From NCBI GenBank assembly GCA_021793155.1, contig JAJYTF010000023.1, positions 1 through 64,000 on the forward strand: a stretch of DNA of 64,000 bases. The letters are read 5' to 3'. Position numbers and translations under genes: made by a program. Position 1 is the stretch's first letter, and the number at the start of each line of letters is the position of its first letter. This DNA comes from Pseudomonadota bacterium (GTDB lineage: Bacteria > Pseudomonadota > Alphaproteobacteria > Rhodospirillales > Magnetospirillaceae). The notes under the pieces were generated by a model, which ran no database searches, was not told the origin of the DNA, and saw only the letters and a list, made by a program, of their open reading frames with translations. Shown piece after piece: positions 1 through 64,000 of the stretch.

Positions 1-45
1 GCCGTAAACCCGTTCCCGAAGATCTGATGAAAGTCCCTTGCCCAT
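1..45 (-). CDS. IS630-type transposase, N-terminal end only (runs off the window)
   Basis: Read leftwards, an ATG at 45-43 follows a strong GGAGG ribosome site and opens 15 codons, MGKGLSSDLRERVYG, before the window ends. This resembles the usual opening of the N-terminal helix-turn-helix domain of many IS630-type transposases (MGK-x-x-S-x-DLRERV). Only the first residues are visible, so integrity of the gene cannot be judged. It lies in the same orientation as the decayed IS630 transposase immediately to the right, so two different IS630 elements appear to abut or overlap here. Confidence 0.6.
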   Translation of the reverse strand, partial: MGKGLSSDLRERVYG

Positions 46-76
46 GATCCACCTCCAAAGAGGTTGAATCATTTTT

Positions 77-95
77 CGAGTCCGATGGGAATCCC
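77..95. repeat. Candidate IS630 terminal repeat, copy 1
   Basis: The segment contains AGTCCG followed by GGGAATCCC, 32-50 bases upstream of the transposase start at 45. A closely similar arrangement lies upstream of the other transposase start, near 1214-1232. The shared motif in the same position relative to two transposase starts suggests related 5' terminal repeats. Because GGGAATCCC is nearly palindromic, an inverted alignment with 1224-1244 is almost as good, so the exact element boundary is unresolved. Confidence 0.35.
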
Positions 96-124
96 TTTTC
101 GATTCAGGATTCAAGCTCGACGCT

Positions 125-1175
125 CTAGAACCCATGCGCCCACTGACGAAGGCCGATGGACATGATGGTCCAAGGCTGGTCGATGAGCTTGTTCCAGGCA
201 TGACAGCAGTGGTCGACAATGTTGTCGTAGGACTGGAAGACGGGGTTGGATAGCCAGTTTTCACGGATGAACTGCCAGACGTTCTCGACCGGATTCAATT
301 CCGGGCACTTGGGCGGAAGAGGCAGGAGAGTGATGTTGCCGGGGATCGGCAGATCGTCGGAGAGATGCCACCCGGCCTGATCGAGCAGGACGATGGCATG
401 GGCGCCAGGGGCGAGATTTCGGCCAAGTGCAGGGCCATCGCCCTGGTGTTGCAGAACGGCAGGACGAGACCGGCTCCCTTGCCCTCGGCCGGACAGATGG
501 CGCCGAACAGATAGGCCGACTTGGTCCGCTGGTCGTGCGGAGCTGCGGGCCGCGTTCCGCGCCGCGCCCAGCGCCGCGTGATCTTGTTTTTCTGGCCGAC
601 GCGGGCTTCATCCTGCCACCAAATCTCTATCGATTTGCCTGCCGCTTCATGGGCGGCGATCTCGTCCAGGCGGGCGGGGAAGTTTTTTTAAACGCCTCCT
701 GCGCCTCGGTGTCCTGTGCGTGGTGGCGAGGCCGCGCCGAGAGCTTGCGGAACCCCATGGCCCGCATTTCGCGGCTCAGCGTCTGCTTGCTGATCGACAG
801 CCGGAATTCCTCGAACAGCCACTGCATCAAATCCACCAGGCGCCAGCGCACGACGCCGTGAACCGCTGGGATCGGACCCGCGTCCACCATATCGGCCAGA
901 GCCTGGCGCTGGGTCGCATTGAGGATCGGGGGATTGCCGGGAGCCTTGCCATTCAGCAGCCCTGACGGCCCTTCGGCATTGAACGCCAAGACCCAATCCC
1001 GCAGCGTCTGCAAACCTACGCCGCCGATCCGAGCGGCCTCAGTGCGGGATCGCCCGTCATAAATTTCCGCCAGGGACAGAAGGCAGCGGGTCTGGTCCGC
1101 GCATCGCGAACCACGGGCCAATTCACGCAATTGCTGCGCCGTGAAATCCTCTCGAACCTGAACCGCCGCTGCCAT
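125..1175 (-). pseudogene. IS630-family transposase, broken in two places
   Basis: The minus strand from ATG 1175 to TAG 125-127 encodes a full-length IS630/DDE transposase only if two reading-frame changes are allowed. The N-terminal half (to about 690) is a helix-turn-helix/winged region. The first break is at a run of seven A on the coding strand (683-689), where a -1 shift restores the frame, giving a segment that continues with IWWQDEARVGQ, the first catalytic aspartate region. The second break, near 408-412, fits a small deletion: after it the frame resumes with VLLDQAGWH (second Asp) and continues to PELNPVENVWQF (catalytic Glu). The A7 run could be a programmed frameshift site, as some IS630 elements use, but the second lesion argues that this copy is dead. 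Confidence 0.8.
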
Positions 1176-1223
1176 GGCAAACCTCCCATCGTTTGCCAGA
1201 GTGACTCATATTCAGTCCGTCTT

Positions 1224-1244
1224 GGGAATCCCCGTCGTGAGTCG
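1224..1244. repeat. Candidate IS630 terminal repeat, copy 2
   Basis: Located 49-69 bases upstream of the decayed transposase start. It can be aligned with 77-95 either directly (AGTCCG...GGGAATCCC) or inverted. It probably belongs to the 5' end of the element carrying the transposase at 125-1175. No clear matching 3' end was found, because the neighbouring element begins almost at the stop codon. Confidence 0.35.
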
Positions 1245-1261
1245 CACTTAACGGGACTTGG

Positions 1262-1422
1262 TATTAGGCCTTGGTTTTGCCCCTCGCCGGGCGGGGCCCG
1301 GCCCCTTGACCGCGCCCTTAACGGGCGCTGGAACAAGGAAACCGGCCAGCCAAGCCACCATTGAGGCGGCGGCCAAGGGGCCGGATGACCCCGCCCGGCG
1401 AGGGGTTTTGACGGACCTAATA
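1262..1422. mobile_element. TA-flanked inverted-repeat element (MITE-like), about 160 bp
   Basis: The sequence begins TA-TTAGG and ends CCTAA-TA, so inverted ends are bounded by TA dinucleotides, as expected for insertions by IS630/Tc1-type transposases. Inside, CCCCTCGCCGGGCGGGG at 1280-1296 is perfectly inverted at 1389-1405, and a further ten-base arm (CGGCCCCTTG) pairs next to it. A smaller hairpin, GCGCCC-TTAAC-GGGCGC, lies at 1312-1328. There is no coding capacity. The right end carries the TAG stop codon of the neighbouring lipoprotein gene, so insertion may have set that protein's C-terminus, or the element may act as its transcription terminator. Confidence 0.6.
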
Positions 1423-2160
1423 AGACTCTAGGATGACTTTCTGCTTCGCCGCGTACTGGTCCGGAGTGATCAACCCCTCGTCACGCAATGCCTTCAGTTC
1501 CCTCAGCTTGCGTTCGACCGTCGAGAACGCGCTGCTGCCGGCCGTCGCCGGTGGCGCTGCCGGCATCGCGGCGCCTGCCGGCGGGCTGGCGACAGGCGCC
1601 GGGGCGACAACGGCGGGACGCGCAAAAGTCTGGGCCAGGAAGGTGCCCCCCTCTTGGCTGATCTGCGCCATGTCGAGCGAAGCTACCGCTTGGGCACCGT
1701 CGGCGGCAGCCAACCTGTCGAACGTCATCCCGGCCTTTTGGCCGCTCGATGACAGCTCCGCTGCAGAGCGGAAGAACGAGGGACGCAGGTAATAGGTTTT
1801 CCCTGCGTCAAAGGTGAATGGTTCGGTCACCCGTGCCAGCGGATCGGCGGCCTTTGCTAACAGGTCGTAGCGACCTGGCCCGATGTCGAAGGCGACGAAG
1901 CGAGACTTGTCGGTTGCCCCCAGCTTCGTCCCCTGTTCGCTGGCGTCGGGGAAGATGAAGATCGTTTCCTTACCATCAAGGTCGCCGAACAGACCCTTCG
2001 ACACCGTCGGCAGCACATAAACGCGGGCGGCGCGGGGCGGTGGCGCCTGCCGGCTCTTGAACTCCGCGGCGCGCGGATCATTGCCTTCTGGCGCCCGGTC
2101 CGCGCAGCCGGCAACCAGCGTCAGGAGGATCGCCAGAGACAAGGCGGCAATCGATTTCAT
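1417..2160 (-). CDS. Lipoprotein with C-terminal SHOCT domain
   Basis: A 247-residue protein with a lipoprotein signal peptide (lipobox LVAGC, Cys about 19), so probably anchored in the envelope. Residues about 45-175 form a beta-rich domain that resembles DUF2846-like lipoproteins (FDIGPGRYDLL, then KTYYLRP). A proline/alanine-rich linker follows, about 180-215. The last 30 residues (ERKLRELKALRDEGLIT-x-x-QY) are a SHOCT domain, a short helical module often found at protein ends and thought to mediate oligomerisation. The stop codon lies inside the inverted-repeat element 1262-1422. The gene stands alone, divergent from the cytochrome operon. Function unknown. Confidence 0.8.
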   Translation of the reverse strand: MKSIAALSLAILLTLVAGCADRAPEGNDPRAAEFKSRQAPPPRAARVYVLPTVSKGLFGDLDGKETIFIFPDASEQGTKLGATDKSRFVAFDIGPGRYDLLAKAADPLARVTEPFTFDAGKTYYLRPSFFRSAAELSSSGQKAGMTFDRLAAADGAQAVASLDMAQISQEGGTFLAQTFARPAVVAPAPVASPPAGAAMPAAPPATAGSSAFSTVERKLRELKALRDEGLITPDQYAAKQKVILESY

Positions 2161-2513
2161 TGTCAGTTCCCCTCATTCGTCGGCCGAAAATGGACTTCGG
2201 CGATTCGGCGCGGCGGCTCCGATGATCCCCACCCGGTCGTGACGCCAACATTGGATCAGTCTGTGGTCCGGGGACTTTTTCATCTCACAGGCCTATCTTA
2301 CGGTCAAGTTTCGCCCGCCCCCTCACCGAAGGCAATAGTACACTTCCTTCGCCAAAGGCGTTAACGCCATCAAATATTCGACTTTCACCATCGGCTATTT
2401 TCGATGCGTTTTTGCACAACGATTATGCGCCATAGAAAATTGACGTTAATCAACTGTATACCCATGCTCACGCCAGTCATCCGTCGGTTTAAGATATTAG
2501 GAGGGGCTAAAGC
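2161..2513. other. Intergenic region upstream of the porin-cytochrome operon
   Basis: A 353-base gap between divergent genes with no convincing coding sequence. It becomes AT-rich towards the cytochrome gene. It holds an FNR-like palindrome at 2440-2453 and a strong AGGAGGGG ribosome site at 2499-2506, seven bases before the ATG at 2514. Promoters for both the lipoprotein and the cytochrome operon should lie here, but I could not assign -35/-10 boxes with confidence. Confidence 0.6.
2440..2453. promoter_or_regulatory. FNR/CRP-family-like operator upstream of the Cyc2-like gene
   Basis: TTGACGTTAATCAA matches the FNR/ANR consensus TTGAT-N4-ATCAA at nine of the ten specified bases. Its right end is 60 bases before the start codon of the haem-porin gene, inside an AT-rich stretch. 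FNR-type factors respond to oxygen loss in many proteobacteria, so the operon may be controlled by oxygen. This is a motif match only; a CRP/NNR/DNR-type relative could bind the same site. Confidence 0.45.
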
Positions 2514-3953
2514 ATGTTCATTGTTAACAGCCGGCGCGGCAGGGGAAAAGTCGCGTCACTGCGCACGGTCTCATCTCTGGCCATGGTGGCCGGAGCCGCG
2601 GCGCTCATGGCGCCGTCGACCGCCCACGCCGTTCCCAGCTACGCCCGGCAAACGGGGCTTGCCTGTGAAGCCTGCCACACGGTGTTCCCGCAGTTGACCC
2701 CATTCGGGCGGCGGTTCAAGCTGAACGGCTATACCCTGACCACCGGGCCGGGGGTATCGGACGTCAACGAGAAGAAGGAAAGCACGCTGTCGCTGGCCGA
2801 TCTGCCGCCGATCTCGGTGATGATCGAGGCGACCGACACCTTCTGGAACGGCGCCCCAGCCGACAAGGCCGGTCAGGGCAAGATTCAGAACGGCGATGTC
2901 CTGTTCCCGCGCCAGCTGTCCCTGTTCTACGCCGGCCGCATCTCCGACCATCTCGGCGCCTATGCCCAGGTCACCTATGAAGGAGCGTCCGATCATCTGA
3001 GCATCGACAACACCGACATCCGCTACTCAGACCACACTAGCGACAACCAATGGGTGTGGGGCGTCTCATTGAACAACAACCCCGGCGTCCAGGATGTGTG
3101 GGAAAATAATCCTGGTGGCTGGGCATTCCCCTTCATTAAGCCCGCCCAGTATTCCGGAGCCCGTTTCTGGGCCGGCTCAGCCCAGCCCCAGATCATGGGT
3201 CTTGGGCAGACATCCGGTGGCGTCGGCGCCTATGTCTTCTACAATGACTCGGTCTATCTCGAAACCTCGGTCTACAAGACTGTGTTCCCCGGCTCCGGCG
3301 CCGTGGATGCGGCGGAAGTTGCCAACAATCCCGCCATCCAGAACGGTGCCCCCTATTGGCGTGCCGCGTATGAAAAGGATATTGGCGACAATTCGTTCCA
3401 GGTTGGCACCACCGGCATGTTCATGAAGGTCGAGAACTTCATTGGACAAGGCCTCGGTTTCTCGCAGGGCGCCGCCAATTCCTACACCGACCTCGGCGTC
3501 GATGCGCAGTACCAGCACATCACCGGCAACCACATCTTTGAATTGACCGGCAACTATTGGCATGAGAGCCAGGACATCAACGCAGCCAACATCGGCACGG
3601 CCAACAGCAACGGCCATGACAGCCTCGACTGGATCGAATTGGTCGGCAGCTACTGGTATCAGCGCAAGTTCGGCGGCTCGATCGGCTTCGTCGACCAGAA
3701 CGGCAGCCGGGACGCGCTGGCCTATACTGTTGGCGGTGCCGGTGGCATGGGCTCGCTCAACGGCTCGCCCCACACCCAGTTCGAAACACTCGAAGTTGAC
3801 TACATGCCATGGCTGAACACCAAATTTATGGTGCAGTATAACATCTATAACGAGGTCATGGGCGGATCGAGCTTCACTGACATGAACACTGGCCTGAGAC
3901 GTTCAGCGTCTGACAACAACACGCTGATGATCGGCATGTGGACCGCATTCTGA
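2514..3953 (+). CDS. Cyc2-like outer-membrane monohaem cytochrome-porin fusion
   Basis: A 479-residue protein. Residues 1-39 are a signal peptide ending AHA. The mature N-terminus reads VPSYARQTG, then CEACH (haem c site, Cys51/Cys54/His55), then FGRRFKLNGYTL. This ARQTG-CxxCH-FGRxFK arrangement is the hallmark of Cyc2-type proteins, in which a small cytochrome domain is fused to a porin. The remaining roughly 400 residues are rich in alternating aromatic/polar strands (YAQVTYEG, HIFELTGNYWHE, KFMVQYNIYNE) and end in Phe, as outer-membrane beta-barrels do. Cyc2 proteins oxidise extracellular Fe(II) and pass electrons inwards; many relatives with the same layout are uncharacterised, so iron as the substrate is inferred. 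A cytochrome c4-like gene follows 13 bases downstream. Confidence 0.8.
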   Translation: MFIVNSRRGRGKVASLRTVSSLAMVAGAAALMAPSTAHAVPSYARQTGLACEACHTVFPQLTPFGRRFKLNGYTLTTGPGVSDVNEKKESTLSLADLPPISVMIEATDTFWNGAPADKAGQGKIQNGDVLFPRQLSLFYAGRISDHLGAYAQVTYEGASDHLSIDNTDIRYSDHTSDNQWVWGVSLNNNPGVQDVWENNPGGWAFPFIKPAQYSGARFWAGSAQPQIMGLGQTSGGVGAYVFYNDSVYLETSVYKTVFPGSGAVDAAEVANNPAIQNGAPYWRAAYEKDIGDNSFQVGTTGMFMKVENFIGQGLGFSQGAANSYTDLGVDAQYQHITGNHIFELTGNYWHESQDINAANIGTANSNGHDSLDWIELVGSYWYQRKFGGSIGFVDQNGSRDALAYTVGGAGGMGSLNGSPHTQFETLEVDYMPWLNTKFMVQYNIYNEVMGGSSFTDMNTGLRRSASDNNTLMIGMWTAF

Positions 3954-3966
3954 TAGGAGGACTACC

Positions 3967-4572
3967 GTGAAGATCACAATCCTTTCCGCCTTCGCGCTGG
4001 CCCTTGTCGTCAGTGGTGCCGCCTCTGCCTCTGCCGCCACCACCGCCCCGCCGCTGGTCAGCGATGTCTGCTCCAAATGCCACGGCCCCGATGGCGACAG
4101 CCAGTCGCCGCTCTTCCCCCGCCTTGCCGGGCAGACCGCGGCTTATATCAAAACCCAGTTGGAGTCCTTCCGCGACCATTCGCGCGGCGATCCGCATGCC
4201 CGGGCCTATATGTGGGGTATCGCTAAGCCGCTGAGCGACGACCAGATCGGGCAGATCGCCGAATATTACGCCAGCCGCAAGCCGGGGGCAGCTATCGCTC
4301 CGACTGATGCCAAGCTCGTGGCTCAGGGTAAGCAAATCTTCTTCAATGGCGATGACAAGCGCGACATCCCGGTCTGCGCCAGCTGCCATGGCGAGCAGGC
4401 TCAGGGCAATGACAGCATCCCCCGTCTGGCCGGGCAGCAGCCCGACTACCTGTATCAGCAGTTGCGCGCCTTCCGTAATGGAATGCGCTACAACGAGACG
4501 ATGCACGCCAACGTTCAGAAGATGACCAACGAGGAAGCTGCGGCGGTCAGCCAGTATCTGGCCGCGCAGTGA
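3967..4572 (+). CDS. Cytochrome c4-like periplasmic dihaem cytochrome
   Basis: A 201-residue protein starting at GTG with an AGGAGG ribosome site seven bases upstream. It has a signal peptide (cleavage near ASA-A, residue 23) and two tandem class I cytochrome domains. The haem sites are CSKCH (35-39) and CASCH (137-141), and the distal ligands are probably Met82 (YMWGIAKPLSDDQI) and Met179. The repeated SPLFPRLAGQ / SIPRLAGQ segments and the overall length fit cytochrome c4, a soluble electron shuttle to terminal oxidases or reductases. Placed directly after the Cyc2-like gene, it is the natural periplasmic electron acceptor for the outer-membrane protein. An inverted repeat directly follows the stop codon. 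Confidence 0.85.
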   Translation: MKITILSAFALALVVSGAASASAATTAPPLVSDVCSKCHGPDGDSQSPLFPRLAGQTAAYIKTQLESFRDHSRGDPHARAYMWGIAKPLSDDQIGQIAEYYASRKPGAAIAPTDAKLVAQGKQIFFNGDDKRDIPVCASCHGEQAQGNDSIPRLAGQQPDYLYQQLRAFRNGMRYNETMHANVQKMTNEEAAAVSQYLAAQ

Positions 4573-4579
4573 CGCTGGC

Positions 4580-4616
4580 CTGGAGCATGATCCGGCCCGC
4601 TCGGATCATGCTCCAG
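4580..4616 (+). terminator. Perfect 15-bp hairpin after the cytochrome operon
   Basis: Arms 4580-4594 and 4602-4616 are exact inverted repeats (CTGGAGCATGATCCG) around a seven-base loop, starting eight bases after the stop codon. There is no T-run, so it is either a factor-dependent terminator, an mRNA-stabilising hairpin or a dispersed palindrome. GAGCATGATCCG palindromes are common between genes in alphaproteobacteria. Confidence 0.55.
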
Positions 4617-4681
4617 CGCTTTCGCCTTTCCGGTACCGACGGGTAGCGTGCCGCCCGCACGCTCGCTATCGGACCGGTAAT

Positions 4682-4746
4682 GTAGGATCCACATCCTACT
4701 GGATGACGCAATTGCGGTGCGCACCCCGCGGTTGCGTCATCTTGTT
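4682..4746 (+). terminator. Two tandem hairpins, the second followed by a short T-rich tail
   Basis: GTAGGAT-CCAC-ATCCTAC at 4682-4699 is followed by GATGACGCAA (4702-4711) paired with TTGCGTCATC (4732-4741), with GC-rich inner sequence that can extend the stem. The second stem runs into TTGTTT. With the hairpin at 4580-4616 this makes three palindromes within 160 bases. Confidence 0.5.
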
Positions 4747-5356
4747 TATGACCTATTGCCCTGAATCAGCTGGCCCAGGGGCCGCATGACGGCGAACTGC
4801 ACCTCAATCCTGGTCTACCATCCCGCCAAGGATTAGAGCGGCTCTGCGAGTGTCTTGATCTTGTCAGCCCGGGCGAGGTGAGGGATCTGGAAGACCCGTC
4901 TGCCGCATTTGGCGTTCAGAACGCCAAGCGGGTGGTCACGATCAGCTTGTCCTGCAAGGCAGGATGGTCAGGCTGCCTTTGATCTGGTAGGCGGCACCGA
5001 CAATCAACCTCGATTGGTCGATGAGCCGGATGCGGTAATCCGACACTCGGTTGTGGACCACCGATCGCCAAGACCGTCCATCAGCGGATTGCACGCGCCG
5101 CCCAAACTGCGGCATTCCTGAGGCAAGGCCTCGTTCGGCAGTGGAATTACATAATGATGGGCCATATGATCACCCTGTCGGCCTTCGTCTGCGGGCGCAT
5201 TGGCGGACATTGCTAAATTGTGCTTTAGCTGCTGACGAGCAGACTTCATCTCGGGGGATTTTTCGGGCGAAGATTGCCCATTTCCCGACGAACATTCCCC
5301 TTCCGATTGTCGGGCTGTTAACATTCGGCTGGTCATGTTAAGGGAACGCTGATGGT
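4747..5356. other. Long non-coding or decayed stretch before the two-component system
   Basis: About 600 bases without a reading frame that looks like a protein family. Short frames on both strands are interrupted and have atypical composition. The last 60 bases contain TGTTAACA (5316-5323) and CATGTTAA (5334-5341), which could be regulator half-sites for the downstream operon. No RNA gene was recognised. Confidence 0.5.
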
Positions 5357-6070
5357 GTGGGCCGCAGAGGAAAATCCGCATTGCGTTGTCTGGTGATCGA
5401 GGATGAAGCCGAAACGGCTGCCTATGTGTGCGGCGGATTGCGCGAGGCCGGCTACGCCGCCGTCGCCTGCCCTGACGGAGCCGACGGTCTTTATCTGGCC
5501 ACCAACGAAACCTGGGACCTGATCATCCTCGACCGCATGCTCCCCGGCAAGATCGACGGCCTCGCCATCGTCAAAACCTTGCGCGATCTCGGCAAGAACA
5601 CCCCCGTGTTGATCCTGAGCGCCTTGGCCAACCTCGATGAACGGGTGCGAGGCCTGCGCGGTGGTGGCGACGACTACTTGACCAAGCCTTTCGCCTTTCC
5701 CGAACTGCTGGCGCGCATCGAGGCCCTGCTGCGCCGTTCGGCGCTGCGCGAGGAAGCCGTCGAATTGGTGGCGGGGGACCTGAAGCTCGACCTCCGGAGC
5801 CGCAAGGTGCAACGGGGGGGCACGGCGATCCCTTTGCAGCCGCGCGAGTTCCGCCTGCTCGAGTACCTGATGCGCCACCAGGGCCAGGTGGTGACCCGCA
5901 CAATGCTTCTGCAAGCCGTCTGGGACTACCATTTCGATCCGCAGACCGGCGTGATCGATGTCCAGCTCAGCCGACTGCGCCAGAAAATCGACAAGGGCTT
6001 TGAACGCCCGCTGCTGCGCACCTTGCGCGGTATCGGTTATATATTCGGCGTTGATGAAGCCAATGAATAA
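5357..6070 (+). CDS. OmpR/PhoB-family response regulator
   Basis: A 237-residue two-domain regulator. Residues about 10-125 are a receiver domain with acidic pocket (VIEDE, 13-17), phospho-acceptor Asp59 in LILDRMLPG and Lys110 in DYLTKPF. Residues about 140-232 are an OmpR-type winged helix (LQPREFRLLEYLMRHQGQVVTR, then DVQLSRLRQKID, RGIGYIF). GTG 5357 is the first usable start; a TTG at 5381 would also keep the domain. The sensor kinase gene overlaps its 3' end by 17 bases, so the pair is co-transcribed. The stimulus is unknown; regulators of this group often respond to metals, organic acids or envelope stress. Confidence 0.9.
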   Translation: MGRRGKSALRCLVIEDEAETAAYVCGGLREAGYAAVACPDGADGLYLATNETWDLIILDRMLPGKIDGLAIVKTLRDLGKNTPVLILSALANLDERVRGLRGGGDDYLTKPFAFPELLARIEALLRRSALREEAVELVAGDLKLDLRSRKVQRGGTAIPLQPREFRLLEYLMRHQGQVVTRTMLLQAVWDYHFDPQTGVIDVQLSRLRQKIDKGFERPLLRTLRGIGYIFGVDEANE

Positions 6071-7457
6071 AATCCGCCGGCTGCTGGGCCCCGTCACCGT
6101 TCGCCTGGCGCTGGGCTATGGCGTGATGATGGTCGGCACGCTGGTCCTGGTGTCGACCATTTTCTATTTCGGCACGGTCGGGGTGCTGTCGCGCGGCATC
6201 GACGCGAAACTCCGCAACATCTCCAACCACCTGGTCCAGGAAGCCGAAGCCGGCAGCCAGCGAGATGTCCGCAAGGAAATCCGGGAAGCCCTCGAGGACG
6301 GCATCGACACCGACACCGAGGTCTACCTGTTGGAGGCGGCGGATGGCAGCCCCATCATCGGAAATCTGTCGTCCTGGCCAGAAGCCGCGACGCCGGTCAA
6401 CCGCCTGGCCACCCGAACGGTCGTCCGGGCCGGCCGCCAGTCGGTCAGCCGTCTGCTGGTCCGCCGCATGCCCGACGGCTCTCTGCTGGTGGTCGGACGC
6501 GACATGCAGGACCTTCTGGACATCGAACACCTAGTGTGGTCGGCGCTCGGCACCGGCGGTGCCTTTGCCGCCCAACTCGCCATCGGCGGAGCCTTCCTAT
6601 TCCGCCGCGCGGTCGAACGACGGGTCTCGACGATCCGGCGGACGGCAAAGCAGATCGAGGCCGGCGACCTCAGCCAGCGCATTCCGGTCGCAGAATTGGA
6701 GGACGAGTTCTCCCGCCTCACCCATGACATCAATGGCATGCTGGATCGGATCCAGCATCTGATGGAAGGCGTAACTCATGTCTCCAATGCCATCGCCCAT
6801 GATCTCAGGACACCGCTCGGTCGCATTCGGGGCCGCCTCGATGAGGCGTTGCGCCCTGGTCGCTCGCCGTCCCAGTTAGCCGACGCAGCACATTCCGCCA
6901 TCGGCGGGATCGACGAACTGATCGTCGTGTTCGACAAGCTGCTGCGAATTGCCGAGGCGGAATCGGGAACCCGCCGCCAATGCTTCGCCCCGGTGGAGCT
7001 CGGCCCGCTGATCACCGACATCGTCGAGCTTTACGACGCCGTGGCGGAAACAAGAGGCATCACCTTGAGCGCCGATATCAGAGACGCCCCGACCGCCCTC
7101 GGCGACCGGGACCTGCTGGCCGGGGCCCTGGCCAATCTGGTGGACAACGCCTTGAAATATGCCGGCGATGGCGCCACAGTCCGACTGAGCACGGCGCAGG
7201 ACGAAGGCGAGGTCGCCGTGCTGGTGCGGGACGACGGTCCCGGTATTCCGGCCGGCAAGCGGACGGCCGTGCTCAAGCGCTTCTACCGCCTTGACGAAAG
7301 CCGAAGCGCGCCGGGCAACGGCCTCGGCTTGTCCCTCGTCGCCGCGGTGGTGTCCCTGCACAGCGGCCAGTTGGTCCTCGAGGACGCCACGCCCGGCCTG
7401 CTGGCCAGGGTCGTCCTGCCGCGTCCCGATGCCGAATCCTTCCAAACGGTAAGCTGA
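6054..7457 (+). CDS. Membrane sensor histidine kinase
   Basis: A 467-residue kinase. Transmembrane segments at about 18-42 and 162-184 bracket a roughly 120-residue periplasmic sensor. A HAMP domain follows (about 185-238), then a HisKA domain with His249 in NAIAHDLRTPLGRIR. The ATPase domain has an N box (NLVDNALKYA), G1 (DDGPGIPAG) and G2 (GNGLGLSLV). ATG 6054 overlaps the regulator gene (ATGAAGCCAATGAATAA); ATG 6063 is an alternative. It should phosphorylate the regulator encoded just upstream. A converging gene ends 27 bases downstream. Confidence 0.9.
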   Translation: MKPMNKIRRLLGPVTVRLALGYGVMMVGTLVLVSTIFYFGTVGVLSRGIDAKLRNISNHLVQEAEAGSQRDVRKEIREALEDGIDTDTEVYLLEAADGSPIIGNLSSWPEAATPVNRLATRTVVRAGRQSVSRLLVRRMPDGSLLVVGRDMQDLLDIEHLVWSALGTGGAFAAQLAIGGAFLFRRAVERRVSTIRRTAKQIEAGDLSQRIPVAELEDEFSRLTHDINGMLDRIQHLMEGVTHVSNAIAHDLRTPLGRIRGRLDEALRPGRSPSQLADAAHSAIGGIDELIVVFDKLLRIAEAESGTRRQCFAPVELGPLITDIVELYDAVAETRGITLSADIRDAPTALGDRDLLAGALANLVDNALKYAGDGATVRLSTAQDEGEVAVLVRDDGPGIPAGKRTAVLKRFYRLDESRSAPGNGLGLSLVAAVVSLHSGQLVLEDATPGLLARVVLPRPDAESFQTVS

Positions 7458-7483
7458 TTACGACGAACGGGATAGCTCTGGCG

Positions 7484-8752
7484 TCACGTTCGCACCGACG
7501 CCAGCGCCGCATCTGCCGCGCCGGAGCGGCGCGAAACCGCGACGGCGAAACAACCGGCCACAATGATGAATGCCAGCCACCAGGCATGCCATAGGTTGTA
7601 ACTGACCATGCCGTTGACGACCGCCGCCGCAAGCAACGCCAGTGCCAAGGCGAAGTCGGTGCGGTCGGGCAACGCGCGGTAAATACTCCGGACCAGCAGC
7701 ACAAAGAACGCCGCCCCCAGCAAGGCCCCGACCGAGCCCAGTTCGAGCCAGAGCTGCAAGGCCGCGTTGTGCGGATGCAGCGGCAGCAGTTCCACTCCGG
7801 GTGAAATCTGGGTATGCGCCCCGGGAACCGCCCGTGCGTTGCCGAGACCCCAGCCGAACAGCGGCCGGTCGCCAATCCGTCGGATGACGAAGTCCCAGAT
7901 GATCCGCCGGTGCTCGAACGATCGGAGGCGCCAGGAGGCCCACTGCGCAACGCTCGAGGAGAGGAGATCGGTCAGGCCGGGGCGCAGGACGAGCGGGGAG
8001 ACAAGAACCCAGGAGGCCAGACCCAGAGCCGAAGCGACCGCCATGAATTTCGGCAGCAGACGAGCCGCCAGGAAGACTACACCGCCGAATCCGTAGGCGA
8101 TGATCGAACTCAGGCTTCCACCCTGCCGCAACACCAGGAACCCCAGAACATAGAGGGCCGCCGCAGCCGCCCAGCCGAACCGCCGGACGCAGACCATCAG
8201 GGCCGGCCAGACCATCAGCGCGGCCAGAGTCATGGTGGTGTCGAAGGATACCGGCATTGCCAACGGCCGTTGCGGCCCGATCACCGGCTTCAACACCAGT
8301 TGCAGCCAGGTCCTGACAAATCCGCCGGTTTGCAGATTGAATTCCAGGTTCGCCAGGCACAGGGCGAACCCGGCAAGCAGTACCGTGCCGAAGCGGGCCT
8401 TGGCGGTATCGTCCAGGGCAAAGGCGGCGTCGAGCATGACCAGGCCGCACAGGAACACCCCGAGAGTCATCACCCCCGTGGTCGTGCTCAGCTTAGGCTC
8501 CACCGCCCATAACGAGGTGGTCAGCGCGTATGCCATCAGCAGCGCGAACCACCCGACCAACCATGGTGCCGGCTGGGCGTGCCAATGAAAGACCCGCCGC
8601 CGCAGGTGAAGCGCGCTGGCCAGGGCCGCCACCACCAGGATAGGGACGATGATCGGGGGAGAATAGGCCTGCAGCAACGGGGCAAGGATCGCCAAAATGG
8701 CGAGGCCGGTATCTGGTCTAACCCGCATGTCGTAATGCCTCGCCGTACTCAT
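7484..8752 (-). CDS. O-antigen ligase/polymerase-like membrane protein
   Basis: A 422-residue polytopic protein with about ten to twelve hydrophobic segments. It carries a large loop with FGWGLGNAR and LPLHPHNAALQLWLELG, the HPHN motif typical of the Wzy_C/WaaL (O-antigen ligase) family, which joins or polymerises lipid-linked glycans in the periplasm. The ATG at 8752-8750 shares one base with the TGA of the upstream GT39-like gene (TGATG), which indicates translational coupling. Ligase and polymerase cannot be told apart by sequence here. Confidence 0.8.
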   Translation of the reverse strand: MSTARHYDMRVRPDTGLAILAILAPLLQAYSPPIIVPILVVAALASALHLRRRVFHWHAQPAPWLVGWFALLMAYALTTSLWAVEPKLSTTTGVMTLGVFLCGLVMLDAAFALDDTAKARFGTVLLAGFALCLANLEFNLQTGGFVRTWLQLVLKPVIGPQRPLAMPVSFDTTMTLAALMVWPALMVCVRRFGWAAAAALYVLGFLVLRQGGSLSSIIAYGFGGVVFLAARLLPKFMAVASALGLASWVLVSPLVLRPGLTDLLSSSVAQWASWRLRSFEHRRIIWDFVIRRIGDRPLFGWGLGNARAVPGAHTQISPGVELLPLHPHNAALQLWLELGSVGALLGAAFFVLLVRSIYRALPDRTDFALALALLAAAVVNGMVSYNLWHAWWLAFIIVAGCFAVAVSRRSGAADAALASVRT

Positions 8753-10323
8753 CAAGGGCTATCCGGGGCGCCGGGATAGCCGTCGCCCATGGTCAGAAGG
8801 CCGCCGCGGTAGTGCTCGGCCAGATACAGGCTGTAGACGTCGGCCGGCCGCCCTCCCCAATGGAGGGTCACCCGCTTCAGCAACGTCACCTTGTCGAAAT
8901 AGGGGACGAGCCCCTCGGCGCTTGGTTCAAGCGGGCCGGGGGGCAGCGGTTTGGTTCGGGTGATCAGGATGCCGTCGGCGCCCTTCAGCGCCGCCACCTC
9001 GGCCGAGGTGTAATAGGAGGGCCGGATCGGTCCCTGCACGAAGACCGGCGCGTGATCGGGCAAATAGAACGACACCGCGCCGGTCGGCTGATGGGTCTCG
9101 GTCAGCAGAAAAGCGCCCGGATGAGCCCGGCGCTCCTCCTCCACCGCGGCGGCCAGTTCGTCCCACCCGCCCAGCCGCTTCAAGGCGTCGATCTTCACCG
9201 GAATGGGCAGCAGTGCCGTCGCCGCCTGGAAAAACACGAAGGTGGTCATCGTCGCGCCCAGCAGCGGTGCGGCGACACTGCCAAGGCGCGCCCATCGCGG
9301 CCGGTCGTCCCGGTCGATCCAGGCGCCGGCTGCCGCCATCACGCCGCCGAGATATGCCGGGCCGGACCAGTGCGGCTGGACAACCCCGCTCAGCGTATGA
9401 TCGAGGAAGAACGCCAGGACGGGCAGCGAGGTCGCCCCCAGCAGGAACCATTCCGGCCGCCGCCGCCGCCACCCCGCCCACAAGGCCCAAGCCATTCCCC
9501 ACAGGCAGAACAGGAAAAGGACCGGCGTCACCAGCCCGATCTGCGTGCCCAGATAGGCCAACAGATTTTTCATCGGTGCCGGCGTTCCGCTATCGAAGGC
9601 ATGGCCGAGCTGCTTGTGGAACGAGGCAAAGCCGTTCTGCAGGTTCCACAGCATGAGCGGCGTCGTGCAGGCGGCTGCCAGCAGGATCGCCAGCCAGGTA
9701 TGCCGGCGCAGCAGCCATGGGCGCAGCGGTCGGAACAGCAGGAAGGTCGCCAGGACTCCCGGTACTATCAGGGCCATGGTGTACTTGCTGATGGCGCCCA
9801 GCCCAAGGGCTGCTCCGGCGGCATAGAGATAGACCGGACCGCCGCCGCGGATCAGGCGCAGCAGAGACCACAACATCAGGGCCCAGAACAGCAGCAAAGG
9901 GGAATCGGGGGTGATCACCACCCCCGCAGAACCGAACAGAACAGTGCAGTTCAGCCACAATGCGGCCAGCGCGCCGGCCCGCCGGGAGCGGAACGCCAGG
10001 CGGGCCGCGTCCCACACCAGAACCGACACGACGAGCGAGGAGGCCACGGCGGTGACGCGCACGCCGAGCGCCGTCTCGCCCAGCAGGCGAGTGCCCGCCC
10101 AGATCCAGTAGGCGACCATCGCGGGGTGGTCGTAGTATGAAAGTTGCAGTGGCCTGGTCCACTGCCAGTAATAGGCCTCGTCGGCCGAAAGCAGCGCCGA
10201 CCCGGCGACGAACAGGCGCGCCGCGGCCATGCCGAGGACCACCAGCAGCGCCCAGCCTTCGACCGGTGCCAGAGCCATCCGCCTGTTCGGTGGATCTTGG
10301 GTGTTCGCCTTTTGACCGTGCAT
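8752..10323 (-). CDS. GT39/ArnT-like lipid-linked glycosyltransferase
   Basis: A polytopic protein of about 523 residues with the marks of the dolichyl-phosphate-mannose/ArnT superfamily. These are an early acidic motif (LLSADEAYYWQW) and a YYDHPAMVAYWIW segment, then multiple membrane helices, then a soluble C-terminal domain. These enzymes move a sugar from polyprenyl-phosphate onto an acceptor on the periplasmic face. Start chosen at ATG 10323; ATG 10278 (MALAPVEGW) lies just before the first helix and is equally plausible. The gene is coupled to the O-antigen ligase-like gene, so the pair probably finishes or decorates a surface glycan. Confidence 0.8.
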   Translation of the reverse strand: MHGQKANTQDPPNRRMALAPVEGWALLVVLGMAAARLFVAGSALLSADEAYYWQWTRPLQLSYYDHPAMVAYWIWAGTRLLGETALGVRVTAVASSLVVSVLVWDAARLAFRSRRAGALAALWLNCTVLFGSAGVVITPDSPLLLFWALMLWSLLRLIRGGGPVYLYAAGAALGLGAISKYTMALIVPGVLATFLLFRPLRPWLLRRHTWLAILLAAACTTPLMLWNLQNGFASFHKQLGHAFDSGTPAPMKNLLAYLGTQIGLVTPVLFLFCLWGMAWALWAGWRRRRPEWFLLGATSLPVLAFFLDHTLSGVVQPHWSGPAYLGGVMAAAGAWIDRDDRPRWARLGSVAAPLLGATMTTFVFFQAATALLPIPVKIDALKRLGGWDELAAAVEEERRAHPGAFLLTETHQPTGAVSFYLPDHAPVFVQGPIRPSYYTSAEVAALKGADGILITRTKPLPPGPLEPSAEGLVPYFDKVTLLKRVTLHWGGRPADVYSLYLAEHYRGGLLTMGDGYPGAPDSP

Positions 10324-10481
10324 CGCCGCCTGAAACAGCCCATTTGGCTGCCCGTTGTCAATCCCAAACCTCCGGCCGCCAAAGGCGTTTCCTTCCAAAT
10401 GGTAAGTTGACGCGCAACCGCCGAACGGGCCCTTGTCGGTCGAGGCCCGCAGGCTTGCGCCCATCGGAAGGAACCCGCGGC

Positions 10482-11726
10482 ATGGATGCGGAAGCAAGGT
10501 CCAAAATGAAGATTCTGTCCCCCCTGCGGTTCATTGCCATGTGGGGACCAGGATTGCTCGTCATGCTGGCCGATACGGATGCGGGCAACGTCGTTACGGC
10601 GGCCCAGGGCGGGGCCCAGTGGGGCTACAGGCTGCTGCCGCTGCTGCTGCTGCTCATTCCGCTGCTTTACATGGTCCAGGAACTGACGGTGCGGCTGGGT
10701 ATCTTTACCGGCCGAGGCCATGGAGAGCTGATCCGCGAACAGTTCGGTGTGGGCTGGGCCATGCTGTCGGCCACAGGTTTGGTCGTGGCGACCCTGGGTT
10801 CGTTGATCACCGAATTCACCGCCGTCGCCGGCATCGGCGAACTGTACGGTCTGCCTCGCAGCCTGACCTTGCCGCTCTCCACCGGGGCCCTGCTGATGGT
10901 CGTCGGCACCGGCTCGTACCGGCGGGTCGAGCGGACGGCACTGGTCATCGGACTGTTCGAACTCGCCTTTTTCGCTGTCATTTGGGCGGCGCATCCGAGC
11001 CTTGCGACCTTGACCAAAGCCGCAACAGACCTGCCGGTCGGAAACAAGGATTTCATGTATCTCGTCGCCGCGATCATCGGCGCAACCTTCAACCCCTGGA
11101 TGATTTTCTACCAGCAGTCCGCCACAGTCGATAAGAAGCTGCTGCCCGAGGACCTCAAGCACGCCCGTTGGGACACCGGTATCGGCGCCGCCCTCACCCA
11201 ATGCCTGACCGCCGCGGTGCTGATCGCAGCAGCGACGGTCTTCGGCTCCGGCAATATTCCAGCAAGCCTTTCCAGTGTCGGCGAGATCAGCAAGGCGTTG
11301 ACCCCCCTTCTGGGAGAACAAACGGGACGCCTTGTCTTCAGCGTGGGCGTACTGGGCGCGTCGCTGGTGGCGGCGATCGTCTCGTCGCTGGCGCTGGCCT
11401 GGGGGGCCGGCGAAGTCAGCGGTTACCGCCGATCGCTGGAATATCGACCTTTCGAGGCCGGGTGGTTCTATGGCATTTATGCGGTTGGCGTGGTCGGAGC
11501 CGCCGCCCTGGTGTGGATGGTGCCTGATTTGATTTGGCTGACCGTCGCGGCCCAGGTGCTGAACGCCTTCCTGATGCCGCTGGTGATCGGTTTGCTCGTG
11601 GCGCTGGCAGCCAGAGCGTTACCCGAGCCATGCCGCCTGCGCGGATGGTATCTCCGGCTGATGGTCGCCGTCGCGGCCCTTGTGTCCGCGCTCGGCATAT
11701 TCGGCGGCATCCAGACCTTGCTATAG
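10482..11726 (+). CDS. Nramp (SLC11)-related metal transporter with atypical ion site
   Basis: A 414-residue membrane protein with about eleven helices. Helix 1 reads GPGLLVMLADTDAGN (residues 22-36), matching the Nramp opening but with DAGN for the canonical DPGN. Helix 6 reads GATFNPWM (200-207) where classical Nramp has GATVMPHN, so the metal-coordinating Met is replaced by Asn. Loss of that Met is seen in Nramp relatives that carry harder ions such as Mg2+ or Al3+, so substrate choice may differ from Mn2+/Fe2+. The ATG at 10482 has a GGAAGGAA-like site upstream. It is followed after 37 bases by a TerC-family gene, which supports a shared role in divalent metal handling. Confidence 0.8.
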   Translation: MDAEARSKMKILSPLRFIAMWGPGLLVMLADTDAGNVVTAAQGGAQWGYRLLPLLLLLIPLLYMVQELTVRLGIFTGRGHGELIREQFGVGWAMLSATGLVVATLGSLITEFTAVAGIGELYGLPRSLTLPLSTGALLMVVGTGSYRRVERTALVIGLFELAFFAVIWAAHPSLATLTKAATDLPVGNKDFMYLVAAIIGATFNPWMIFYQQSATVDKKLLPEDLKHARWDTGIGAALTQCLTAAVLIAAATVFGSGNIPASLSSVGEISKALTPLLGEQTGRLVFSVGVLGASLVAAIVSSLALAWGAGEVSGYRRSLEYRPFEAGWFYGIYAVGVVGAAALVWMVPDLIWLTVAAQVLNAFLMPLVIGLLVALAARALPEPCRLRGWYLRLMVAVAALVSALGIFGGIQTLL

Positions 11727-11763
11727 ACAATGTTCAACGACTCTCGTCCAAGGGCTATTCACG

Positions 11764-13065
11764 ATGGGGTTTGACGGCGACTTCGTCTTTTTGGGCACAT
11801 CGCTCAAGGTCTTCCTCATCGACTTGCTGTTGAGCGGCGACAACGCGGTGGTCATTGCCCTGGCCTGCCGCACGCTGCCGCCCAGACAGATGCGCATGGC
11901 GGTGCTGATCGGCACCGCCGCCGCCATAGTGCTGCGGGTGTACCTCACCACCGTGGTGAGTTATTTGCTGGACGTCCCCTTCCTAAAGCTGATCGGCGCC
12001 TTCGCCCTGCTGGTCATCGGCATCAAGCTGATGGTCGCGGAAGACGAGCACCAGCTTGAGCAAAAGGTCGGCAATGCGGCCGGATTCGCCCCGCAGACGC
12101 TTGAGATGTGGTCCGCTGTCATCCTGGTCGTCCTCGCCGACCTGGTGATGAGCCTCGACAATGTGGTGGCGCTCGCCGCGGTGGCCAAAGGCAGTATTGT
12201 CTTTCTCGCCCTCGGCCTGCTGCTCAGCATCCCTTTGCTGATGTACGGCAGCCTGTTCGTCGCGGCGCTGCTCAAGCGCTACCCGATCCTGATCACCGCC
12301 GGCGGCGGGCTGTTGGGCTGGATCGCCGGCGACATCGCAGTATCCGATCCCAGCATCGCCGACTGGGTCAACACCCAAGCCCCGGCGCTGATCGCGGCCA
12401 TGCCTGTGCTCGGCGCCCTGTTCGTGCTGATGGAGAGCCGAATCATCGAAAACGAGCCGAAGCGCGCGCTTGCTCCGGCGGGCCACCCCGCCCTGAGCGG
12501 TTCCGTGGCGGTGCTGGCGGGGAAGCTTGGCCGCAAGCCGGCCAACCAGTCACTGCCGGCCGCCACCTCGCCGGGAGCGGCGCCGGCTGCCTCGACGCAT
12601 ATGCCCCCCAGCTATGGGCAACCCAGTTACCAGGAGGCTCTGGCGGCCGGTGCGCTGGTGCTGGTGGCAGAGGACAACCCCCTTGATCAGGGCGCTCTCA
12701 AACGCGCCCTGATCCAGATGGGCTGCGTCGTCGACGTCGCCGTCGACGGGCGGAGGGCCCTCGACATGCTGGCCGAGCGGCGGTATGGCCTGCTGATCAC
12801 CGACCTCGACATGCCCGAGATCGACGGCTACCAGCTGGCCACCCGGATCCGAGCGGCCGAGCAGGTGTCGGATCGCCGCTTGCCGATCATCGGCATGGTC
12901 GGCTATCTGGGCGGCGATGCAATCACCCGGAAATGCATCGAGGCGGGCATGGACGCCTGCCTGCAAAAGCCTGTGGCGATCGACCGGCTGGAAGCCGCGG
13001 TGATGGCCTGGCTGCCTGTGGCGGCGGTTCTGCGCCAAGACCCTACAACCATTCTGGAAGGCTGA
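11764..13065 (+). CDS. TerC-family membrane protein fused to a response-regulator receiver domain
   Basis: A 433-residue fusion. Residues 1-228 are a TerC/YjbE-type membrane domain with the two signature motifs LLLSGDNAVVIALA (21-34) and LADLVMSLDNVVALA (124-138). TerC proteins are linked to Mn2+ export and to loading metal onto membrane or secreted enzymes. A proline/alanine-rich linker (about 235-290) leads to a receiver domain (296-418) with acidic residues AEDN (302-305), phospho-acceptor Asp347 in TDLDMPEIDG and Lys402 in LQKPV. The usual switch Thr/Ser is Val379, so phosphorylation output may be altered. There is no DNA-binding domain: the receiver seems to control the transporter itself. 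hflK starts seven bases downstream. Confidence 0.85.
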   Translation: MGFDGDFVFLGTSLKVFLIDLLLSGDNAVVIALACRTLPPRQMRMAVLIGTAAAIVLRVYLTTVVSYLLDVPFLKLIGAFALLVIGIKLMVAEDEHQLEQKVGNAAGFAPQTLEMWSAVILVVLADLVMSLDNVVALAAVAKGSIVFLALGLLLSIPLLMYGSLFVAALLKRYPILITAGGGLLGWIAGDIAVSDPSIADWVNTQAPALIAAMPVLGALFVLMESRIIENEPKRALAPAGHPALSGSVAVLAGKLGRKPANQSLPAATSPGAAPAASTHMPPSYGQPSYQEALAAGALVLVAEDNPLDQGALKRALIQMGCVVDVAVDGRRALDMLAERRYGLLITDLDMPEIDGYQLATRIRAAEQVSDRRLPIIGMVGYLGGDAITRKCIEAGMDACLQKPVAIDRLEAAVMAWLPVAAVLRQDPTTILEG

Positions 13066-13071
13066 GCACGC

Positions 13072-14130
13072 ATGTCTTGGAATCCTCTCGGAGGCGAAGG
13101 CTCCCCCCTGGACGAGGGCTTGGACCTCGACGACATCATTCGCTTGGCCAAGGACAAGTTCCATCGCGTCACGCACATTCCCGGCTTCAGCCGCAAAGGA
13201 CTTGTCCTCATCGCCAGTCTGCTGGCGGTCGCCTGGCTCCTGACCGGCATCTACAAGGTCCAACCCGACGAGCAGGGCGTCGTGATGCATTTCGGCAAAT
13301 GGGTCGACACCACCGAGCCCGGACTGCATTTCCATCTCCCCTACCCCATCGACACGGTAATCTTCCCAAAGGTTACCGAGATCAACCAGCTGCAACTGGG
13401 CAACGTCGAAGCGTCGGGGCAACTGGGCAGCGCTGGAACCCGCGACAAGCAGATGCTGACCGGCGACGAGAATATCGTCGAAGCCGACTGCGCCGTGTTC
13501 TGGCGGATCAAGAATGCCGGCCAATACCTGTTCAAGGTCTATGACCCGCAGTTGGCGGTGAAGGTGGCGGCGGAAAGCGCCCTGCGCGAGGTTATCAGCC
13601 GCACCCCGATCCAGGCCGCCCTGTCCGACAAGCGCCAGCAGATCGCTGACCAGACCAAGGAACTGCTGCAGAACCTCCTTGACCAGGAACAGGCTGGCGT
13701 CCTGATCACCCAGGTGCAATTGCAACGCATCGACCCCCCCGCCGCCGTCATCGATGCCTTCAACGACGTCCAGCGGGCCCGTGCCGACCAGGAGCGCGCC
13801 CGCAACGAGGCGCAAGCCTACGCCAACGACATCATACCGCGTGCCCGCGGCGAGGCCGGTCGGATCACGCAAGAGGCGGAAGCGTACAAGGCTCAGGTGG
13901 TCAATCTCGCCCAAGGCGACGCCAAGAGCTTCCTAGCGGTCTATCAGAGCTATGTCCGGGCCAAGGATGTCACCGCGTGGCGGCTCTACCTGGAGAGCAT
14001 GGACGAGGTTCTGAAGAAGGCGAGCAAGGTCATCATCGATTCCTCGGGAAAAGGCGTTTCGGGAGTGGTCCCCTATATGCCGCTGCCCGATCAAAAGGAA
14101 AAACCCGTCGCCCAGGGAGCCGGCAAATGA
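13072..14130 (+). CDS. hflK: HflK, membrane regulator of the FtsH protease
   Basis: A 352-residue SPFH/prohibitin protein with a short cytoplasmic N-terminus containing NPLGGEG, one transmembrane helix (about 43-60) and a band-7 domain (YKVQPDEQGVVMHFGKWVDTTEPGLHFHLPYP). A long charged helix follows (RADQERARNEAQAYANDII). HflK and HflC assemble a large periplasmic cage around FtsH and limit degradation of membrane proteins. The stop overlaps the hflC start (ATGA). Unusually, hflKC is placed directly after metal-transport genes rather than in an hfq-hflX or protease (degP) context. Confidence 0.93.
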   Translation: MSWNPLGGEGSPLDEGLDLDDIIRLAKDKFHRVTHIPGFSRKGLVLIASLLAVAWLLTGIYKVQPDEQGVVMHFGKWVDTTEPGLHFHLPYPIDTVIFPKVTEINQLQLGNVEASGQLGSAGTRDKQMLTGDENIVEADCAVFWRIKNAGQYLFKVYDPQLAVKVAAESALREVISRTPIQAALSDKRQQIADQTKELLQNLLDQEQAGVLITQVQLQRIDPPAAVIDAFNDVQRARADQERARNEAQAYANDIIPRARGEAGRITQEAEAYKAQVVNLAQGDAKSFLAVYQSYVRAKDVTAWRLYLESMDEVLKKASKVIIDSSGKGVSGVVPYMPLPDQKEKPVAQGAGK

Positions 14131-15008
14131 AGCGCAAAGCCCTGATCATCGGCCTGTCCGTCTTCGTCGCGGCGTGGTGGCTGCTTTCCGCCTCCCTTTA
14201 CACGGTGGACGAAACCCAGCAAGCGCTGTTGGTGCGCCTCGGTGCGCCGATGGGCGTGGTCACCGCGCCAGGTCTCAAGATGAAGATGCCGCTGGTCGAC
14301 AACGTCATCTACTACGAGACCCGCCTTCTGCCGCTCGAACCGTCCATCGAACAGGTCATCCTGGGTGACCAGAAGCGGCTGGAGGTCCAGACCTATACCC
14401 GCTTCCGCATCGCCGACCCCTTGCGGTTCTACCAAACCGTACGGACGGTCCAGCAGGCGCGGGCCCAGCTGACCCAGCTGGTCAGCTCGTCGCTCCGCCG
14501 TGAACTGGGCCGGGTGCCGCTCCGGGCGCTATTGTCCGAGCAACGCACTCAGATCGTGGAGAACATCCAGAACGAAGTGGCGGAGAAGGCGCAGTCACTG
14601 GGCATTGCGGTGGCCGAGGTACGCCTTCATCGCGCCGACCTGCCCTATGAAACCAGCCAGGCGGTCTATGACCGGATGAAGTCGGAACGCCAGCGCGAGG
14701 CCAAGGAACTGCGGGCGCAGGGGTCAGAATGGGCGCAGGAGATCCAGGCCAAGGCCGACCGCGACCGTACCGTCATCCTGTCGGAAGCCGAGCGCCAGAG
14801 CAAGATCACCCACGGCGATGCCGATGCCGAGGCCAACCAGGTGCTGGCGGAGGCCTTCGGCAAGGACCCCCAGTTCTATCGCCTTTACCGCTCGCTGCAG
14901 ACCTATCGCCAGGCGCTTGCCGGCGCGGGCCCAACCCTGGTTCTGTCGCCCGATGCGGAATTCCTGCGCGACCTGAAAACGGGCCCCTCGTCCGGAGGAC
15001 AAAGATAA
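14127..15008 (+). CDS. hflC: HflC, partner of HflK
   Basis: A 293-residue SPFH protein with an N-terminal signal-anchor (about 4-22) followed by SLYTVDETQQALLVRLGAP and a band-7 domain. The HflC-typical region EVRLHRADLPYETSQAVYDRMKSER precedes a long coiled helix. It forms the hetero-oligomeric HflKC complex with the upstream gene product, with which it is translationally coupled. The stop codon lies in a small AACAAC-TTA-GTTGTT hairpin (15007-15021). Confidence 0.93.
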   Translation: MKRKALIIGLSVFVAAWWLLSASLYTVDETQQALLVRLGAPMGVVTAPGLKMKMPLVDNVIYYETRLLPLEPSIEQVILGDQKRLEVQTYTRFRIADPLRFYQTVRTVQQARAQLTQLVSSSLRRELGRVPLRALLSEQRTQIVENIQNEVAEKAQSLGIAVAEVRLHRADLPYETSQAVYDRMKSERQREAKELRAQGSEWAQEIQAKADRDRTVILSEAERQSKITHGDADAEANQVLAEAFGKDPQFYRLYRSLQTYRQALAGAGPTLVLSPDAEFLRDLKTGPSSGGQR

Positions 15009-15079
15009 CAACTTAGTTGTTGCAGGACGGAGGATTTTTCTTCACACAGTTGAGCCACCGCAATTTCGGATTGGCGACC

Positions 15080-15724
15080 ATGAATTTCAATTTCGACGTT
15101 TTACGTTCGGCTCCCGTCAACACCGACCCCTTCCCCTATTTCATGGCCCAGGGGGTCCTGTCCGAGGACGATCTGGCCGAAGCGATCCGGGATTTTCCCA
15201 AGCTCGACATGGCCGGCTTGTTCCTGCCCGAAGCGGCGGAATACGGCACATCATTCGCCAGACTGCTCGACATCCTGCGCGGGCCGGAGCTGCGCCAGAT
15301 TGTCGGCGAGAAGCTGCAGGTCGACCTGACCGGTCGCCCGACCATGGTCACCGTCCGCGCCTGCGCCCAGGCCAAGGACGGCCGTATCCATTCGGACTCG
15401 AAGTTCAAGCTGGCGACCGTCCTGCTTTACCTGAACGAGCCGTGGGAGGCCGACGGCGGCCGCTTGCGCCTGCTGCGTTCGCCCACCGACATCGAGGACT
15501 ATGTCGGTGAAGTCCCGCCGCATGGCGGCACGCTGGTATGCTTCAAAGTCACCCCCAACTCGTGGCACGGCCACAAGCCCTTCGTCGGCACGCGGCGCTA
15601 CATGATGTTGAACTACTGCCAGGATGCATCGGTGCGGAACAACGAGGAAGCGCGCCACCGTATGTCCGGCCGCATCAAGAAGGTCAAGCGGGTGTTCGGC
15701 GTCGGCAAGGTGGGCGCGGCGTAG
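15080..15724 (+). CDS. 2OG-Fe(II) oxygenase family protein (first of two paralogues)
   Basis: A 214-residue cytosolic protein with a jelly-roll dioxygenase signature. The probable iron ligands are His104 and Asp106 (RIHSDSKFK) and His163 (NSWHGHKP); Arg172/Arg173 probably bind 2-oxoglutarate. Segments such as VLLYLNEPWEADGGRLRLL match prolyl-4-hydroxylase-like enzymes. ATG 15080 was preferred because it begins the conserved part. The hydroxylated substrate is unknown; in other genomes similar proteins lie near TPR proteins and glycan genes. A second copy lies 300 bases downstream. Confidence 0.75.
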   Translation: MNFNFDVLRSAPVNTDPFPYFMAQGVLSEDDLAEAIRDFPKLDMAGLFLPEAAEYGTSFARLLDILRGPELRQIVGEKLQVDLTGRPTMVTVRACAQAKDGRIHSDSKFKLATVLLYLNEPWEADGGRLRLLRSPTDIEDYVGEVPPHGGTLVCFKVTPNSWHGHKPFVGTRRYMMLNYCQDASVRNNEEARHRMSGRIKKVKRVFGVGKVGAA

Positions 15725-16025
15725 AACCGCAGTCGCAGCCACGGTAAGGTGATTAACCAGTCTTGGCTGCCAGCCCGGCATTAACACCCGCGGTTATCCG
15801 GTCCGGCTTGGCCGCGTCGAGATTGACGCGCGCCCGCGAACAGTATGGCGGCATTTGGCGGCCAGTGAATATCGTGCTATAGATCTCTACTAATAAAAAT
15901 ATCTACGGCGTGCAGCAGGGAATAAACGCTCTGCACACGGGTGCTTTTTAGATTATTTCCAATATGAGAGCGCTTCCCCCCGCGAGACGAGCCGTATTTC
16001 GCTCCGTCCTGAAGGAGGTAAGGTT
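15725..16025. other. Intergenic region between the two oxygenase genes
   Basis: About 300 bases. The middle (15870-15905) is AT-rich and could hold a promoter. A strong AAGGAGGT ribosome site (16012-16019) serves the next gene. No reading frame, RNA gene or clear operator was seen. Confidence 0.5.
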
Positions 16026-16724
16026 ATGTTGGACAATGACGCCCCATTCAACATGCTGGACGAGAGCGCCATCGCCGCCGCCGATGTCCGCCATGATCCC
16101 TACGATTTCTGTTATGTCGATCAAGCGATTCCGTTGAGCAGGCGAGAGGAAATCCTGGCCGACGCCCCTGTGATTCCCCATCGCGGCACATACGGCATCC
16201 CCAACCTCCGCTATGGACCGAAATTCGACTCAGTCCTGAAGGATCTGCTGAACCCTCGCTTCCGCAAGCTGGTCGAGCGGAAATTCGACATCGACCTTTC
16301 AAGGGGCCACCCCACGATCGTGATGATGGGAAATACCACCGGCCATTACAACGAGGGCTATGCGCACCCCGATTCCAGGCACAAGATCTTTACCGTGCTT
16401 CTTGGCTTCACCCGCGAATATCCCTACGAACGGGGACGCCTGCGCATCCTGCGCAGCGATGACCGCGAGGACTATGCTTTCGAATACCCGCCGGAATTCG
16501 GCAAGATGTGCATGTTCAAGGTCTCCGATAAATCATGGCATGGCTTTCTGCCGCAGAAGAGCCAGCGAATGAGCCTGCAGTTTTGTTGGGTGGATTCCAA
16601 ATCCTACGCCACGAAAACCTATGTGCGGCATTACGTCAGCGCCATTGCCAAGGCGACCCCGGTGTTCAACAAAGGCCTCGAATACGTACCGAGGAACTGG
16701 AAGAAATTGTTACCCTGGAGTTGA
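16026..16724 (+). CDS. 2OG-Fe(II) oxygenase family protein (second paralogue)
   Basis: A 232-residue protein that aligns with the upstream oxygenase: HPD (His114, Asp116), the RGRLRILRS strand, KSWHGFLP (His172) and Arg181 occupy equivalent places, so the active site is complete. The two differ widely outside the core, which argues for old duplication and separate substrates. It has its own strong ribosome site and an AT-rich region upstream, so it may be expressed independently. It converges with the MgtC gene, with only 13 bases between stops. Confidence 0.72.
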   Translation: MLDNDAPFNMLDESAIAAADVRHDPYDFCYVDQAIPLSRREEILADAPVIPHRGTYGIPNLRYGPKFDSVLKDLLNPRFRKLVERKFDIDLSRGHPTIVMMGNTTGHYNEGYAHPDSRHKIFTVLLGFTREYPYERGRLRILRSDDREDYAFEYPPEFGKMCMFKVSDKSWHGFLPQKSQRMSLQFCWVDSKSYATKTYVRHYVSAIAKATPVFNKGLEYVPRNWKKLLPWS

Positions 16725-16737
16725 GTCCGACCCTCGT

Positions 16738-17466
16738 TTACCCGATTGTGCTCACCGTCCAGGTGGCGCTGTCGACACCTTCGCAGGCTTCCAGGGCGGC
16801 CACGACGGCATCGAGTTCGGCTGGTTCGGCGGTGCTGGGTACCAGCACCGCCGCCAGCTCGACCTGGTCCTCGGTTTCCGAAAGAGTCTCGATGGCCCGG
16901 ATGGGATAGTTGGCCCGCTCCAACTCACTGAACAGCAGTTCCCTCGTATCGGCGACCTGGCTTGAAGGCGTGACCACATGGACGCGATAGCAGGCCTCGG
17001 TGACCCGCTCGTCGATCGGCTTGCGATTGATGTAATTGACCAGCGGCCGCAGCAAAGTATTGCCGGCCAGCACCGTGGCCGCCAGGACGACCGCCTCGGC
17101 CGCCAGCCCGGAACCCGAGAACGCCCCCACTGCGGCAGAACACCACAGGGTCGCGGCGGTGTTGAGGCCGCGGACATGCTCGCCTTCCTTCATGATGACG
17201 CCGGCGCCGAGGAAACCGATACCCGAAACGATGTAGGATATGATCCGGGTGGCACCCTCGCTGCCCAGCAGGTGCAAGCCCATGTCGGCAAAGGCGGCAG
17301 CCCCTACGGCGACGAGGACATTGGTGCGAAGGCCGGCGGTGCGCTGTCGGTATTGGCGTTCGAGGCCGATCAGCGTACCCAGTACGAAAGCCACCGCCAG
17401 CGCGACGACAGTGTCTTCGAGAGACTGGAAATCAAACGAGGAAACAGCGCGCAAACCGTCTCTCAA
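16738..17466 (-). CDS. MgtC/SapB-family membrane protein
   Basis: A 242-residue protein. The N-terminal half has four to five helices with the family signatures LGTLIGLERQYRQRTAGLRTN and SGIGFLGAGVIMKEG...GLNTAATLW; the C-terminal about 90 residues form a soluble ACT-like domain. MgtC proteins aid growth at low Mg2+ and modulate membrane ATPase activity. The only in-frame start upstream of the first helix is TTG 17466, which overlaps the TGA of the small upstream gene (TTGA), so translation is probably coupled to it. Confidence 0.85.
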   Translation of the reverse strand: MRDGLRAVSSFDFQSLEDTVVALAVAFVLGTLIGLERQYRQRTAGLRTNVLVAVGAAAFADMGLHLLGSEGATRIISYIVSGIGFLGAGVIMKEGEHVRGLNTAATLWCSAAVGAFSGSGLAAEAVVLAATVLAGNTLLRPLVNYINRKPIDERVTEACYRVHVVTPSSQVADTRELLFSELERANYPIRAIETLSETEDQVELAAVLVPSTAEPAELDAVVAALEACEGVDSATWTVSTIG

Positions 17467-17624
17467 CTCCGCAGGATCAGCAGGACAAGTTGCAGAAACC
17501 CCCAGCCCATGAAGCCGAGAATGAGTATCAATAAGGCAACCAGCCCATAGTTGACAATACGTTTATTAGCCTCGGCGACGGCCAAGTCCTCATCGCTCGG
17601 AGAATGAGAAATCTTGTCACTCAT
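17463..17624 (-). CDS. 53-residue single-pass membrane protein, coupled to MgtC
   Basis: A short frame from ATG 17624 to TGA 17463-17465. It starts MSDKISHSPSDEDLAVAEAN, continues with a charged stretch, then a clear transmembrane helix (about residues 27-51: YGLVALLILILGFMG, then a Trp/Gly-rich end) and finishes LRS. Its stop overlaps the TTG start of the MgtC gene. The hydrophilic head plus single helix, and the overlap, support a real microprotein. In Salmonella, MgtC is regulated by small membrane peptides such as MgtR; this one is not recognisably MgtR. Confidence 0.6.
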   Translation of the reverse strand: MSDKISHSPSDEDLAVAEANKRIVNYGLVALLILILGFMGWGFLQLVLLILRS

Positions 17625-17755
17625 CGGATCATCTTAGCCACGATATTCTATTCAGGGGTGAGTGTAGCAGACGGCATTCGCGTTGGCACTCCGGTTGACC
17701 ACGTAGAGTTTTTCCTTCCAAATGCTTCCGAAGGGTTCATCGCCATAGAGCCGAA

Positions 17756-18541
17756 ATGCGAATCTTCATCTGTTCCGACGCGGCCGTGCTGAGCCACCAA
17801 GCCGGCACCTTCGTCGCCAACGTCGTTGCCGACAATCCGCAGACGGTCCTCGGGCTGGCCGCCGGGGCCACCCCCCTCGGACTGTACCGGGAACTGGGTT
17901 GCCACCACGACCAGGGGCTCGATTTCTCAGCCGTCACTGCGTTCGGACTCGACGAATATTTCGGTCTGCCTGCGGGCCATCCGGCAAGCTTTCGCCACGG
18001 CATCGAAGAGCATCTTGCGGCCCGTGTGGACCTGCCGCCGGCACGCCTCCATTGGCCGGATGTCCGGCCGGACGCCGATGTCGCCGCCGCCTGCGCCGGC
18101 TACGAACGAACCATCGCCCACGCCGGGGGCATCGACTTGCAGATCCTCGGGATCGGCGGCAACGGCCACATCGGCTTCAACGAACCGGGATCGAGCCTGG
18201 CGGGGCGGACCCGCTTGGTCCGTCTGACCGCCGCCACCCGCCGGGCCAATGAAGGGAACTTTTCCTCGCCAGCCGACATGCCGGAAGCGGCCGTCACGCA
18301 AGGCATCGGCACCATCCTCGCCGCTCGGCGCATACTGTTGCTGGCCAGCGGCGCAAACAAGGCGGCGGCCGTCGCCGCCGCCGTGGAAGGCCCGGTGACC
18401 GCCATTGTGCCCGCATCGGCCCTGCAACTTCATCCGGACGTCACCGTCTTCCTGGATGCCGCCGCCGCAGCCGACCTGCGGCGCCGCGACGAATACCAGG
18501 CGGAAGCCGAAATGCTGCGGCGGATGGGGCTCTTGCGGTAG
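17756..18541 (+). CDS. nagB: Glucosamine-6-phosphate deaminase
   Basis: A 261-residue enzyme with all NagB marks: LGLAAGATPLGLYRELG (phosphate loop), FGLDEYFGL (catalytic Asp), GIGGNGHIGFNEPGSS and the ASGANKAAAVAAAVEGPVTA segment. It converts glucosamine-6-phosphate to fructose-6-phosphate and ammonia, linking amino-sugar recycling to glycolysis. No nagA, nagK or phosphotransferase gene is adjacent. The next gene encodes a murein transglycosylase on the opposite strand, a loose functional link to cell-wall sugar turnover. Confidence 0.9.
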   Translation: MRIFICSDAAVLSHQAGTFVANVVADNPQTVLGLAAGATPLGLYRELGCHHDQGLDFSAVTAFGLDEYFGLPAGHPASFRHGIEEHLAARVDLPPARLHWPDVRPDADVAAACAGYERTIAHAGGIDLQILGIGGNGHIGFNEPGSSLAGRTRLVRLTAATRRANEGNFSSPADMPEAAVTQGIGTILAARRILLLASGANKAAAVAAAVEGPVTAIVPASALQLHPDVTVFLDAAAAADLRRRDEYQAEAEMLRRMGLLR

Positions 18542-18619
18542 CTCGACTTCCACTCCGGTCGCTCGGGCAAAACCCCGGGCAGACTCACGAAGGATGAGGG
18601 CAAGCTATTGATTTTCCTC

Positions 18620-18656
18620 ATGGTGAGGAGCCGCCGGGGGCGGCGTCTCGAACCAT
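18620..18656. repeat. REP-like palindrome / terminator between converging genes
   Basis: ATGGT-GAGGAGCCGCC-GGGG-GCGGCGTCTCGA-ACCAT forms a GC-rich hairpin with matching outer arms. GAGGAGCCGCC...GGCGGCGTCTCGAA is a widespread intergenic palindrome in alphaproteobacterial genomes. Lying between nagB and the convergent transglycosylase gene, it can end transcription from both sides. Confidence 0.6.
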
Positions 18657-18706
18657 CTACCGGCAGAGGAGCAATTTTCCACCCAGGGCTTTGCCCCAAC
18701 AGTTAC

Positions 18707-19519
18707 TCACTCGGCGGCCAGGCGCTGGAACTGACGTTTGTATTCGTTCACCTTGGCCAGGTACACCGCCGCCCCATGATCGCCGCAGCGGACGTCCGGG
18801 CCCGCGTGGAAGTGATTGCGCACAAAGGTTTCAGCCGGGCCGGCACCACACAGATGGACGATGGTGGCAAGGTCCTGTCGCTGCTGCAACGAGACCGGCC
18901 GACCATGCAGGCGTGACAGAATGGCGTCGACGTTCCGTTCCAGGTATACGGTCGCCAGTTCGATGGCGTGACCGGGAAGGATGCGGCTGTAAAGGCCGCT
19001 GAACCAGCAACCGTCGGCGACCACGACGTGATTCCTGACGCAATAGCGCCGGGCATCGGCGAAGGCCGGATCGGTCATCTGGAACATGCCGACGGCGCTC
19101 GAGGCCGGCTGGTAGATGGCGAAGGGATGCCAGGTCAGCCGCCAGCGCCAATAAGTGCGGGCCACCGGGTTGCCGGCGCCTTCGACCTGGGCCAGGGCGG
19201 CCAACAGGTCGGGGGTCATGGTGACCGTGGAATACTTGCGGAACAGCGGCCCGTACTCATTCCAGGTTTCGGCCGGCCGTTTGTTGAGCGCAGCGTCGAC
19301 CGGAAAGAACATCTCGGTCGGTTTGTGGATCACCTGATAGGCGATATTGGTCGCCGAGAACAACAGCAGGGCCACGGCCATAACCGCCACGGCGCGCCAT
19401 GCGGGCGGCAGCGCCTGCCATCCTCGCCATGCCGCAGCGCCCCGTTTGCGCCAGCGGTGCAAGCGGCGAGCAGGATTCTCCCTGCGCTTGGTTCTGCCCG
19501 ATCGGACTTTCGCCTGCAT
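18707..19519 (-). CDS. Membrane-anchored lytic transglycosylase
   Basis: A 270-residue protein from ATG 19519 (GGGAG ribosome site just upstream). A basic N-terminus (about 1-42) precedes one transmembrane helix (43-62). The SLT-like domain follows, with probable catalytic Glu113 in LAALAQVEGAGNP and the SSAVGMFQMTDPAF segment that corresponds to the conserved G-x-x-G-L/M-M/F-Q motif. Such enzymes cleave peptidoglycan glycan strands to 1,6-anhydro ends. It is divergent from the TPR-glycosyltransferase gene. Confidence 0.78.
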   Translation of the reverse strand: MQAKVRSGRTKRRENPARRLHRWRKRGAAAWRGWQALPPAWRAVAVMAVALLLFSATNIAYQVIHKPTEMFFPVDAALNKRPAETWNEYGPLFRKYSTVTMTPDLLAALAQVEGAGNPVARTYWRWRLTWHPFAIYQPASSAVGMFQMTDPAFADARRYCVRNHVVVADGCWFSGLYSRILPGHAIELATVYLERNVDAILSRLHGRPVSLQQRQDLATIVHLCGAGPAETFVRNHFHAGPDVRCGDHGAAVYLAKVNEYKRQFQRLAAE

Positions 19520-19631
19520 CTCCCGCCCCCCAACGGGTGATAACCTGATCGAACGGCAGGACACAATATTGAATAACGCGCCGCCGCCGGGTGTAATCTC
19601 TGGCCATGAGCACCAAGGAAATAGCGCGCTG

Positions 19632-21530
19632 ATGGTGAAGAAAGGCCGAACGGCGAAGCACGGGATCGAAACGGCGGCCGCTCCGGCGGAAATCGGCCAG
19701 CTGTTCGCCGAGGCCGTAGCCGACCACATGGCCGGCCGGGTTGCCGCAGCGATTGCCGGCTATCGCCGGATCATCCGTCTTTGTCCGCAAGAACCGGCGC
19801 CCCTGGTCAATCTGGGCATGGCGCTGCAGGCTCTCGGCGACATGCAGGCTGCCCAGGCCGCCTATCGTCGCGCCGTCGCGGTGCAACCCCAGTCCGCCGC
19901 GGGCTCCAACGGCCTCGGCATGGTCCTGATGGAACTGGGCCACCATCGCGAGGCGGCCGCCGTCATCCGGCGGTCCATCTCAATGCTGCCCGACAACGCC
20001 GAGAGCCACAATAACCTGGGAAACTGCCTGAATCACTGCGGGCACCGCGTTGAGGCATTTCCCTCTTTTCGCCGCGCCATCATCCTCGCCCCCGACCAGG
20101 CCGAGCCCTACAACAATCTCGGAGCGGCCCTGGTCGAGGACGGACGGCCCAACGAAGGGATTCTTGCGGTTCGTCGCGCGTTGGCTATCCGGCCGGCCAA
20201 CCCGGAAGCAGAGAACAATCTGGGCAACGCCCTGATGGAATGCGATCGGGTCGATTCCGCCATAGCCGCCTTCCGACGGGCCATCGCCCAGCGTCCCGAC
20301 TTCGCCGACGCCTGCACCAATCTCAGCGGCGCGCTCATCGATCGCGGCGAAACCACTGCCGCCATCGCCGCCTGCTGCCAGGCTGTCGCCTACCAGCCCG
20401 CCGCAGCCGCCGCCTATAACAACCTCGGCAACGCCTTGAAGGCGGACGGACGGCTCGAGGCCGCCGACCGCGCCTTCCGCCATGGCCTCGGCTGCCGCCC
20501 GGATGACGCCGAAATCCATTTCAACCACTCTGCCGTCCTGCTGAAACGAGGCGATTTCCGCGCCGGCTGGCTGGAATATGAATGGCGCCGGAAGACCCCA
20601 CAGAACCCCTTTCGCCATCTTGCCTTCTCGCAGCCCGAGTGGGACGGCGCTCCGCTGGGCGGGCGCAGGCTGCTGCTTTATGCCGAACAGGGGCTGGGCG
20701 ACGCCCTGCAATTCTCCCGCTTCGCCGAAGTCGCCGCGGCGCGCGGCGGACAGGTGGTGCTCCGGGTCTATCCGTCGCTGGTCAGGCTGATGGCATCGCT
20801 GCCCGGCGTAGCCGAGGTCGTTTCCAACGAAGCTCCGCCACCCGCCTTTGACCTGCATTTGCCGCTGATGAGCGTGCCCGCGGCGATCGGCCTGGGACTC
20901 GATGGCATCCCCAACCGCGTGCCCTATCTGTCGGCCGCGCCGGCCGACATTGCCCTGTGGCGCGGCCGCCTGGCGCGCCTTTCCGGTCTGAAGGTGGGGC
21001 TCGCCTGGGCGGGCGATCCGCGGCCGCATGACCGCGACGCCCATCTGCTCGACCGGCGGCGCAGCCTGCACCTCGACCAGTTCGCCGAATTGGCGGGTAT
21101 CGCCGGCCTGACCCTGGTCAGCCTGCAGAAAGGAGATCCCGCCGCCGAGGCCCGAACCCCGCCGGGCGGCATGGTTCTGTTCGACGGCATGGACCTGGTG
21201 ACCGATTTCGCCGACACCGCGGCCCTGATCGCCAATCTGGACCTGGTGATCTCTGTCGACACCTCGGTGGCCCATCTGGCCGGCGCCCTGGGCAAGCCGG
21301 TGTGGATCCTGTCGCGCTTCGACGGATGCTGGCGCTGGCTGGAAGAGCGGGAAGACTCCCCCTGGTATCCGACGGCGCGCCTTTACCGACAGGTATCGCC
21401 GGGGCATTGGGAGTCGGTGCTCCGCCAGCTGGCCGAAGATTTGAGAACCCTCTGCGTCCAGACAGGGGCATGTTCGACAGGTGTACTATTCGAACCGCAA
21501 GATCAACCGCCGATCGGGCAAAATAATTAA
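19632..21530 (+). CDS. TPR protein with C-terminal GT9-like glycosyltransferase domain
   Basis: A 632-residue protein. Residues about 20-320 are eight or nine tetratricopeptide repeats (for example AAAIAGYRRIIRLCPQEP, PDNAESHNNLGN). Residues about 345-620 form a heptosyltransferase-fold domain with LLLYAEQGLGDALQFSRF, KVGLAWAGDP and the donor-binding region VISVDTSVAHLAGALGKPVWIL. TPR-GT proteins of this layout act in surface glycan or protein glycosylation, including flagellin in some alphaproteobacteria; the acceptor is unknown here. ATG 19632 is the first start within the conserved region. Confidence 0.82.
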   Translation: MVKKGRTAKHGIETAAAPAEIGQLFAEAVADHMAGRVAAAIAGYRRIIRLCPQEPAPLVNLGMALQALGDMQAAQAAYRRAVAVQPQSAAGSNGLGMVLMELGHHREAAAVIRRSISMLPDNAESHNNLGNCLNHCGHRVEAFPSFRRAIILAPDQAEPYNNLGAALVEDGRPNEGILAVRRALAIRPANPEAENNLGNALMECDRVDSAIAAFRRAIAQRPDFADACTNLSGALIDRGETTAAIAACCQAVAYQPAAAAAYNNLGNALKADGRLEAADRAFRHGLGCRPDDAEIHFNHSAVLLKRGDFRAGWLEYEWRRKTPQNPFRHLAFSQPEWDGAPLGGRRLLLYAEQGLGDALQFSRFAEVAAARGGQVVLRVYPSLVRLMASLPGVAEVVSNEAPPPAFDLHLPLMSVPAAIGLGLDGIPNRVPYLSAAPADIALWRGRLARLSGLKVGLAWAGDPRPHDRDAHLLDRRRSLHLDQFAELAGIAGLTLVSLQKGDPAAEARTPPGGMVLFDGMDLVTDFADTAALIANLDLVISVDTSVAHLAGALGKPVWILSRFDGCWRWLEEREDSPWYPTARLYRQVSPGHWESVLRQLAEDLRTLCVQTGACSTGVLFEPQDQPPIGQNN

Positions 21531-21698
21531 ATTTTTAGTCGGAAGACAACACTGCTTACGCCGAGTAATGTGTTCCGACCAATGAGCAATCCTGCTTCCT
21601 GAAACATTTCGTTTCAAAGCGGTCATTTGCACGACACGTAACCCTGATAGATTTCAAATGATGAAACGAACCGACATATCGCCGGAGAGCGCAGCGGA

Positions 21699-22217
21699 AT
21701 GATTGCTGGCAAGTTGGTGTCCCTGACCGGTATCATCCCTGAAGACCATGCCCATCTGTTCCGTTGGGCCAACGACGTCGACGCCGCGCGGCTGAACGGG
21801 CCCTACCGCCCTGCCGACTGGTCGAGCCACAAGGACTGGTGCGACAATATCGGCCGAGACGCCAGCAAGGTGGTGTTCGCCATCCGCAAGACCGGCCTGC
21901 CCGGCATCATCGGCTATGTACAGATCGTCAACATCCACAGCGTCAACCGCTCGGCCGATATCGGCATGCGTATCGGCGACGCCGGCAATCGCGGCCAGGG
22001 CTATGGGTCCGAGGCGCTGCGGCTGACCGTCGACTATTGCTGGAGCCACCTCAACCTCCAGCGCCTGGGTCTCGCGGTATTCGACGGCAACAAGCCGGCC
22101 GTCGCCGTGTACGAAACCGCCGGCTTCGAGAGAGAGGGCCTGTTGAAGCGCGCCGTCTACGCCGACGGTCAGTGGATCGATGTCATCCTGATGGCGAAGT
22201 TGCGCACGCAGTCGTGA
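21699..22217 (+). CDS. GNAT-family N-acetyltransferase
   Basis: A 172-residue RimJ/PseH-like acetyltransferase. The acetyl-CoA loop is recognisable in MRIGDAGNRGQGYGSEALRL, followed by LGLAVFDGNKPAVAVYETAGFEREG. PseH-type members acetylate amino-sugar nucleotides, while RimJ/SpeG types modify proteins or polyamines. The neighbouring glycosyltransferase makes a sugar substrate possible but unproven. A strong terminator hairpin follows. Confidence 0.8.
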   Translation: MIAGKLVSLTGIIPEDHAHLFRWANDVDAARLNGPYRPADWSSHKDWCDNIGRDASKVVFAIRKTGLPGIIGYVQIVNIHSVNRSADIGMRIGDAGNRGQGYGSEALRLTVDYCWSHLNLQRLGLAVFDGNKPAVAVYETAGFEREGLLKRAVYADGQWIDVILMAKLRTQS

Positions 22218-22240
22218 CACATCCCTCCCCGCCATGAACG

Positions 22241-22266
22241 GTAGGGCCGCCCGAGGGCGGCCCTAC
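22241..22266. terminator. Perfect 11-bp GC-rich hairpin
   Basis: GTAGGGCCGCC (22241-22251) pairs exactly with GGCGGCCCTAC (22256-22266) around a four-base loop, 23 bases after the acetyltransferase stop. There is no T-run. It separates this gene from the converging lipoprotein operon. Confidence 0.6.
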
Positions 22267-22393
22267 GCATGACTCATCGAGACTTGGCTGGTACGTTGAG
22301 GTCCCGCGCCATTGTTGACGCATAGCCAAGGGTTTCGGAGAAACCGACCCGGCTGAGGGTGCGATGATCGGTTCCGATCACCGCACCATGGTA

Positions 22394-23122
22394 TTATTGT
22401 CCGACGCCGACGCCGGGCACCGGCACCCCCGGAGCGGTACCGCCCGACGGCGATGCCATCGGTGCGGGCGGCGGAGGCGCTGCCGTGCCGGGCGGCGGGG
22501 GTGGTGCAGAATACGCGCCGGGCGGAGGAGCGTAGCCCCCGGCTGGCGGCTGGGAGTAACCGCCAGGGGCGGGCGGCGGAGCATAGCCGGTTGCCGGCGG
22601 CGAGCCCGAATACACCGAAGGCGGAGCGTAATAGGGTGCCGGTGCGGTGGGATAAACCACCGCGGCCCCCGGCACCACCACCACCGGCGGCTGCGGTTGC
22701 ACGGGCTGGGCGACCTGGTTGCCCTTGGCGTACATGCATTGGGCATAGGCGTTGTCGTATTGCTCCTGGATCGAACCCTGCGCGTGCTGCGAGTTGCTGC
22801 CGCCAACCGCGGTGCCCATCAAGCCGCCCGCCGCCGCGCCGACACCGGCGCCGCGGCCGCCGCCAAGGGCGGCCCCCAATCCGGCACCCAGCGCCGAGCC
22901 GATCAATGTCCCGCCGATGGCCCGCTCGTTGGCCGCCTCGGCCTGGCCGCTCACCTGGTGCTCGGCGTAGCTCTTGCATATGGTCTGATCGGCCACAAAG
23001 ACTTCGAACGGCTTGTTGGGCGCAGGCATGACCTGCACGGTCGGCCCCATCGGCATAGCGGCACAACCTTCAAGCAGGACGACCGCCGATATTCCCAGGG
23101 CGACGGCCTTCAATTGCTTCAT
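22394..23122 (-). CDS. Glycine-zipper lipoprotein with proline/tyrosine-rich tail
   Basis: A 242-residue protein starting at MKQLKAV (ATG 23122) with lipobox LLEGC. A glycine-zipper membrane segment (IGGTLIGSALGAGLGAALGG and onward, about 70-110) resembles Rickettsia 17-kDa-type outer-membrane lipoproteins. A conserved QYDNAYAQCMYAKGN motif follows. The last 90 residues are a low-complexity tail rich in Pro, Ala, Gly and Tyr, probably extended through or along the peptidoglycan. It lies just downstream of another secreted Pro-rich protein and is probably co-expressed with it. Confidence 0.8.
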   Translation of the reverse strand: MKQLKAVALGISAVVLLEGCAAMPMGPTVQVMPAPNKPFEVFVADQTICKSYAEHQVSGQAEAANERAIGGTLIGSALGAGLGAALGGGRGAGVGAAAGGLMGTAVGGSNSQHAQGSIQEQYDNAYAQCMYAKGNQVAQPVQPQPPVVVVPGAAVVYPTAPAPYYAPPSVYSGSPPATGYAPPPAPGGYSQPPAGGYAPPPGAYSAPPPPPGTAAPPPPAPMASPSGGTAPGVPVPGVGVGQ

Positions 23123-23133
23123 CTCGATCTCCT

Positions 23134-23634
23134 TCACTGGGGCCGGGCGGGCACTGGCCGATACGGCGTGCTGCAACTGGCGACGTAAGGATAATATCCG
23201 GTGGGGCTATCGCAATAGTACCAAACTTGCGCCTGGGCAGCCGGTGGGGCGGCTGGCGGCGGAGCGGCCGGCACCGGCTGGACCACCACCGGGGCCGCTG
23301 GCGCGACGACCACCGGGGCGACCGGTTCGACGAATGCCATCGGCGAAACCACCAAGGGATAGGGATAGACGGGCTTTTCGTAGAAATACCAGACGCCGCC
23401 GGCAAGCCACCACCAACCGAGCCGGCCGTTGTGCCATTCGTGACGCCAAATGCCGGCGCGCCAGAGTTCCAGGTCACGGTGCCCGAAGCGGTGAACGTCG
23501 TGCTCGCGGAATTCATGATAATGGTCGTGGGGGTCGGCGAAAGCGGGCATCACCGGCACCATCAAGGCCGAACCGCCGCAAAGAACGGTAAGCGCCGGCA
23601 AAACCAAACGAAAAAAACCTTTCCTCAACATCAT
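23134..23634 (-). CDS. Secreted aromatic/proline-rich envelope protein
   Basis: About 166 residues from MMLRKGFF (ATG 23634 or 23631), with a signal peptide ending near AFA. The mature part has a His/Trp-rich region (HDHYHEFREHDVHRFGHRD, then a Trp-rich core with VWYFYEKPVYPYP). A Val/Pro/Ala linker precedes a C-terminal two-Cys motif (YYCDSPTGYYPYVASC) that could form a disulfide. This C-terminal motif recurs in small secreted proteins of many proteobacteria, whose function is unknown. It sits 11 bases upstream of the glycine-zipper lipoprotein gene. Confidence 0.7.
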   Translation of the reverse strand: MMLRKGFFRLVLPALTVLCGGSALMVPVMPAFADPHDHYHEFREHDVHRFGHRDLELWRAGIWRHEWHNGRLGWWWLAGGVWYFYEKPVYPYPLVVSPMAFVEPVAPVVVAPAAPVVVQPVPAAPPPAAPPAAQAQVWYYCDSPTGYYPYVASCSTPYRPVPARPQ

Positions 23635-23772
23635 GATGTGCGTTTTCCCAATCGTCGCGACCTGCACAAATGGCGCAATGCCGCACGAAGAATGATTATC
23701 GATGGGGATCATGGCGGAAGAATGTCATATGGGTTTCATTGTGTTACGAAAACCACCAATGGAGGCAGGGCA

Positions 23773-24501
23773 ATGGCCTATGAACTCTATTATTGGCCGG
23801 CGATCCAGGGGCGCGGCGAATTCGTCCGCCTGGCGCTGGAGGATGCGGGTGCCGACTACATCGACGTCGCCCGCATGGGCGCCGGAGCGGCGGGCGAAGC
23901 CGCCCTCCCGTTCCCGTTGCCGCAGCATGGCGCCGTCGCACGCCCACCCTTCGCCCTTCCCGCCCTCAAGGACGGTCCGCTGGTGATCGGCCAGACGGCT
24001 GCCATCCTGATGTATCTGGGCGACCGCCTGGACTTGGCGCCCGCCGACCAGGCGGGCCGGATGTGGACCCTGCAACTGCAATTGACCATCGCCGATGCGG
24101 TGGCCGAGGCACACGACACCCACCATCCGCTTTCCGCTGCTCTCTACTATGAGGACCAGCGGCCCGAAGCCGCCCGCCGCGCGGAACATTTCCGCAAACA
24201 CCGGATTCCCCGGTTCCTCGAATGGTTCGAGGCTGTGCTCGCAGCAAATCCGGACAGTGATGCCTGCCTGGTCGGCCGCAACGTCACCTATGCCGACCTT
24301 TCCCTGTTCCAACTGGTCGAGGGGCTCCGCTACGCCTTTCCGCGGGCGGCGGCGCGCAGCCTGGCCAAATGCCCCCATGTAGTGGCCCTGCATGACGCAG
24401 TCGCCGAGCGCCCTCGGATCAGGGAATATCTCCGCAGCGAACGCCGCATCCCTTTCAACGAGGACGGAATTTTCCGACACTATCCCGAACTCGACGGGTG
24501 A
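23773..24501 (+). CDS. Glutathione S-transferase family protein
   Basis: A 242-residue protein with a thioredoxin-fold N-terminus (YELYYWPAIQGRGEFVRLALEDAG) whose YYWP-x-x-x-RG pattern matches sigma/mu-like GSTs. QTAAILMYLGDRL (the glutathione gamma-glutamyl site) follows, then an all-helical C-terminal domain with VTYADLSLFQLVEGL. It probably conjugates or reduces small electrophiles with glutathione. It is a single gene with no evident operon partner. Confidence 0.82.
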   Translation: MAYELYYWPAIQGRGEFVRLALEDAGADYIDVARMGAGAAGEAALPFPLPQHGAVARPPFALPALKDGPLVIGQTAAILMYLGDRLDLAPADQAGRMWTLQLQLTIADAVAEAHDTHHPLSAALYYEDQRPEAARRAEHFRKHRIPRFLEWFEAVLAANPDSDACLVGRNVTYADLSLFQLVEGLRYAFPRAAARSLAKCPHVVALHDAVAERPRIREYLRSERRIPFNEDGIFRHYPELDG

Positions 24502-24616
24502 CCAGCCTGGTGGCGAAGCAGCGCTCAGTCGAGGCCCGTCTCGAGGAGAAATAATATTTAGTCAAAATCGACTTGGCGTTGACACCAGGCACATCGGAAG
24601 GAATAGTTCCTGTACG

Positions 24617-25060
24617 ATGCGTGGGGATATTCGCCGAAGACGCTATGATACCTCCACCGCAAGATCCCTGGGGATCCTGCGGCGGGCGGTAGCTTCCTGG
24701 CTCGGCATATTCCTGGTGGCCTTCAACTTGGCCGCCGCCGGCGCATTGCCGATTCGCCCCAGCGACGCCGTCCTGTTTGCCGAAGGCAGGATCCAGCTTT
24801 GCACCGCCGACGGCATGGTCGTGGTCGATGCCAACGGCCAACCCGTCCAACACGGCGGCGAGCACGGTGCGCTGTGCGCGTTCTGCCTGCCCCTGCTGCA
24901 CGGCAATGTCGAGGCGCCCATGACCACGGTCGCGGGCGATACGGCGCCGCGATGGGCCAATGTGCGGCCGGTCCTTGCCGGCGAACTTTCACTGCCGCCC
25001 CCTGCGCGGTTTGCCACGAGCGCCTTCCCTCGGGCTCCTCCTTCCCTGCTGCCTTCCTGA
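24617..25060 (+). CDS. DUF2946-like small Cys/His protein upstream of a copper receptor
   Basis: A 147-residue protein: basic N-terminus, hydrophobic segment (about 25-45, signal or anchor), then IQLCTADGMVVVDANGQPV and a His/Cys cluster HGGEHGALCAFCLPLLHG (His79, His83, Cys87, Cys90, His95). The LCTADG...C-x-x-C arrangement matches the DUF2946 family, often found next to copper-related TonB receptors. Metal binding is plausible but inferred. The gene precedes the receptor gene by 125 bases. ATG 24617 is the start that keeps the hydrophobic segment near the N-terminus. Confidence 0.65.
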   Translation: MRGDIRRRRYDTSTARSLGILRRAVASWLGIFLVAFNLAAAGALPIRPSDAVLFAEGRIQLCTADGMVVVDANGQPVQHGGEHGALCAFCLPLLHGNVEAPMTTVAGDTAPRWANVRPVLAGELSLPPPARFATSAFPRAPPSLLPS

Positions 25061-25185
25061 CCTGTCATTGGCCGACCGCGCGGCCATCCACGCGGCGGCC
25101 CAGTCTCGGACTCTGAAAAGGGGGGCCGCCGCGCGCCCTGGCGCGCCGGGTCGCAGGGCCTCGCAGCATCTGGAAGACAATCATC

Positions 25186-27333
25186 ATGCACAACCTGTTC
25201 CGTTATCGGGCCATGACGGGTGCGTCATGGCTGGCGGTTGCCGCCTTCGCCTTGCCCGCCGTGGCTCAAGCCCAATCAGCCATCTTGTTGCCGCCGCTGT
25301 CCGTCCCCGCCGATACGCTGGGCAACGGGGCAGCGGTCGAGGACATCCCAGCCAGGCGAAGCACCACCAGCGATACCGCAGCGCTGCTGACCGGCATCCC
25401 CGGCGTCGGGCTGGCTTCGGGCGGCGGGGTGTCGAGCCTGCCAGTGATCCACGGCATGGCGGACGATCGCAACCGGGTGCTGGTCGACGGGATGACGATC
25501 CTTTCGGCATGCCCGAATCACATGAACCCCGCCATGTCGTACATGGATCCAGCCCAGGTCGACAGCATGGATGTGACGGCCGGTATCACCCCGGTCAGCC
25601 TCGGCGGCGACAGCATCGGCGGCACTGTTTCAGTACGAAGCGCTCCGCCGATCTTCGCCACGTCCGGTGAAGCCCTGTACACCGGCGGCAGTCTGTCGAC
25701 CTTCTTCCGCAGCAACGATCGCGCCATCGGCGGCTCGGTCGCCGCCGAAGCGGCCACCCAGGACGTCAGCCTGGCCTATACGGGTGCGGCCGTACGCGCC
25801 CGGGACTATCACGACGGTGACGGCGACCGCATCGCCTCGACTCTTTACGCCAGCGAAAACCACGCGGCCAGGCTGGCTGTCCGCCACGATGCCGCCCTGC
25901 TTACGCTGCAGGGCGGCCAGCAGTTCATTCCCTATGAAGGCTTTCCCAACCAGCGCATGGACCTGACCAGCAATCATGGCCGCTTCCTCAATGCCGCATA
26001 CACCGACGAGTTCGATTGGGGCCTCGTCGAGGCGCGGGCATATTGGCAGAACACCAAGCACGCAATGAATTTTCTCTCGGAAAAGGGTGGCGCCAATCCG
26101 GGCATGCCGATGAATACGGACGGCACCGATATGGGGTATTCGGTGAAGGCGGCCGTCACGCTGTCACCCACCGACACACTGACCATCGGCAACGAACTCC
26201 ATCGCTTCCGGCTCAATGACTGGTGGCCGCCGACCTCGGCGACACCCAACGGCATGATGAGCCCCAACACCTTCCTCAACATCAACGAGGGCCGCCGCGA
26301 CGATCTGGGCACTTATGCCGAGTGGGAGTCCAAGTGGTCGCCCCACTGGACCACGTTACTCGGCGCCCGCAACGACACCGTGTGGATGGATACCGGCGAC
26401 GTGCAGGGCTATTCCAACAACATGATGGCGCATTACGGGATCGACGCGGCCGCATTCAATGCCCAGGACCATGCCAGGACGGACGTCAATCTCGACCTCA
26501 CCGCCCTGGCCCGCTACGAGCCGAATGCCATGAACACCGAGGAGATCGGCTACGCCCGCAAGACCCGATCTCCCAATCTCTACGAACGCTATGCCTGGTC
26601 CACCGGAGCGATGGCAAGCAGCATGGTCAACTGGTTCGGCGACGCCAACGGTTATGTGGGCAACTTGGCCCTGAAGCCGGAAATCGCCAACACCATCAGC
26701 GCGTCGACCGGATGGCACGACGATGGACGCAAAAATTGGGAAGTCAAGATTACCCCCTACTACACATATGTTCAGGACTACATCAACGTGGACAGCCTGG
26801 GCCTCGTCACCGTCCGCAGCTCCCCGGTCCCCTTCGCCCTTCTCCGCTTCGCCAATCATGACGCCCAACTCTACGGCGTCGACCTTTCCGGCAGCCTCGG
26901 CCTGTGGGACAGCTCCGAGTATGGCCGCGTCCGGTTGAAAGGCGTCGTCGGCTGGGTGCGCGGCCAACAGATCAATAACGGCGACAACCTTTACCACCTG
27001 ACGCCGCTGAACGGCCTGCTGACGCTGCAGCACGACATCGGCCGCTGGGTCAGCGCCATCGACCTGCAGATGGTTGACACCAAGGCCTTCGTCGATCCGT
27101 TGCGGGAAGAGCCGATGACACCGGGCTACGCCGTGGTCAATCTGCGCACCGGCTATCGCTGGGACAACATCCAGGTGACGCTGGAAATCGATAACCTTTT
27201 CGACAAGCAGTACTACTTGCCGCTTGGTGGCGTCGACTTCGGCGACTGGAAACAAGCCGACTTTCGCGGGCCTTTGGGTCCATTGCCAGCCCCCGGACGA
27301 TCCGTCAACGCGGGCATGACCGTCACGTTCTGA
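25186..27333 (+). CDS. OprC/NosA-like TonB-dependent copper receptor
   Basis: A 715-residue outer-membrane receptor with signal peptide (cleavage near AQA, residue 29), plug domain (about 50-160) and 22-strand barrel ending GMTVTF. In the plug, VDGMTILSACPNHMNPAMSYMDP carries Cys109 and Met113 in a C-P-N-H-M arrangement, the copper-ligand signature of OprC/NosA receptors, which take up Cu for copper enzymes such as nitrous oxide reductase. Several other Met-rich spots (NNMMAHYG, MASSMV) are compatible with copper. The TGA overlaps the start of the tonB-like gene, so receptor and energiser are co-translated. Confidence 0.85.
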   Translation: MHNLFRYRAMTGASWLAVAAFALPAVAQAQSAILLPPLSVPADTLGNGAAVEDIPARRSTTSDTAALLTGIPGVGLASGGGVSSLPVIHGMADDRNRVLVDGMTILSACPNHMNPAMSYMDPAQVDSMDVTAGITPVSLGGDSIGGTVSVRSAPPIFATSGEALYTGGSLSTFFRSNDRAIGGSVAAEAATQDVSLAYTGAAVRARDYHDGDGDRIASTLYASENHAARLAVRHDAALLTLQGGQQFIPYEGFPNQRMDLTSNHGRFLNAAYTDEFDWGLVEARAYWQNTKHAMNFLSEKGGANPGMPMNTDGTDMGYSVKAAVTLSPTDTLTIGNELHRFRLNDWWPPTSATPNGMMSPNTFLNINEGRRDDLGTYAEWESKWSPHWTTLLGARNDTVWMDTGDVQGYSNNMMAHYGIDAAAFNAQDHARTDVNLDLTALARYEPNAMNTEEIGYARKTRSPNLYERYAWSTGAMASSMVNWFGDANGYVGNLALKPEIANTISASTGWHDDGRKNWEVKITPYYTYVQDYINVDSLGLVTVRSSPVPFALLRFANHDAQLYGVDLSGSLGLWDSSEYGRVRLKGVVGWVRGQQINNGDNLYHLTPLNGLLTLQHDIGRWVSAIDLQMVDTKAFVDPLREEPMTPGYAVVNLRTGYRWDNIQVTLEIDNLFDKQYYLPLGGVDFGDWKQADFRGPLGPLPAPGRSVNAGMTVTF

Positions 27334-28109
27334 TGTGCGTTCACCCGCCACCGGAACTCGGGCACGGCCGAGGGAAGACCGCTTCCCTCGGATGGCCGTC
27401 CTTCGGCTGGTGCGCCGCGCTATCTTTCGCCGCGCACTTGGTCGCCCTGCTGTGGATCTTGCGGACGCCGGCCCCGCCCCAGCACAACGACCTCCCGCCC
27501 TCTTTCGTGGCCAGGGAACTGGTCTTCCTCGAACCAGAGGCAATGTCAGTGCCGAAACCGGACACGGATTTCGCCTTCCCCGCCAAGGCGGCCGATCCGG
27601 AAATCGCGAAGCAGCCGACACCGACGCAACCAGAAAGACCAGTGCGCCGCACGCCCATACCGGTCAGCGCGTCGCCGGTACCGGCACCAGCGACGACCCC
27701 CGTCACGACAGCCGCCGCTCGGCCCGAAACATCAGCGGAAGCCCCCCAGGGCCAGGCGGACGGCAGGCCGACCGCCTGGCCCGCAGCCGCGCCGGCCGTC
27801 CCGGCACAACCATCGGCAGACTCCGCACGCTCGGCCGACGACGCGCTGCGGTCTTACGCAAAAGCGATCTGGTTGCACATCGAACAGCGGGAACCACGAC
27901 GGCTCCGTTCGCCAGGCACCGCCATCGTCACCTTCTCGCTGGCGACCGACGGGGGTTTGCTGGCCGCGGAAATCACCCGGTCGAGCGGCCTGGAACCAGT
28001 CGATCGAGCCGCTATCGAAGCGGTGCACGACGCAGCACCCTTTCCGCCACCACCGCCGGGTGTCAGTCAGGCACAACTTACGTTCGCCCTGCCGTTCAAC
28101 GTCCGATAG
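27333..28109 (+). CDS. TonB-family energy transducer
   Basis: A 258-residue protein with one N-terminal anchor helix (about 22-42), a long Pro/Ala-rich periplasmic spacer (70-165) and a C-terminal TonB domain. The TonB domain has YAKAIWLHIEQREPRRLRSPG, then GTAIVTFSLATDGG, and ends LTFALPFNV. It transmits proton-motive energy from an ExbBD complex to an outer-membrane receptor, most likely the adjacent copper receptor. No exbB or exbD is in the window, so those must come from elsewhere. Confidence 0.85.
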   Translation: MCVHPPPELGHGRGKTASLGWPSFGWCAALSFAAHLVALLWILRTPAPPQHNDLPPSFVARELVFLEPEAMSVPKPDTDFAFPAKAADPEIAKQPTPTQPERPVRRTPIPVSASPVPAPATTPVTTAAARPETSAEAPQGQADGRPTAWPAAAPAVPAQPSADSARSADDALRSYAKAIWLHIEQREPRRLRSPGTAIVTFSLATDGGLLAAEITRSSGLEPVDRAAIEAVHDAAPFPPPPPGVSQAQLTFALPFNVR

Positions 28110-28124
28110 ATGAGCAGTAACCAT

Positions 28125-28159
28125 AGGTAGCATTAATAATAAATTTTATTTTATTACCT
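28125..28159 (+). terminator. AT-rich hairpin after the copper operon
   Basis: AGGTA (28125-28129) and TACCT (28155-28159) close an almost entirely A/T palindromic segment, 16 bases after the tonB-like stop. It may be a terminator or part of the promoter for the following chemoreceptor gene. Confidence 0.35.
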
Positions 28160-28349
28160 TAGATTTCCAGCTTTCGTCGCTGTGTTGGAAACGAGGCCGT
28201 CAATGATTCTCCAGATTCGACTTGCCTGTGCCCGATGCGGCCGAGGCATCTCTCCCACCCTATATTGCCCAGCCTATCCGTTCCTTTATCCATACAAGAT
28301 TTCAGGCTATGATCCTTCGCGCGGGCGCGCGAATAAACAGGGTACCGGA

Positions 28350-29930
28350 ATGGGTCTCTCGATAATTCGACTTATTAAAGTCTTTCTTCACGGCATCGGC
28401 CTCAAGATATTGATCGCCTTCCTGCCACCCATCGGCTTGGTCTGGCTGTTTTTCATCGCCTACCTTCGAACTCTCGAACGCTACAGCCCTGATTCAATCG
28501 GAGGAGCCTTGCTCTGGGGCCTTGCCGGCATCGTCGTCGCCAGCACCATCGTCATCTGGCTGATCTTATCCACGGTCCCGGCGCTGCGCGAGATCGTCAA
28601 CGTCACCGACAGCCTGGCCGACGGCGAACTCGGGGTCGACATTCCAAGCCGCGCGCGCCGCGACGAAGTCGGCGAAATGGCCCGGGCGCTGCAGATCTTC
28701 AAGGACAACGCCATCGAGAGTCAGCGTCTGCGCGCCGCCCAGGAAGAGGAGCGGCAGCAGGGGCAGCGGGAGAAGCTGGCCGCGCTGCAGCGGATGGCCG
28801 AAGCAGTAGAGCGCGAGACGCGCGCCGCGGTGGAGAAGGTCGCCGACCAGACCCGCCAGATGGCCGGAAACGCCGACAGCATGGTAGACTCGGCCAACGC
28901 CGTGACACGCAGTGCGGAAGACGTGGTCACCGCCGCGGACAAGGCCTTGGCCAACGCCCAGACGGTGTCGGCCGCGTCGGAGCAGTTGCTGGGATCGATC
29001 ACCCTGATCGAAGACCAGGTCTCGACGGCGACGACGGTAACCCATCAGGCAGTGGCGGCGGTCGAGAGCGCCAACGTCACCATCGGACAGCTTTCGGAAT
29101 CGGTAGTACGCATCGACGAGGTCGCTCAACTGATTCAGGCGATCGCCGCCCAGACCAATCTTCTCGCCCTCAACGCCACGATCGAAGCCGCTCGGGCTGG
29201 CGAAGCGGGCAAAGGGTTCGCCGTCGTCGCCACCGAAGTGAAGAATCTCGCCGCCCAGACCGCCAAGTCGACCGACGAGATCACACGGCAGATCATCGAG
29301 ATACAGGCCCGCACCAATGGCGCGGTCGAAGCGATGGGAACCATTACGAAAGCCATCGGCGACGTCGATTCCATTTCCACTTCGATTGCCTCCGCCATCC
29401 AGCAGCAAAGCGCGGCGACCTCGGCCATCACCCGCAGCGTTCAGGAGACCAGCGAGGCCGCCACCGCGGTGACAAAGCGCATCGCCCAAGTCTCAGCCGA
29501 GGCCAATTCCACCGGACAGCGGGCCAGTGAAGTGAGCGCCATGTCATCGGAAGTCGCTGGCGCCATGGACGCTTTGGAGACGGTACTGATCCGCACGGTG
29601 CGGCGGACCAAGGACATCGACCGTCGCATGACTCCCCGCTACCCGGTCGAAAACGAATGCCAGGTAACCATCGACGGCCAAACCGTCGCGGGGCACCTGA
29701 ACGATTTCTCGCTGGGCGGGGCGAATGTCGCGGTGGGTGAAACCAAGGCAACCAGCGGCGAGCGTATCGCCCTGAAAATCGCCGGTATCACCCCCGAAAT
29801 TCCCGCTGTGGTGAAAAGCAAGCAGCACGGCAACCTGCATGTGGCCTTTGCCGACGATGAACGGACGCGGCCGGAATTCACCCGGGAATTCACCCGGCTG
29901 ACCGAGGGTAAAAGACCGCTGGAGACTTAA
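28350..29930 (+). CDS. Methyl-accepting chemotaxis protein with C-terminal PilZ domain
   Basis: A 526-residue receptor. Two close transmembrane helices (about 17-38 and 52-74) are joined by only a short loop, so there is no periplasmic ligand domain. A HAMP domain follows (75-125), then a coiled signalling domain with the CheA/CheW hairpin ([20 protein letters not shown]). The C-terminus (about 425-520) has RRMTPRYPV and [10 protein letters not shown], the RxxxR and D/N-x-S-x-x-G motifs of c-di-GMP-binding PilZ domains, as in Azospirillum Tlp1. The receptor may therefore tune chemotaxis to c-di-GMP or internal energy state. ATG 28350 was chosen because upstream codons encode an unlikely leader. 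Confidence 0.88.
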
Positions 29931-29947
29931 CCCGGGTTTCCCTCGCC

Positions 29948-30283
29948 TCAGCGTTCGCTATTGTCCATGATGCCGAGCTTGTCGATGACCTGCTCGACTC
30001 CCGGCACCTTTTCGGCAAGCGAGACGAGCTGGCGGCGCTCGAACTCAGTGTCGACCAGTCCGTTCAGGTAGACCACGTGATCGATTGTCTGGATGTAGAG
30101 ATAATCCGGCCTCAGGTTCGGATGGGCAGCGACCTGGGCCTCCACCGCCGCCTGAATCTTGGCATCGCCGGCACAGTCGCTGGATCTGCACTTCTCCAGA
30201 AAATCGACGACGGAACAGGCAGAGAGAATGCCGCCCAGAGCCAGAACGAGTGCGACCGCACGGACTGATTTGCTCGAAACCAT
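29948..30283 (-). CDS. BON-domain lipoprotein
   Basis: A 111-residue protein from ATG 30283 with a lipoprotein signal peptide (GGILSAC). A Cys pair follows (KCRSSDC), then a single BON domain (residues about 40-108): IQAAVEAQVAAHPNLRPD, VVYLNGLVDTEFER, PGVEQVIDKLGIM. BON proteins are periplasmic or outer-membrane associated and help envelope stability. It converges with the chemoreceptor gene upstream. Single-domain members are shorter than OsmY-type proteins. Confidence 0.8.
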   Translation of the reverse strand: MVSSKSVRAVALVLALGGILSACSVVDFLEKCRSSDCAGDAKIQAAVEAQVAAHPNLRPDYLYIQTIDHVVYLNGLVDTEFERRQLVSLAEKVPGVEQVIDKLGIMDNSER

Positions 30284-30541
30284 TTTCCTGCTCCCTGCGA
30301 CTGCCCGGAACCCACCGCCTTGCCGCAAAGACATTTCACGCCCCTACCGATTGCCCTTGCGCCGAGCAAGGCCGGCAGCCCGACCTTCGGTCTATAGTAC
30401 CCGATATAACCGCTGGTCGGAATGGGCCGGCCAGGCAGGCCGCAACCTCTGCTTTCGTAGAGGCATCCCCATATGGCATTAACATCTGTTCATATACGAC
30501 ATTCACATTTTCGTCATACGCTTCCGTTGAGGGCAAAGCAC
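30284..30541. other. Intergenic DNA before the hairpin element
   Basis: With the following element this forms a 407-base gap. No reading frame is convincing. The stretch 30475-30530 is AT-rich and could contain a promoter for the downstream chemoreceptor. Confidence 0.45.
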
Positions 30542-30663
30542 CAGTGGTCCGCCCCAGCCGCCTGGCTTCCAAGCGTCTGGATAAGGCAGCCCACTAACTG
30601 ATTGAATTATTGTAAGACTCTGACAGATGGTGACGGGACCATTCGTCAGATTCTCAGCACTAG
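30542..30663 (+). mobile_element. Hairpin MITE-like element, copy B
   Basis: Begins CAGTGGTCCGCCCC and ends CAGCACTAG. Aligned by hand against the reverse complement of 41508-41630 it matches without gaps at roughly 96 of 123 positions. The right end has the TA flank; the left TA has become CA. The 3' half can fold into an imperfect stem. Relative to copy A some stem changes keep pairing (C:G to T:A, A:T to G:C). It lies 27 bases upstream of the chemoreceptor start codon, so it may influence that gene's expression. Confidence 0.65.
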
Positions 30664-30680
30664 GCTGACGGAAACGTCAA

Positions 30681-30690
30681 GGGGGGGGGG
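30681..30690 (+). promoter_or_regulatory. G10 homopolymer directly abutting the chemoreceptor start codon
   Basis: Ten consecutive G run straight into ATG 30691. There is no other ribosome-binding sequence, so the tract itself must act as the Shine-Dalgarno region or translation must start elsewhere (for example ATG 30721). Homopolymeric G tracts are prone to length change, which would alter initiation. Confidence 0.6.
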
Positions 30691-32796
30691 ATGACGATCC
30701 AGTTCCGCATCTTTAATCGCATGTCCGTGCGCACCTTGCTCGGCTTGATGGTTGGCAGCATGGGCGCTCTGCTCGCCGTATTCTGCGTGGTTTCGCTGGT
30801 GAATGCGGCGGTGGACGTCAGGGATGGCCGCAAGATCGCCCAGATGGCCAAGGCCAGCGAGCGTCTGCTCGACGTCTACGGCATCGGCCGGTATGTCCGC
30901 GGCGATACGCTGAGCGCCTTGGCGGCAGAGCATCCGGCATCCCCCGATCTGGCCACGCGGGTGGCCCACGACAAGGAACTCCTGACCACGGAGTTCCCTG
31001 GCGTGATGGCCGCCTTGGCGCCGATTGACGATCCGGCATTCGCCAAGCCGATCGCCACGTTGCGCGACAGCGAGGCGGCGATCGCGGCAATGCTGCCGCG
31101 GGCCGAGGCCGCCATCCGCTTGCCGAAAAGCGAACGGCCGGCCGATTTGGCCTTCGACGCCGCAAGCGCCGCCTTGCTGAATGCCTTAACGGCGCTGTCC
31201 CAGCAGTTGGAAGGCTCGGTCAAAGGCGAGGACGGCATCATCGACCAGCTTCTGGCAATAAAGGACGCCGTGCTGGCGGTCCGCGAAAGCAACGGCAAAA
31301 CCATCCTGATGATGGGCAAGGTGTTGAGCGGCGACCGGCAGCTGTCGGTCGACCAGCAGATCACGCTGGCCCGCAATGGCGCCGCCATGATGGCATCGTG
31401 GGAGAACATCAAACAAATGGTTGCCTGGGACAAAGTGCCCCAACAGGTGACACAGGCGGTGCGCGCAGCCGACGGCAAGGTTTTCCAAGACGGCATGAAC
31501 GCCCGCGCGGCGCTGATTCAAACCCTGGCCGAAGGCCGTCCGACGGAAACGACGGCGGCGCAATTCCTGGAAACGGCAACCCACGAGGTAATTCTCATAA
31601 ACGCAGTCGGGTCGACGGCCTTGCAACAGGTCGTGGCGCGTGCCGAGCATCGCCTCGGCGCGGCCGAGCGTTCCCTGCTGGTAATGGGCATCCTTCTGTT
31701 GGTGGTCGCCGCTGTCGTCATCCACGGCCAGGTGACGGTATGGCGCCGGGTCAGCCGCCCGGTGGCCAAGCTGACCGAAGCGATCGGGCATTTCGCGCGC
31801 CAGGACTATGATGCACATCTCCTCGAGATCACCACCGAGGATGAGTTCGGCCGCATGCGCCAAGCGCTGGTGACTTTGGCGGACAACGGCCGGGCCGCTC
31901 TCGATGCACAACGGCAACGGGCCGAGGAACAGCGCCGAATCAGTGAGAGAGCGGCGCATATCGACCGGCTCTGCCGGGCCTTCGAGGAGAGGGTGAGAGA
32001 CAGCCTGACCGGGGTCGGCGCGGCGACCGGCCAACTGGACGCAGCATCCCGGGCGATGGGAGAAGCCGCCGAAGAGGCCTCTCGGCAAAGCCAATCGATG
32101 GCGGCCGCGGTGGCCGAAGCCTCGCAAGGCATCGCCACGGTGGCCTCGGCCAGCGAGGAGCTGTCCAGTTCGATCCACGAAATCGGCCGCCAGACGGCCC
32201 AGTCGACCTCCATCGCCGCAGAGGCGGTCGCCAAGGCGGGACAGACGAGCACCGCCATCAGCGGCCTGGCCGCGGTCAGTGATAAGATCGGCGAAATCCT
32301 GACATTGATCAACGGCATCGCCAGCCAGACCAATCTGCTGGCGTTGAACGCCACCATCGAGGCTGCACGCGCCGGCGAAGCCGGAAAAGGCTTTGCCGTC
32401 GTGGCCGGCGAAGTGAAGGCGCTGGCCAACCAGACAGCCAAGGCGACCGACGAGATCGGCGGCCAGATCCAGCAGATCCAAACCATGACCCGTCAGGCGG
32501 TGGACGGCGTGAGGGAAATCGAAACGGTGATCGGCGAGATGAATGGAATAGCCTCCGGGATCGCCGGCGCCGTCGAAGAGCAGAGCGCGGCCACCCGCGA
32601 GATCGCCCGCAATGTGGCCCAAGTCTCCCGCGCGACCGGCACCATCAGCGAAGACAGCGCCGGCCTGGCCAACCACGCCGGACAGTCCAGCACGACGGCC
32701 GCCGAGGTGTTGGCGGCGAGCAAAGGCATGGGCACCCGGATCGCCGCATTGGAAGACGAGGTCCGGCGCTTCCTGGAGGGGTTGCGCACCGCCTGA
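30691..32796 (+). CDS. Methyl-accepting chemotaxis protein with helical periplasmic sensor
   Basis: A 701-residue chemoreceptor. Helix TM1 is at about 15-38, then a roughly 290-residue all-helical periplasmic region, TM2 (329-346) and HAMP (348-400). The signalling domain has the hairpin [31 protein letters not shown]. The periplasmic part has no motif I recognise; it may be a long helical-bundle sensor. The start codon directly follows a G10 tract. Neither this nor the other receptor gene has chemotaxis kinase genes nearby. Confidence 0.88.
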
Positions 32797-32876
32797 CGGA
32801 AGACGGGACCGGCGGCAGCGCGGGCGCTCATCGCACCAGCCAAGCTGCGATGAGCGCGATACATTGCAGCATGCTA

Positions 32877-33548
32877 TTATACGCCGTGGGGCAGGCCCTG
32901 GATGAGACCAACCAACTGCGCGACATAGGCGGCATCTGCATTCCCGGCCGCCGCCGAATGGCTGCCGACCATATGGTCCGTCGCCATCCAGGTTGCGATG
33001 TTGGAAATCGTGGATGGAGTCATTTGCACATCATATGCATATGTGGAGTCGGCCCCTGAGGCGATAGCCACGACTCCGCCATTGCTGACGATCGCACTGC
33101 CGCTCGACCCGGCCGCTTGAGGATGATCATCCACGACTAAACCTGGTATCTGTGTCGTCTGCATGGTGACCGCTGTGGAAGCCTGATGGCCGGTCGCGAT
33201 AGTCTGTCCCGCAATCACCGTTCCTGGGTAACCGATCTTGGTAGCCGCCATTCCATCCGTTACGCCGAGCGTCAATGGCATCCAGGTTGGCGCCGTGGTG
33301 TTGAGGTGGATCACGGCGTAGTCGTTGGGAATCGTCCCAATGATCTCGGTGGCCCCGGCCGGTGCCTCCGCTGCGTGCGTCGCCACTCCCGCCAGCACGG
33401 CACCAGTGGAGAGCGTTATGCTCGCCGTCGCCCCGATGGAGGAAATGATATGCGCCACGGTCAGCACTTCGTCAGGGGCGATAAGTACTCCGGATGCCTG
33501 CTCGGAGCCAATGGTGATATCAACTACCGCAGAAACGTCATTACTCAT
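32877..33548 (-). CDS. Trypsin-like serine protease domain protein without signal peptide
   Basis: A 223-residue protein with a chymotrypsin-like fold. The probable catalytic triad is His33 (EVLTVAHIIS), Asp76 (IPNDYAVIHL) and Ser149 (AAGSSGSAIVS), in the correct order and spacing. The N-terminus (MSNDVSAVVDITIG) is not a signal peptide. The protein may be cytoplasmic or exported by a route that needs none; the short C-terminal extension after about 195 has no RTX repeats. It stands alone between the chemoreceptor and a 665-base gap. Confidence 0.7.
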   Translation of the reverse strand: MSNDVSAVVDITIGSEQASGVLIAPDEVLTVAHIISSIGATASITLSTGAVLAGVATHAAEAPAGATEIIGTIPNDYAVIHLNTTAPTWMPLTLGVTDGMAATKIGYPGTVIAGQTIATGHQASTAVTMQTTQIPGLVVDDHPQAAGSSGSAIVSNGGVVAIASGADSTYAYDVQMTPSTISNIATWMATDHMVGSHSAAAGNADAAYVAQLVGLIQGLPHGV

Positions 33549-34213
33549 ACACAGCCTCTTTTTGTGGCAGTTACGACGCGCGCAACGGCGGATTACTCAC
33601 TACTCGATCGATGGATTGGCAGTCGCCCAAGGCTCCCGGGCGTCCAACCGACACGGCCGGGGACATTATCCATCGCGCCTCTTTGCGGCCGGCTACGAAA
33701 CATCGGCCCGGCGCGGAGTGGAGTAATGATACTTGGCATCCAACGGGATCTATCCTGCGATAACAGAATAGTCGATCAAGAATGGCCGATTCCCGCACCC
33801 AATGCACACGATGTATTTGTGCTACGCATACATCGTCCCACGCCCGGGCAGAAGCATCCCTTATGGATTTGTTTTTGTACAGGTATATTTTTGCATACAA
33901 CTATCCACACATAACAATACGACATGCGACGAATCGTATTAACCTATTTCAGATCGCGGATTAAGCCGTTCGCGGCCCGAGTATGCGGTTTACCCCCACA
34001 AAGACTGCCTAACGGCAAGGCAGTGCGACGTCCGAGGATTCCGCGATGTGGGAAAGAAATTTGTCGGTGACGAGCGCTCGTCTCCGGACGGTGTTCGGCG
34101 GCAAGGCGTGCGATCAGCGCCTCGACTCACGCAGAGCCATGAATCCTGCCGCGATTGTCACCCACGATGTGGTTCGAATACGGGTCCTTGCTGAATATCC
34201 AGGAAAAGGAAAG
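33549..34213. other. 665-base intergenic region before the polysaccharide locus
   Basis: No frame on either strand resembles a protein. Composition changes sharply: 33860-33960 is very AT-rich (possible promoter or protein-binding region). A hairpin ACTGCCT-AACGGCA-AGGCAGT lies at 34004-34024. The position at the edge of the glycan locus could mark an exchange boundary. Confidence 0.5.
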
Positions 34214-35179
34214 TCAGTGACCGTGCGCGGTCGACTCGGCAGCAGTTCCACCCGAAAGAAGAGAATGGTGATGATGCATATCGAGTCGTCCGGCGCCCTT
34301 TTTCGGGACTGGCAGCTCAGCGATCAACGCGAGAAGATATTGGCCATAGGCATTCTTCGATAATTCTTCGCCCATGCGTCGAACATCTTCAACACTGATC
34401 CATCCGTGGCGAAAGGCTATTTCTTCCAGGCAGGCGATCTGTTGGTTTTGCCGGTCGGCGACGGCGCGCACGAATTCGGCCGCCTGCAGCAGGGATGCAT
34501 GGGTTCCCGTATCGAACCAGCAGTAGCCCCGTCCCAGCAGCGCAACCGAAAGCTTGCCGGCGGCCAGATATGCCGCATTGACGCTGGTGATTTCCAACTC
34601 GCCACGGGCCGAAGGCCGCACTTGTCGGGCAATTTCGACAACTTCATTGTCATAGAAATAAAGTCCGGTTACCGCCCAGCGCGATTTCGGCATCTTCGGC
34701 TTTTCCTCGATATCCACCGGGCGGCCATTGACATCCAGATTGACCACGCCATAGCGTTCCGGATCGTGCACTCCATAGGCGAAAACCCGCGCGCCGGTCT
34801 CAATTAGCGCCGCCTCGCGCAACGTCTCGGCAAAACCATGGCCATAGAAGATATTGTCTCCGAGGACCAGAGCCACCGAGTCGTCCCCGATGAAATCACG
34901 CCCGATAATGAATGCCTGGGCCAGACCATCCGGCGACGGTTGAACCGCATAGGACAGCGATATACCCCACTGCCTGCCATCACCAAGGACTTGCCGGAAG
35001 GCATTGCGGTCGTACGATGTGGTGATGATCAAGATGTCGCGGATGCCCGCCAGCATTAAGGTGCTGAGCGGATAATAAATCATTGGCTTGTCGTAGACCG
35101 GCAGGAGTTGCTTGCTCACCGCCCGCGTCACCGGATAAAGTCGAGTTCCAGCCCCCCCGGCAAGTACGATTCCCTTCAC
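34214..35179 (-). CDS. rmlA: Glucose-1-phosphate thymidylyltransferase
   Basis: A 321-residue enzyme with all RmlA signatures: [16 protein letters not shown] (nucleotide loop), [41 protein letters not shown] and [11 protein letters not shown]. It makes dTDP-glucose, the first step towards dTDP-rhamnose and other deoxysugars. It is about 30 residues longer than usual, with a His-rich, polar C-terminus ([12 protein letters not shown]). rmlB, rmlC and rmlD are not in the window, so the pathway is completed elsewhere. It is divergent from the ABC exporter genes. Confidence 0.93.
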
Positions 35180-35230
35180 GTCAACCCCCTTGCCGCGGTC
35201 AGGCGTAAGTGTTGCGATTATCGTGAACCG

Positions 35231-35273
35231 AGACGGGAATTATCACGGACCAAGACGGGAATGTCAATTCCCG
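35231..35273. promoter_or_regulatory. Candidate operator: repeated AGACGGGAAT half-sites between rmlA and the ABC exporter
   Basis: AGACGGGAAT occurs at 35231-35240 and again at 35253-35262, exactly 22 bases (about two helix turns) apart. The second copy forms an inverted repeat CGGGAAT-GTCA-ATTCCCG (35256-35273). Three half-sites on one DNA face in a 160-base divergent promoter region suggest cooperative binding by a dimeric regulator. No known consensus was recognised. Confidence 0.4.
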
Positions 35274-35339
35274 CGCGTCTCGCACCACAATGTCATTCTT
35301 CCCCTGGTTGATCCGTGGCATCAGGATCTGTTCCGGAGT

Positions 35340-36203
35340 ATGCTGAAGTTAGACAGTGTGCTCTCATCCTCTACCTTCTCGAGCAGGATGGCTCGGATCG
35401 ACGGGGATCTTTTGTTAAGGCGCATCTCGATGTCAGTCTTCCATCTAAATCCTGGCTGGCGAGACCTTGTTTTCAACCTCGTCTCAAAAGAAATAAAAGT
35501 GCGATACATGGGAGCAGCGCTAGGATTCGCGTGGTCACTTGGAAACCCTCTCTTAACAACACTAACATATCTTGTCGTATTTACATGGATATTCCCAACC
35601 AGGCAAGACAGATTTGTTTTATATTTGGCAACAGGCATGCTTCATTGGTCATTGTTCAGCCAGGTCGTATTAATGGGTTGCGAGTGGCTTACAGTGAATT
35701 CAAATCTCTTGAAAAAGATATATTTCCCACGATTGATTATCCCGATTTCCGGAATATTGACAAACATTACATTCTGGGCCGCTGCATTTATTATTTATTG
35801 CATGCTATATATGTTTCTTGGCGGGCACCCATCCGCTGCCATGCTTGGCTACCTAATCATCTGGCCAGCGTATGTTGCTTTTTGTTTTGGGATCGCCCTT
35901 GTCTTCTCAGTCATTCATGCCCTATTCCGAGATCTCCGACATATCGTCGACGTACTGTTACCACTGTTGTTCTGGTTGACACCAATCATTTGGGCTCCCA
36001 GCACGTTGCCACCCCAAATCCGCCCCTTGTTGTCGGCCAACCCGCTGGCCCCCTTTTTCTTTTCATTCGAAGCCATTCTACACGACGGGTCCTGGCCAAG
36101 TCTGGAGACGACAGCCCTATGCCTGCTACTGGGGGCCGGAACCTTGGGCGGCGGCCTCCTGATCTTCACACGCCAAGTTCACAAAGTCATAGAACGCATA
36201 TGA
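35340..36203 (+). CDS. ABC-2 type polysaccharide export permease (Wzm/TagG-like)
   Basis: A 287-residue permease with six hydrophobic helices. The cytoplasmic entry motif RDLVFNLVSKEIKVRYMGAALGFAW is diagnostic of the ABC-2 polysaccharide exporters; RDLRHIVDVLLPLLFWLTPIIW is the conserved helix 5 region. It moves a completed lipid-linked polysaccharide across the inner membrane with the ATPase encoded next (ATGA overlap). A GGAG site precedes ATG 35340. The gene is clearly more AT-rich than its neighbours. Confidence 0.88.
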   Translation: MLKLDSVLSSSTFSSRMARIDGDLLLRRISMSVFHLNPGWRDLVFNLVSKEIKVRYMGAALGFAWSLGNPLLTTLTYLVVFTWIFPTRQDRFVLYLATGMLHWSLFSQVVLMGCEWLTVNSNLLKKIYFPRLIIPISGILTNITFWAAAFIIYCMLYMFLGGHPSAAMLGYLIIWPAYVAFCFGIALVFSVIHALFRDLRHIVDVLLPLLFWLTPIIWAPSTLPPQIRPLLSANPLAPFFFSFEAILHDGSWPSLETTALCLLLGAGTLGGGLLIFTRQVHKVIERI

Positions 36204-36910
36204 ACCCGACCGTCATCGAAGTCAGCAATGTGGGAAAGACGTTCGGCCTCAACCACCACTGTGCCGTCGGATTGAAACGCCAATTCGTCGGCATCCTCAG
36301 CGAACGCTGGCGGACACACGTGGAAAAATTCGATGCTCTGACCGAGGTATCGTTCTCGCTCGACCGTGGCGATTCGCTGGCTTTGCTTGGCCACAACGGG
36401 TCAGGCAAAAGCACCTTGCTGCAAATCCTGGCAGGCGTACTGAAGCCGACAACGGGAAGAGTCATGACCCGGGGGCGTATCGCACCAATCATCGAACTGG
36501 GCGTCGGGTTTCACCCGGATTTGACGGGACAGGAAAACATCTTCCTGAACGGAAGCCTTTATGGATTGAGCAATGCGGAAATTCGCTCACGCTATGACGC
36601 AATCGTAGAATTCTCAGAACTTGGAAGATTTATTGACGTTCCAGTCCGAACATATTCTTCAGGAATGTATCTTCGCCTGGGATTTTCAGTTTCTGCATAC
36701 ATTGAACCAGATATCCTTCTTGCAGACGAATTCTTAACCGTCGGCGACGCTGACTTTGTTCAAAAATGCTATCAACGAATCCGCCAGATGCAACAAAACG
36801 GCATGACGTTGATCCTGGTTACTCATATCGAGGAACAAGCCAGGCAGTTCTGCCGGCAATACCTGCGGCTGGATCACGGCAGAGTGGCAGACCGCGGTCG
36901 TTTTCCGTAA
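36200..36910 (+). CDS. ABC transporter ATPase for polysaccharide export (Wzt-like, short form)
   Basis: A 236-residue ATPase: Walker A GHNGSGKST, Q-loop region IIELGVGFHPDLTGQENIFLNG, signature YSSGMYLRLGFSV, Walker B ILLADEFLTVGD and H-loop VTHI. It ends shortly after the nucleotide-binding domain, so it lacks the C-terminal carbohydrate-binding domain that Wzt of E. coli O8/O9 types uses to recognise a capped O-antigen. This short form resembles TagH/RfbE/KpsT-type ATPases whose export does not depend on a terminal cap. Confidence 0.88.
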   Translation: MNPTVIEVSNVGKTFGLNHHCAVGLKRQFVGILSERWRTHVEKFDALTEVSFSLDRGDSLALLGHNGSGKSTLLQILAGVLKPTTGRVMTRGRIAPIIELGVGFHPDLTGQENIFLNGSLYGLSNAEIRSRYDAIVEFSELGRFIDVPVRTYSSGMYLRLGFSVSAYIEPDILLADEFLTVGDADFVQKCYQRIRQMQQNGMTLILVTHIEEQARQFCRQYLRLDHGRVADRGRFP

Positions 36911-36920
36911 AGGGCCAAAA

Positions 36921-37553
36921 ATGAACGAGCGCCCGCTGAGAGTCTTGCATGTCGGCTGCGGCCCGAAGAAGCCGGACCGGCTGCCGCCGCCATTCAACGC
37001 CCCGCCATGGCAGGAGGTCCGCCTCGACATTGATGCCGGTGTCGGTCCCGACGTTCTGGCATCCATGACCGATATGGGAGTGATCCCGCCGAGTTCCTTC
37101 GATGCCGTTCTATCCTCCCACAACATCGAGCACCTCTACCCTCACGAGGTTCCACTGGCGCTGGCGGAATTCACACGCGTGCTCACACCACAAGGATTCG
37201 TCGTCATAACCCTGCCCGACCTGCGCCGTATCGCGGAATGGATTCTGGCTGATCGGCTATTTGAAATGGCTTATATATCGCCGGCTGGACCAATATTTCC
37301 CTTCGACATTCTTTACGGATTCCGCCCGGCACTGGCAGCGGGAAACCTTTACATGGCTCATCGCTGCGGCTTCACCGCCGCCAGCCTGGAGCGAGCTTTG
37401 CGCGAGGCGGGTTTTGCCTCGGTAACCGTTCGGTCGGATGGCTGTTGGTCGCTATGGGCGGTCGCTTCGGTACAGGCTGTAGACCAGGCCGCCACCGGCT
37501 TGCTGGCCGACACCCTTATCAGTGGGACGGATGACGGACATGCGGCGGACTGA
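36921..37553 (+). CDS. SAM-dependent methyltransferase (type 11-like)
   Basis: A 210-residue Rossmann methyltransferase: motif I LRVLHVGCGP, acidic LDIDAGVGPD, SFDAVLSSHNIEHLYPHEVPLALAEFTRVLTPQG (the type 11 motif) and VITLPDLRRI. Its position 10 bases after the exporter ATPase and overlapping the following giant glycosyltransferase by 23 bases suggests it methylates a sugar or a chain end in the same polysaccharide. Substrate not determinable. Confidence 0.83.
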   Translation: MNERPLRVLHVGCGPKKPDRLPPPFNAPPWQEVRLDIDAGVGPDVLASMTDMGVIPPSSFDAVLSSHNIEHLYPHEVPLALAEFTRVLTPQGFVVITLPDLRRIAEWILADRLFEMAYISPAGPIFPFDILYGFRPALAAGNLYMAHRCGFTAASLERALREAGFASVTVRSDGCWSLWAVASVQAVDQAATGLLADTLISGTDDGHAAD

Positions 37554-40500
37554 CCCCTACGGCGCCCTGATCAGGCTCGAGGAATTCTTGACCGCGCAGC
37601 GATGGACGGAGGCCGAAGCCCTGGCTCGCCGACAACTGGCGCTTGGCGCGCGCGATCCCGAAAACCATGCCGCCGCCGTCATCGCCATGGCCCGCATTGC
37701 GCTAGGCCGTGGACGCAGGGATGAAATGCATCGCTGGCTCGACCGGGCCGGACGGATCATGACCAATGACGAACGATTCCGCGAATTCCAGGCGTCGTTG
37801 CTGCTGTCCGCCGGCGACGCAGCCGCGGCGTTGACCGTGCTTGCCACCCGCCCGGAAAATGCCCCCCCCCGCAGCTTGGCCGAAAGCGTTGCGCTGGCGC
37901 TGGCGCGCTGGCAGAACGGCCAACAGGCAGAAGCCTGCGCCCTAGTCCAAGACCTACTGCACCGACACTTGGTAACGCCAAACTGCGCCCTCAGCGGTCT
38001 TGCGGGGGTGATCGCCGCGGCCCAACAACGGCCGGGCTGGGTTGGCCATGGCGGCGGCGGTCTGCTGATCGGCGCGCTGCGTTTTGATCTGCCGGCAGAA
38101 GCCGAGGTGATCCTCCGCCCAGCATCGGACGGGGCCGCTCCGTTCATTGCCACCTCTGTGTCGCGTTTCATCGACCAGTACCACGCCGACCGCTCGACAA
38201 GCGCCACGACGGCTTTCACTGTTCTATTAGACAGCGCGGCCAGCGGACCGCTGTCCTTCGAGATCGAGGGCCAGCCGCTGCTCGGCAGCGCCCTCCCCTT
38301 GTCGCAGGCACTGGTCATCGAAGGCGTTGCCGAGATCGAAGGGTCGCGGGTATCCGGCTGGGTGTCCTGCTTCGATCTCCCGGATTTTCCGCTTGAGCTT
38401 CGCCTTATCGATGGTGCCGGGCGATGGGTTTGCCCCCCCGTCGACCTGCGGAACCAGCATGGTGAATGGCGCCGGACATTCTCGTTCGACTTGACCGATA
38501 AAGACCTTGCCCCCGGCCTGATCGAGGTGACCGCCGGCCCGCAGCATCACCCCTTAGCCGGCAGTCCCGTCCGCTGGGTGGACTGCGGAACGAAGCTGCA
38601 CCCGGCAATCGCGCCGGAGAGCCGGCAGCGGACCGTCGACGTTATCGTTCCCGTCTATGGCGGGCGCGAGGATACGTTGGCTTGCCTGGACAGGCTGCGG
38701 GTGACCCTGCGGGGAACCGGAGCCACATTGGTGGTGGTCGACGATGCCACGCCGGATCTCCTGCTGTCCGCCGCGCTCGACCACCTGAATGAATCCGGCC
38801 GGTTTACGCTGTTGCGCAATTCAACCAACCTCGGCTTCCCGGCGTCGGCAAACCTCGGAATGGCGCTGCATCCCGACCGCGATGTGGTGTTGCTCAACGC
38901 CGATACCCTGGTGTTCGGCGACTGGCTTAAGCGGCTGCAGGCGGCCGCTTACGCGAGCCCCGATACCGGAACAGTGACGCCGCTATCCAACTATGCCTCG
39001 ATCTGCGCATATCCGACACCTGGGACTCTCAGCCATGGAGAGACCGACGCCGAGATACGTCCATCAGCGGCCAGATGCGCGGCGGTGGACCGCGTTGCGC
39101 GCCGTGTCAACGCCGGCCGCCGCGTTGAACTCCCGACCGCTGTCGGCTTCTGCATGTATATCCGTCGCGCCTGCTTGGCCGAGACCGGCGATTTTCGCGA
39201 AGAGCTGTTTGGCCGAGGCTACGGCGAAGAGAATGATTTCTGTATGCGTGCGCGCCACCTGGGATGGCGTCACTACGCCGCCGCGGATGTCTATGTCGCA
39301 CATGTCGGCGGCCAGTCGTTCGGCCGGCAAGGGCGCCTTCTGCAAGAACGCAACATCCGCGTACTGGAACGGCTGCACCCCGGCTATCAGGCGCTGATCT
39401 CCCGCTTCCACGCCGCCGACCCGCTGGCTGAATCGCGCCGCCGGCTCGACCTGTCGCAGTGGCACCCTAGCGACCCGCGGCCAACCACCCTGATCATCAC
39501 CCTCGATCTTGACGGCGGCGTCAGTGCCCATGTGAATGAACGCGTTCGCCTCCTGACCGAAAGCGGCCACCGGGTCGTTGCCGTTGTCCCAGCGGCCACG
39601 GGCGACCATACCGAACGCAGGCGCTGCCGCCTCATCGATCGGCAGCGGCCGGAACTCCGCGACTTGGTCTTCGATACGCCTGACGAGATGGATGATCTGG
39701 TTGCCCTGTTGCGCCGGTCGCGGGTCGTTGCGATCGAGATCCATCACAGTCTCCACCACGATGCGTCCGTGCTCACCCTGCCGCAGCGGCTGGATGTCCC
39801 GTACGAGGTGGTGGTGCATGACTACCACTGGATTTGCCCGCAACTCGTCCTGATCGGTATCAGTGCCCGCTACTGTGGCGAACCAGACATCGAGTCGTGC
39901 GAATATTGTGCCCTGACCCTGGGAGCGGAGGACGGAGCCGCCGATATCAGTGTTGCCGAATTGCGTCGGCGCTCCGCCCGGCTCCTGGCCGGCGCCGAGC
40001 GCGTGGTAGCTCCCAGCCAGGACGTGGCAATACGACTGCGGCGCTATTTTCCGGACTTGACGCCCTTCGTCGAGCCATGGGATTCGGTAGTGCCGCCCAA
40101 GACGGCCCCAACCGCCCGCAAGCAGGCCAAAGTCTGCGTCATCGGCGCCATCGGGCCGCACAAGGGATATGACATCCTGCTGGCCTGCGCCCGCGATGCC
40201 GCGGCCCGCGATCTGCCTCTGGACTTCGTCGTCGTCGGGTATACCTGTGACGATGGCCTTCTGTTCGCCACCGGCCGGGTTTTCATTACCGGTCGCTACG
40301 ACGAGGCCGAAGCGGCAGACCTGGTTCGCGCCCAACAGGCCCAGATCGCCTTCCTTCCCTCGATATGTCCTGAAACCTGGTGCTATGCCCTATCGGTGGC
40401 GTGGCGCAGCGGATTGCCCGTGGTTGCCTTCAACCTTGGTGCGCAGGCGGAACGGATCCGCGCTTCCGGAGGCGGCTGGACGCTGCCAACGGGCATGCAG

Positions 40501-41409
40501 GCAGACGAAATCAACAATACTCTTATGGATATTTTGCAACAATCTGTGGTAGATATATGTCATGAGAAATGTTTCTCTGACCGCATGAAGGATAGACTCA
40601 TGCTCCCTTCCTCCGCCTCGGTCGCATCGCAGATTTCCGCCACGACACAGGCTGTGAGCCTTCCTCCCGGATTCTACGCCGTTACCGTCAGGCGCGGCGG
40701 CCAACCGGCCGCGCCGGGCCGCCTTCCCTTGCCCGCGGTGCAGTTGGTGGTGCCCCCGGACGGTGTGTCTCCGGATGCCGTGGAAATCCTGTCAAGCCAC
40801 CCGGGTGGCTGGCTGACCAAGGTGGCGGACACTATTCTGCTCAAGATCACAAGGGACGCTTCGGTGCTGCTGACGTCGTACAAGAACGCATTGGCGGGCA
40901 GTGACAGCCTGGAAATAGAGGTCACCCGGGTCGACGCATCGCCATCGGCCGCCGAGGAAGCGGTCCCGGCTGCTGTCCCACCCAAGGCAGACGTGGTGGC
41001 GCACATCCAGTTGGAAGGCGATCAAACCTTCCCCGCCGGAACCTGGGCGGGCGCTCGTGGCACAAATCGCTGGGTAGAAGCGTTCGGCGTATTGCCGATC
41101 GAAGGTTTGACGGCCGAGGACATCGAATACAAAGGGCTGAGCGCCAGCGGCGTCGAAACACCATGGTCCAGTGGCGGTACCTTGTGCGGCACGCGCGGCC
41201 AAGGAATGCCGTTGCTCGGATTCGCCGCACGCCTGCGCGGCGACGCGGCGGAACATTTTGATTGCCTGTACGAGGGCGTATTCATCGGCGGGAGCCGGTC
41301 CGGCCCATGCCGGAACGGTGCCCCCTGCCGCTCCGACGTATTGGGCGCGCCGCTGGAAGGCCTTCTGTTGTCCTTCGTCCCGAAAAGCCATCTAGTTCAA
41401 AGGCTGTAA
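37531..41409 (+). CDS. Giant GT2-GT4 glycosyltransferase with GW module and C-terminal ChW-like domain
   Basis: A 1292-residue multidomain protein. Residues about 10-160 are helical TPR-like. About 260-350 is a beta-rich module with SGWVSCFDLPDFPLELRLIDG, related to the GW modules of the giant enzymes downstream. A GT2 domain follows (about 367-630: VDVIVPVYGGRE, VVVDDATPD, VVLLNADTLVFGDWLKRL, FGRGYGEENDFCMRA). A GT4 domain spans about 650-1005 (VVHDYHWICPQLVLIG, VIGAIGPHKGYDILLAC, FLPSICPETWCYAL). The last 140 residues carry W/G-rich repeats (GTWAGARGTNRWVEAF, TPWSSGGTLCGTRG) resembling ChW-type carbohydrate- or surface-binding domains. It could add two different sugars. ATG 37531 is preferred over GTG 37522. 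Confidence 0.82.
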   Translation: MTDMRRTDPYGALIRLEEFLTAQRWTEAEALARRQLALGARDPENHAAAVIAMARIALGRGRRDEMHRWLDRAGRIMTNDERFREFQASLLLSAGDAAAALTVLATRPENAPPRSLAESVALALARWQNGQQAEACALVQDLLHRHLVTPNCALSGLAGVIAAAQQRPGWVGHGGGGLLIGALRFDLPAEAEVILRPASDGAAPFIATSVSRFIDQYHADRSTSATTAFTVLLDSAASGPLSFEIEGQPLLGSALPLSQALVIEGVAEIEGSRVSGWVSCFDLPDFPLELRLIDGAGRWVCPPVDLRNQHGEWRRTFSFDLTDKDLAPGLIEVTAGPQHHPLAGSPVRWVDCGTKLHPAIAPESRQRTVDVIVPVYGGREDTLACLDRLRVTLRGTGATLVVVDDATPDLLLSAALDHLNESGRFTLLRNSTNLGFPASANLGMALHPDRDVVLLNADTLVFGDWLKRLQAAAYASPDTGTVTPLSNYASICAYPTPGTLSHGETDAEIRPSAARCAAVDRVARRVNAGRRVELPTAVGFCMYIRRACLAETGDFREELFGRGYGEENDFCMRARHLGWRHYAAADVYVAHVGGQSFGRQGRLLQERNIRVLERLHPGYQALISRFHAADPLAESRRRLDLSQWHPSDPRPTTLIITLDLDGGVSAHVNERVRLLTESGHRVVAVVPAATGDHTERRRCRLIDRQRPELRDLVFDTPDEMDDLVALLRRSRVVAIEIHHSLHHDASVLTLPQRLDVPYEVVVHDYHWICPQLVLIGISARYCGEPDIESCEYCALTLGAEDGAADISVAELRRRSARLLAGAERVVAPSQDVAIRLRRYFPDLTPFVEPWDSVVPPKTAPTARKQAKVCVIGAIGPHKGYDILLACARDAAARDLPLDFVVVGYTCDDGLLFATGRVFITGRYDEAEAADLVRAQQAQIAFLPSICPETWCYALSVAWRSGLPVVAFNLGAQAERIRASGGGWTLPTGMQADEINNTLMDILQQSVVDICHEKCFSDRMKDRLMLPSSASVASQISATTQAVSLPPGFYAVTVRRGGQPAAPGRLPLPAVQLVVPPDGVSPDAVEILSSHPGGWLTKVADTILLKITRDASVLLTSYKNALAGSDSLEIEVTRVDASPSAAEEAVPAAVPPKADVVAHIQLEGDQTFPAGTWAGARGTNRWVEAFGVLPIEGLTAEDIEYKGLSASGVETPWSSGGTLCGTRGQGMPLLGFAARLRGDAAEHFDCLYEGVFIGGSRSGPCRNGAPCRSDVLGAPLEGLLLSFVPKSHLVQRL

Positions 41410-41507
41410 CTTTCAGGAAGGCAGCCGGCGGACGGGCGCGGATACCGAGAGCCGTTCCGAGCGATCAGAGGGATCTCCGCGGCGAGTTGAGTTCCTTCGG
41501 CCCAAGC
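41410..41507. other. Short spacer before hairpin element copy A
   Basis: With the element and the tail to 41701 this makes a 292-base gap between two glycosyltransferase genes. No reading frame or motif was seen in the spacer itself. Confidence 0.4.
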
Positions 41508-41630
41508 CTAGTGGTGAAAATCCGACGGATGGTACCGCCACCAGCCGTCGAATTTTCACCACAATTCAATTGGTTGGTGGGCCGCCTGATCCAGGCGCTT
41601 GGGGACCAAGCGTCTGGGGCGGACCACTAG
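41508..41630 (-). mobile_element. Hairpin MITE-like element, copy A
   Basis: Runs from CTAGTGGTGAAAATC to GGACCACTAG, with GTGGT/ACCAC inverted ends immediately inside TA dinucleotides, as expected for an IS630/Tc1-type insertion. Internally, 11 bases (GTGGTGAAAAT / ATTTTCACCAC) plus a further six form an almost perfect stem around a 16-base loop. The element is an inverted, roughly 78% identical copy of 30542-30663. It has no coding capacity. Confidence 0.68.
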
Positions 41631-41701
41631 CGAATGACGGGTAATGTCCTTCTGCGTCACCCGCAGGTGAACATGGCCTTATCGATTGACAGGGGTCTGC
41701 A

Positions 41702-43024
41702 ATGAACTACTTGTTCATTCATCACAATTTCCCTGGCCAATATCAGCATTTGGCAATTCATCTGGCCGCCGAGCCCGAAAATCGGGTGGTTTTCATTTCA
41801 CAGCCCAACGACAACCGAATCCATGGGGTGGAGAGCATATTCTACGTCCCCATCCGCTCAGTCACCCCCGGGGTTCATCACTATGTGACCGATTTGGAGC
41901 GGGCGGTCATCTGGGGGCAATCGGTGCATGAGGTCTGTCGCGGGTTGAAAGCCCAGGGCTTTCGCCCTGACATCGTCATCGGCCACAGCGGCTGGGGAGA
42001 AACGCTGTTCGTGAAGGAGATATGGCCGGAGGTGCCGGTTCTGGCCTATTTCGAATTCTATTATTGTCCCACGGGAAGTGATGTCGGGTTTGATCCGATC
42101 ATGCCAGCCACGATCGACGACCCGCCACGATTGCGACTGAAGAACGCCATCAATCAACTGGCCTTCGATAGTGCCGATTGGGGGCACACCGCCACACGCT
42201 GGCAAGCCTCGCTATACCCGCCGCGCCTACGGCGCCGCATCAGCGTGCTGCACGAAGGTATCGACACCGCGGTCGCCTCGCCGGCCGAGGTAACCGTGCG
42301 GATTCCGAACGTCGAGCGCCCGTTCACCCGGGCCGACGAGGTCGTCACCTTCGTCGCCCGCAATCTCGAGCCTTATCGCGGGTTCCATATGTTCATGAGG
42401 GCATTGCCCGAGATCATGCGCCGGCGTCCAAAGGCGCACATCATCATCCTGGGCGGCGACGAGACCAGTTATGGCCCGCCGGCCCCCGCCGGCACCACCT
42501 TTCGGCAGATGATGCTGGACGAAGTCGGCTCGGAACTGGATATAAACCGCCTCCATTTCTTGGGCCGAGTGCCCCACGACACTTTCATCGATCTCTTGCG
42601 CCTGTCCTCGGCGCATGTTTACCTGACGTATCCATTCGTCCTTTCATGGTCGATGCTGGAAGCCATGTCCACCGGTTGCCTGGTGATTGCGTCGGCGACG
42701 CCGCCGGTGATCGAGGTGGTCCGCCATGGGCATAATGGGCTGCTGGTCGATTTCTTCGACCGAACCGGCCTATGCGACCGCATTGACGCGGTTCTGACTC
42801 ACCCTGACCGGATGCAAAAGATCCGTGACAACGCCAGGCGCACCGTGGTTGAGCGCTTTGACTTGCACAGCATTGCCCTCCCACGGCAACTGGCGCTGGT
42901 CGAGGCCGTGATGATCGGCGCCGATCCGCGCCGGGTCGTTCGAGAAGTGGAATCGTCACTCATCAATCGGCAGCGGCGTACCGTAGCGGCAGCGCACGCA
43001 GCCGACGGCGTCGCTTCCATTTGA
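41702..43024 (+). CDS. GT4-family glycosyltransferase
   Basis: A 440-residue GT-B enzyme. The N-terminal domain begins MNYLFIHHNFPGQYQHLA. The C-terminal donor domain has FVARNLEPYRGFHMFMRALPEIMRRRP, LHFLGRVPHDTFIDLL and the nucleotide-sugar motif YPFVLSWSMLEAMSTGCLVIAS (E-x7-E type). This opening and the RNLEPYRG motif are typical of a GT4 subgroup common in capsule and exopolysaccharide clusters. It has its own upstream gap containing hairpin element A and converges with the lyase-like gene. Confidence 0.88.
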   Translation: MNYLFIHHNFPGQYQHLAIHLAAEPENRVVFISQPNDNRIHGVESIFYVPIRSVTPGVHHYVTDLERAVIWGQSVHEVCRGLKAQGFRPDIVIGHSGWGETLFVKEIWPEVPVLAYFEFYYCPTGSDVGFDPIMPATIDDPPRLRLKNAINQLAFDSADWGHTATRWQASLYPPRLRRRISVLHEGIDTAVASPAEVTVRIPNVERPFTRADEVVTFVARNLEPYRGFHMFMRALPEIMRRRPKAHIIILGGDETSYGPPAPAGTTFRQMMLDEVGSELDINRLHFLGRVPHDTFIDLLRLSSAHVYLTYPFVLSWSMLEAMSTGCLVIASATPPVIEVVRHGHNGLLVDFFDRTGLCDRIDAVLTHPDRMQKIRDNARRTVVERFDLHSIALPRQLALVEAVMIGADPRRVVREVESSLINRQRRTVAAAHAADGVASI

Positions 43025-43031
43025 GTCCCCA

Positions 43032-44615
43032 TCAGTCGCGCCATCGTCCGAAAAGAATGGCATCGAGCGCGAATGGGCCGGTCGACCCGGCTCTCTTGGC
43101 TGATTGCTCAGCCTGCAAAATCGCGGCGTTTGTAGGAAAACGAAAAGCACCGATCATCACGAGCCGATCGACCCCGCTTACAATCTTGCCGACATACTGC
43201 GCCGGGTTGCGGCAATCGCCGGCATTTTCCGCGGTAATCACCTTCCCGAAGCCAGCCCGGTTGGCGTAGCAGGCATAGAATTCGGTCGCCTCCTCGATGG
43301 ATTGGCCATGGGCGCCGCGGTATCCATAAGGGTCGTAGCCGGCTATCCGCAAGAGCTCAGCGGTGTCGAACAAGCGTTCCAAACTCGCCATCGGATAGCC
43401 AATCCCTTGGAGCGGATTTCCGTTGCGGTAGCGATCATCAATCTCACCCGCCACGACCGTAGCAGTCTGAAAGAAGGGCCGGCTCGAAAGCCCGTCGCCT
43501 CCGGTGTTTACATAGCATTCATTCGGCACCGCTGCCTTGCCGTAGATGACTCGCTCAAAATAGCCCGTCCATGGCAGCGTCACGGCATCCGCGCCCTCTC
43601 CGCCATAAAGCGCGGCATTGAAGGATGATATATCGTCGACAAGACGAGCCACCGCCAGAAGGGCCGTAAGTTCACTGGCGGCATGGTTGCTATAGCAGTC
43701 ACAGGCCCAGCCACCATGCTCGGCAAAATTGTAGTTCAGGGCATTGCGCACCAGCCGGTACATCGCCCGATGGAATTCGTCGAGCCGCTGCGTCTCGGTG
43801 CGATCCAGAGCCTCTAGATAGATGAGAAGATCCTCGGCCTGAACCGAATAGATGATGCCGCGCGATATTTGCAAACCGACCTGCGTTCGACTGAACTCAT
43901 CAATCTTCCCATTATCCAGGCAAAACTGGGCCGAGGATGAAAGAATGCCCTCATGCCCGTCCCGGAATCCCCGGGTGCCCCAGGCTACTAGAATCCGTTT
44001 AGCAAGCGCGACCACCTTGCCGACATCCGGGGCGTTCATTGTCACAGGCGCCCCAGCCTTGACCAACGCGGCATAAAGAGCAAGTCGCGACGCGACAACT
44101 GCCGCGCCGGCTGGCGGCGTCACGGAGGGCGCGAGCTGCAAATCGGACTGAAGCGTTCGCAAATAGCCGCCATCTTGCGGCTCGTAAGAAAACGCATAAA
44201 GATACGTCTTTATATTGCAGCCGGAATAGGTCGCCCCCCAATCATTACGTGCGGCAAGATCCCGCATGATTTGGCTGGTTAGTTGCCCGAAGCGCTGCGC
44301 CGAATAGCTGCCGGCTGAACCGATCCGTGCCGCAAGCTCACCAAGCTCGGCTTGGGTCGTGAAGACGCGAGGATGCTGGCTGAGGCTGACATATTCGCCT
44401 GCCAGGTGCCGGCCCGGAGCAGGCGCCACCTCTGCCAGTGCCGGTGAGCCCACCAGAGCAACGAAAACGACCGTTAATGCAAATCGCACGCGGCACCACC
44501 GTCGGCACCAAGCCCAATTCGGGAGAAGCGGTTGGTCTGCTTCGCGCGTAAAGCTTTCGGCTTGCTCGGGATGGCAACTTGACGCTTGTATCGGCTCGGA
44601 TCCGAGAGTAGCCAT
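43032..44615 (-). CDS. Secreted (alpha/alpha)-toroid polysaccharide lyase-like protein
   Basis: About 527 residues, or less if translation starts nearer the signal anchor (hydrophobic segment about 43-62, cleavage near ALA). The mature protein begins with HPRVFTTQAELGELAARI, a pattern seen at the start of heparinase/alginate lyase-type proteins. It contains an all-helical domain with MYRLVRNALNYNFAEHGGWACDCYSNH and ASELTALLAVARLVDD. The Asn/Tyr/His-rich central segment is compatible with a lyase site, but no family can be named with certainty. In a glycan cluster it may degrade misrouted polymer in the periplasm, as AlgL does for alginate. Confidence 0.55.
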   Translation of the reverse strand: MATLGSEPIQASSCHPEQAESFTREADQPLLPNWAWCRRWCRVRFALTVVFVALVGSPALAEVAPAPGRHLAGEYVSLSQHPRVFTTQAELGELAARIGSAGSYSAQRFGQLTSQIMRDLAARNDWGATYSGCNIKTYLYAFSYEPQDGGYLRTLQSDLQLAPSVTPPAGAAVVASRLALYAALVKAGAPVTMNAPDVGKVVALAKRILVAWGTRGFRDGHEGILSSSAQFCLDNGKIDEFSRTQVGLQISRGIIYSVQAEDLLIYLEALDRTETQRLDEFHRAMYRLVRNALNYNFAEHGGWACDCYSNHAASELTALLAVARLVDDISSFNAALYGGEGADAVTLPWTGYFERVIYGKAAVPNECYVNTGGDGLSSRPFFQTATVVAGEIDDRYRNGNPLQGIGYPMASLERLFDTAELLRIAGYDPYGYRGAHGQSIEEATEFYACYANRAGFGKVITAENAGDCRNPAQYVGKIVSGVDRLVMIGAFRFPTNAAILQAEQSAKRAGSTGPFALDAILFGRWRD

Positions 44616-44621
44616 TACAGA

Positions 44622-45329
44622 TCACCCCTCGAGGCTCTCCTTGATATCGATGACGTCATTAACCCGAGAAATACTCACGGCGAAGCCGTTTGCTATGACA
44701 CCGTTGAATAGTGGACATACGAAGAAGCGACCCGCATGCGTCTGCTCGGCTCGATTGTCAAGCGAATGGACAATTGCCCGCAGCAATACGGATGGATTTC
44801 TGAACCAATAGGTTCCTGCCGATGCGTGCCTCGAAATGACCTTTTTCTCGGCAGCGAGACTTACCTGGCCATCTTGCCCCACGGCAAGGTAGCTGTAGAC
44901 CGGCTTGTCGGAACTGAATGCCAACGCTACGCCGCCAAGATCCGGTCGTCGAATAAAGTCGCCGCACGGATCGCATTCCGAGGCATACAGGATATCGGCG
45001 AGATCGACACATATCGGCTCATCACTGTCGGCGACCAGCGACAAGCCGGCAAGCGCCGAAAAAGCCGCGCCTGCGGTGCATGATGAAAGGAGGACCGTCG
45101 ACGCCTGCGGGTACCAGGACGACAGGACATCGCGACAAAAGCGCAAACTCTGACTGGTCTGGCGCAGGATGAAGACAATCTCCGCATCGCATGCGTCGCC
45201 GCGGCGCCACCAAATGCGACTTTCCAGGGCCTTGCGCAAAAGCGCTTGTCCGTCAATGGCCAACTCGGCCTTGACTGATCCGTCCGCCCGATCGAAGTCC
45301 GGCCCGGCGAGCGGGACTATGATTTTCAT
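44622..45329 (-). CDS. Divergent nucleotidyltransferase (single domain)
   Basis: A 235-residue GT-A/Rossmann-like protein starting MKIIVPLAGPDFDRADGSVKAEL, related to sugar-phosphate nucleotidyltransferases but with a degraded glycine-rich signature (no G-x-G-x-R). PICVDLADILY corresponds to the metal-binding D-x-D region, and AAEKKVISRHASAGTYWFRN matches the E-K...G-x-Y motif. It ends DVIDIKESLEG. It is closely related to the tandem protein encoded just upstream (AEKQVISRDAVAGFYYFRK there). The exact substrate and whether it is active are unclear. Confidence 0.65.
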   Translation of the reverse strand: MKIIVPLAGPDFDRADGSVKAELAIDGQALLRKALESRIWWRRGDACDAEIVFILRQTSQSLRFCRDVLSSWYPQASTVLLSSCTAGAAFSALAGLSLVADSDEPICVDLADILYASECDPCGDFIRRPDLGGVALAFSSDKPVYSYLAVGQDGQVSLAAEKKVISRHASAGTYWFRNPSVLLRAIVHSLDNRAEQTHAGRFFVCPLFNGVIANGFAVSISRVNDVIDIKESLEG

Positions 45330-45359
45330 GGCGCCCCTGACATGTCGGCATAGGCCGAA

Positions 45360-46865
45360 TCAGGCATGGCACCGATCGGCTAAGTAGGATTCGAGATCGC
45401 CAGGTGTGCCAAGGCCATGCATGCACTTCTCGCCGATTTCGTAAACGCCGATTCTGGCACCATGCTTTATCATGTAGTTATATACCGGGCACGTATAGAA
45501 TTCGTTATTGACTCGATCATTCCTAACAATCATATCGATTGCCGCATCAACAAATGCAGAACCGCGGTGGAATAAATATATTCCAACAGTCGCAAGATCT
45601 GAAATTGGTTTTTTTTCGGCAACCTCGCGAACGAACCCATCCTTTCCGATTCGGGCGAATGACCATTTTGGATCTCGGAAACTGTCATGGAAGACAAGGA
45701 TGGAACCGTCGAGACGGCGTTCGATACAGTCATTGACGTAATCGTCGACCGAGAAATCGACGAGCTGGTCCGCATTGGCGATCAACAAAGGGACATCATC
45801 GTCAAACAACTGCCGCTCCAACAGGAGTGTACAGGCCGTGCCTTCGGTCAACCTCTCGACTTCGTGGACGCCAAAGCCCCTGGACCGCAAATCACTCGCC
45901 ATCGCCGGTGCTGCGGTTATATGGTCCCTGCGCAACAGCACATGCACCTCGCCTGTCCGTGGGCGCACATTTTCGATCACATGCGCGATCATTGGCTTGC
46001 CGCGCACATCGATGAACGGCTTCGGCTTGTCATAACCTGCCGCCCTGAACCGACTGCCCTCGCCGGCAGCCGGAATCACCACACGAATAGGCCCGACGGA
46101 ACCGCTCTGAATCAGAGCCTTGGCTCGGAGCTTGTTGGCTCTTTCCTCGAATTCCTGGATTTTTGCCGGTGAATAGAAGCTGTGATAATGATCGCCTTCT
46201 ATCGCAAAGGATTGCACATTGCGCCCATCCAGGATCATTTCGTTGAGAGACGCAGATATATAGAACTGCCCATCCACGCTCGCATTGGCGATGATGCATT
46301 TCTTAGCGGTTTCAATAAAATACGCCGCCTTCCTGAAATAGTAAAATCCGGCCACGGCATCGCGGCTGATCACTTGCTTTTCTGCCGCCTGCAACACGCG
46401 GCCATCGGCCTCGCGCTTCACGTAGGACCAACGCGGATGAATGCTGTCGAAGACGATCACCCCGGCATCCGCGCACATCGCTTCAAAATATTCGATCGCC
46501 GACCGAATATTGTTTTCAATGACCTGATCGCCGTTAGCGATGATCATAGGCGCATCTTCGTCTATTTCATCAACCGCCATCAGACAAGAACACATTGCTC
46601 CATGACACGGATTGCGCAGCGATACGACTTTGCATCCTTCGGCAAGAAGATCGAGCGTACTGGACAACGAAAACCGGGCGACGTCGCCACGGCGGGCAAC
46701 GAAGATGAATTTCGGCTCGTCGGTCGCCGAGGCCAGATTTTCTACAACTCTCTGAATCATCGGTTTTCCACAAACCTCGATCAGCGGCTTGGGGAACTGA
46801 TAGTCTTCAGGCCTGAAGAATGGCGACGAACCGGCGATTGGGACTAATATCTGCATCGCGTTCAC
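45360..46865 (-). CDS. Tandem nucleotidyltransferase (two fused domains)
   Basis: A 501-residue fusion. Domain 1 (about 4-235) reads ILVPIAGSSPFFRPEDYQFPKPLIEVCGKPMI; domain 2 (about 260-495) reads VVIPAAGEGSRFRAAGYDKPKPFIDVRGKPMI. Domain 2 keeps the full G-x-G-x-R...PKP signature, while domain 1 has lost the GEGSR part, so only the second may be catalytic. Both keep the D-Q-x-V/L metal region (ANGDQVIE, ANADQLVD) and an AEK motif. It probably makes an NDP-sugar or NDP-polyol, with domain 1 regulatory or acting on another ligand. It overlaps the HAD gene by four bases. Confidence 0.75.
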   Translation of the reverse strand: MNAMQILVPIAGSSPFFRPEDYQFPKPLIEVCGKPMIQRVVENLASATDEPKFIFVARRGDVARFSLSSTLDLLAEGCKVVSLRNPCHGAMCSCLMAVDEIDEDAPMIIANGDQVIENNIRSAIEYFEAMCADAGVIVFDSIHPRWSYVKREADGRVLQAAEKQVISRDAVAGFYYFRKAAYFIETAKKCIIANASVDGQFYISASLNEMILDGRNVQSFAIEGDHYHSFYSPAKIQEFEERANKLRAKALIQSGSVGPIRVVIPAAGEGSRFRAAGYDKPKPFIDVRGKPMIAHVIENVRPRTGEVHVLLRRDHITAAPAMASDLRSRGFGVHEVERLTEGTACTLLLERQLFDDDVPLLIANADQLVDFSVDDYVNDCIERRLDGSILVFHDSFRDPKWSFARIGKDGFVREVAEKKPISDLATVGIYLFHRGSAFVDAAIDMIVRNDRVNNEFYTCPVYNYMIKHGARIGVYEIGEKCMHGLGTPGDLESYLADRCHA

Positions 46866-47497
46866 CTTTGGTCAGCAGAAATGGATGCCGCATCGATGGC
46901 GGTCCGAATGCGCTCATAGGTTACATCATCCGGTGTGCCGACCACCAATACGTGGGCACCGCTGGCCCTCGCGGCCTGAACGCCATTGTCGTTATCCTCT
47001 AAAATAAGGGCCTCTGTCGGATCGATATTGAAATATCGAATCGCCTTTTGATACATCTCCGGATCTGGCTTTGGCCTGGACACATCTTCATTTGAGACGA
47101 GCAGGTCCATATTTTCCTTTAACTGAGCCAACTCCATCATCAAGACGATCGTTTGGCGAATTGAATTCGAGCAGACAGCAAGCTTATAACCCTCGTCCTT
47201 CAGACGATTTACAGCCTTGCGATGCTGGAATACCGGGCGGCAGCGCGCATAGGCAAGCTCCATTGTATACATCTGCTTGAGTTGATTGAGAAACCCGTGC
47301 AGCTTGACCGGGCACCCGCGACTCTTCGTCAAGATATTGAGCTTGGTCCTGGTCGGCAAACCATCATAGCTCGCAAGATGCGTATCACGGTCAATCGCCA
47401 TTCCAAAAATATCGAGCGCCTTGTTCAAGGCTTCGTAGTGCCAATCCTTGGCATCGATAAGTACACCATCCATATCGAACAGTACCGCCTTGATCAT
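46862..47497 (-). CDS. HAD-superfamily phosphatase/phosphomutase-like hydrolase
   Basis: A 211-residue subfamily IA HAD protein: motif I KAVLFDMDGVLIDA (nucleophile and acid Asp), an alpha-helical cap, motif II LAVCSNSIRQT, motif III Lys in SRPKPDPEMY and motif IV LILEDNDNGVQAA. The SNEDVSRPKPDPEMYQKAI stretch is typical of beta-phosphoglucomutase/phosphatase types. It probably dephosphorylates or isomerises a sugar or polyol phosphate for the adjacent nucleotidyltransferases. ATG 47497 was chosen because it directly precedes motif I. Confidence 0.85.
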   Translation of the reverse strand: MIKAVLFDMDGVLIDAKDWHYEALNKALDIFGMAIDRDTHLASYDGLPTRTKLNILTKSRGCPVKLHGFLNQLKQMYTMELAYARCRPVFQHRKAVNRLKDEGYKLAVCSNSIRQTIVLMMELAQLKENMDLLVSNEDVSRPKPDPEMYQKAIRYFNIDPTEALILEDNDNGVQAARASGAHVLVVGTPDDVTYERIRTAIDAASISADQR

Positions 47498-47513
47498 GGC
47501 AGACCCTCCTGCA

Positions 47514-48155
47514 TTAACAGCCGGAAAAGAAATCCGCAGCCTCATCAGGAATATCGGTACATAAACTGACGCTGACGAAGCGGCCGGCATGCTTACGAAT
47601 CACCTTGCGCCACTGTTCCCACGCCTCTGCATGGGTTTTGCCATGAAGTTCGGGAGAAACGAGGGCAACACTTCGCCCATCGCAAAGACAATGGTCAAGT
47701 AAGGTTGGGTTGACGAAGGGCTTGATGAAGGCATCAAGCCAGATACCCGCCGCCTTCTCGTCCAGAAGCGATGCAAATTCGTATTCGCTGCGCCGCGTAT
47801 AGACCTTGAGGCCATTGTCGAAATATCGCAGCAGATCGGGCACCGACATGTCGAAGAGAAAATAGTTCGCGATGCCGAAATCCCGTAGCCTGTCGCGGAT
47901 CAGATCCTGCAATCCGTCGGCCTTGACGTTGAGCGCGAGGCACGAGCGCGCCTTTGAGGTGATATAGAGTTCCAGCAGGGCGTCCAGTGTCATCCCGGCG
48001 TGACCGGGCGGCTCGTGACTAATCACGACGGTTCCATTCATGTCGCGAACGTCGGTCTCGATGCCGTACCCTTCGGAAAGGGCTCGTTCAAAGGCGGCTC
48101 GACCGTTCTTCTCGGCCGGATCGCGCCAAAAGCCACGATGCGCCAACAGATTCAT
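47514..48155 (-). CDS. Glycerophosphodiester phosphodiesterase-like protein
   Basis: A 213-residue TIM-barrel protein. LLAHRGFWRDPAEKNGRAAFERALSEGYGIETDVRDMNG contains the GDPD signature (HRG, then E-x-D), and VVISHEPP supplies the second histidine. LALNVKADGLQDLI matches the later lysine/glutamate region. It is shorter than most GDPDs and lacks a signal peptide, so it acts in the cytoplasm. Placed among nucleotidyltransferases and a phosphatase, it may handle a phosphodiester-linked decoration (glycerol- or polyol-phosphate) rather than lipid turnover. Confidence 0.78.
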   Translation of the reverse strand: MNLLAHRGFWRDPAEKNGRAAFERALSEGYGIETDVRDMNGTVVISHEPPGHAGMTLDALLELYITSKARSCLALNVKADGLQDLIRDRLRDFGIANYFLFDMSVPDLLRYFDNGLKVYTRRSEYEFASLLDEKAAGIWLDAFIKPFVNPTLLDHCLCDGRSVALVSPELHGKTHAEAWEQWRKVIRKHAGRFVSVSLCTDIPDEAADFFSGC

Positions 48156-48369
48156 TTTCGGCCCTCATTCCTCCACGCCGTCAGGCCGATCCGGCACCAT
48201 GCCAATCGGTCGCGCGGGCTTCTGTGGGCGACAAAGAGGTTATTTATACACCTTCGGTTGTTTTTTCTCCAGAAAATTGTTCTTTTACTCGTCATTTTTC
48301 TCGATGAATCACCTTGTTTGAGCCGAATTTTCATGCAGCGATTCTCACGCGCCGCCTCAACTCGGAGCC

Positions 48370-50457
48370 TCATTTCAACAAGGCGGTCAGCCCCTCCTTC
48401 AGCGACAGGTTCGTCGTTCTGTCACGATCGGCGACCAGTTCGTCACGGAGATCGTCGATCGACATCTCCCCGCGATACAGGTCGAACCGGATCTGGTCGC
48501 GACTTATTGCGGTAACTTGTGTGCCGTGCTCGAAGAGCAGAGTATTGAGAAATTGATGCGCACCAAAACGCAGGGCATAACTCTGATCGACGCCGTCTTT
48601 GTTCGCGGCGGCAAGCAGCAGTCGTTCGCCATCGAGCACACGATCCAAAGCGACCCGATCGGCAAGGATGTAGCGGTCGCCGAGCCCCTCGATGAAGGCC
48701 GCATGAGCGTCATGATCGGCGAATAGCCAATTGGGTTCGCGGTCGAGCGACTTCGTGAGAAGAGAGCAAATGGACCCGCTCTGCAGCCGCAGATCTGGCC
48801 GTATCAAGAGTCCATGCGTGACCGGCGCTTCACGCCGTATCTCAGCTTCCGCGACGAGATTGCGGAGCGCCCCGATTCGATTCCACATCCGCCCCTGATT
48901 GACAAGATTGCGATCGCCGCCGCAACGCGCTGAAATGACGGCCCCAGCATGTTTCACATAAAATTCGTCACTCTCTATACTGGTCAATAGCGCGTCATCG
49001 CAAATATTTCTTAACACATCTACGTTTATCCCCTCCACAGAGAGGGCCTGTTCGATGACTTTATCGGCCGTATTTGGCAAAAGACACTTGACATCATTGA
49101 TCTTATTAACGGGATACCTCATAATTATATTGGTTATTTCCGGGGGAAGGTGCGGAAAAATAAAGCCAGCGCCATCCCAATCATTGAATCTCCGTTGGCC
49201 GGCGACATTCCAGGTGGCCATTCCGACGCTGACGAGGCCGCCAGCCTGTCGAAACCCTTGAAGATCATTCTCAAGGTAGCTCCGCAAGCAAGGCAAAACG
49301 ATGTGCGGAAACCGAAGTTGGCCAAAAAAACCAATAAACAAATGAGGCGCCGCCGTCGCTGCCGGCAAACTCGTCCGGGTTGAAGGCAAAACACCCGCTT
49401 CCACGAAGGCAAGGTCTGGCGCCCCTTCATGCTTGAGGCGACGGGCAGTAATTTCGTGAAACTGCTGACGGGCGCGTTTCTGGTGCCAGGAGGCGCCCTG
49501 CGCGGCATTCGATTCGTCGATGGCGCGCGACAAGGCCTCGCCATGTTTTCGCCATTGGTGGTCGCCAGTGATGTCGCCGAGATGAAACAGGCTTTTGATG
49601 AAGTCCGGATTGCTCACAATCGGTGTCGCGAGCAGACGCCTGCCACAAGCCGTCGCCCGTTCGATATCGCGGAATGAAACCAGGAACCGCATTGCGATCG
49701 CCTGGACCTCGGGCTCATATTCGTCGATACCATCGGCAATGATGGCGCACAGCACTGACGGCGACACCAGTGGCGAAACTGTGAACACCGACTCCCGCAG
49801 GAATCCCTCGACCATCTCTGGCAGGTAATGTCCTCGTAGAATATGGTCTGAAACGTGGCCGTATATTTGCTGAGAAATTAGGTTGGTACCCTTGACGATT
49901 TCGCCGGAAGCAACAATGACACCGAGTTGCGCCACTAATTGGCAAACCCGCCGGGTCAGTGACAATATTAATTGAAAACGTAGAATTCTAAAAGTTGGCA
50001 CCTGGGAAACATCATCTTGAGAGATGGCGCTGAGCGCGTCAGACAAACCATAGATATTCCCCGCCTGCTCCTGCGCAGCACCGATCAAAAGTCGAATATG
50101 TTTATCAGATTGCAATTGCACGGGAACCGTCGTGATAAACTGTAATGATTGCTCGCTGTCACGAATCATCAGCACCAGAATTACAAGTATTTCAAGGCAG
50201 AGGTTCCGCTCCTTGATGACTTTCCACAGCCGCAACATCATCTTCAGAGCATACTGTGTGTCACCGCTGTCGCGAGCACAGACTGCCAAGGCAACCACGC
50301 GGTTGACCAGGCCGCCGCATGTGGCCGGCACGGACAAGTCGGCCGTCGATGCCGCCAATCGTTCAAACGCTTGAACGGCGTCGTCGAGGGAACCAAAATT
50401 CAATGCTCGTTCAATCTCCGTCCCGTCAATCGGTTCACTTGCGCTTGGCGCCGACAT
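48370..50457 (-). CDS. Large protein with helical N-terminus and glycan-locus C-terminal domain
   Basis: A 695-residue protein of unknown function. Residues about 1-350 are helical (possible TPR-like repeats). The C-terminal half begins LFIGFFGQLRFPHIVLPCLRSYLEND and contains NQGRMWNRIGALRNLVAEAEIRREAPVTHGLLIRPDLRL. The order GQLR ... RMW-x-x-I ... I-R-x-D-L recalls uncharacterised glycosyltransferase-like proteins in capsule loci. There is no signal peptide or transmembrane segment. More AT-rich than the left part of the window. It lies between the giant glycosyltransferase and the GDPD-like gene. Confidence 0.6.
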   Translation of the reverse strand: MSAPSASEPIDGTEIERALNFGSLDDAVQAFERLAASTADLSVPATCGGLVNRVVALAVCARDSGDTQYALKMMLRLWKVIKERNLCLEILVILVLMIRDSEQSLQFITTVPVQLQSDKHIRLLIGAAQEQAGNIYGLSDALSAISQDDVSQVPTFRILRFQLILSLTRRVCQLVAQLGVIVASGEIVKGTNLISQQIYGHVSDHILRGHYLPEMVEGFLRESVFTVSPLVSPSVLCAIIADGIDEYEPEVQAIAMRFLVSFRDIERATACGRRLLATPIVSNPDFIKSLFHLGDITGDHQWRKHGEALSRAIDESNAAQGASWHQKRARQQFHEITARRLKHEGAPDLAFVEAGVLPSTRTSLPAATAAPHLFIGFFGQLRFPHIVLPCLRSYLENDLQGFRQAGGLVSVGMATWNVAGQRRFNDWDGAGFIFPHLPPEITNIIMRYPVNKINDVKCLLPNTADKVIEQALSVEGINVDVLRNICDDALLTSIESDEFYVKHAGAVISARCGGDRNLVNQGRMWNRIGALRNLVAEAEIRREAPVTHGLLIRPDLRLQSGSICSLLTKSLDREPNWLFADHDAHAAFIEGLGDRYILADRVALDRVLDGERLLLAAANKDGVDQSYALRFGAHQFLNTLLFEHGTQVTAISRDQIRFDLYRGEMSIDDLRDELVADRDRTTNLSLKEGLTALLK

Positions 50458-50535
50458 CGCGTTTTACTCCGCCTAAGCCAATGTCATTTCGTCCAGACGG
50501 CGACCAACGAGTCGCGGTCCCATTTGGACAGTATT

Positions 50536-53500
50536 TCATCCCTGAATGACCACCTCATTCTTGGCCGGGACGTGTCGTGGACTGAGTCGCGCGTCCGTTG
50601 GCCCACGAAGTTTTTTCAGGTGGATCTGTCGGATGCGGGACACGATATCTTCGGCACGATGGGCGAAGGTGTGGCCGGCCAGAACGATTTCCCGCAGCCG
50701 GTCAGCCCGCTTGCGGCGTTCTTCCGGATGGGCTTCGAAATAGGCCACTTTCGCGGAAAGGTCGGCACAATCGCTGTAAGTAGGCACGGTGTCCGCGAAG
50801 ACATCTTCCAGGCCTCGCGCCCGATCGGAAATGACGAAAGCTCCACAGGCTCCTGCGTCGAACAGGCGGTTCGAGAGAAATCCGTGCCGCCCCATGCTGT
50901 CCCAATGGTCGTTGTAGACGATCTCGGCCGCCGAATAATGGCGCCGCAATTGGTCATTCGGAATATACTCGCCCTTGACGGCATGAGGCGTCACCAGTCC
51001 TTCCCACTCACGGCCGAATATCGACAGCGGGATACCGCCGGCGATTGCGTCCTCGACGATCCGCCGCTTTTGCCGGCGCGAATTGCCGACGAAAAGGTGC
51101 TTGGCCGGCCCCTCACCCGCCGGCAACGGGTCCGGGTGGAATATTTGCGGATCGGTGCACTGGAGCAGCGGCGACGCATCGACCTCTTGTTCGATCAAAT
51201 GCTGCGCATAGGAGGTGGAGGCCACGAAAACGTGGTCGTAGCCTTGCATCTCGCTCAAGGCCACGCGGTCAGGATGGCTGATCAACCACATCAAATTGAT
51301 GCAGTCCGGCTGGGGGTCATAACTGGACAGCCCCCTAAGAACGATGATTACGTCATCCATTCCGCTTTTTTGTTTCCACTCGGAGAGCATATCGATCCGG
51401 ACACGATGGCCGCCGGCTCGGAGATAACGCGCCAGCCCATTGGCGAAATGCCAATCACCCCAAGCATGGCGCTCCCGCGCATTGGGCACCGGAATCTTGA
51501 TGGCAATGCGGAACGTCTCTTCCAAGTGATCGACGAGTATGTCCATCAGGGCTGCCGCCCGCTGCTGGTATGTGTGCTGCTGGCGAACCAAAGCTTGTAG
51601 GCGCCCGGCCAATTCCTCACGCTCGTCCGGATGTTCCAGATAGTGGCGCAGCTTTTCCGTCAAGTCGGCTTTGCCGGACCAGACGGGAAGCATGCCGTCA
51701 AAAGTATCGAGCGAAGCCGCCGCCGAGTTGGTTAGAACGAGCCGCCCGGCGGCGATCGCGTCGAAAACCCGCGAATTCGCCGAACCCCATTTGCGAGCAC
51801 TCGAATTCGCGTCATCGATGACCAGGGACGTCGATGCATAAACGTCGGGCATTCGGGAATAGGACAACTGCCCACGGCCGAAGCGCCTCAACCGCTCGTG
51901 GGATTCCCAGCCGGCGCCGAACAGAGCCAAGCGGAAGGGCAGCTTTTCCGGTTCCAGGGCGGCTTCCACATCGCGCCCACCTCCCCACAACGAACCGTTA
52001 AAGCAGTAGTCTGACGCCAGAGTGGAATCGCGTTGCCCCGCCGCGAAACTGTCGACATTCGTCGCGATCGGAAACAGATGGGCGACTATATTGAATTGTT
52101 CAAGAAGATGCTTGGCGAACGTCGCCGAGGACGAGAGATAGACATCGAATTGCCGGAACCACTCCTGCTCGCTCCAATCCTCGAAATGATTGCGCATCCA
52201 GGCAACCCGCAGGAGATCCGTTCGAGCGTGCAGGATGGACGTCAGGTCGTAATCGTGTCGCATGACGATCAAGACGTCGGTATCCAAGAGCTCGAACCAA
52301 TTCTCATCCTCGGCGAGGAAAACAGGTTCCACTCCGGGCACCTTGCCAAGTTCGCGCGCTAATTCCAAAGCCGTGAAATAATCGCCGGCCTTAGCCATAG
52401 GCCCGTATTCCGTGACTGCGAAAGCGATACGCAGCGGCTCTACGGAATAGATGCGATCACGCGCAATCTTGCTGCGGCGGAACAGATGCTTGATCGCATA
52501 GCCGAACCGCTCTTCGAGCTGCTGGCGGTTCTGCGCAAGCCGCCCCGTCACGCCGGCCTCCCGCCCCGTCAGACGAGTGTAGCCGCGGTGATGCATGGCA
52601 ACCAGATGATTGGCCGTCACCACGCGCTTACCAAGCTGCTGCCGGTATTTCAGGCAAAGGTCGACGTCTTCGAACCCATAGAAGTAGCCTTCGCTGAATC
52701 CGCCAACGCCCAGAAATTCGTCCCGTCGCACCAGCATCACCGCGCCTGTCGTACACGCGGTATCCTCGAGGGCATAAGCCCGCGGAGCCGTATACGCCGT
52801 GAACTTCTCATCATACGGGCTATACCCCCGCCCATCCCCAGCAGGACAAAAGCGAACTCCGAGGTGTTGAATGGGCGGAATCTCCGTTTCCGAATGCCTC
52901 TCGATCACGTCAAGCAGCTTACAGCCGACAACGCCAATATCCGTTTGCTCGATAATTGAAAGCATTTGCGACATTATGTCTTGGATAAATATAATATCAT
53001 TATTAAGGAACAGCAGATATTTTCCGTTAGCGGCCTCGGCGGCACGATTGTTTGATACAGAGAATGAACCGTTATGATCGAGATACATTCTAACAATCGG
53101 CAAACGCTCTGCCCAATGGTCGACGATGGAACGGCTGCCATCCGACGAAGCATGATCGACCAAGATGATCTCGCAATTGGTCATAGAACACCAACGCTCG
53201 AATGACCTAAAGAGATAGGGCAATATATCAGCGCCATTTCGATTAAGTATAATCACCGACAACGTGCAGTGTTTTATTTGCACTGGCGCGAGCCGAGGTT
53301 TACTCACGAGAGAATAATCTCGGAACAAATCATCCAGCGCGGTCGCTGGCGCGTCCGTAGCGAGGTTTCCGGCACGACGGAATTGCACGTCCATCGCACT
53401 ATTGTTCAAGATCTCTCCGGTCTTAACGACCCGGATCTGGACGTTGTGCTCGCCACCGTCGCACAACACTTGCGGCGTAAACACCTTGAACCCGCAGTTG

Positions 53501-55068
53501 CCCGCAGTTGGATAATGCCGTTGAACATCTCCTCGATAGGCCTTGGTCTCGAACCTCCCAATCATCTTGCCATCGACAAGAAGATCAAGCTCTATTACTT
53601 GATTTGGTGCATTCAGATCAAATGCCCATCCAGTAATTTCGGTGCGAAGCACACTGTCAAGATTACCGACCACCTTCGCTTTTTCATTTGATGCAACGAT
53701 TTCCAACGGCGACCCGTGGAGTTCGTAGCCGGTGCCGACAAGCGTGACATGCACGGCCGATTTTCCTGTCAACGGGGGATCGAATTCCAATCCAAAGGCA
53801 AATGCATGTTCAACAAGGCCGGCGGCGACAACGTCCGGACGCGGGCTGGTCAGCGTTGACATAGCGATAGCTTTGCCGTCAATGGTCGCCGCCACACGCA
53901 GTTTATGGGACGGAGCCGACCCGCGTGTTCCGACCCACCCCAGAATTTCGCGTGAACTGACCTTTTCAATGTGGCCTGCGTACTTCCCGCGCTTCATTGT
54001 CACAGAGCCGTTGCGCAGTGTTGCCCCAGTATGGGCGAGCCGCACTTCCACCTGGTGTTCGAAGCCGTCAAGAAGTATTGCCGGCGTCTTTATCGCAAAT
54101 CCGCAGAATTCGCATGCCCCATATGCTTTGGCAATGTCCTTGCGACTGAGATTTGCTTTGCCGCCAGTCGCAACATGACCGTCGACTACAATTTCCACAA
54201 GCGCGCGGGTCTCCGGGTCTGGACCAAGCGCCCACCCCTGAATCCAATCCCCTTCCATGACGTCGACCCGCCCAATATTCCGTTGCGCCGGATCTTTGGC
54301 CGCAAAGCGGGTATCGGGCGCGGCCGCAACCGTAACGACCGTGGGGCTTCCCTCGACTTCGCCATCATGGCCGACGAATCGGACATGAACAATTTTTTCC
54401 ATACCGTCCGCGAGCTTGCTCGGCAATTCGGCGCAAAAACCGTGACGGCCGCCCTCATGCCGCGCGCCTCCGCCTTTGCGAGGACGATCGGCAAGACAGC
54501 GTGCAACCGCTTCGCCGTCGACCACCAGTTCCAATTGGACCGGCGCATCAGGCGTTCGTGAATCTATCGCCCATCCTTCCAAATGGCGGCCCGTCACTTT
54601 CTCAATTTCGCCGCTCAGCGAGGTGGTGAGCTGAAAACTTTCAGATCTCGGCAAGACGCAACCGTCTGGACAGACAGCGCGCAGATCAGCAAAACGGACC
54701 GTCGGAACGGCTGCCGGCATGTCAAAACGGAACGCACAATGACCTAAGTCGCACCCGTCGAGATCTTCTCTTCGCTGATCGCCGATTGCAGTTCCGATAA
54801 GTCCACCATCGAGCAATATGGACACGATCACTTTTTCGGTCTTATCGGAAAGTTTTTTTACCCACCCGGTAATTTCGGTCGGGCCAACGCTGTCGATATG
54901 ACCAACATAATCCGATTGGCAGCCATCCTCCGCCTTGGTATCACCCGAGAAGCGGGCAGAAACCCCAACGGACCCGTTCGTCGCAGCGGCTCCAACATGC
55001 CTCTCCACCAGGGCCCCTGACTCCGTTGCCGTCTGCGTTGATCGCGTCATTTCCGACCTCGTCTTCAC
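50536..55068 (-). CDS. Giant glycosyltransferase: five GW modules, one GT2 and two GT4-like domains
   Basis: A 1510-residue protein. Residues about 54-565 are five tandem beta-rich modules of roughly 100 residues, each with GW(A/V) (at about 69, 166, 279, 378, 481), a V-x-V-x-x-DG strand and a late GF or FAF. A GT2 domain follows at about 600-870 (LSVIILNRNG, VDHASSDGS, FLNNDIIF, TGAVMLVRRDEF, YGFEDVDLCLKYR). Two CgeB/GT4-like domains follow (about 880-1180 and 1190-1490), with SANSRVFDAIAAGRLVLTNS and FLSNRLFDAGACGAFVISD as donor-site motifs. It is cytoplasmic. One chain could thus add several sugars in sequence. The next gene encodes a sister giant enzyme six bases upstream. Confidence 0.82.
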   Translation of the reverse strand: MKTRSEMTRSTQTATESGALVERHVGAAATNGSVGVSARFSGDTKAEDGCQSDYVGHIDSVGPTEITGWVKKLSDKTEKVIVSILLDGGLIGTAIGDQRREDLDGCDLGHCAFRFDMPAAVPTVRFADLRAVCPDGCVLPRSESFQLTTSLSGEIEKVTGRHLEGWAIDSRTPDAPVQLELVVDGEAVARCLADRPRKGGGARHEGGRHGFCAELPSKLADGMEKIVHVRFVGHDGEVEGSPTVVTVAAAPDTRFAAKDPAQRNIGRVDVMEGDWIQGWALGPDPETRALVEIVVDGHVATGGKANLSRKDIAKAYGACEFCGFAIKTPAILLDGFEHQVEVRLAHTGATLRNGSVTMKRGKYAGHIEKVSSREILGWVGTRGSAPSHKLRVAATIDGKAIAMSTLTSPRPDVVAAGLVEHAFAFGLEFDPPLTGKSAVHVTLVGTGYELHGSPLEIVASNEKAKVVGNLDSVLRTEITGWAFDLNAPNQVIELDLLVDGKMIGRFETKAYRGDVQRHYPTAGNCGFKVFTPQVLCDGGEHNVQIRVVKTGEILNNSAMDVQFRRAGNLATDAPATALDDLFRDYSLVSKPRLAPVQIKHCTLSVIILNRNGADILPYLFRSFERWCSMTNCEIILVDHASSDGSRSIVDHWAERLPIVRMYLDHNGSFSVSNNRAAEAANGKYLLFLNNDIIFIQDIMSQMLSIIEQTDIGVVGCKLLDVIERHSETEIPPIQHLGVRFCPAGDGRGYSPYDEKFTAYTAPRAYALEDTACTTGAVMLVRRDEFLGVGGFSEGYFYGFEDVDLCLKYRQQLGKRVVTANHLVAMHHRGYTRLTGREAGVTGRLAQNRQQLEERFGYAIKHLFRRSKIARDRIYSVEPLRIAFAVTEYGPMAKAGDYFTALELARELGKVPGVEPVFLAEDENWFELLDTDVLIVMRHDYDLTSILHARTDLLRVAWMRNHFEDWSEQEWFRQFDVYLSSSATFAKHLLEQFNIVAHLFPIATNVDSFAAGQRDSTLASDYCFNGSLWGGGRDVEAALEPEKLPFRLALFGAGWESHERLRRFGRGQLSYSRMPDVYASTSLVIDDANSSARKWGSANSRVFDAIAAGRLVLTNSAAASLDTFDGMLPVWSGKADLTEKLRHYLEHPDEREELAGRLQALVRQQHTYQQRAAALMDILVDHLEETFRIAIKIPVPNARERHAWGDWHFANGLARYLRAGGHRVRIDMLSEWKQKSGMDDVIIVLRGLSSYDPQPDCINLMWLISHPDRVALSEMQGYDHVFVASTSYAQHLIEQEVDASPLLQCTDPQIFHPDPLPAGEGPAKHLFVGNSRRQKRRIVEDAIAGGIPLSIFGREWEGLVTPHAVKGEYIPNDQLRRHYSAAEIVYNDHWDSMGRHGFLSNRLFDAGACGAFVISDRARGLEDVFADTVPTYSDCADLSAKVAYFEAHPEERRKRADRLREIVLAGHTFAHRAEDIVSRIRQIHLKKLRGPTDARLSPRHVPAKNEVVIQG

Positions 55069-55074
55069 TGGTTC

Positions 55075-58000
55075 CTATGACAGGGTAAGCAGTCTCCGGC
55101 AGTTCTCGTGAACAAAGCCCGGCGATATACCCTCAAGGCATGTCAATGCGCGCGGACATTCCTCCAGGCGGCTGTGGTAACAAGGCGCGCATGACAGGTT
55201 CCGTCGCAATGCGACTGCACACGGGCCGATGGGCCCCCACTCCTCGGTGGCGACCACCCCCGAGTGAATCCCGACCGTCGGCGTCCCAAGGCTTGCTGCC
55301 AGATGTTTTGGCCCGCTGTCGTTGCCAATGTAGAGCGCGCAAAGAGCGAACAGTGACGGGAGTTGGCCAAGAGCAAATCGACCGACCAGGTTCCACGTTC
55401 TTCGCCGGTCGAGATTCTCGAGGATTATCTCGGCAATTTGCGCATCTTCCGGGCTGCCGATCAAGGCGACGTGGACGGCATCATCCGTCAGCAGAAGCTC
55501 GATCAGGTCAGAGAAATGCTTCGCAGGCCACTGCTTCATCTCATTGCCCGCCCCGGGATGGACGCAAATCACGGAGCCGCGGAACAGGGCACGCCCTTCG
55601 TCACCCAGTACAGCGATGACGTCCCGCCGCGCCTCCTCGCGATCCATCGCCTTCATCTCCGGGCGGGCTTCACAAGCGTTGGCCACGGCGTCTACGAGAT
55701 TCATCAGGTCTGTGGCCACATGGGAACGTTTGACCGCCAACGGGCGGTCGGCCTCCCATTCCAGCGCTACGTCCAGCCATGGATTGGCATTGTCGTGATC
55801 GAAGCCAGCCAGCCATCGGGCGCCGGTGTACCGGAGGATTTGCCTGGTATCGCCTATCTTGCGCAAATCGATGGCCAAATCGAATCTGTGCGGCGCCAGA
55901 CGCTTCCGCAGTGCCTCCAGATCCACTTCCTCCATTGGCCGGCGCCCCATTGCAGAGCGGGCAAAAAAGAAGTTGAACGGAATGACTTGATCGATGAATG
56001 GTTGCCCGTTGGCAATAGCCAATGAACTCTCCGCCGCCAGAACGGAAATCGAAGCATCGGGAAAATGCGTCTTGAGGCGCCTTATGGCCGGAAGGGCCGT
56101 CACCAGATCGCCAATGTGATCGAGCTTGACCACGAGAATACGGCGAATGCACGCCTTGTCGGCAATCGGATGTCCGGCGAAGACGGTCTGAAGCGGCTCG
56201 GGCTCAGGCACCATATCGTCATCGTCAATTGACAAATGCGGATGAAAATAAGGGTCGCCCGTGTGAAACAGTTTTTTCCACCGCGCCATAAAACGGCCGG
56301 CGTCGTATTCGTCGCCAAGTCCGTCGCGGCTGGCGAGTTCATGATGTATCAGCTTGACATGGGGCGTAAAGACGACGCGTCGCCCGCTCTCGACCGATCT
56401 GAGACAATAATCGAGATCGTTATTAACGATCCGATAGGCTTCGTCGAAGCCACCAAGGGCCTGGAAGGCTTCACGCCGTACCATCATGCACGCCCCGGTG
56501 ACGCAAATGACATTGCGCTGAGTCATCGCCAGACCGAAATAGCCGGGGGCGGACTCCCCCGCAAAGCGGAATGCATGGCGTGCGACGCCTCGCTTCGACA
56601 GAAACATACCCGCATGTTGGATCTTGCGGTCGGGATAAAGCAGCAAGGGCCCGACCACGCCGACGGCCGGCCGCTGCGCTTGGGCGATCAGCCCCTCGAT
56701 CCAATCGGCTTGCTCGATCTCGACATCGTCGTTGAGGAAGAGCAGGAAATCTCCATGCGCGCTCCGCGCCCCCAGATTATTGAAGCGAGACCAATTGAAC
56801 GGGCCGTCCACGGCGATCACCGTCTCGGCATTGGCCCGCAACCACTGCTTCAGCGCCGCGTGGCCCTCAGGGATGTGATCGACACAGACAATCTCGGTGT
56901 GACGATAGGTCGAGCGGCGACGGATCGTTTCCAGGCAGTTGCGGATCAGCCCGCGCGCCCCGGCCGTGGGAATAATGATCGACACCAGGGGTTCGCCGGT
57001 GACTTCCGGCTGAACCCGATAGATCCCGGGAAGACAGCTACGCTGCACAATTGCTTTGCCGCCTTGCCGGCCAAGAGCCGCTTCCAGAGCCCGTTGCTCC
57101 TTCTCCGGCTCATCGAGGTCTCCGGCACCGCGCTGACAAAGAACTTTGGCGACGTGGCGGATACCCTTGGCCCTCTCGGTCAGACGCAGCACCAGGTCAT
57201 ATTCGCCTTGTTCCAACAATTGCGGCAAAGTCGCGCCGCTGGTCGCCAGCAGGTCCTCTGCCACACACCACAGCCGCCCGATATAGTTGGTCGACAGCAA
57301 CAGGTCGGGCGACCATTGCGGCTTGAAAAACGCCTCCATCCGGTCTGAGGCAGGACTGATCCGGCGCTCGTCCGCATAGAAGAAATCGGCCTCGGCGTCC
57401 GCGACCGTCGCCATGGCCAGTTCCAAGACAGCGTCGCAGGACAATTCATCGCCCGGTGAAAGCATGCCGAAGAAACTCCGTTCCTGCCCCTGTCCGCGAC
57501 GCTTGGGACCGGCAACCGGATGCCATGCCAGGATGTCCGCCAGCGCGCCGATCGCTCGAGGACCGACGACGCGCATTCGTTCACCCAAAAGACGACGATC
57601 GCCGGCCAAGGCGGCGGTAACCATCGATGCCGAGATGCCAGGCGGCGCTACGACGGTGAGATGCCAAGCCGGTAGGCCTTGTGCCTGGAGCGAGCCGATG
57701 GTCAAGCGGGCCGCCTCAAGATCGGAGGCGCTCCTCAGGCGCATCAGGAGGCAATAGCGAGCAGCCCGCCGCGCCCGGTCGAGGACGGCCAAAGCAAGGC
57801 TTACCTCGGCATGGGGCATCTTCCGGCGCAGACGGCCAGGGCCGCATTCCGGTTCGGCCAGATTGACATCAAGAATGACCGTCAGATCACGACTACCGCC
57901 TGCGCGGTCACGAACCATGACGCGCAGGATATGCTCTCCGTCGCTCAGCCCTTTGGTTGGAACCCGCATGGCAAAGCCGCTTTCCAGGGCGCCTCCGCTA

Positions 58001-59073
58001 TCGGCATATTCCTTTTCGACGTCTTTGCGCTGCAACCCGTACGCAGCCTGGCCGATCGCCAGATCGTCAATGAACACATCAACGCCGGCTACGCCATGCC
58101 GCGCCAGAGCCCATCCCTCCAGCGTGAATGGGCGGGAGACAGATATGGCACCGGAGCCAGCCTGTAACACCGGCGCATCAATAAACAACCGGATGGCATC
58201 GTCTCGGATTTCTGGTGAGAAAATTGTCTTGGCCGCCGCATCCGGCAGAAACGGCGACGGCTCGACAGCCTTCAGGCTCAATGAAACTTCGCACGCCCGG
58301 TCTGCACCGTCCATCGCTCTCACGGTTACCAGATGGCTCCCCCGCAGTGACGCCGCGATATTGGCCTTGAAAAGGAAGCCGAGATGGCCGGTCGCCACCA
58401 ACTGGGGAAAAACCGTTGCAACGTCAGGGCGCTCGCGGTCGAGATTCGCCTCGCCAACCATTTCGCCGTCGAAAAACACCGCGACTACCGCGTCGCCGCG
58501 CGAACCAGTTGCCCATCCCTCGATTGCCAGACTGCCATCGCTGCCGAGGTGGGCTTTGTCAACGTATAGGCGATACCTGTCATCGGTTGGACGCCCCCCG
58601 GAGGGCAAAGCCGGCGGGCTGACCAACGCCAGAGCTCGCCCGTCGGGGGTGGTGGCGGCCGCAAGCGCAGCGGCCAGTTGGTGGATGACCCTGAAAGATC
58701 GGCCCGCCCGAGTACGGATGTTAATGCCGGCATGGGGATTCGATAAGTCCAGGCGAAAATCCGGCACCACCGCAATGAACCCGCACCGATCGCCGTTGGG
58801 CAATTGGCGGATGGCCTGAGCGACATGCGGCCGCGGGTGGCCATAGGCTCCGACGATCAAGACGCCGTCGCCGCGCTCCACGGCGATCTGGATTACGCCG
58901 TCAGGGCTGACCGCCCATCCGGACAGGAACAGATGGGCAAGAACCACGCCGTCCTGCACGGGCCGACATTGGCTGAGGACCGCATGATCGACACTGACTG
59001 CGCCCACGACGTCCTGGCCGTGGCGATCGAAAAAAGGATGGGCGCTGGAACAAGACAGCATTCCGCCCGCCAT
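55075..59073 (-). CDS. Giant glycosyltransferase: three GW modules, two GT2 domains and a GT9 domain
   Basis: About 1332 residues from ATG 59073; TTG 59091 and ATG 59061 are alternatives. GW modules carry GWA at about 53, 187 and 321. The first GT2-like domain (about 440-690) has FFYADERRIS and FFKPQWSPDLLLSTNYIGRLW. The second (about 695-975) has LVSIIIPTAGARGL, FLLFLNDDVEIEQADWI and GACMMVRREAFQALGGFDE. The C-terminal heptosyltransferase-like GT9 domain has RILVVKLDHIGDLVTALPAI, HPGAGNEMKQWPAKHF and GNDSGPKHLAASLGTPTVGI. Together with the 1510-residue enzyme it may assemble most of a repeat unit. Confidence 0.82.
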   Translation of the reverse strand: MAGGMLSCSSAHPFFDRHGQDVVGAVSVDHAVLSQCRPVQDGVVLAHLFLSGWAVSPDGVIQIAVERGDGVLIVGAYGHPRPHVAQAIRQLPNGDRCGFIAVVPDFRLDLSNPHAGINIRTRAGRSFRVIHQLAAALAAATTPDGRALALVSPPALPSGGRPTDDRYRLYVDKAHLGSDGSLAIEGWATGSRGDAVVAVFFDGEMVGEANLDRERPDVATVFPQLVATGHLGFLFKANIAASLRGSHLVTVRAMDGADRACEVSLSLKAVEPSPFLPDAAAKTIFSPEIRDDAIRLFIDAPVLQAGSGAISVSRPFTLEGWALARHGVAGVDVFIDDLAIGQAAYGLQRKDVEKEYADSGGALESGFAMRVPTKGLSDGEHILRVMVRDRAGGSRDLTVILDVNLAEPECGPGRLRRKMPHAEVSLALAVLDRARRAARYCLLMRLRSASDLEAARLTIGSLQAQGLPAWHLTVVAPPGISASMVTAALAGDRRLLGERMRVVGPRAIGALADILAWHPVAGPKRRGQGQERSFFGMLSPGDELSCDAVLELAMATVADAEADFFYADERRISPASDRMEAFFKPQWSPDLLLSTNYIGRLWCVAEDLLATSGATLPQLLEQGEYDLVLRLTERAKGIRHVAKVLCQRGAGDLDEPEKEQRALEAALGRQGGKAIVQRSCLPGIYRVQPEVTGEPLVSIIIPTAGARGLIRNCLETIRRRSTYRHTEIVCVDHIPEGHAALKQWLRANAETVIAVDGPFNWSRFNNLGARSAHGDFLLFLNDDVEIEQADWIEGLIAQAQRPAVGVVGPLLLYPDRKIQHAGMFLSKRGVARHAFRFAGESAPGYFGLAMTQRNVICVTGACMMVRREAFQALGGFDEAYRIVNNDLDYCLRSVESGRRVVFTPHVKLIHHELASRDGLGDEYDAGRFMARWKKLFHTGDPYFHPHLSIDDDDMVPEPEPLQTVFAGHPIADKACIRRILVVKLDHIGDLVTALPAIRRLKTHFPDASISVLAAESSLAIANGQPFIDQVIPFNFFFARSAMGRRPMEEVDLEALRKRLAPHRFDLAIDLRKIGDTRQILRYTGARWLAGFDHDNANPWLDVALEWEADRPLAVKRSHVATDLMNLVDAVANACEARPEMKAMDREEARRDVIAVLGDEGRALFRGSVICVHPGAGNEMKQWPAKHFSDLIELLLTDDAVHVALIGSPEDAQIAEIILENLDRRRTWNLVGRFALGQLPSLFALCALYIGNDSGPKHLAASLGTPTVGIHSGVVATEEWGPIGPCAVALRRNLSCAPCYHSRLEECPRALTCLEGISPGFVHENCRRLLTLS

Positions 59074-59091
59074 TCGCCTGGAGAATTGCAA

Positions 59092-59275
59092 ATATCATAA
59101 CGTATTCTAGCCAACAACATTTCGTCGGCACGATAACTATACAAATATGCAATCCCGTTATACAGGGATATATATACCTATAGTCGAATCACTATACAAT
59201 GTCTAGCCATTTTTTGCATGTTTTAACGTTATAAAACGCATTTTTAAATGTACATTTACATATAGATATTTGACA
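59092..59275. promoter_or_regulatory. AT-rich gap upstream of the giant glycosyltransferase operon
   Basis: A 184-base gap of strikingly low GC with repeated TATA-rich blocks (ACTATAC twice, GATATATATACC). It probably contains the promoter for the minus-strand run 43-59 kb. No specific operator was recognised; such stretches are typical targets of silencing proteins. Confidence 0.4.
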
Positions 59276-60970
59276 TCACGAGTCCTCCAATCCCTGCCAA
59301 CCAGACAGCGTGTCCTTCGCCCGCAGATCCCCCGCCTCAGCGGCACGGAGAAGCCATTGCAGCGCCCGCCTCCGATCGGGCTTCCCTCCCCAAAACCCGG
59401 CGAACAACTCTCCCATTGCCGTCATTGCCTCCCGGACATTGCATTCGGCAGCCCGCTGCAACCAGATCTCGGCCTCGGCGAGATCTTGCGGCACGCCACA
59501 ACCTTGCATCAGAAAACGCCCGAGATTAGCCTGCGCGCCGACATGGCCTCGTTCCGCCGCCCGGCGAGCCCAATGAGCCGCCTGGCTATAGTCCTGAGTC
59601 ACCAGATCGCCCGTAGCGTATGCAACCGAAAGCCGGAATTGTGCCGCAACGCTCCCCTCGTCAGCGGCGCGGCGATACGCGGCGACGGCCTTTTCATCGC
59701 TACGCTCAACACCCAATCCAAGGTTGTGCAACACGCCAATGTTATAAATGGCCGACACGTCGCCCCGTTCGGCGGCCCCATGAAAAAGTTCGAATGCCCG
59801 CAAGGAATTTTGCTCCACTCCATGGCCCCCGACATAAAAGGTACCCAATTGTACCTGGGCCTGCAGATCGCCCTGAGCGGCCGCCCTCTCGAACCATTGC
59901 GCCGCCTCCGTCAGGTCGGGCCCGACACCCGCCCCTGCCACGTACATCTCACCCAGGGTTTTTTGCGCTTCGACGCTACCCTTCTCGGCCGCCTCGCGGT
60001 ACCACGTCGCAGCCTCCTGCAAGTTTGGCCTGAGGCCGTCGTCGCCGCTGTGCAGGCGGCCCAGCAGCAGCATGGCGCCCACGTCGCCGTGCAGCGCCGC
60101 CTTGCGCAACCAGGTTTCGGCTGTAAGCAGGTTTTTCGGCCGGCCCTGGCCCATCAGCAGGAGCGCGCCTAAGGCGCGCTGCGCCCCAACAACGCCGGCT
60201 TCAGCCGCCTCTTCGAACCAGGTCGCAGCCGCCTCGGCATCCGCCTCGGTGCCCAGCCCCTGCCCGTACATCACCCCCAAAAAAAACATGGCAGGGGCGT
60301 TGCCTTGGCTGGCGGCGGCGTGAAAACAGGCCAAGGCCGTCTGCGGATCCGGCGAGCCAAGGGAACCGCCGGCCAGCAGCAGCCCCATTCCCAACTGTCC
60401 CGTGGCATCGCCCTGGCTGGCCGCCTGGCCATACCAATGAAACGCATGCGCGGGGTCCGGCACGCCGTCCGCCAACCCGGTGGCGTAGAGATAGCCAAGC
60501 AAGGACTGCGCCGCGACAATGCCCTGCTGAGCTGCCACCTCGGCCCACCGAGCCGCCTCCGAAAAATCCTGCGGAATGGCCAGCCCATTGGGAAAGAGCG
60601 CGTCCACGGCGGCCGACGGAACCCCATCCACCGGCCCTTCGCAGCCCACGGCATAAATCTGCGCCAAGCTCGCCTGCGCTTGGGCCAGCCCTTGTTCAGC
60701 CGCCTTACGGTACCAGGTTACGGCGTCGACGGGGTTACGTAACACGCCCTCACCCTTTTCGAGGGCGGCGCCCAGGCGCATTTGCGCTTCGCCGTGACCG
60801 CCATCAGCGGCCCGCCGCCAGGCAAGGACGGCCGCCGTCAGGTCGCCGCGCTCGCGAGCCCGCTCGCCCTGCCGATACCAATCGGTGGGGTCAGTTGCGC
60901 CAGACCGAAGCCGGCCAAACAGTCGACGCGGTGCATTAAAATATTCGTGCGGCTTTAGCTCTTTTTTCAT
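59276..60970 (-). CDS. Sel1-repeat protein
   Basis: A 564-residue protein made almost wholly of about fourteen Sel1-like repeats of 36 residues, each with the A-x-x-x-G...A-x-x-x-L-G-x-x-Y pattern (for example EAAQWFERAAAQGDLQAQVQLGTFY). There is no signal peptide. Sel1 proteins are scaffolds for protein-protein contact in signalling, export and polysaccharide systems (for example AlgK-like or ExoR-like). It lies between the type I secretion genes and the giant glycosyltransferases on the same strand and may hold the glycan machinery together or regulate it. Confidence 0.85.
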   Translation of the reverse strand: MKKELKPHEYFNAPRRLFGRLRSGATDPTDWYRQGERARERGDLTAAVLAWRRAADGGHGEAQMRLGAALEKGEGVLRNPVDAVTWYRKAAEQGLAQAQASLAQIYAVGCEGPVDGVPSAAVDALFPNGLAIPQDFSEAARWAEVAAQQGIVAAQSLLGYLYATGLADGVPDPAHAFHWYGQAASQGDATGQLGMGLLLAGGSLGSPDPQTALACFHAAASQGNAPAMFFLGVMYGQGLGTEADAEAAATWFEEAAEAGVVGAQRALGALLLMGQGRPKNLLTAETWLRKAALHGDVGAMLLLGRLHSGDDGLRPNLQEAATWYREAAEKGSVEAQKTLGEMYVAGAGVGPDLTEAAQWFERAAAQGDLQAQVQLGTFYVGGHGVEQNSLRAFELFHGAAERGDVSAIYNIGVLHNLGLGVERSDEKAVAAYRRAADEGSVAAQFRLSVAYATGDLVTQDYSQAAHWARRAAERGHVGAQANLGRFLMQGCGVPQDLAEAEIWLQRAAECNVREAMTAMGELFAGFWGGKPDRRRALQWLLRAAEAGDLRAKDTLSGWQGLEDS

Positions 60971-61079
60971 TTATAATTCCCCTGAGCATCCCGACACTTT
61001 GATTTATCATCACAACGACGTATACCGTCTTTTCCATTCACCGTTCTGTTTGTTTATTCAATTCAATTGCCGCTGCCGA

Positions 61080-62438
61080 TCACGGCTCGCGCATACCTTC
61101 CGACATGTTCCGCAAAGCCCCCTCCAGGATATAAGCCATGATGGTCCGCCGCCCGACGACGACGTCAGCGACAAGAGTCATCCCCGGCACGAGCCGGAAA
61201 TCCTTGGGCACGCCACGTAGGGCGAGGTCGGTCAAATCGATCCGGGCGCGGTAGAACCGCTTGGGGCTTTCCGCCTTGCTGTCCTGCGGCGCAAATGAAT
61301 CCGCACTGATGCCGCGTACCACACCGTGCGCCATGCCATGATCGATGAATTGGTAGGCCGCGAATTTGATATTGACCTTTTGTCCGGAGACAACGAAACC
61401 CTGGTCGGCAGCATCAATGTCGGCATCAATAGAAAGGTTGCTTCCGATGGGCACCAGGGTCATTACCTGATCGCCCGGTTGCACGACCGAACCGATGGAA
61501 AATCTGCCGACCTCAAGCACTATTCCGTCGCTCACCGCCCGCAGTTCGACCATGTCCTGGCGCCGCTCGGCCTTGGCCAAGTCTTGCAGAACCTGCTCGT
61601 ATTCTCCGCGGTGAGTGACTAGATCCTTGGTGATTTCGCTTTTCCACTGCTGAACGTAGACTTCGCGCTCGGCCCGCTCAGCCTCCATGTCGTGGGTCGC
61701 GGTCAACACGGTGTTTTGCGCCTCCGACAGGTTGCGCGCCACTTCAACCCGTGCATCCGAGGCAAGCAGAGAGTTCAGCCGGCTTCCGATTCTCTTGAGC
61801 TCCAACTCCTTACGCATGCTCTCGACTTCGCTGGTCAACCCGAGGCGCGACCGATAATGGCCGACGTCCTGCTGCGCGCGCAGAATCGTCGCCTGATCCG
61901 CATCGATCTTCTGCTTGAAGCTCATCAACCTGGCGCTGTATTCAGCTTGCCGTGATTGCCAGATGGACAGTTGAAGCGCCGCATTCGAATTATCCCCCGA
62001 GGCGACGAAGGGCTGGCCCTTTTGCTCTGCGTCCAACCGGGCGATCACGGCTTTCAGCCGCGCAGCCTGAGCGCGCAGGGCACCGACATCGGCGGCCTGG
62101 AAGGTGGGGTCCAGGGTCGCCAGCACGTCGCCGCGCCGCACCACCTGCCCTTCGCGTACAGGGATGCCGCGAACGATAGAGGTATCCAGCGGCTGAACCA
62201 GCAGCTTTGGTATTTCCGACACCACTCGGCCGTTGCCGGTGACGACCCTCTCGATCTTGAGCACCGAAGCCAACAGGATGGCCACGACCAGCATGGCGGC
62301 CGACGCATGCAGCACCAGGCGGGCCATCAGCGGATCGGCGGCCCCGGTAATGGCCGCGGTCTCGGATTGGAAATCGTTGATTGCCTGCTCGGCCTGGGCG
62401 TCAGAGTGCGGCCGACGCCGCCAGATCGGGACGTTCAT
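61080..62438 (-). CDS. HlyD-family type I secretion membrane fusion protein
   Basis: About 452 residues from ATG 62438 (TTG 62453 also possible). A cytoplasmic N-terminus is followed by one membrane helix (about 42-62) and ERVVTGNGRVVSEIPKLLVQPLDTSIVRGIPVREGQVV (lipoyl half). A long periplasmic coiled hairpin follows (about 120-290). The second lipoyl half and beta-barrel domain contain LRAVSDGIVLEVGRFSIGSVVQPGDQVMTLVP, and the protein ends in GMTLVADVVVGRRTIMAYILEGAL. It links the inner-membrane ABC exporter to a TolC-type channel. It overlaps the ABC gene by 38 bases. Confidence 0.9.
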   Translation of the reverse strand: MNVPIWRRRPHSDAQAEQAINDFQSETAAITGAADPLMARLVLHASAAMLVVAILLASVLKIERVVTGNGRVVSEIPKLLVQPLDTSIVRGIPVREGQVVRRGDVLATLDPTFQAADVGALRAQAARLKAVIARLDAEQKGQPFVASGDNSNAALQLSIWQSRQAEYSARLMSFKQKIDADQATILRAQQDVGHYRSRLGLTSEVESMRKELELKRIGSRLNSLLASDARVEVARNLSEAQNTVLTATHDMEAERAEREVYVQQWKSEITKDLVTHRGEYEQVLQDLAKAERRQDMVELRAVSDGIVLEVGRFSIGSVVQPGDQVMTLVPIGSNLSIDADIDAADQGFVVSGQKVNIKFAAYQFIDHGMAHGVVRGISADSFAPQDSKAESPKRFYRARIDLTDLALRGVPKDFRLVPGMTLVADVVVGRRTIMAYILEGALRNMSEGMREP

Positions 62439-64000
62439 AGGCTGCTCCAACAATGATGTGGCGGTTCTGCTGCGTCCATAGATGACGATAGATTTCGCAA
62501 CGACCCAGCAGTTCGGCGTGAGCTCCGGCGTCGTTCAATTCGCCCTGCTCGAGCACCAGGATCTGATCGCAATGCACCAGAGACGCCAAGCGGTGGGAAA
62601 TGACAATCATGCTGCGGCCGTCAGCTATGCGCTGCAGGTTTCCATTGACGATGCTCTCACTTTCAGGGTCGAGCGAACTGGTCGCCTCGTCGAGAATCAG
62701 CATCGAGGGGTCGCCCAAGAGAGCCCGAGCGATGGCCAGGCGTTGGCGCTGGCCGCCCGAAAGGTTGCTCGACCCTTCGGCGAGTGTCGTCTCGTATCCC
62801 TTGGGCAGGCGTTCGATGAACTCTTCCGCGCCGGCGAGGCGCGCGGCCCGAATCACCTGTTCCAGACTGGCTCCCTGATACCCGGCGGTGATGTTTTCCC
62901 GGATCGTACCCTGGAACAGAAAATTGTCCTGCAACACCACGCCGACGCGCGAGCGCAGGTGCTTGATGTCGATGTCGCGCAAATCGATACCGTCGACCTT
63001 GATCAGACCCTCGTAATCTCTGCTCAGGCCTTGCAGCAGCCGCGTCACCGTCGTCTTGCCCGAACCACTGCGCCCCATGATGCCGAGCATGCCCCCCTTA
63101 CTCAGCTCAAATGAAATATCCTTCAGCGCATAGGTCGCCGCGCCGGGATAGCGAAAGCGCACATGGGAAAAGCGGATATTCCCTTCGATGTTCGGGCGGG
63201 CGCCGTGAAATCCAGGGATCTGCTCCGGCTCGTTGTTGACTACCGAGGCGACCTCGCCTATCGCGCCGCGCACTTCCTGAAATTCCTGCATCAAGCCGGC
63301 AATCTGCACGAGAGGCGCCGCCACGCGTGCGGCGATCATTCCGAAGGCGACCAAAGTCCCGGCGTAAACGGTTGCCCCCTCACCGATCGCCAGATAGGAG
63401 CCCACCACCAGAACGACAGCAAAAACGGCCTTCTGCAACGGTTGAATGATCGTTTGAGGCTGATTCGACAGCAGCTGCAAAGCGGTGTTGGCACGGACCG
63501 CCTCGGCGACATGGGCGTCCCACAACTGGCGCTTCGGCTCTTCGATGGCGAGGGACTTGACCGTGCGGATGCCGTGGATCGTCTCCACCAGCAGCGTGTT
63601 CTTGGCGATCTCCGCCTTCACCACGCGGCCGTAGGCCAACCCAAGCGGCCGGATGTATACAAGGACCGTGATGAACATCAAGGCGCCGATACCCAAGGTG
63701 ATGAAGGTAAGTGTCGGGCTAAGGACGAAAAGAACGGGAATCAGCACCACCAGATTGAGGGACTCAAGAGCGGCGCCAAACAGCGGCCCGGTCAGGAATT
63801 GCCGTATGCGCCAGATTTCGTTCAGCTTGAATATCACCTGCCCTGTCGGCGTCCGCTCGAAGAAATCCATCGGCAGCCCGATCATCCGGTCAAAGATATA
63901 AAGGCACAGCCGCGCGTCGATACGCGCTGTGCCGATGGCCAGAAGATAGCGCTTGAGAAAACCGAACAGCGTGTCGAAGACCAAGACGAACAGGATGCCC
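62401..64000 (-). CDS. Type I secretion ABC exporter (5' end outside the window)
   Basis: At least 532 residues of a HlyB/RtxB-type half transporter. Membrane helices occupy the first 260 visible residues, with the family motif DRMIGLPMDFFERTPTGQV. The ATPase domain has Walker A GRSGSGKTT, signature NLSGGQRQRLAIARALL, Walker B MLILDEATSSLD and H-loop ISHRLA. The frame is open to the window edge, so any N-terminal C39-like domain cannot be seen. With the HlyD partner it would export a protein without a signal peptide; no RTX-type substrate is in the window. Confidence 0.9.
   Translation of the reverse strand, partial: GILFVLVFDTLFGFLKRYLLAIGTARIDARLCLYIFDRMIGLPMDFFERTPTGQVIFKLNEIWRIRQFLTGPLFGAALESLNLVVLIPVLFVLSPTLTFITLGIGALMFITVLVYIRPLGLAYGRVVKAEIAKNTLLVETIHGIRTVKSLAIEEPKRQLWDAHVAEAVRANTALQLLSNQPQTIIQPLQKAVFAVVLVVGSYLAIGEGATVYAGTLVAFGMIAARVAAPLVQIAGLMQEFQEVRGAIGEVASVVNNEPEQIPGFHGARPNIEGNIRFSHVRFRYPGAATYALKDISFELSKGGMLGIMGRSGSGKTTVTRLLQGLSRDYEGLIKVDGIDLRDIDIKHLRSRVGVVLQDNFLFQGTIRENITAGYQGASLEQVIRAARLAGAEEFIERLPKGYETTLAEGSSNLSGGQRQRLAIARALLGDPSMLILDEATSSLDPESESIVNGNLQRIADGRSMIVISHRLASLVHCDQILVLEQGELNDAGAHAELLGRCEIYRHLWTQQNRHIIVGAAYERPDLAASAAL

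Follow-up and report, generated by a model that had tools for sequence, protein, structure and literature searches.

A predicted beta-sandwich module repeated in two giant glycosyltransferases and carried by proteins of bacterial polysaccharide gene clusters

Gene content of the window and its repeated modules

The window, i.e., the whole 64-kb stretch of DNA analysed, encodes two neighboring giant glycosyltransferases on the minus strand. P0001 (50536..55068; 1510 aa) carries five modules, a GT2 catalytic domain (aa 604-717, 52918..53259; PF00535, 9.5e-14) and a C-terminal GT-B type Glyco_trans_1_2 domain (PF13524, 7.6e-51 in two stretches, the best at aa 1333-1476, 50641..51072). Its modules, each found with the P0001-copy profile and a profile of foreign copies, occupy aa 52-150 (54619..54915), 151-249 (54322..54618), 263-361 (53986..54282), 362-461 (53686..53985) and 465-565 (53374..53676). 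P0002 (55075..59091, minus strand; 1338 aa) carries three modules at aa 43-142 (58666..58965), 178-276 (58264..58560) and 311-410 (57862..58161), a GT2 domain (56455..56982; PF00535, 2.8e-12) and a GT9 domain of the heptosyltransferase family (55171..55914; PF01075, 6.1e-30). Beyond P0002 lies a type I secretion pair, an HlyD-like adaptor and an ABC ATPase (61080..63984, minus strand), the ATPase sharing 61% identity with that of a Niveispirillum module cluster. On the plus strand lies a Wzm/Wzt-like polysaccharide ABC exporter (35190..36910), whose permease ORF (35190-36203) gives matches under curated cut-offs, and whose Wzt-like ATPase stops right after the ABC domain and is without a C-terminal carbohydrate-binding domain. 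A third large enzyme, P0003, has 1295 aa counted from a GTG rather than the 1292 given in the preliminary description, and P0002 extends to a TTG at 59091 rather than ending at 59073. Among 149 further genomes sampled from its order, with at most three candidates scored in each, P0001 found no conserved orthologue at E<=1e-30, a result that counts against a glycan-holding role.

The repeats of P0001 and P0002 were confirmed as true copies of a module of ~97 residues, eight in all, with the hallmarks G-x-[ILV]-D, GW[AV], DG, R-x-D[LV] and [GA]F. With a five-copy profile from P0001, P0002 scored 56.1 bits, compared with 8.3 bits for the best of 900 shuffled sequences, and leave-one-out profiles recovered every P0001 copy (25-63 bits, E 6e-10 to 1e-21), the first and fourth over their first two thirds only. 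The foreign profile, built from 149 copies with no row from the window and recruited by searches that started from the window copies, matched P0001 at E 6.7e-88, with five domains each at 1e-11 or better, and P0002 at E 5.8e-11, with copy 2 at 1.9e-5 and copy 3 at 1.2e-4. The diverged first copy of P0002 was missed by this profile (-0.3 bits); its support comes from hhalign (86%, E 5e-6). Profiles, shuffles and leave-one-out tests thus bear out the five and three GW(A/V) copies originally reported in the two enzymes. The related copy that had been proposed for the third enzyme is probable but very diverged (aa 264-355 of P0003; 38311..38586, plus strand). It was found by hhalign (85%, E 6e-6, vs 0.3% for one control stretch), but it was weak by HMM (1.9 bits with the five-copy profile, like shuffles; E 0.018 with the foreign profile) and has no R-x-D signature. 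Within the source genome, module matches at E<=0.001 were confined to the window.

Conservation was read from an alignment gathered by profile and tblastn (A2; 24 rows, eight from the window), in which R is conserved at 96%, D at 92% and GW at 100%. This alignment was chosen because the search pattern behind a second, pattern-derived set demanded the G-x-G-x-H stretch, so that its conservation there is inflated. Most of the conserved positions look structural (G, W, F and hydrophobic residues), as the R-x-D ahead of the helix may be; such a pattern counts against glycan holding. When the copies were compared with one another, four of the five P0001 modules scored best to some foreign module, above any sibling, and module 3 was closest to module 5; four siblings were set against more than 100 foreign modules, a size that favors the foreign set. 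The comparison therefore gives no support to an origin of the P0001 array by recent tandem duplication, module 3 excepted. Similarly, no module scored higher across the P0001/P0002 pair than to its best foreign module, with one near tie (q3, 76.0 to 76.5), in a comparison that again favors the far larger foreign set.

Family searches, hosts and predicted fold

In the libraries scanned, the module is an uncatalogued family of ordinary fold. The scans run gave no Pfam or NCBIfam match over the modules at or above a family cut-off, none of the best NCBIfam stretches listed up to E 10 overlapped the modules of P0001, P0002 or P0003, and PDB sequences gave no significant match. Two unnamed PHROGs families (E 0.0016 and 0.0052) were each matched by one of 94 modules. 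The bacterial Ig-like domains Big_7 (PF17957; 12.5 bits over aa 317-350 only, E 0.25) and Big_13 (PF19077; 13.5 bits, E 0.1) showed a local, sub-threshold likeness in P0002, far under their curated cut-offs of 24.1 and 27 bits; over 24 modules their best E-values were 0.041 and 0.02, each with one of the 24 matched at E<=1. The Listeria-type GW domain, a candidate name from the portion of PMC4944223 available, was absent among Pfam matches to P0001-P0003 up to E 10, a range in which the HMMER filters drop most matches above 0.1. A curated-family identity was therefore rejected, as nothing significant over the modules came from Pfam, NCBIfam, PHROGs or PDB sequences; the initial remark that no named domain is recognizable holds for these scans, and the profile search assigned no known domain of unrelated function. 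No description of the module was found in the literature covered, which mostly lacks subscription journals.

Module matches occur in at least 25 of the 289 sampled genomes of the class, the genome tallies being minimum values, since scoring covered just some of the candidates in each genome. Among loci retrieved by pattern, 22 of 124 had no module by profile, including three of the five viral ones, and were dropped as chance. The larger host ORFs (n=55) include 29 that match PF13692 (GT4-type) and 15 that match PF00535 (GT2), and further hosts are GT61 proteins, a sulfotransferase, a methyltransferase, Hint and secreted proteins, with GH16-type, AIDA-Hint and amidase proteins presumed to be exported. 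The module was also found on a radical SAM protein (L060) for which a glycan role is not evident; this, and the fact that hosts are far from all being transferases, weighs against glycan holding. Small host ORFs end in a hydrophobic segment in 29 of 33 cases. Where genomes held at least two module genes, a pair lay within 10 kb in 5 of 12, whereas random placement gave 0.15 on average, a count that inherits the limit on scored candidates; at one locus (L216, in a genome already counted) two module proteins are adjacent. The module is a shared part of polysaccharide machines in many bacteria.

AlphaFold predicted module 5 of P0001 as a compact seven-strand beta-sandwich (pLDDT 95.9, pTM 0.86). 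Structural comparison returned 987 of 997 chains at Z>=2 with a best Z of 8.2, which speaks to fold class only, since a Z under 8 can reflect just a common arrangement; 19 of the 50 neighbors listed are titled fibronectin/FnIII or Ig, and the rest are mostly sugar-cleaving enzymes and receptors. Foldseek gave no match at E<=0.001. The predicted fold thus looks like an Ig/FnIII-like beta-sandwich, with best neighbors at Z 7-8. The preliminary description had expected a compact jelly roll: compactness is borne out by the model, but no jelly roll was recognized among the neighbors listed, although unlisted families may still match. CbhA X1 is part of a cellulase and a spacer-like module. Of comparable size and with a similar sandwich are the CbhA X1 and fibronectin III-like modules 3pe9 and 3pdd (Z 7.1-7.4; 19-21% identity; rmsd 2.1-2.2 over 78-82 residues), although the PDB sequence search gave no significant match to them and these Z values may reflect just a common arrangement. 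Domains of Ig/FnIII-like fold frequently act as spacers or bind proteins, and CbhA X1 is one of the closest neighbors of about the module's size; both points count against glycan holding.

Gaps between neighboring modules, all read with one profile, range from 2 to 26 residues in 20 tandem pairs, six of 26 pairs having been excluded because they lie 56-304 residues apart or because the second module is short; in P0001 the gaps are 4, 17, 3 and 7 residues. In a two-module model of P0001 modules 3-4 (pTM 0.70), module 4 follows almost immediately on the final strand of module 3, with their relative orientation only moderately confident. Because spacing varies and orientation is so modelled, the ruler first suggested for the repeats is less likely in its fixed-pitch form.

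The stand-alone form in Sinorhizobium meliloti

S. meliloti is an alfalfa symbiont with a well-studied galactoglucan (slime) cluster. A module match (100 bits) lies on its pSymB at 974815-975036, inside the wge operon, and by position and gene order the protein is apparently WgeE/ExpE5 (SMb21310), labelled 'putative membrane protein WgeE (formerly ExpE5)', with coordinates, in the accessible text of PMC12542648. An annotated Ensifer cluster holds a 246-aa module protein, in the order T1SS ATPase, adaptor, Ca-binding protein, GT2, methyltransferase, GT4, module protein, followed by a 742-aa protein, a GT4 and a pyruvyltransferase. The WgeE cluster and the window both combine module, T1SS and glycosyltransferases in a polysaccharide setting, and a window ORF at 41702-43024 (GT4-like by eye) shares 43% identity over 405 residues with an ORF in the pSymB stretch. 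The WgeE form stands alone, measures ~244-275 aa in rhizobial loci and ends in a hydrophobic tail, whereas P0001-P0003 (1295-1510 aa) are multi-domain enzymes with no tail of this kind (top 19-residue hydropathy 1.37, 1.54 and 1.52 vs a cut-off of 1.6). P0001-P0003 have the module in common with WgeE, not the protein family. The module, its family, its predicted fold, its gene context and the hydrophobic tail of the stand-alone form are directly supported.

Possible roles of the module

The genome context points to polysaccharide assembly but does not decide whether the modules bind glycan or tether enzymes. Our preferred, still tentative reading is that the module is a non-catalytic accessory of surface-polysaccharide assembly that holds the growing or lipid-linked glycan near its enzymes. 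Modules would keep the chain close to the catalytic domains on the cytoplasmic side of the inner membrane, where a series of weak sites would give avidity; in some bacteria, as in the window, they would do so fused to glycosyltransferases, and elsewhere on a small hydrophobic-tailed protein of the same kind of cluster, such as WgeE. We infer the glycan as partner, the avidity and the membrane topology. In favor of this reading are the family's significance with a profile free of window rows, the confident compact fold, the many transferase hosts, the clustering of module genes, the setting of the Ensifer and wge module proteins and the hydrophobic ends of most small hosts. Since the hosts are cytosolic transferases as well as presumed exported proteins, the exported glycan is the most evident partner for them all, and the Klebsiella O7 terminator enzyme, with an Ig-like domain read as a CBM in the part of PMC11231755 available, offers a precedent for the fold.

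The modules could instead bind each other or a common partner and so join cluster enzymes at the membrane, with WgeE as a membrane dock. This live rival is somewhat unlikely, though it agrees with the closeness of many module genes and the adjacent pair in L216, with the alternation of fused and stand-alone forms among loci, and with multiprotein glycan-assembly complexes described for Klebsiella O antigens in that same portion of PMC11231755. No constant partner was seen, however, among the hosts, which come from several phyla and presumably sit on either side of the membrane; a single module gene was found in 12 of 24 genomes, as far as candidates were scored, and the P0001 and P0002 modules show no mutual preference beyond the q3 near tie against the larger foreign set. 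We consider it somewhat unlikely, too, that the modules are FnIII-like beads setting only distance or solubility between catalytic domains, as in cellulosomal CbhA X1. The fold class (3pe9: Z 7.4, rmsd 2.1 over 78 residues), the variable linkers and copy number and the near-direct passage from module 3 to module 4 in the model all suit such beads, but R-x-D and GW are near-invariant in the 24 rows of A2 (eight from the window), beyond what a bare spacer needs, and on a small tailed protein the module has no second catalytic domain to space. Homogenised arrays would also differ from P0001, where four of five copies are nearer to foreign modules (four siblings vs >100; module 3 closest to module 5).

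A more far-reaching version of glycan holding appears improbable to us: the module would be the first of a new type of domain that holds exported glycans in the cytosol. WgeE would then correspond to WbdD without its catalysis, as a helical mast anchored in the membrane that grips the nascent chain with its head and so sets processivity or chain length, and enzymes such as P0001 would have internalised the mast as a five-head array. The WbdD-type terminator with its coiled-coil ruler has an N-terminal head, a helical stretch and a membrane end (PMC11231755, in the part available), a layout that WgeE, its helical stretch judged by eye, may resemble; the head is catalytic in WbdD, whereas in WgeE it is the module. 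Apart from a handful of O-antigen models, there is little understanding of how bacteria hold a growing chain and of what limits its length where the exporter lacks a glycan-reading domain. With the module in WgeE (by position), labelled only 'putative membrane protein' in the available part of PMC12542648, the question is directly testable in S. meliloti, where galactoglucan is easily scored, and a family profile would annotate parts of proteins now called hypothetical. The carbohydrate-binding domain of Wzt, a cytosolic beta-sandwich that reads the glycan of its own cluster (PMC9445017, in the part available), is comparable to the module as far as the module's inferred location and glycan role go. 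It differs in being a jelly-roll dimer fused to the ABC ATPase, whereas the Wzt-like ATPase of the window has no such domain and the modules sit on the transferases.

Tandem beta-modules and their predicted fold

Two adjoining minus-strand genes encode the giant multi-domain glycosyltransferase-type proteins P0001 (50536-55068; 1510 aa) and P0002 (55075-59091; 1338 aa). A beta-module of about 97 residues with GW[AV] and R-x-D motifs is repeated five times in P0001, N-terminal to GT2 and GT-B type domains, and three times in P0002, N-terminal to GT2 and GT9 domains. The preliminary description of the repeats was essentially right. Each P0001 copy was recovered at 25-63 bits by a profile built from the other four, and the five-copy profile scored P0002 at 56.1 bits, compared with 8.3 bits for the best of 900 shuffled sequences. 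A profile of 149 copies from outside the window, with the eight window rows left out, matched P0001 (E 6.7e-88) and P0002 (E 5.8e-11); since these foreign copies were recruited via searches started from the window copies, this result indicates a shared family rather than blind discovery. Copy 1 of P0002 was missed by the foreign profile and recovered by hhalign (86%). In a 24-row alignment gathered by profile and tblastn, with no selection by DNA pattern and 8 of 24 rows from the window, every row kept GW, while R was conserved in 96% of the rows and D in 92%. The related copy suggested earlier in a third giant protein, P0003 (whole gene 37522-41409, plus strand), is plausible by hhalign (85%, E 6e-6, versus 0.3% for one control stretch) but weak by HMM, with 1.9 bits for the five-copy profile and E 0.018 for the foreign profile. 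In the organism's own genome outside the window, no module match was detected at E<=0.001.

In line with the preliminary description, the Pfam, NCBIfam, PHROGs and PDB-sequence scans assigned the repeats to no named domain. Over the modules, Pfam models all stayed below their cut-offs, both in P0001-P0003 and in ten foreign module proteins, and 24 single modules gave only scattered weak Pfam matches, one member each. NCBIfam and PDB sequences yielded nothing significant over the modules, while 94 modules searched against PHROGs gave two weak matches, both to unnamed families. AlphaFold2 modeling of P0001 module 5 from a 94-module alignment (mean pLDDT 95.9, pTM 0.86) predicted a compact seven-strand sandwich in which a short helix follows the R-x-D motif. 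The anticipated compactness was thereby borne out. The anticipated jelly-roll was not recognised among the 50 structural neighbours listed, 19 of which are titled fibronectin/FnIII or Ig (our count), CbhA X1 modules included. Foldseek returned no match to this model at E<=0.001. When its candidates were re-aligned, the Nir2 C-terminal domain reached Z 8.2 and the other rows listed 6.5-8; CbhA X1 (3pe9) resembled the model at Z 7.4 (rmsd 2.1 over 78 residues) and the CelAly B1 domain at Z 7.4. Z values of this size show the predicted fold class, not family membership. The module is an uncatalogued accessory family of ordinary fold class, present in many bacteria. Two adjacent modules modelled together gave pLDDT 93.2 and pTM 0.70, therefore their relative orientation is only moderately certain.

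Occurrence and host proteins

With the own genome counted, modules were found in 10 of 55 genomes of the family (E<=0.001) and, at E<=1e-4, in at least 25 of 289 genomes of the class and at least 19 of 299 of the phylum, both being lower bounds as the candidates per genome were scored in part. A DNA pattern scan revealed at least 119 loci in named genomes plus five viral contigs; among the 124 loci listed, the profile confirmed modules in 102 (141 modules, 115 ORFs). Titles of the loci listed are, by uncounted impression, largely alphaproteobacterial genera. Others include Pseudomonas, Crenothrix, Blastocatellia, Melainabacteria, Solirubrobacterales, Opitutales, Aquificaceae and Aenigmatarchaeota, and several records are metagenome bins with possibly wrong titles. 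Module genes cluster within genomes: a pair lay within 10 kb in 5 of the 12 genomes with two or more (own genome excluded, a 10.2-kb pair in G710 counted as a miss, the Niveispirillum cluster among the five), versus a random-placement mean of 0.15.

The Pfam scan of the 115 host ORFs took in 55 larger and 57 smaller ones. Counted per Pfam family, PF13692 was present in 29 and PF00535 in 15 of the larger ORFs, and Hint_2 in 13 larger and 8 smaller. Single cases included GT61, sulfotransferases, methyltransferases, radical SAM, GH16-type, amidase and laminin-G/BACON proteins. Of the 45 larger ORFs complete in their locus, 24 have all their modules within the first third and 10 have all of them within the last third. 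The module also occurs near the C-terminus of secreted-looking proteins (L036:1465-3057, L042:223-1815) and, in weaker form (~21 bits), in membrane-protein-like ORFs (L048:424-3219; L049:1459-3243, with PMT_2), with cellular location assigned by eye; the family is therefore not confined to the cytosol. The GT61-module proteins of L016 (genome G006, the window's own genus) and L103 have equal length and Pfam score, and the two loci seem to be one contig.

In seven loci, a single ORF combines Hint_2 (PF13403) with one or two modules and, at the C-terminus, a GT4-type domain (PF13692) (L110:3330-8000, L077:3935-7999, L134:103-3813, L068:4326-8000, L085:5132-7861, L101:5420-7999 and L089:1186-3390). 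N-terminal AIDA stalk repeats were found in L077 and just under the cut-off in L134, and an Exo_endo_phos domain in L110. One possible product is a surface protein that carries the transferase for its own glycosylation and is released via Hint cleavage; our literature search found no published account of this architecture. On two viral contigs (L183:9989-11386, L184:258-1880), the module lies behind Hint_2 in one and behind Amidase_2 in the other, and a large Cys-rich protein encoded on a contig titled Aenigmatarchaeota (L114:1411-5109) combines modules with a PT-HINT domain.

Gene clusters and the probable link to WgeE

The window cluster includes an RmlA thymidylyltransferase that scores above its cut-off (34214-35179), a Wzm/Wzt-like exporter (35190-36910) whose ATPase ends with its ABC domain, a GT4-like ORF (41702-43024) and a Sel1-like-repeat protein, both named by eye, a methyltransferase, a nucleotidyltransferase, a HAD phosphatase and a type I secretion pair. 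The longest ORF of the Wzt-like ATPase (35315-36910) starts far too early, overlapping the permease ORF in a different frame; the ABC protein begins near aa 300. ORFs 48370-50457, 43032-44615, 44622-45329 and 47514-48155 had no Pfam/NCBIfam match at the thresholds used. Like the window, a Niveispirillum plasmid cluster encodes an ABC permease and ATPase, a type I secretion pair (ATPase 61% and adaptor 45% identical to those of the window) and, side by side, two proteins with modules whose annotation is family 2 glycosyltransferase. Over 619 residues, P0003 shares 46% identity with one enzyme of that cluster. Its C-terminal part (aa 1032-1288) is 26% identical to a separate 290-aa ORF there (L216:2001-2870), which suggests that P0003 is a fusion.

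When plasmids were searched by tblastn with a single module, 69 of the 100 records obtained were Sinorhizobium. The match on S. meliloti 1021 pSymB (974815-975036, minus strand) scored 100 bits with the profile. According to excerpts of PMC12542648, the wgeA promoter lies at 980325-980305 and there is a site at wgeH at 970887; wgeE (SMb21310), whose locus tag falls between those of wgeD (SMb21311) and wgeH (SMb21307), is listed there as 'Putative membrane protein WgeE (Formerly ExpE5)'. In the annotated cluster of Ensifer canadensis, the gene order is T1SS ATPase, HlyD, Ca-binding protein, GT2, methyltransferase, GT4, the module protein, a 742-aa protein, GT4 and pyruvyltransferase; numbered from the Ca-binding protein, the module protein comes fifth and therefore occupies the place of WgeE. 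From position and gene order, rather than a sequence label, the pSymB protein is probably WgeE. According to review excerpts, the exp/wge genes produce galactoglucan, the secreted Ca-binding ExpE1 is exported via ExpD1/ExpD2 and EPS II is blocked in expD mutants; these excerpts give no function for ExpE5. The WgeE link makes module function testable.

The stand-alone form of the module is tailed. The host ORFs of 200-320 aa number 33, some of them truncated where their locus ends. A 19-residue stretch of strong hydrophobicity occurs in 30 of these, and in 29 it begins 19-24 residues before the C-terminus. The tail appears to be placed as in a tail-anchored protein, and the module would face the cytosol.

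Possible role of the module

The analysis established the module, its family and predicted fold, its association with polysaccharide enzymes and the stand-alone tailed form. Beyond this, we infer that the modules may keep the nascent or lipid-linked glycan close to the enzymes. The main argument is the presence of one module both in transferases of the cytosol and in presumably exported proteins from glycan-rich systems, for which the glycan is the obvious common partner, together with its fusion to transferases in some loci and its separate occurrence in others. The main objection is that domains of this fold often serve as spacers or bind proteins. In the Klebsiella O7 terminator enzyme, an Ig-like domain was read as a CBM, noticed and left there, according to an excerpt of PMC11231755. 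A rigid version of the ruler suggested in the preliminary description is disfavoured by the variable spacing between neighbouring modules, which ranges from 2 to 26 residues across the 20 tandem pairs chosen for modeling and is 4, 17, 3 and 7 residues in P0001 with the same profile.
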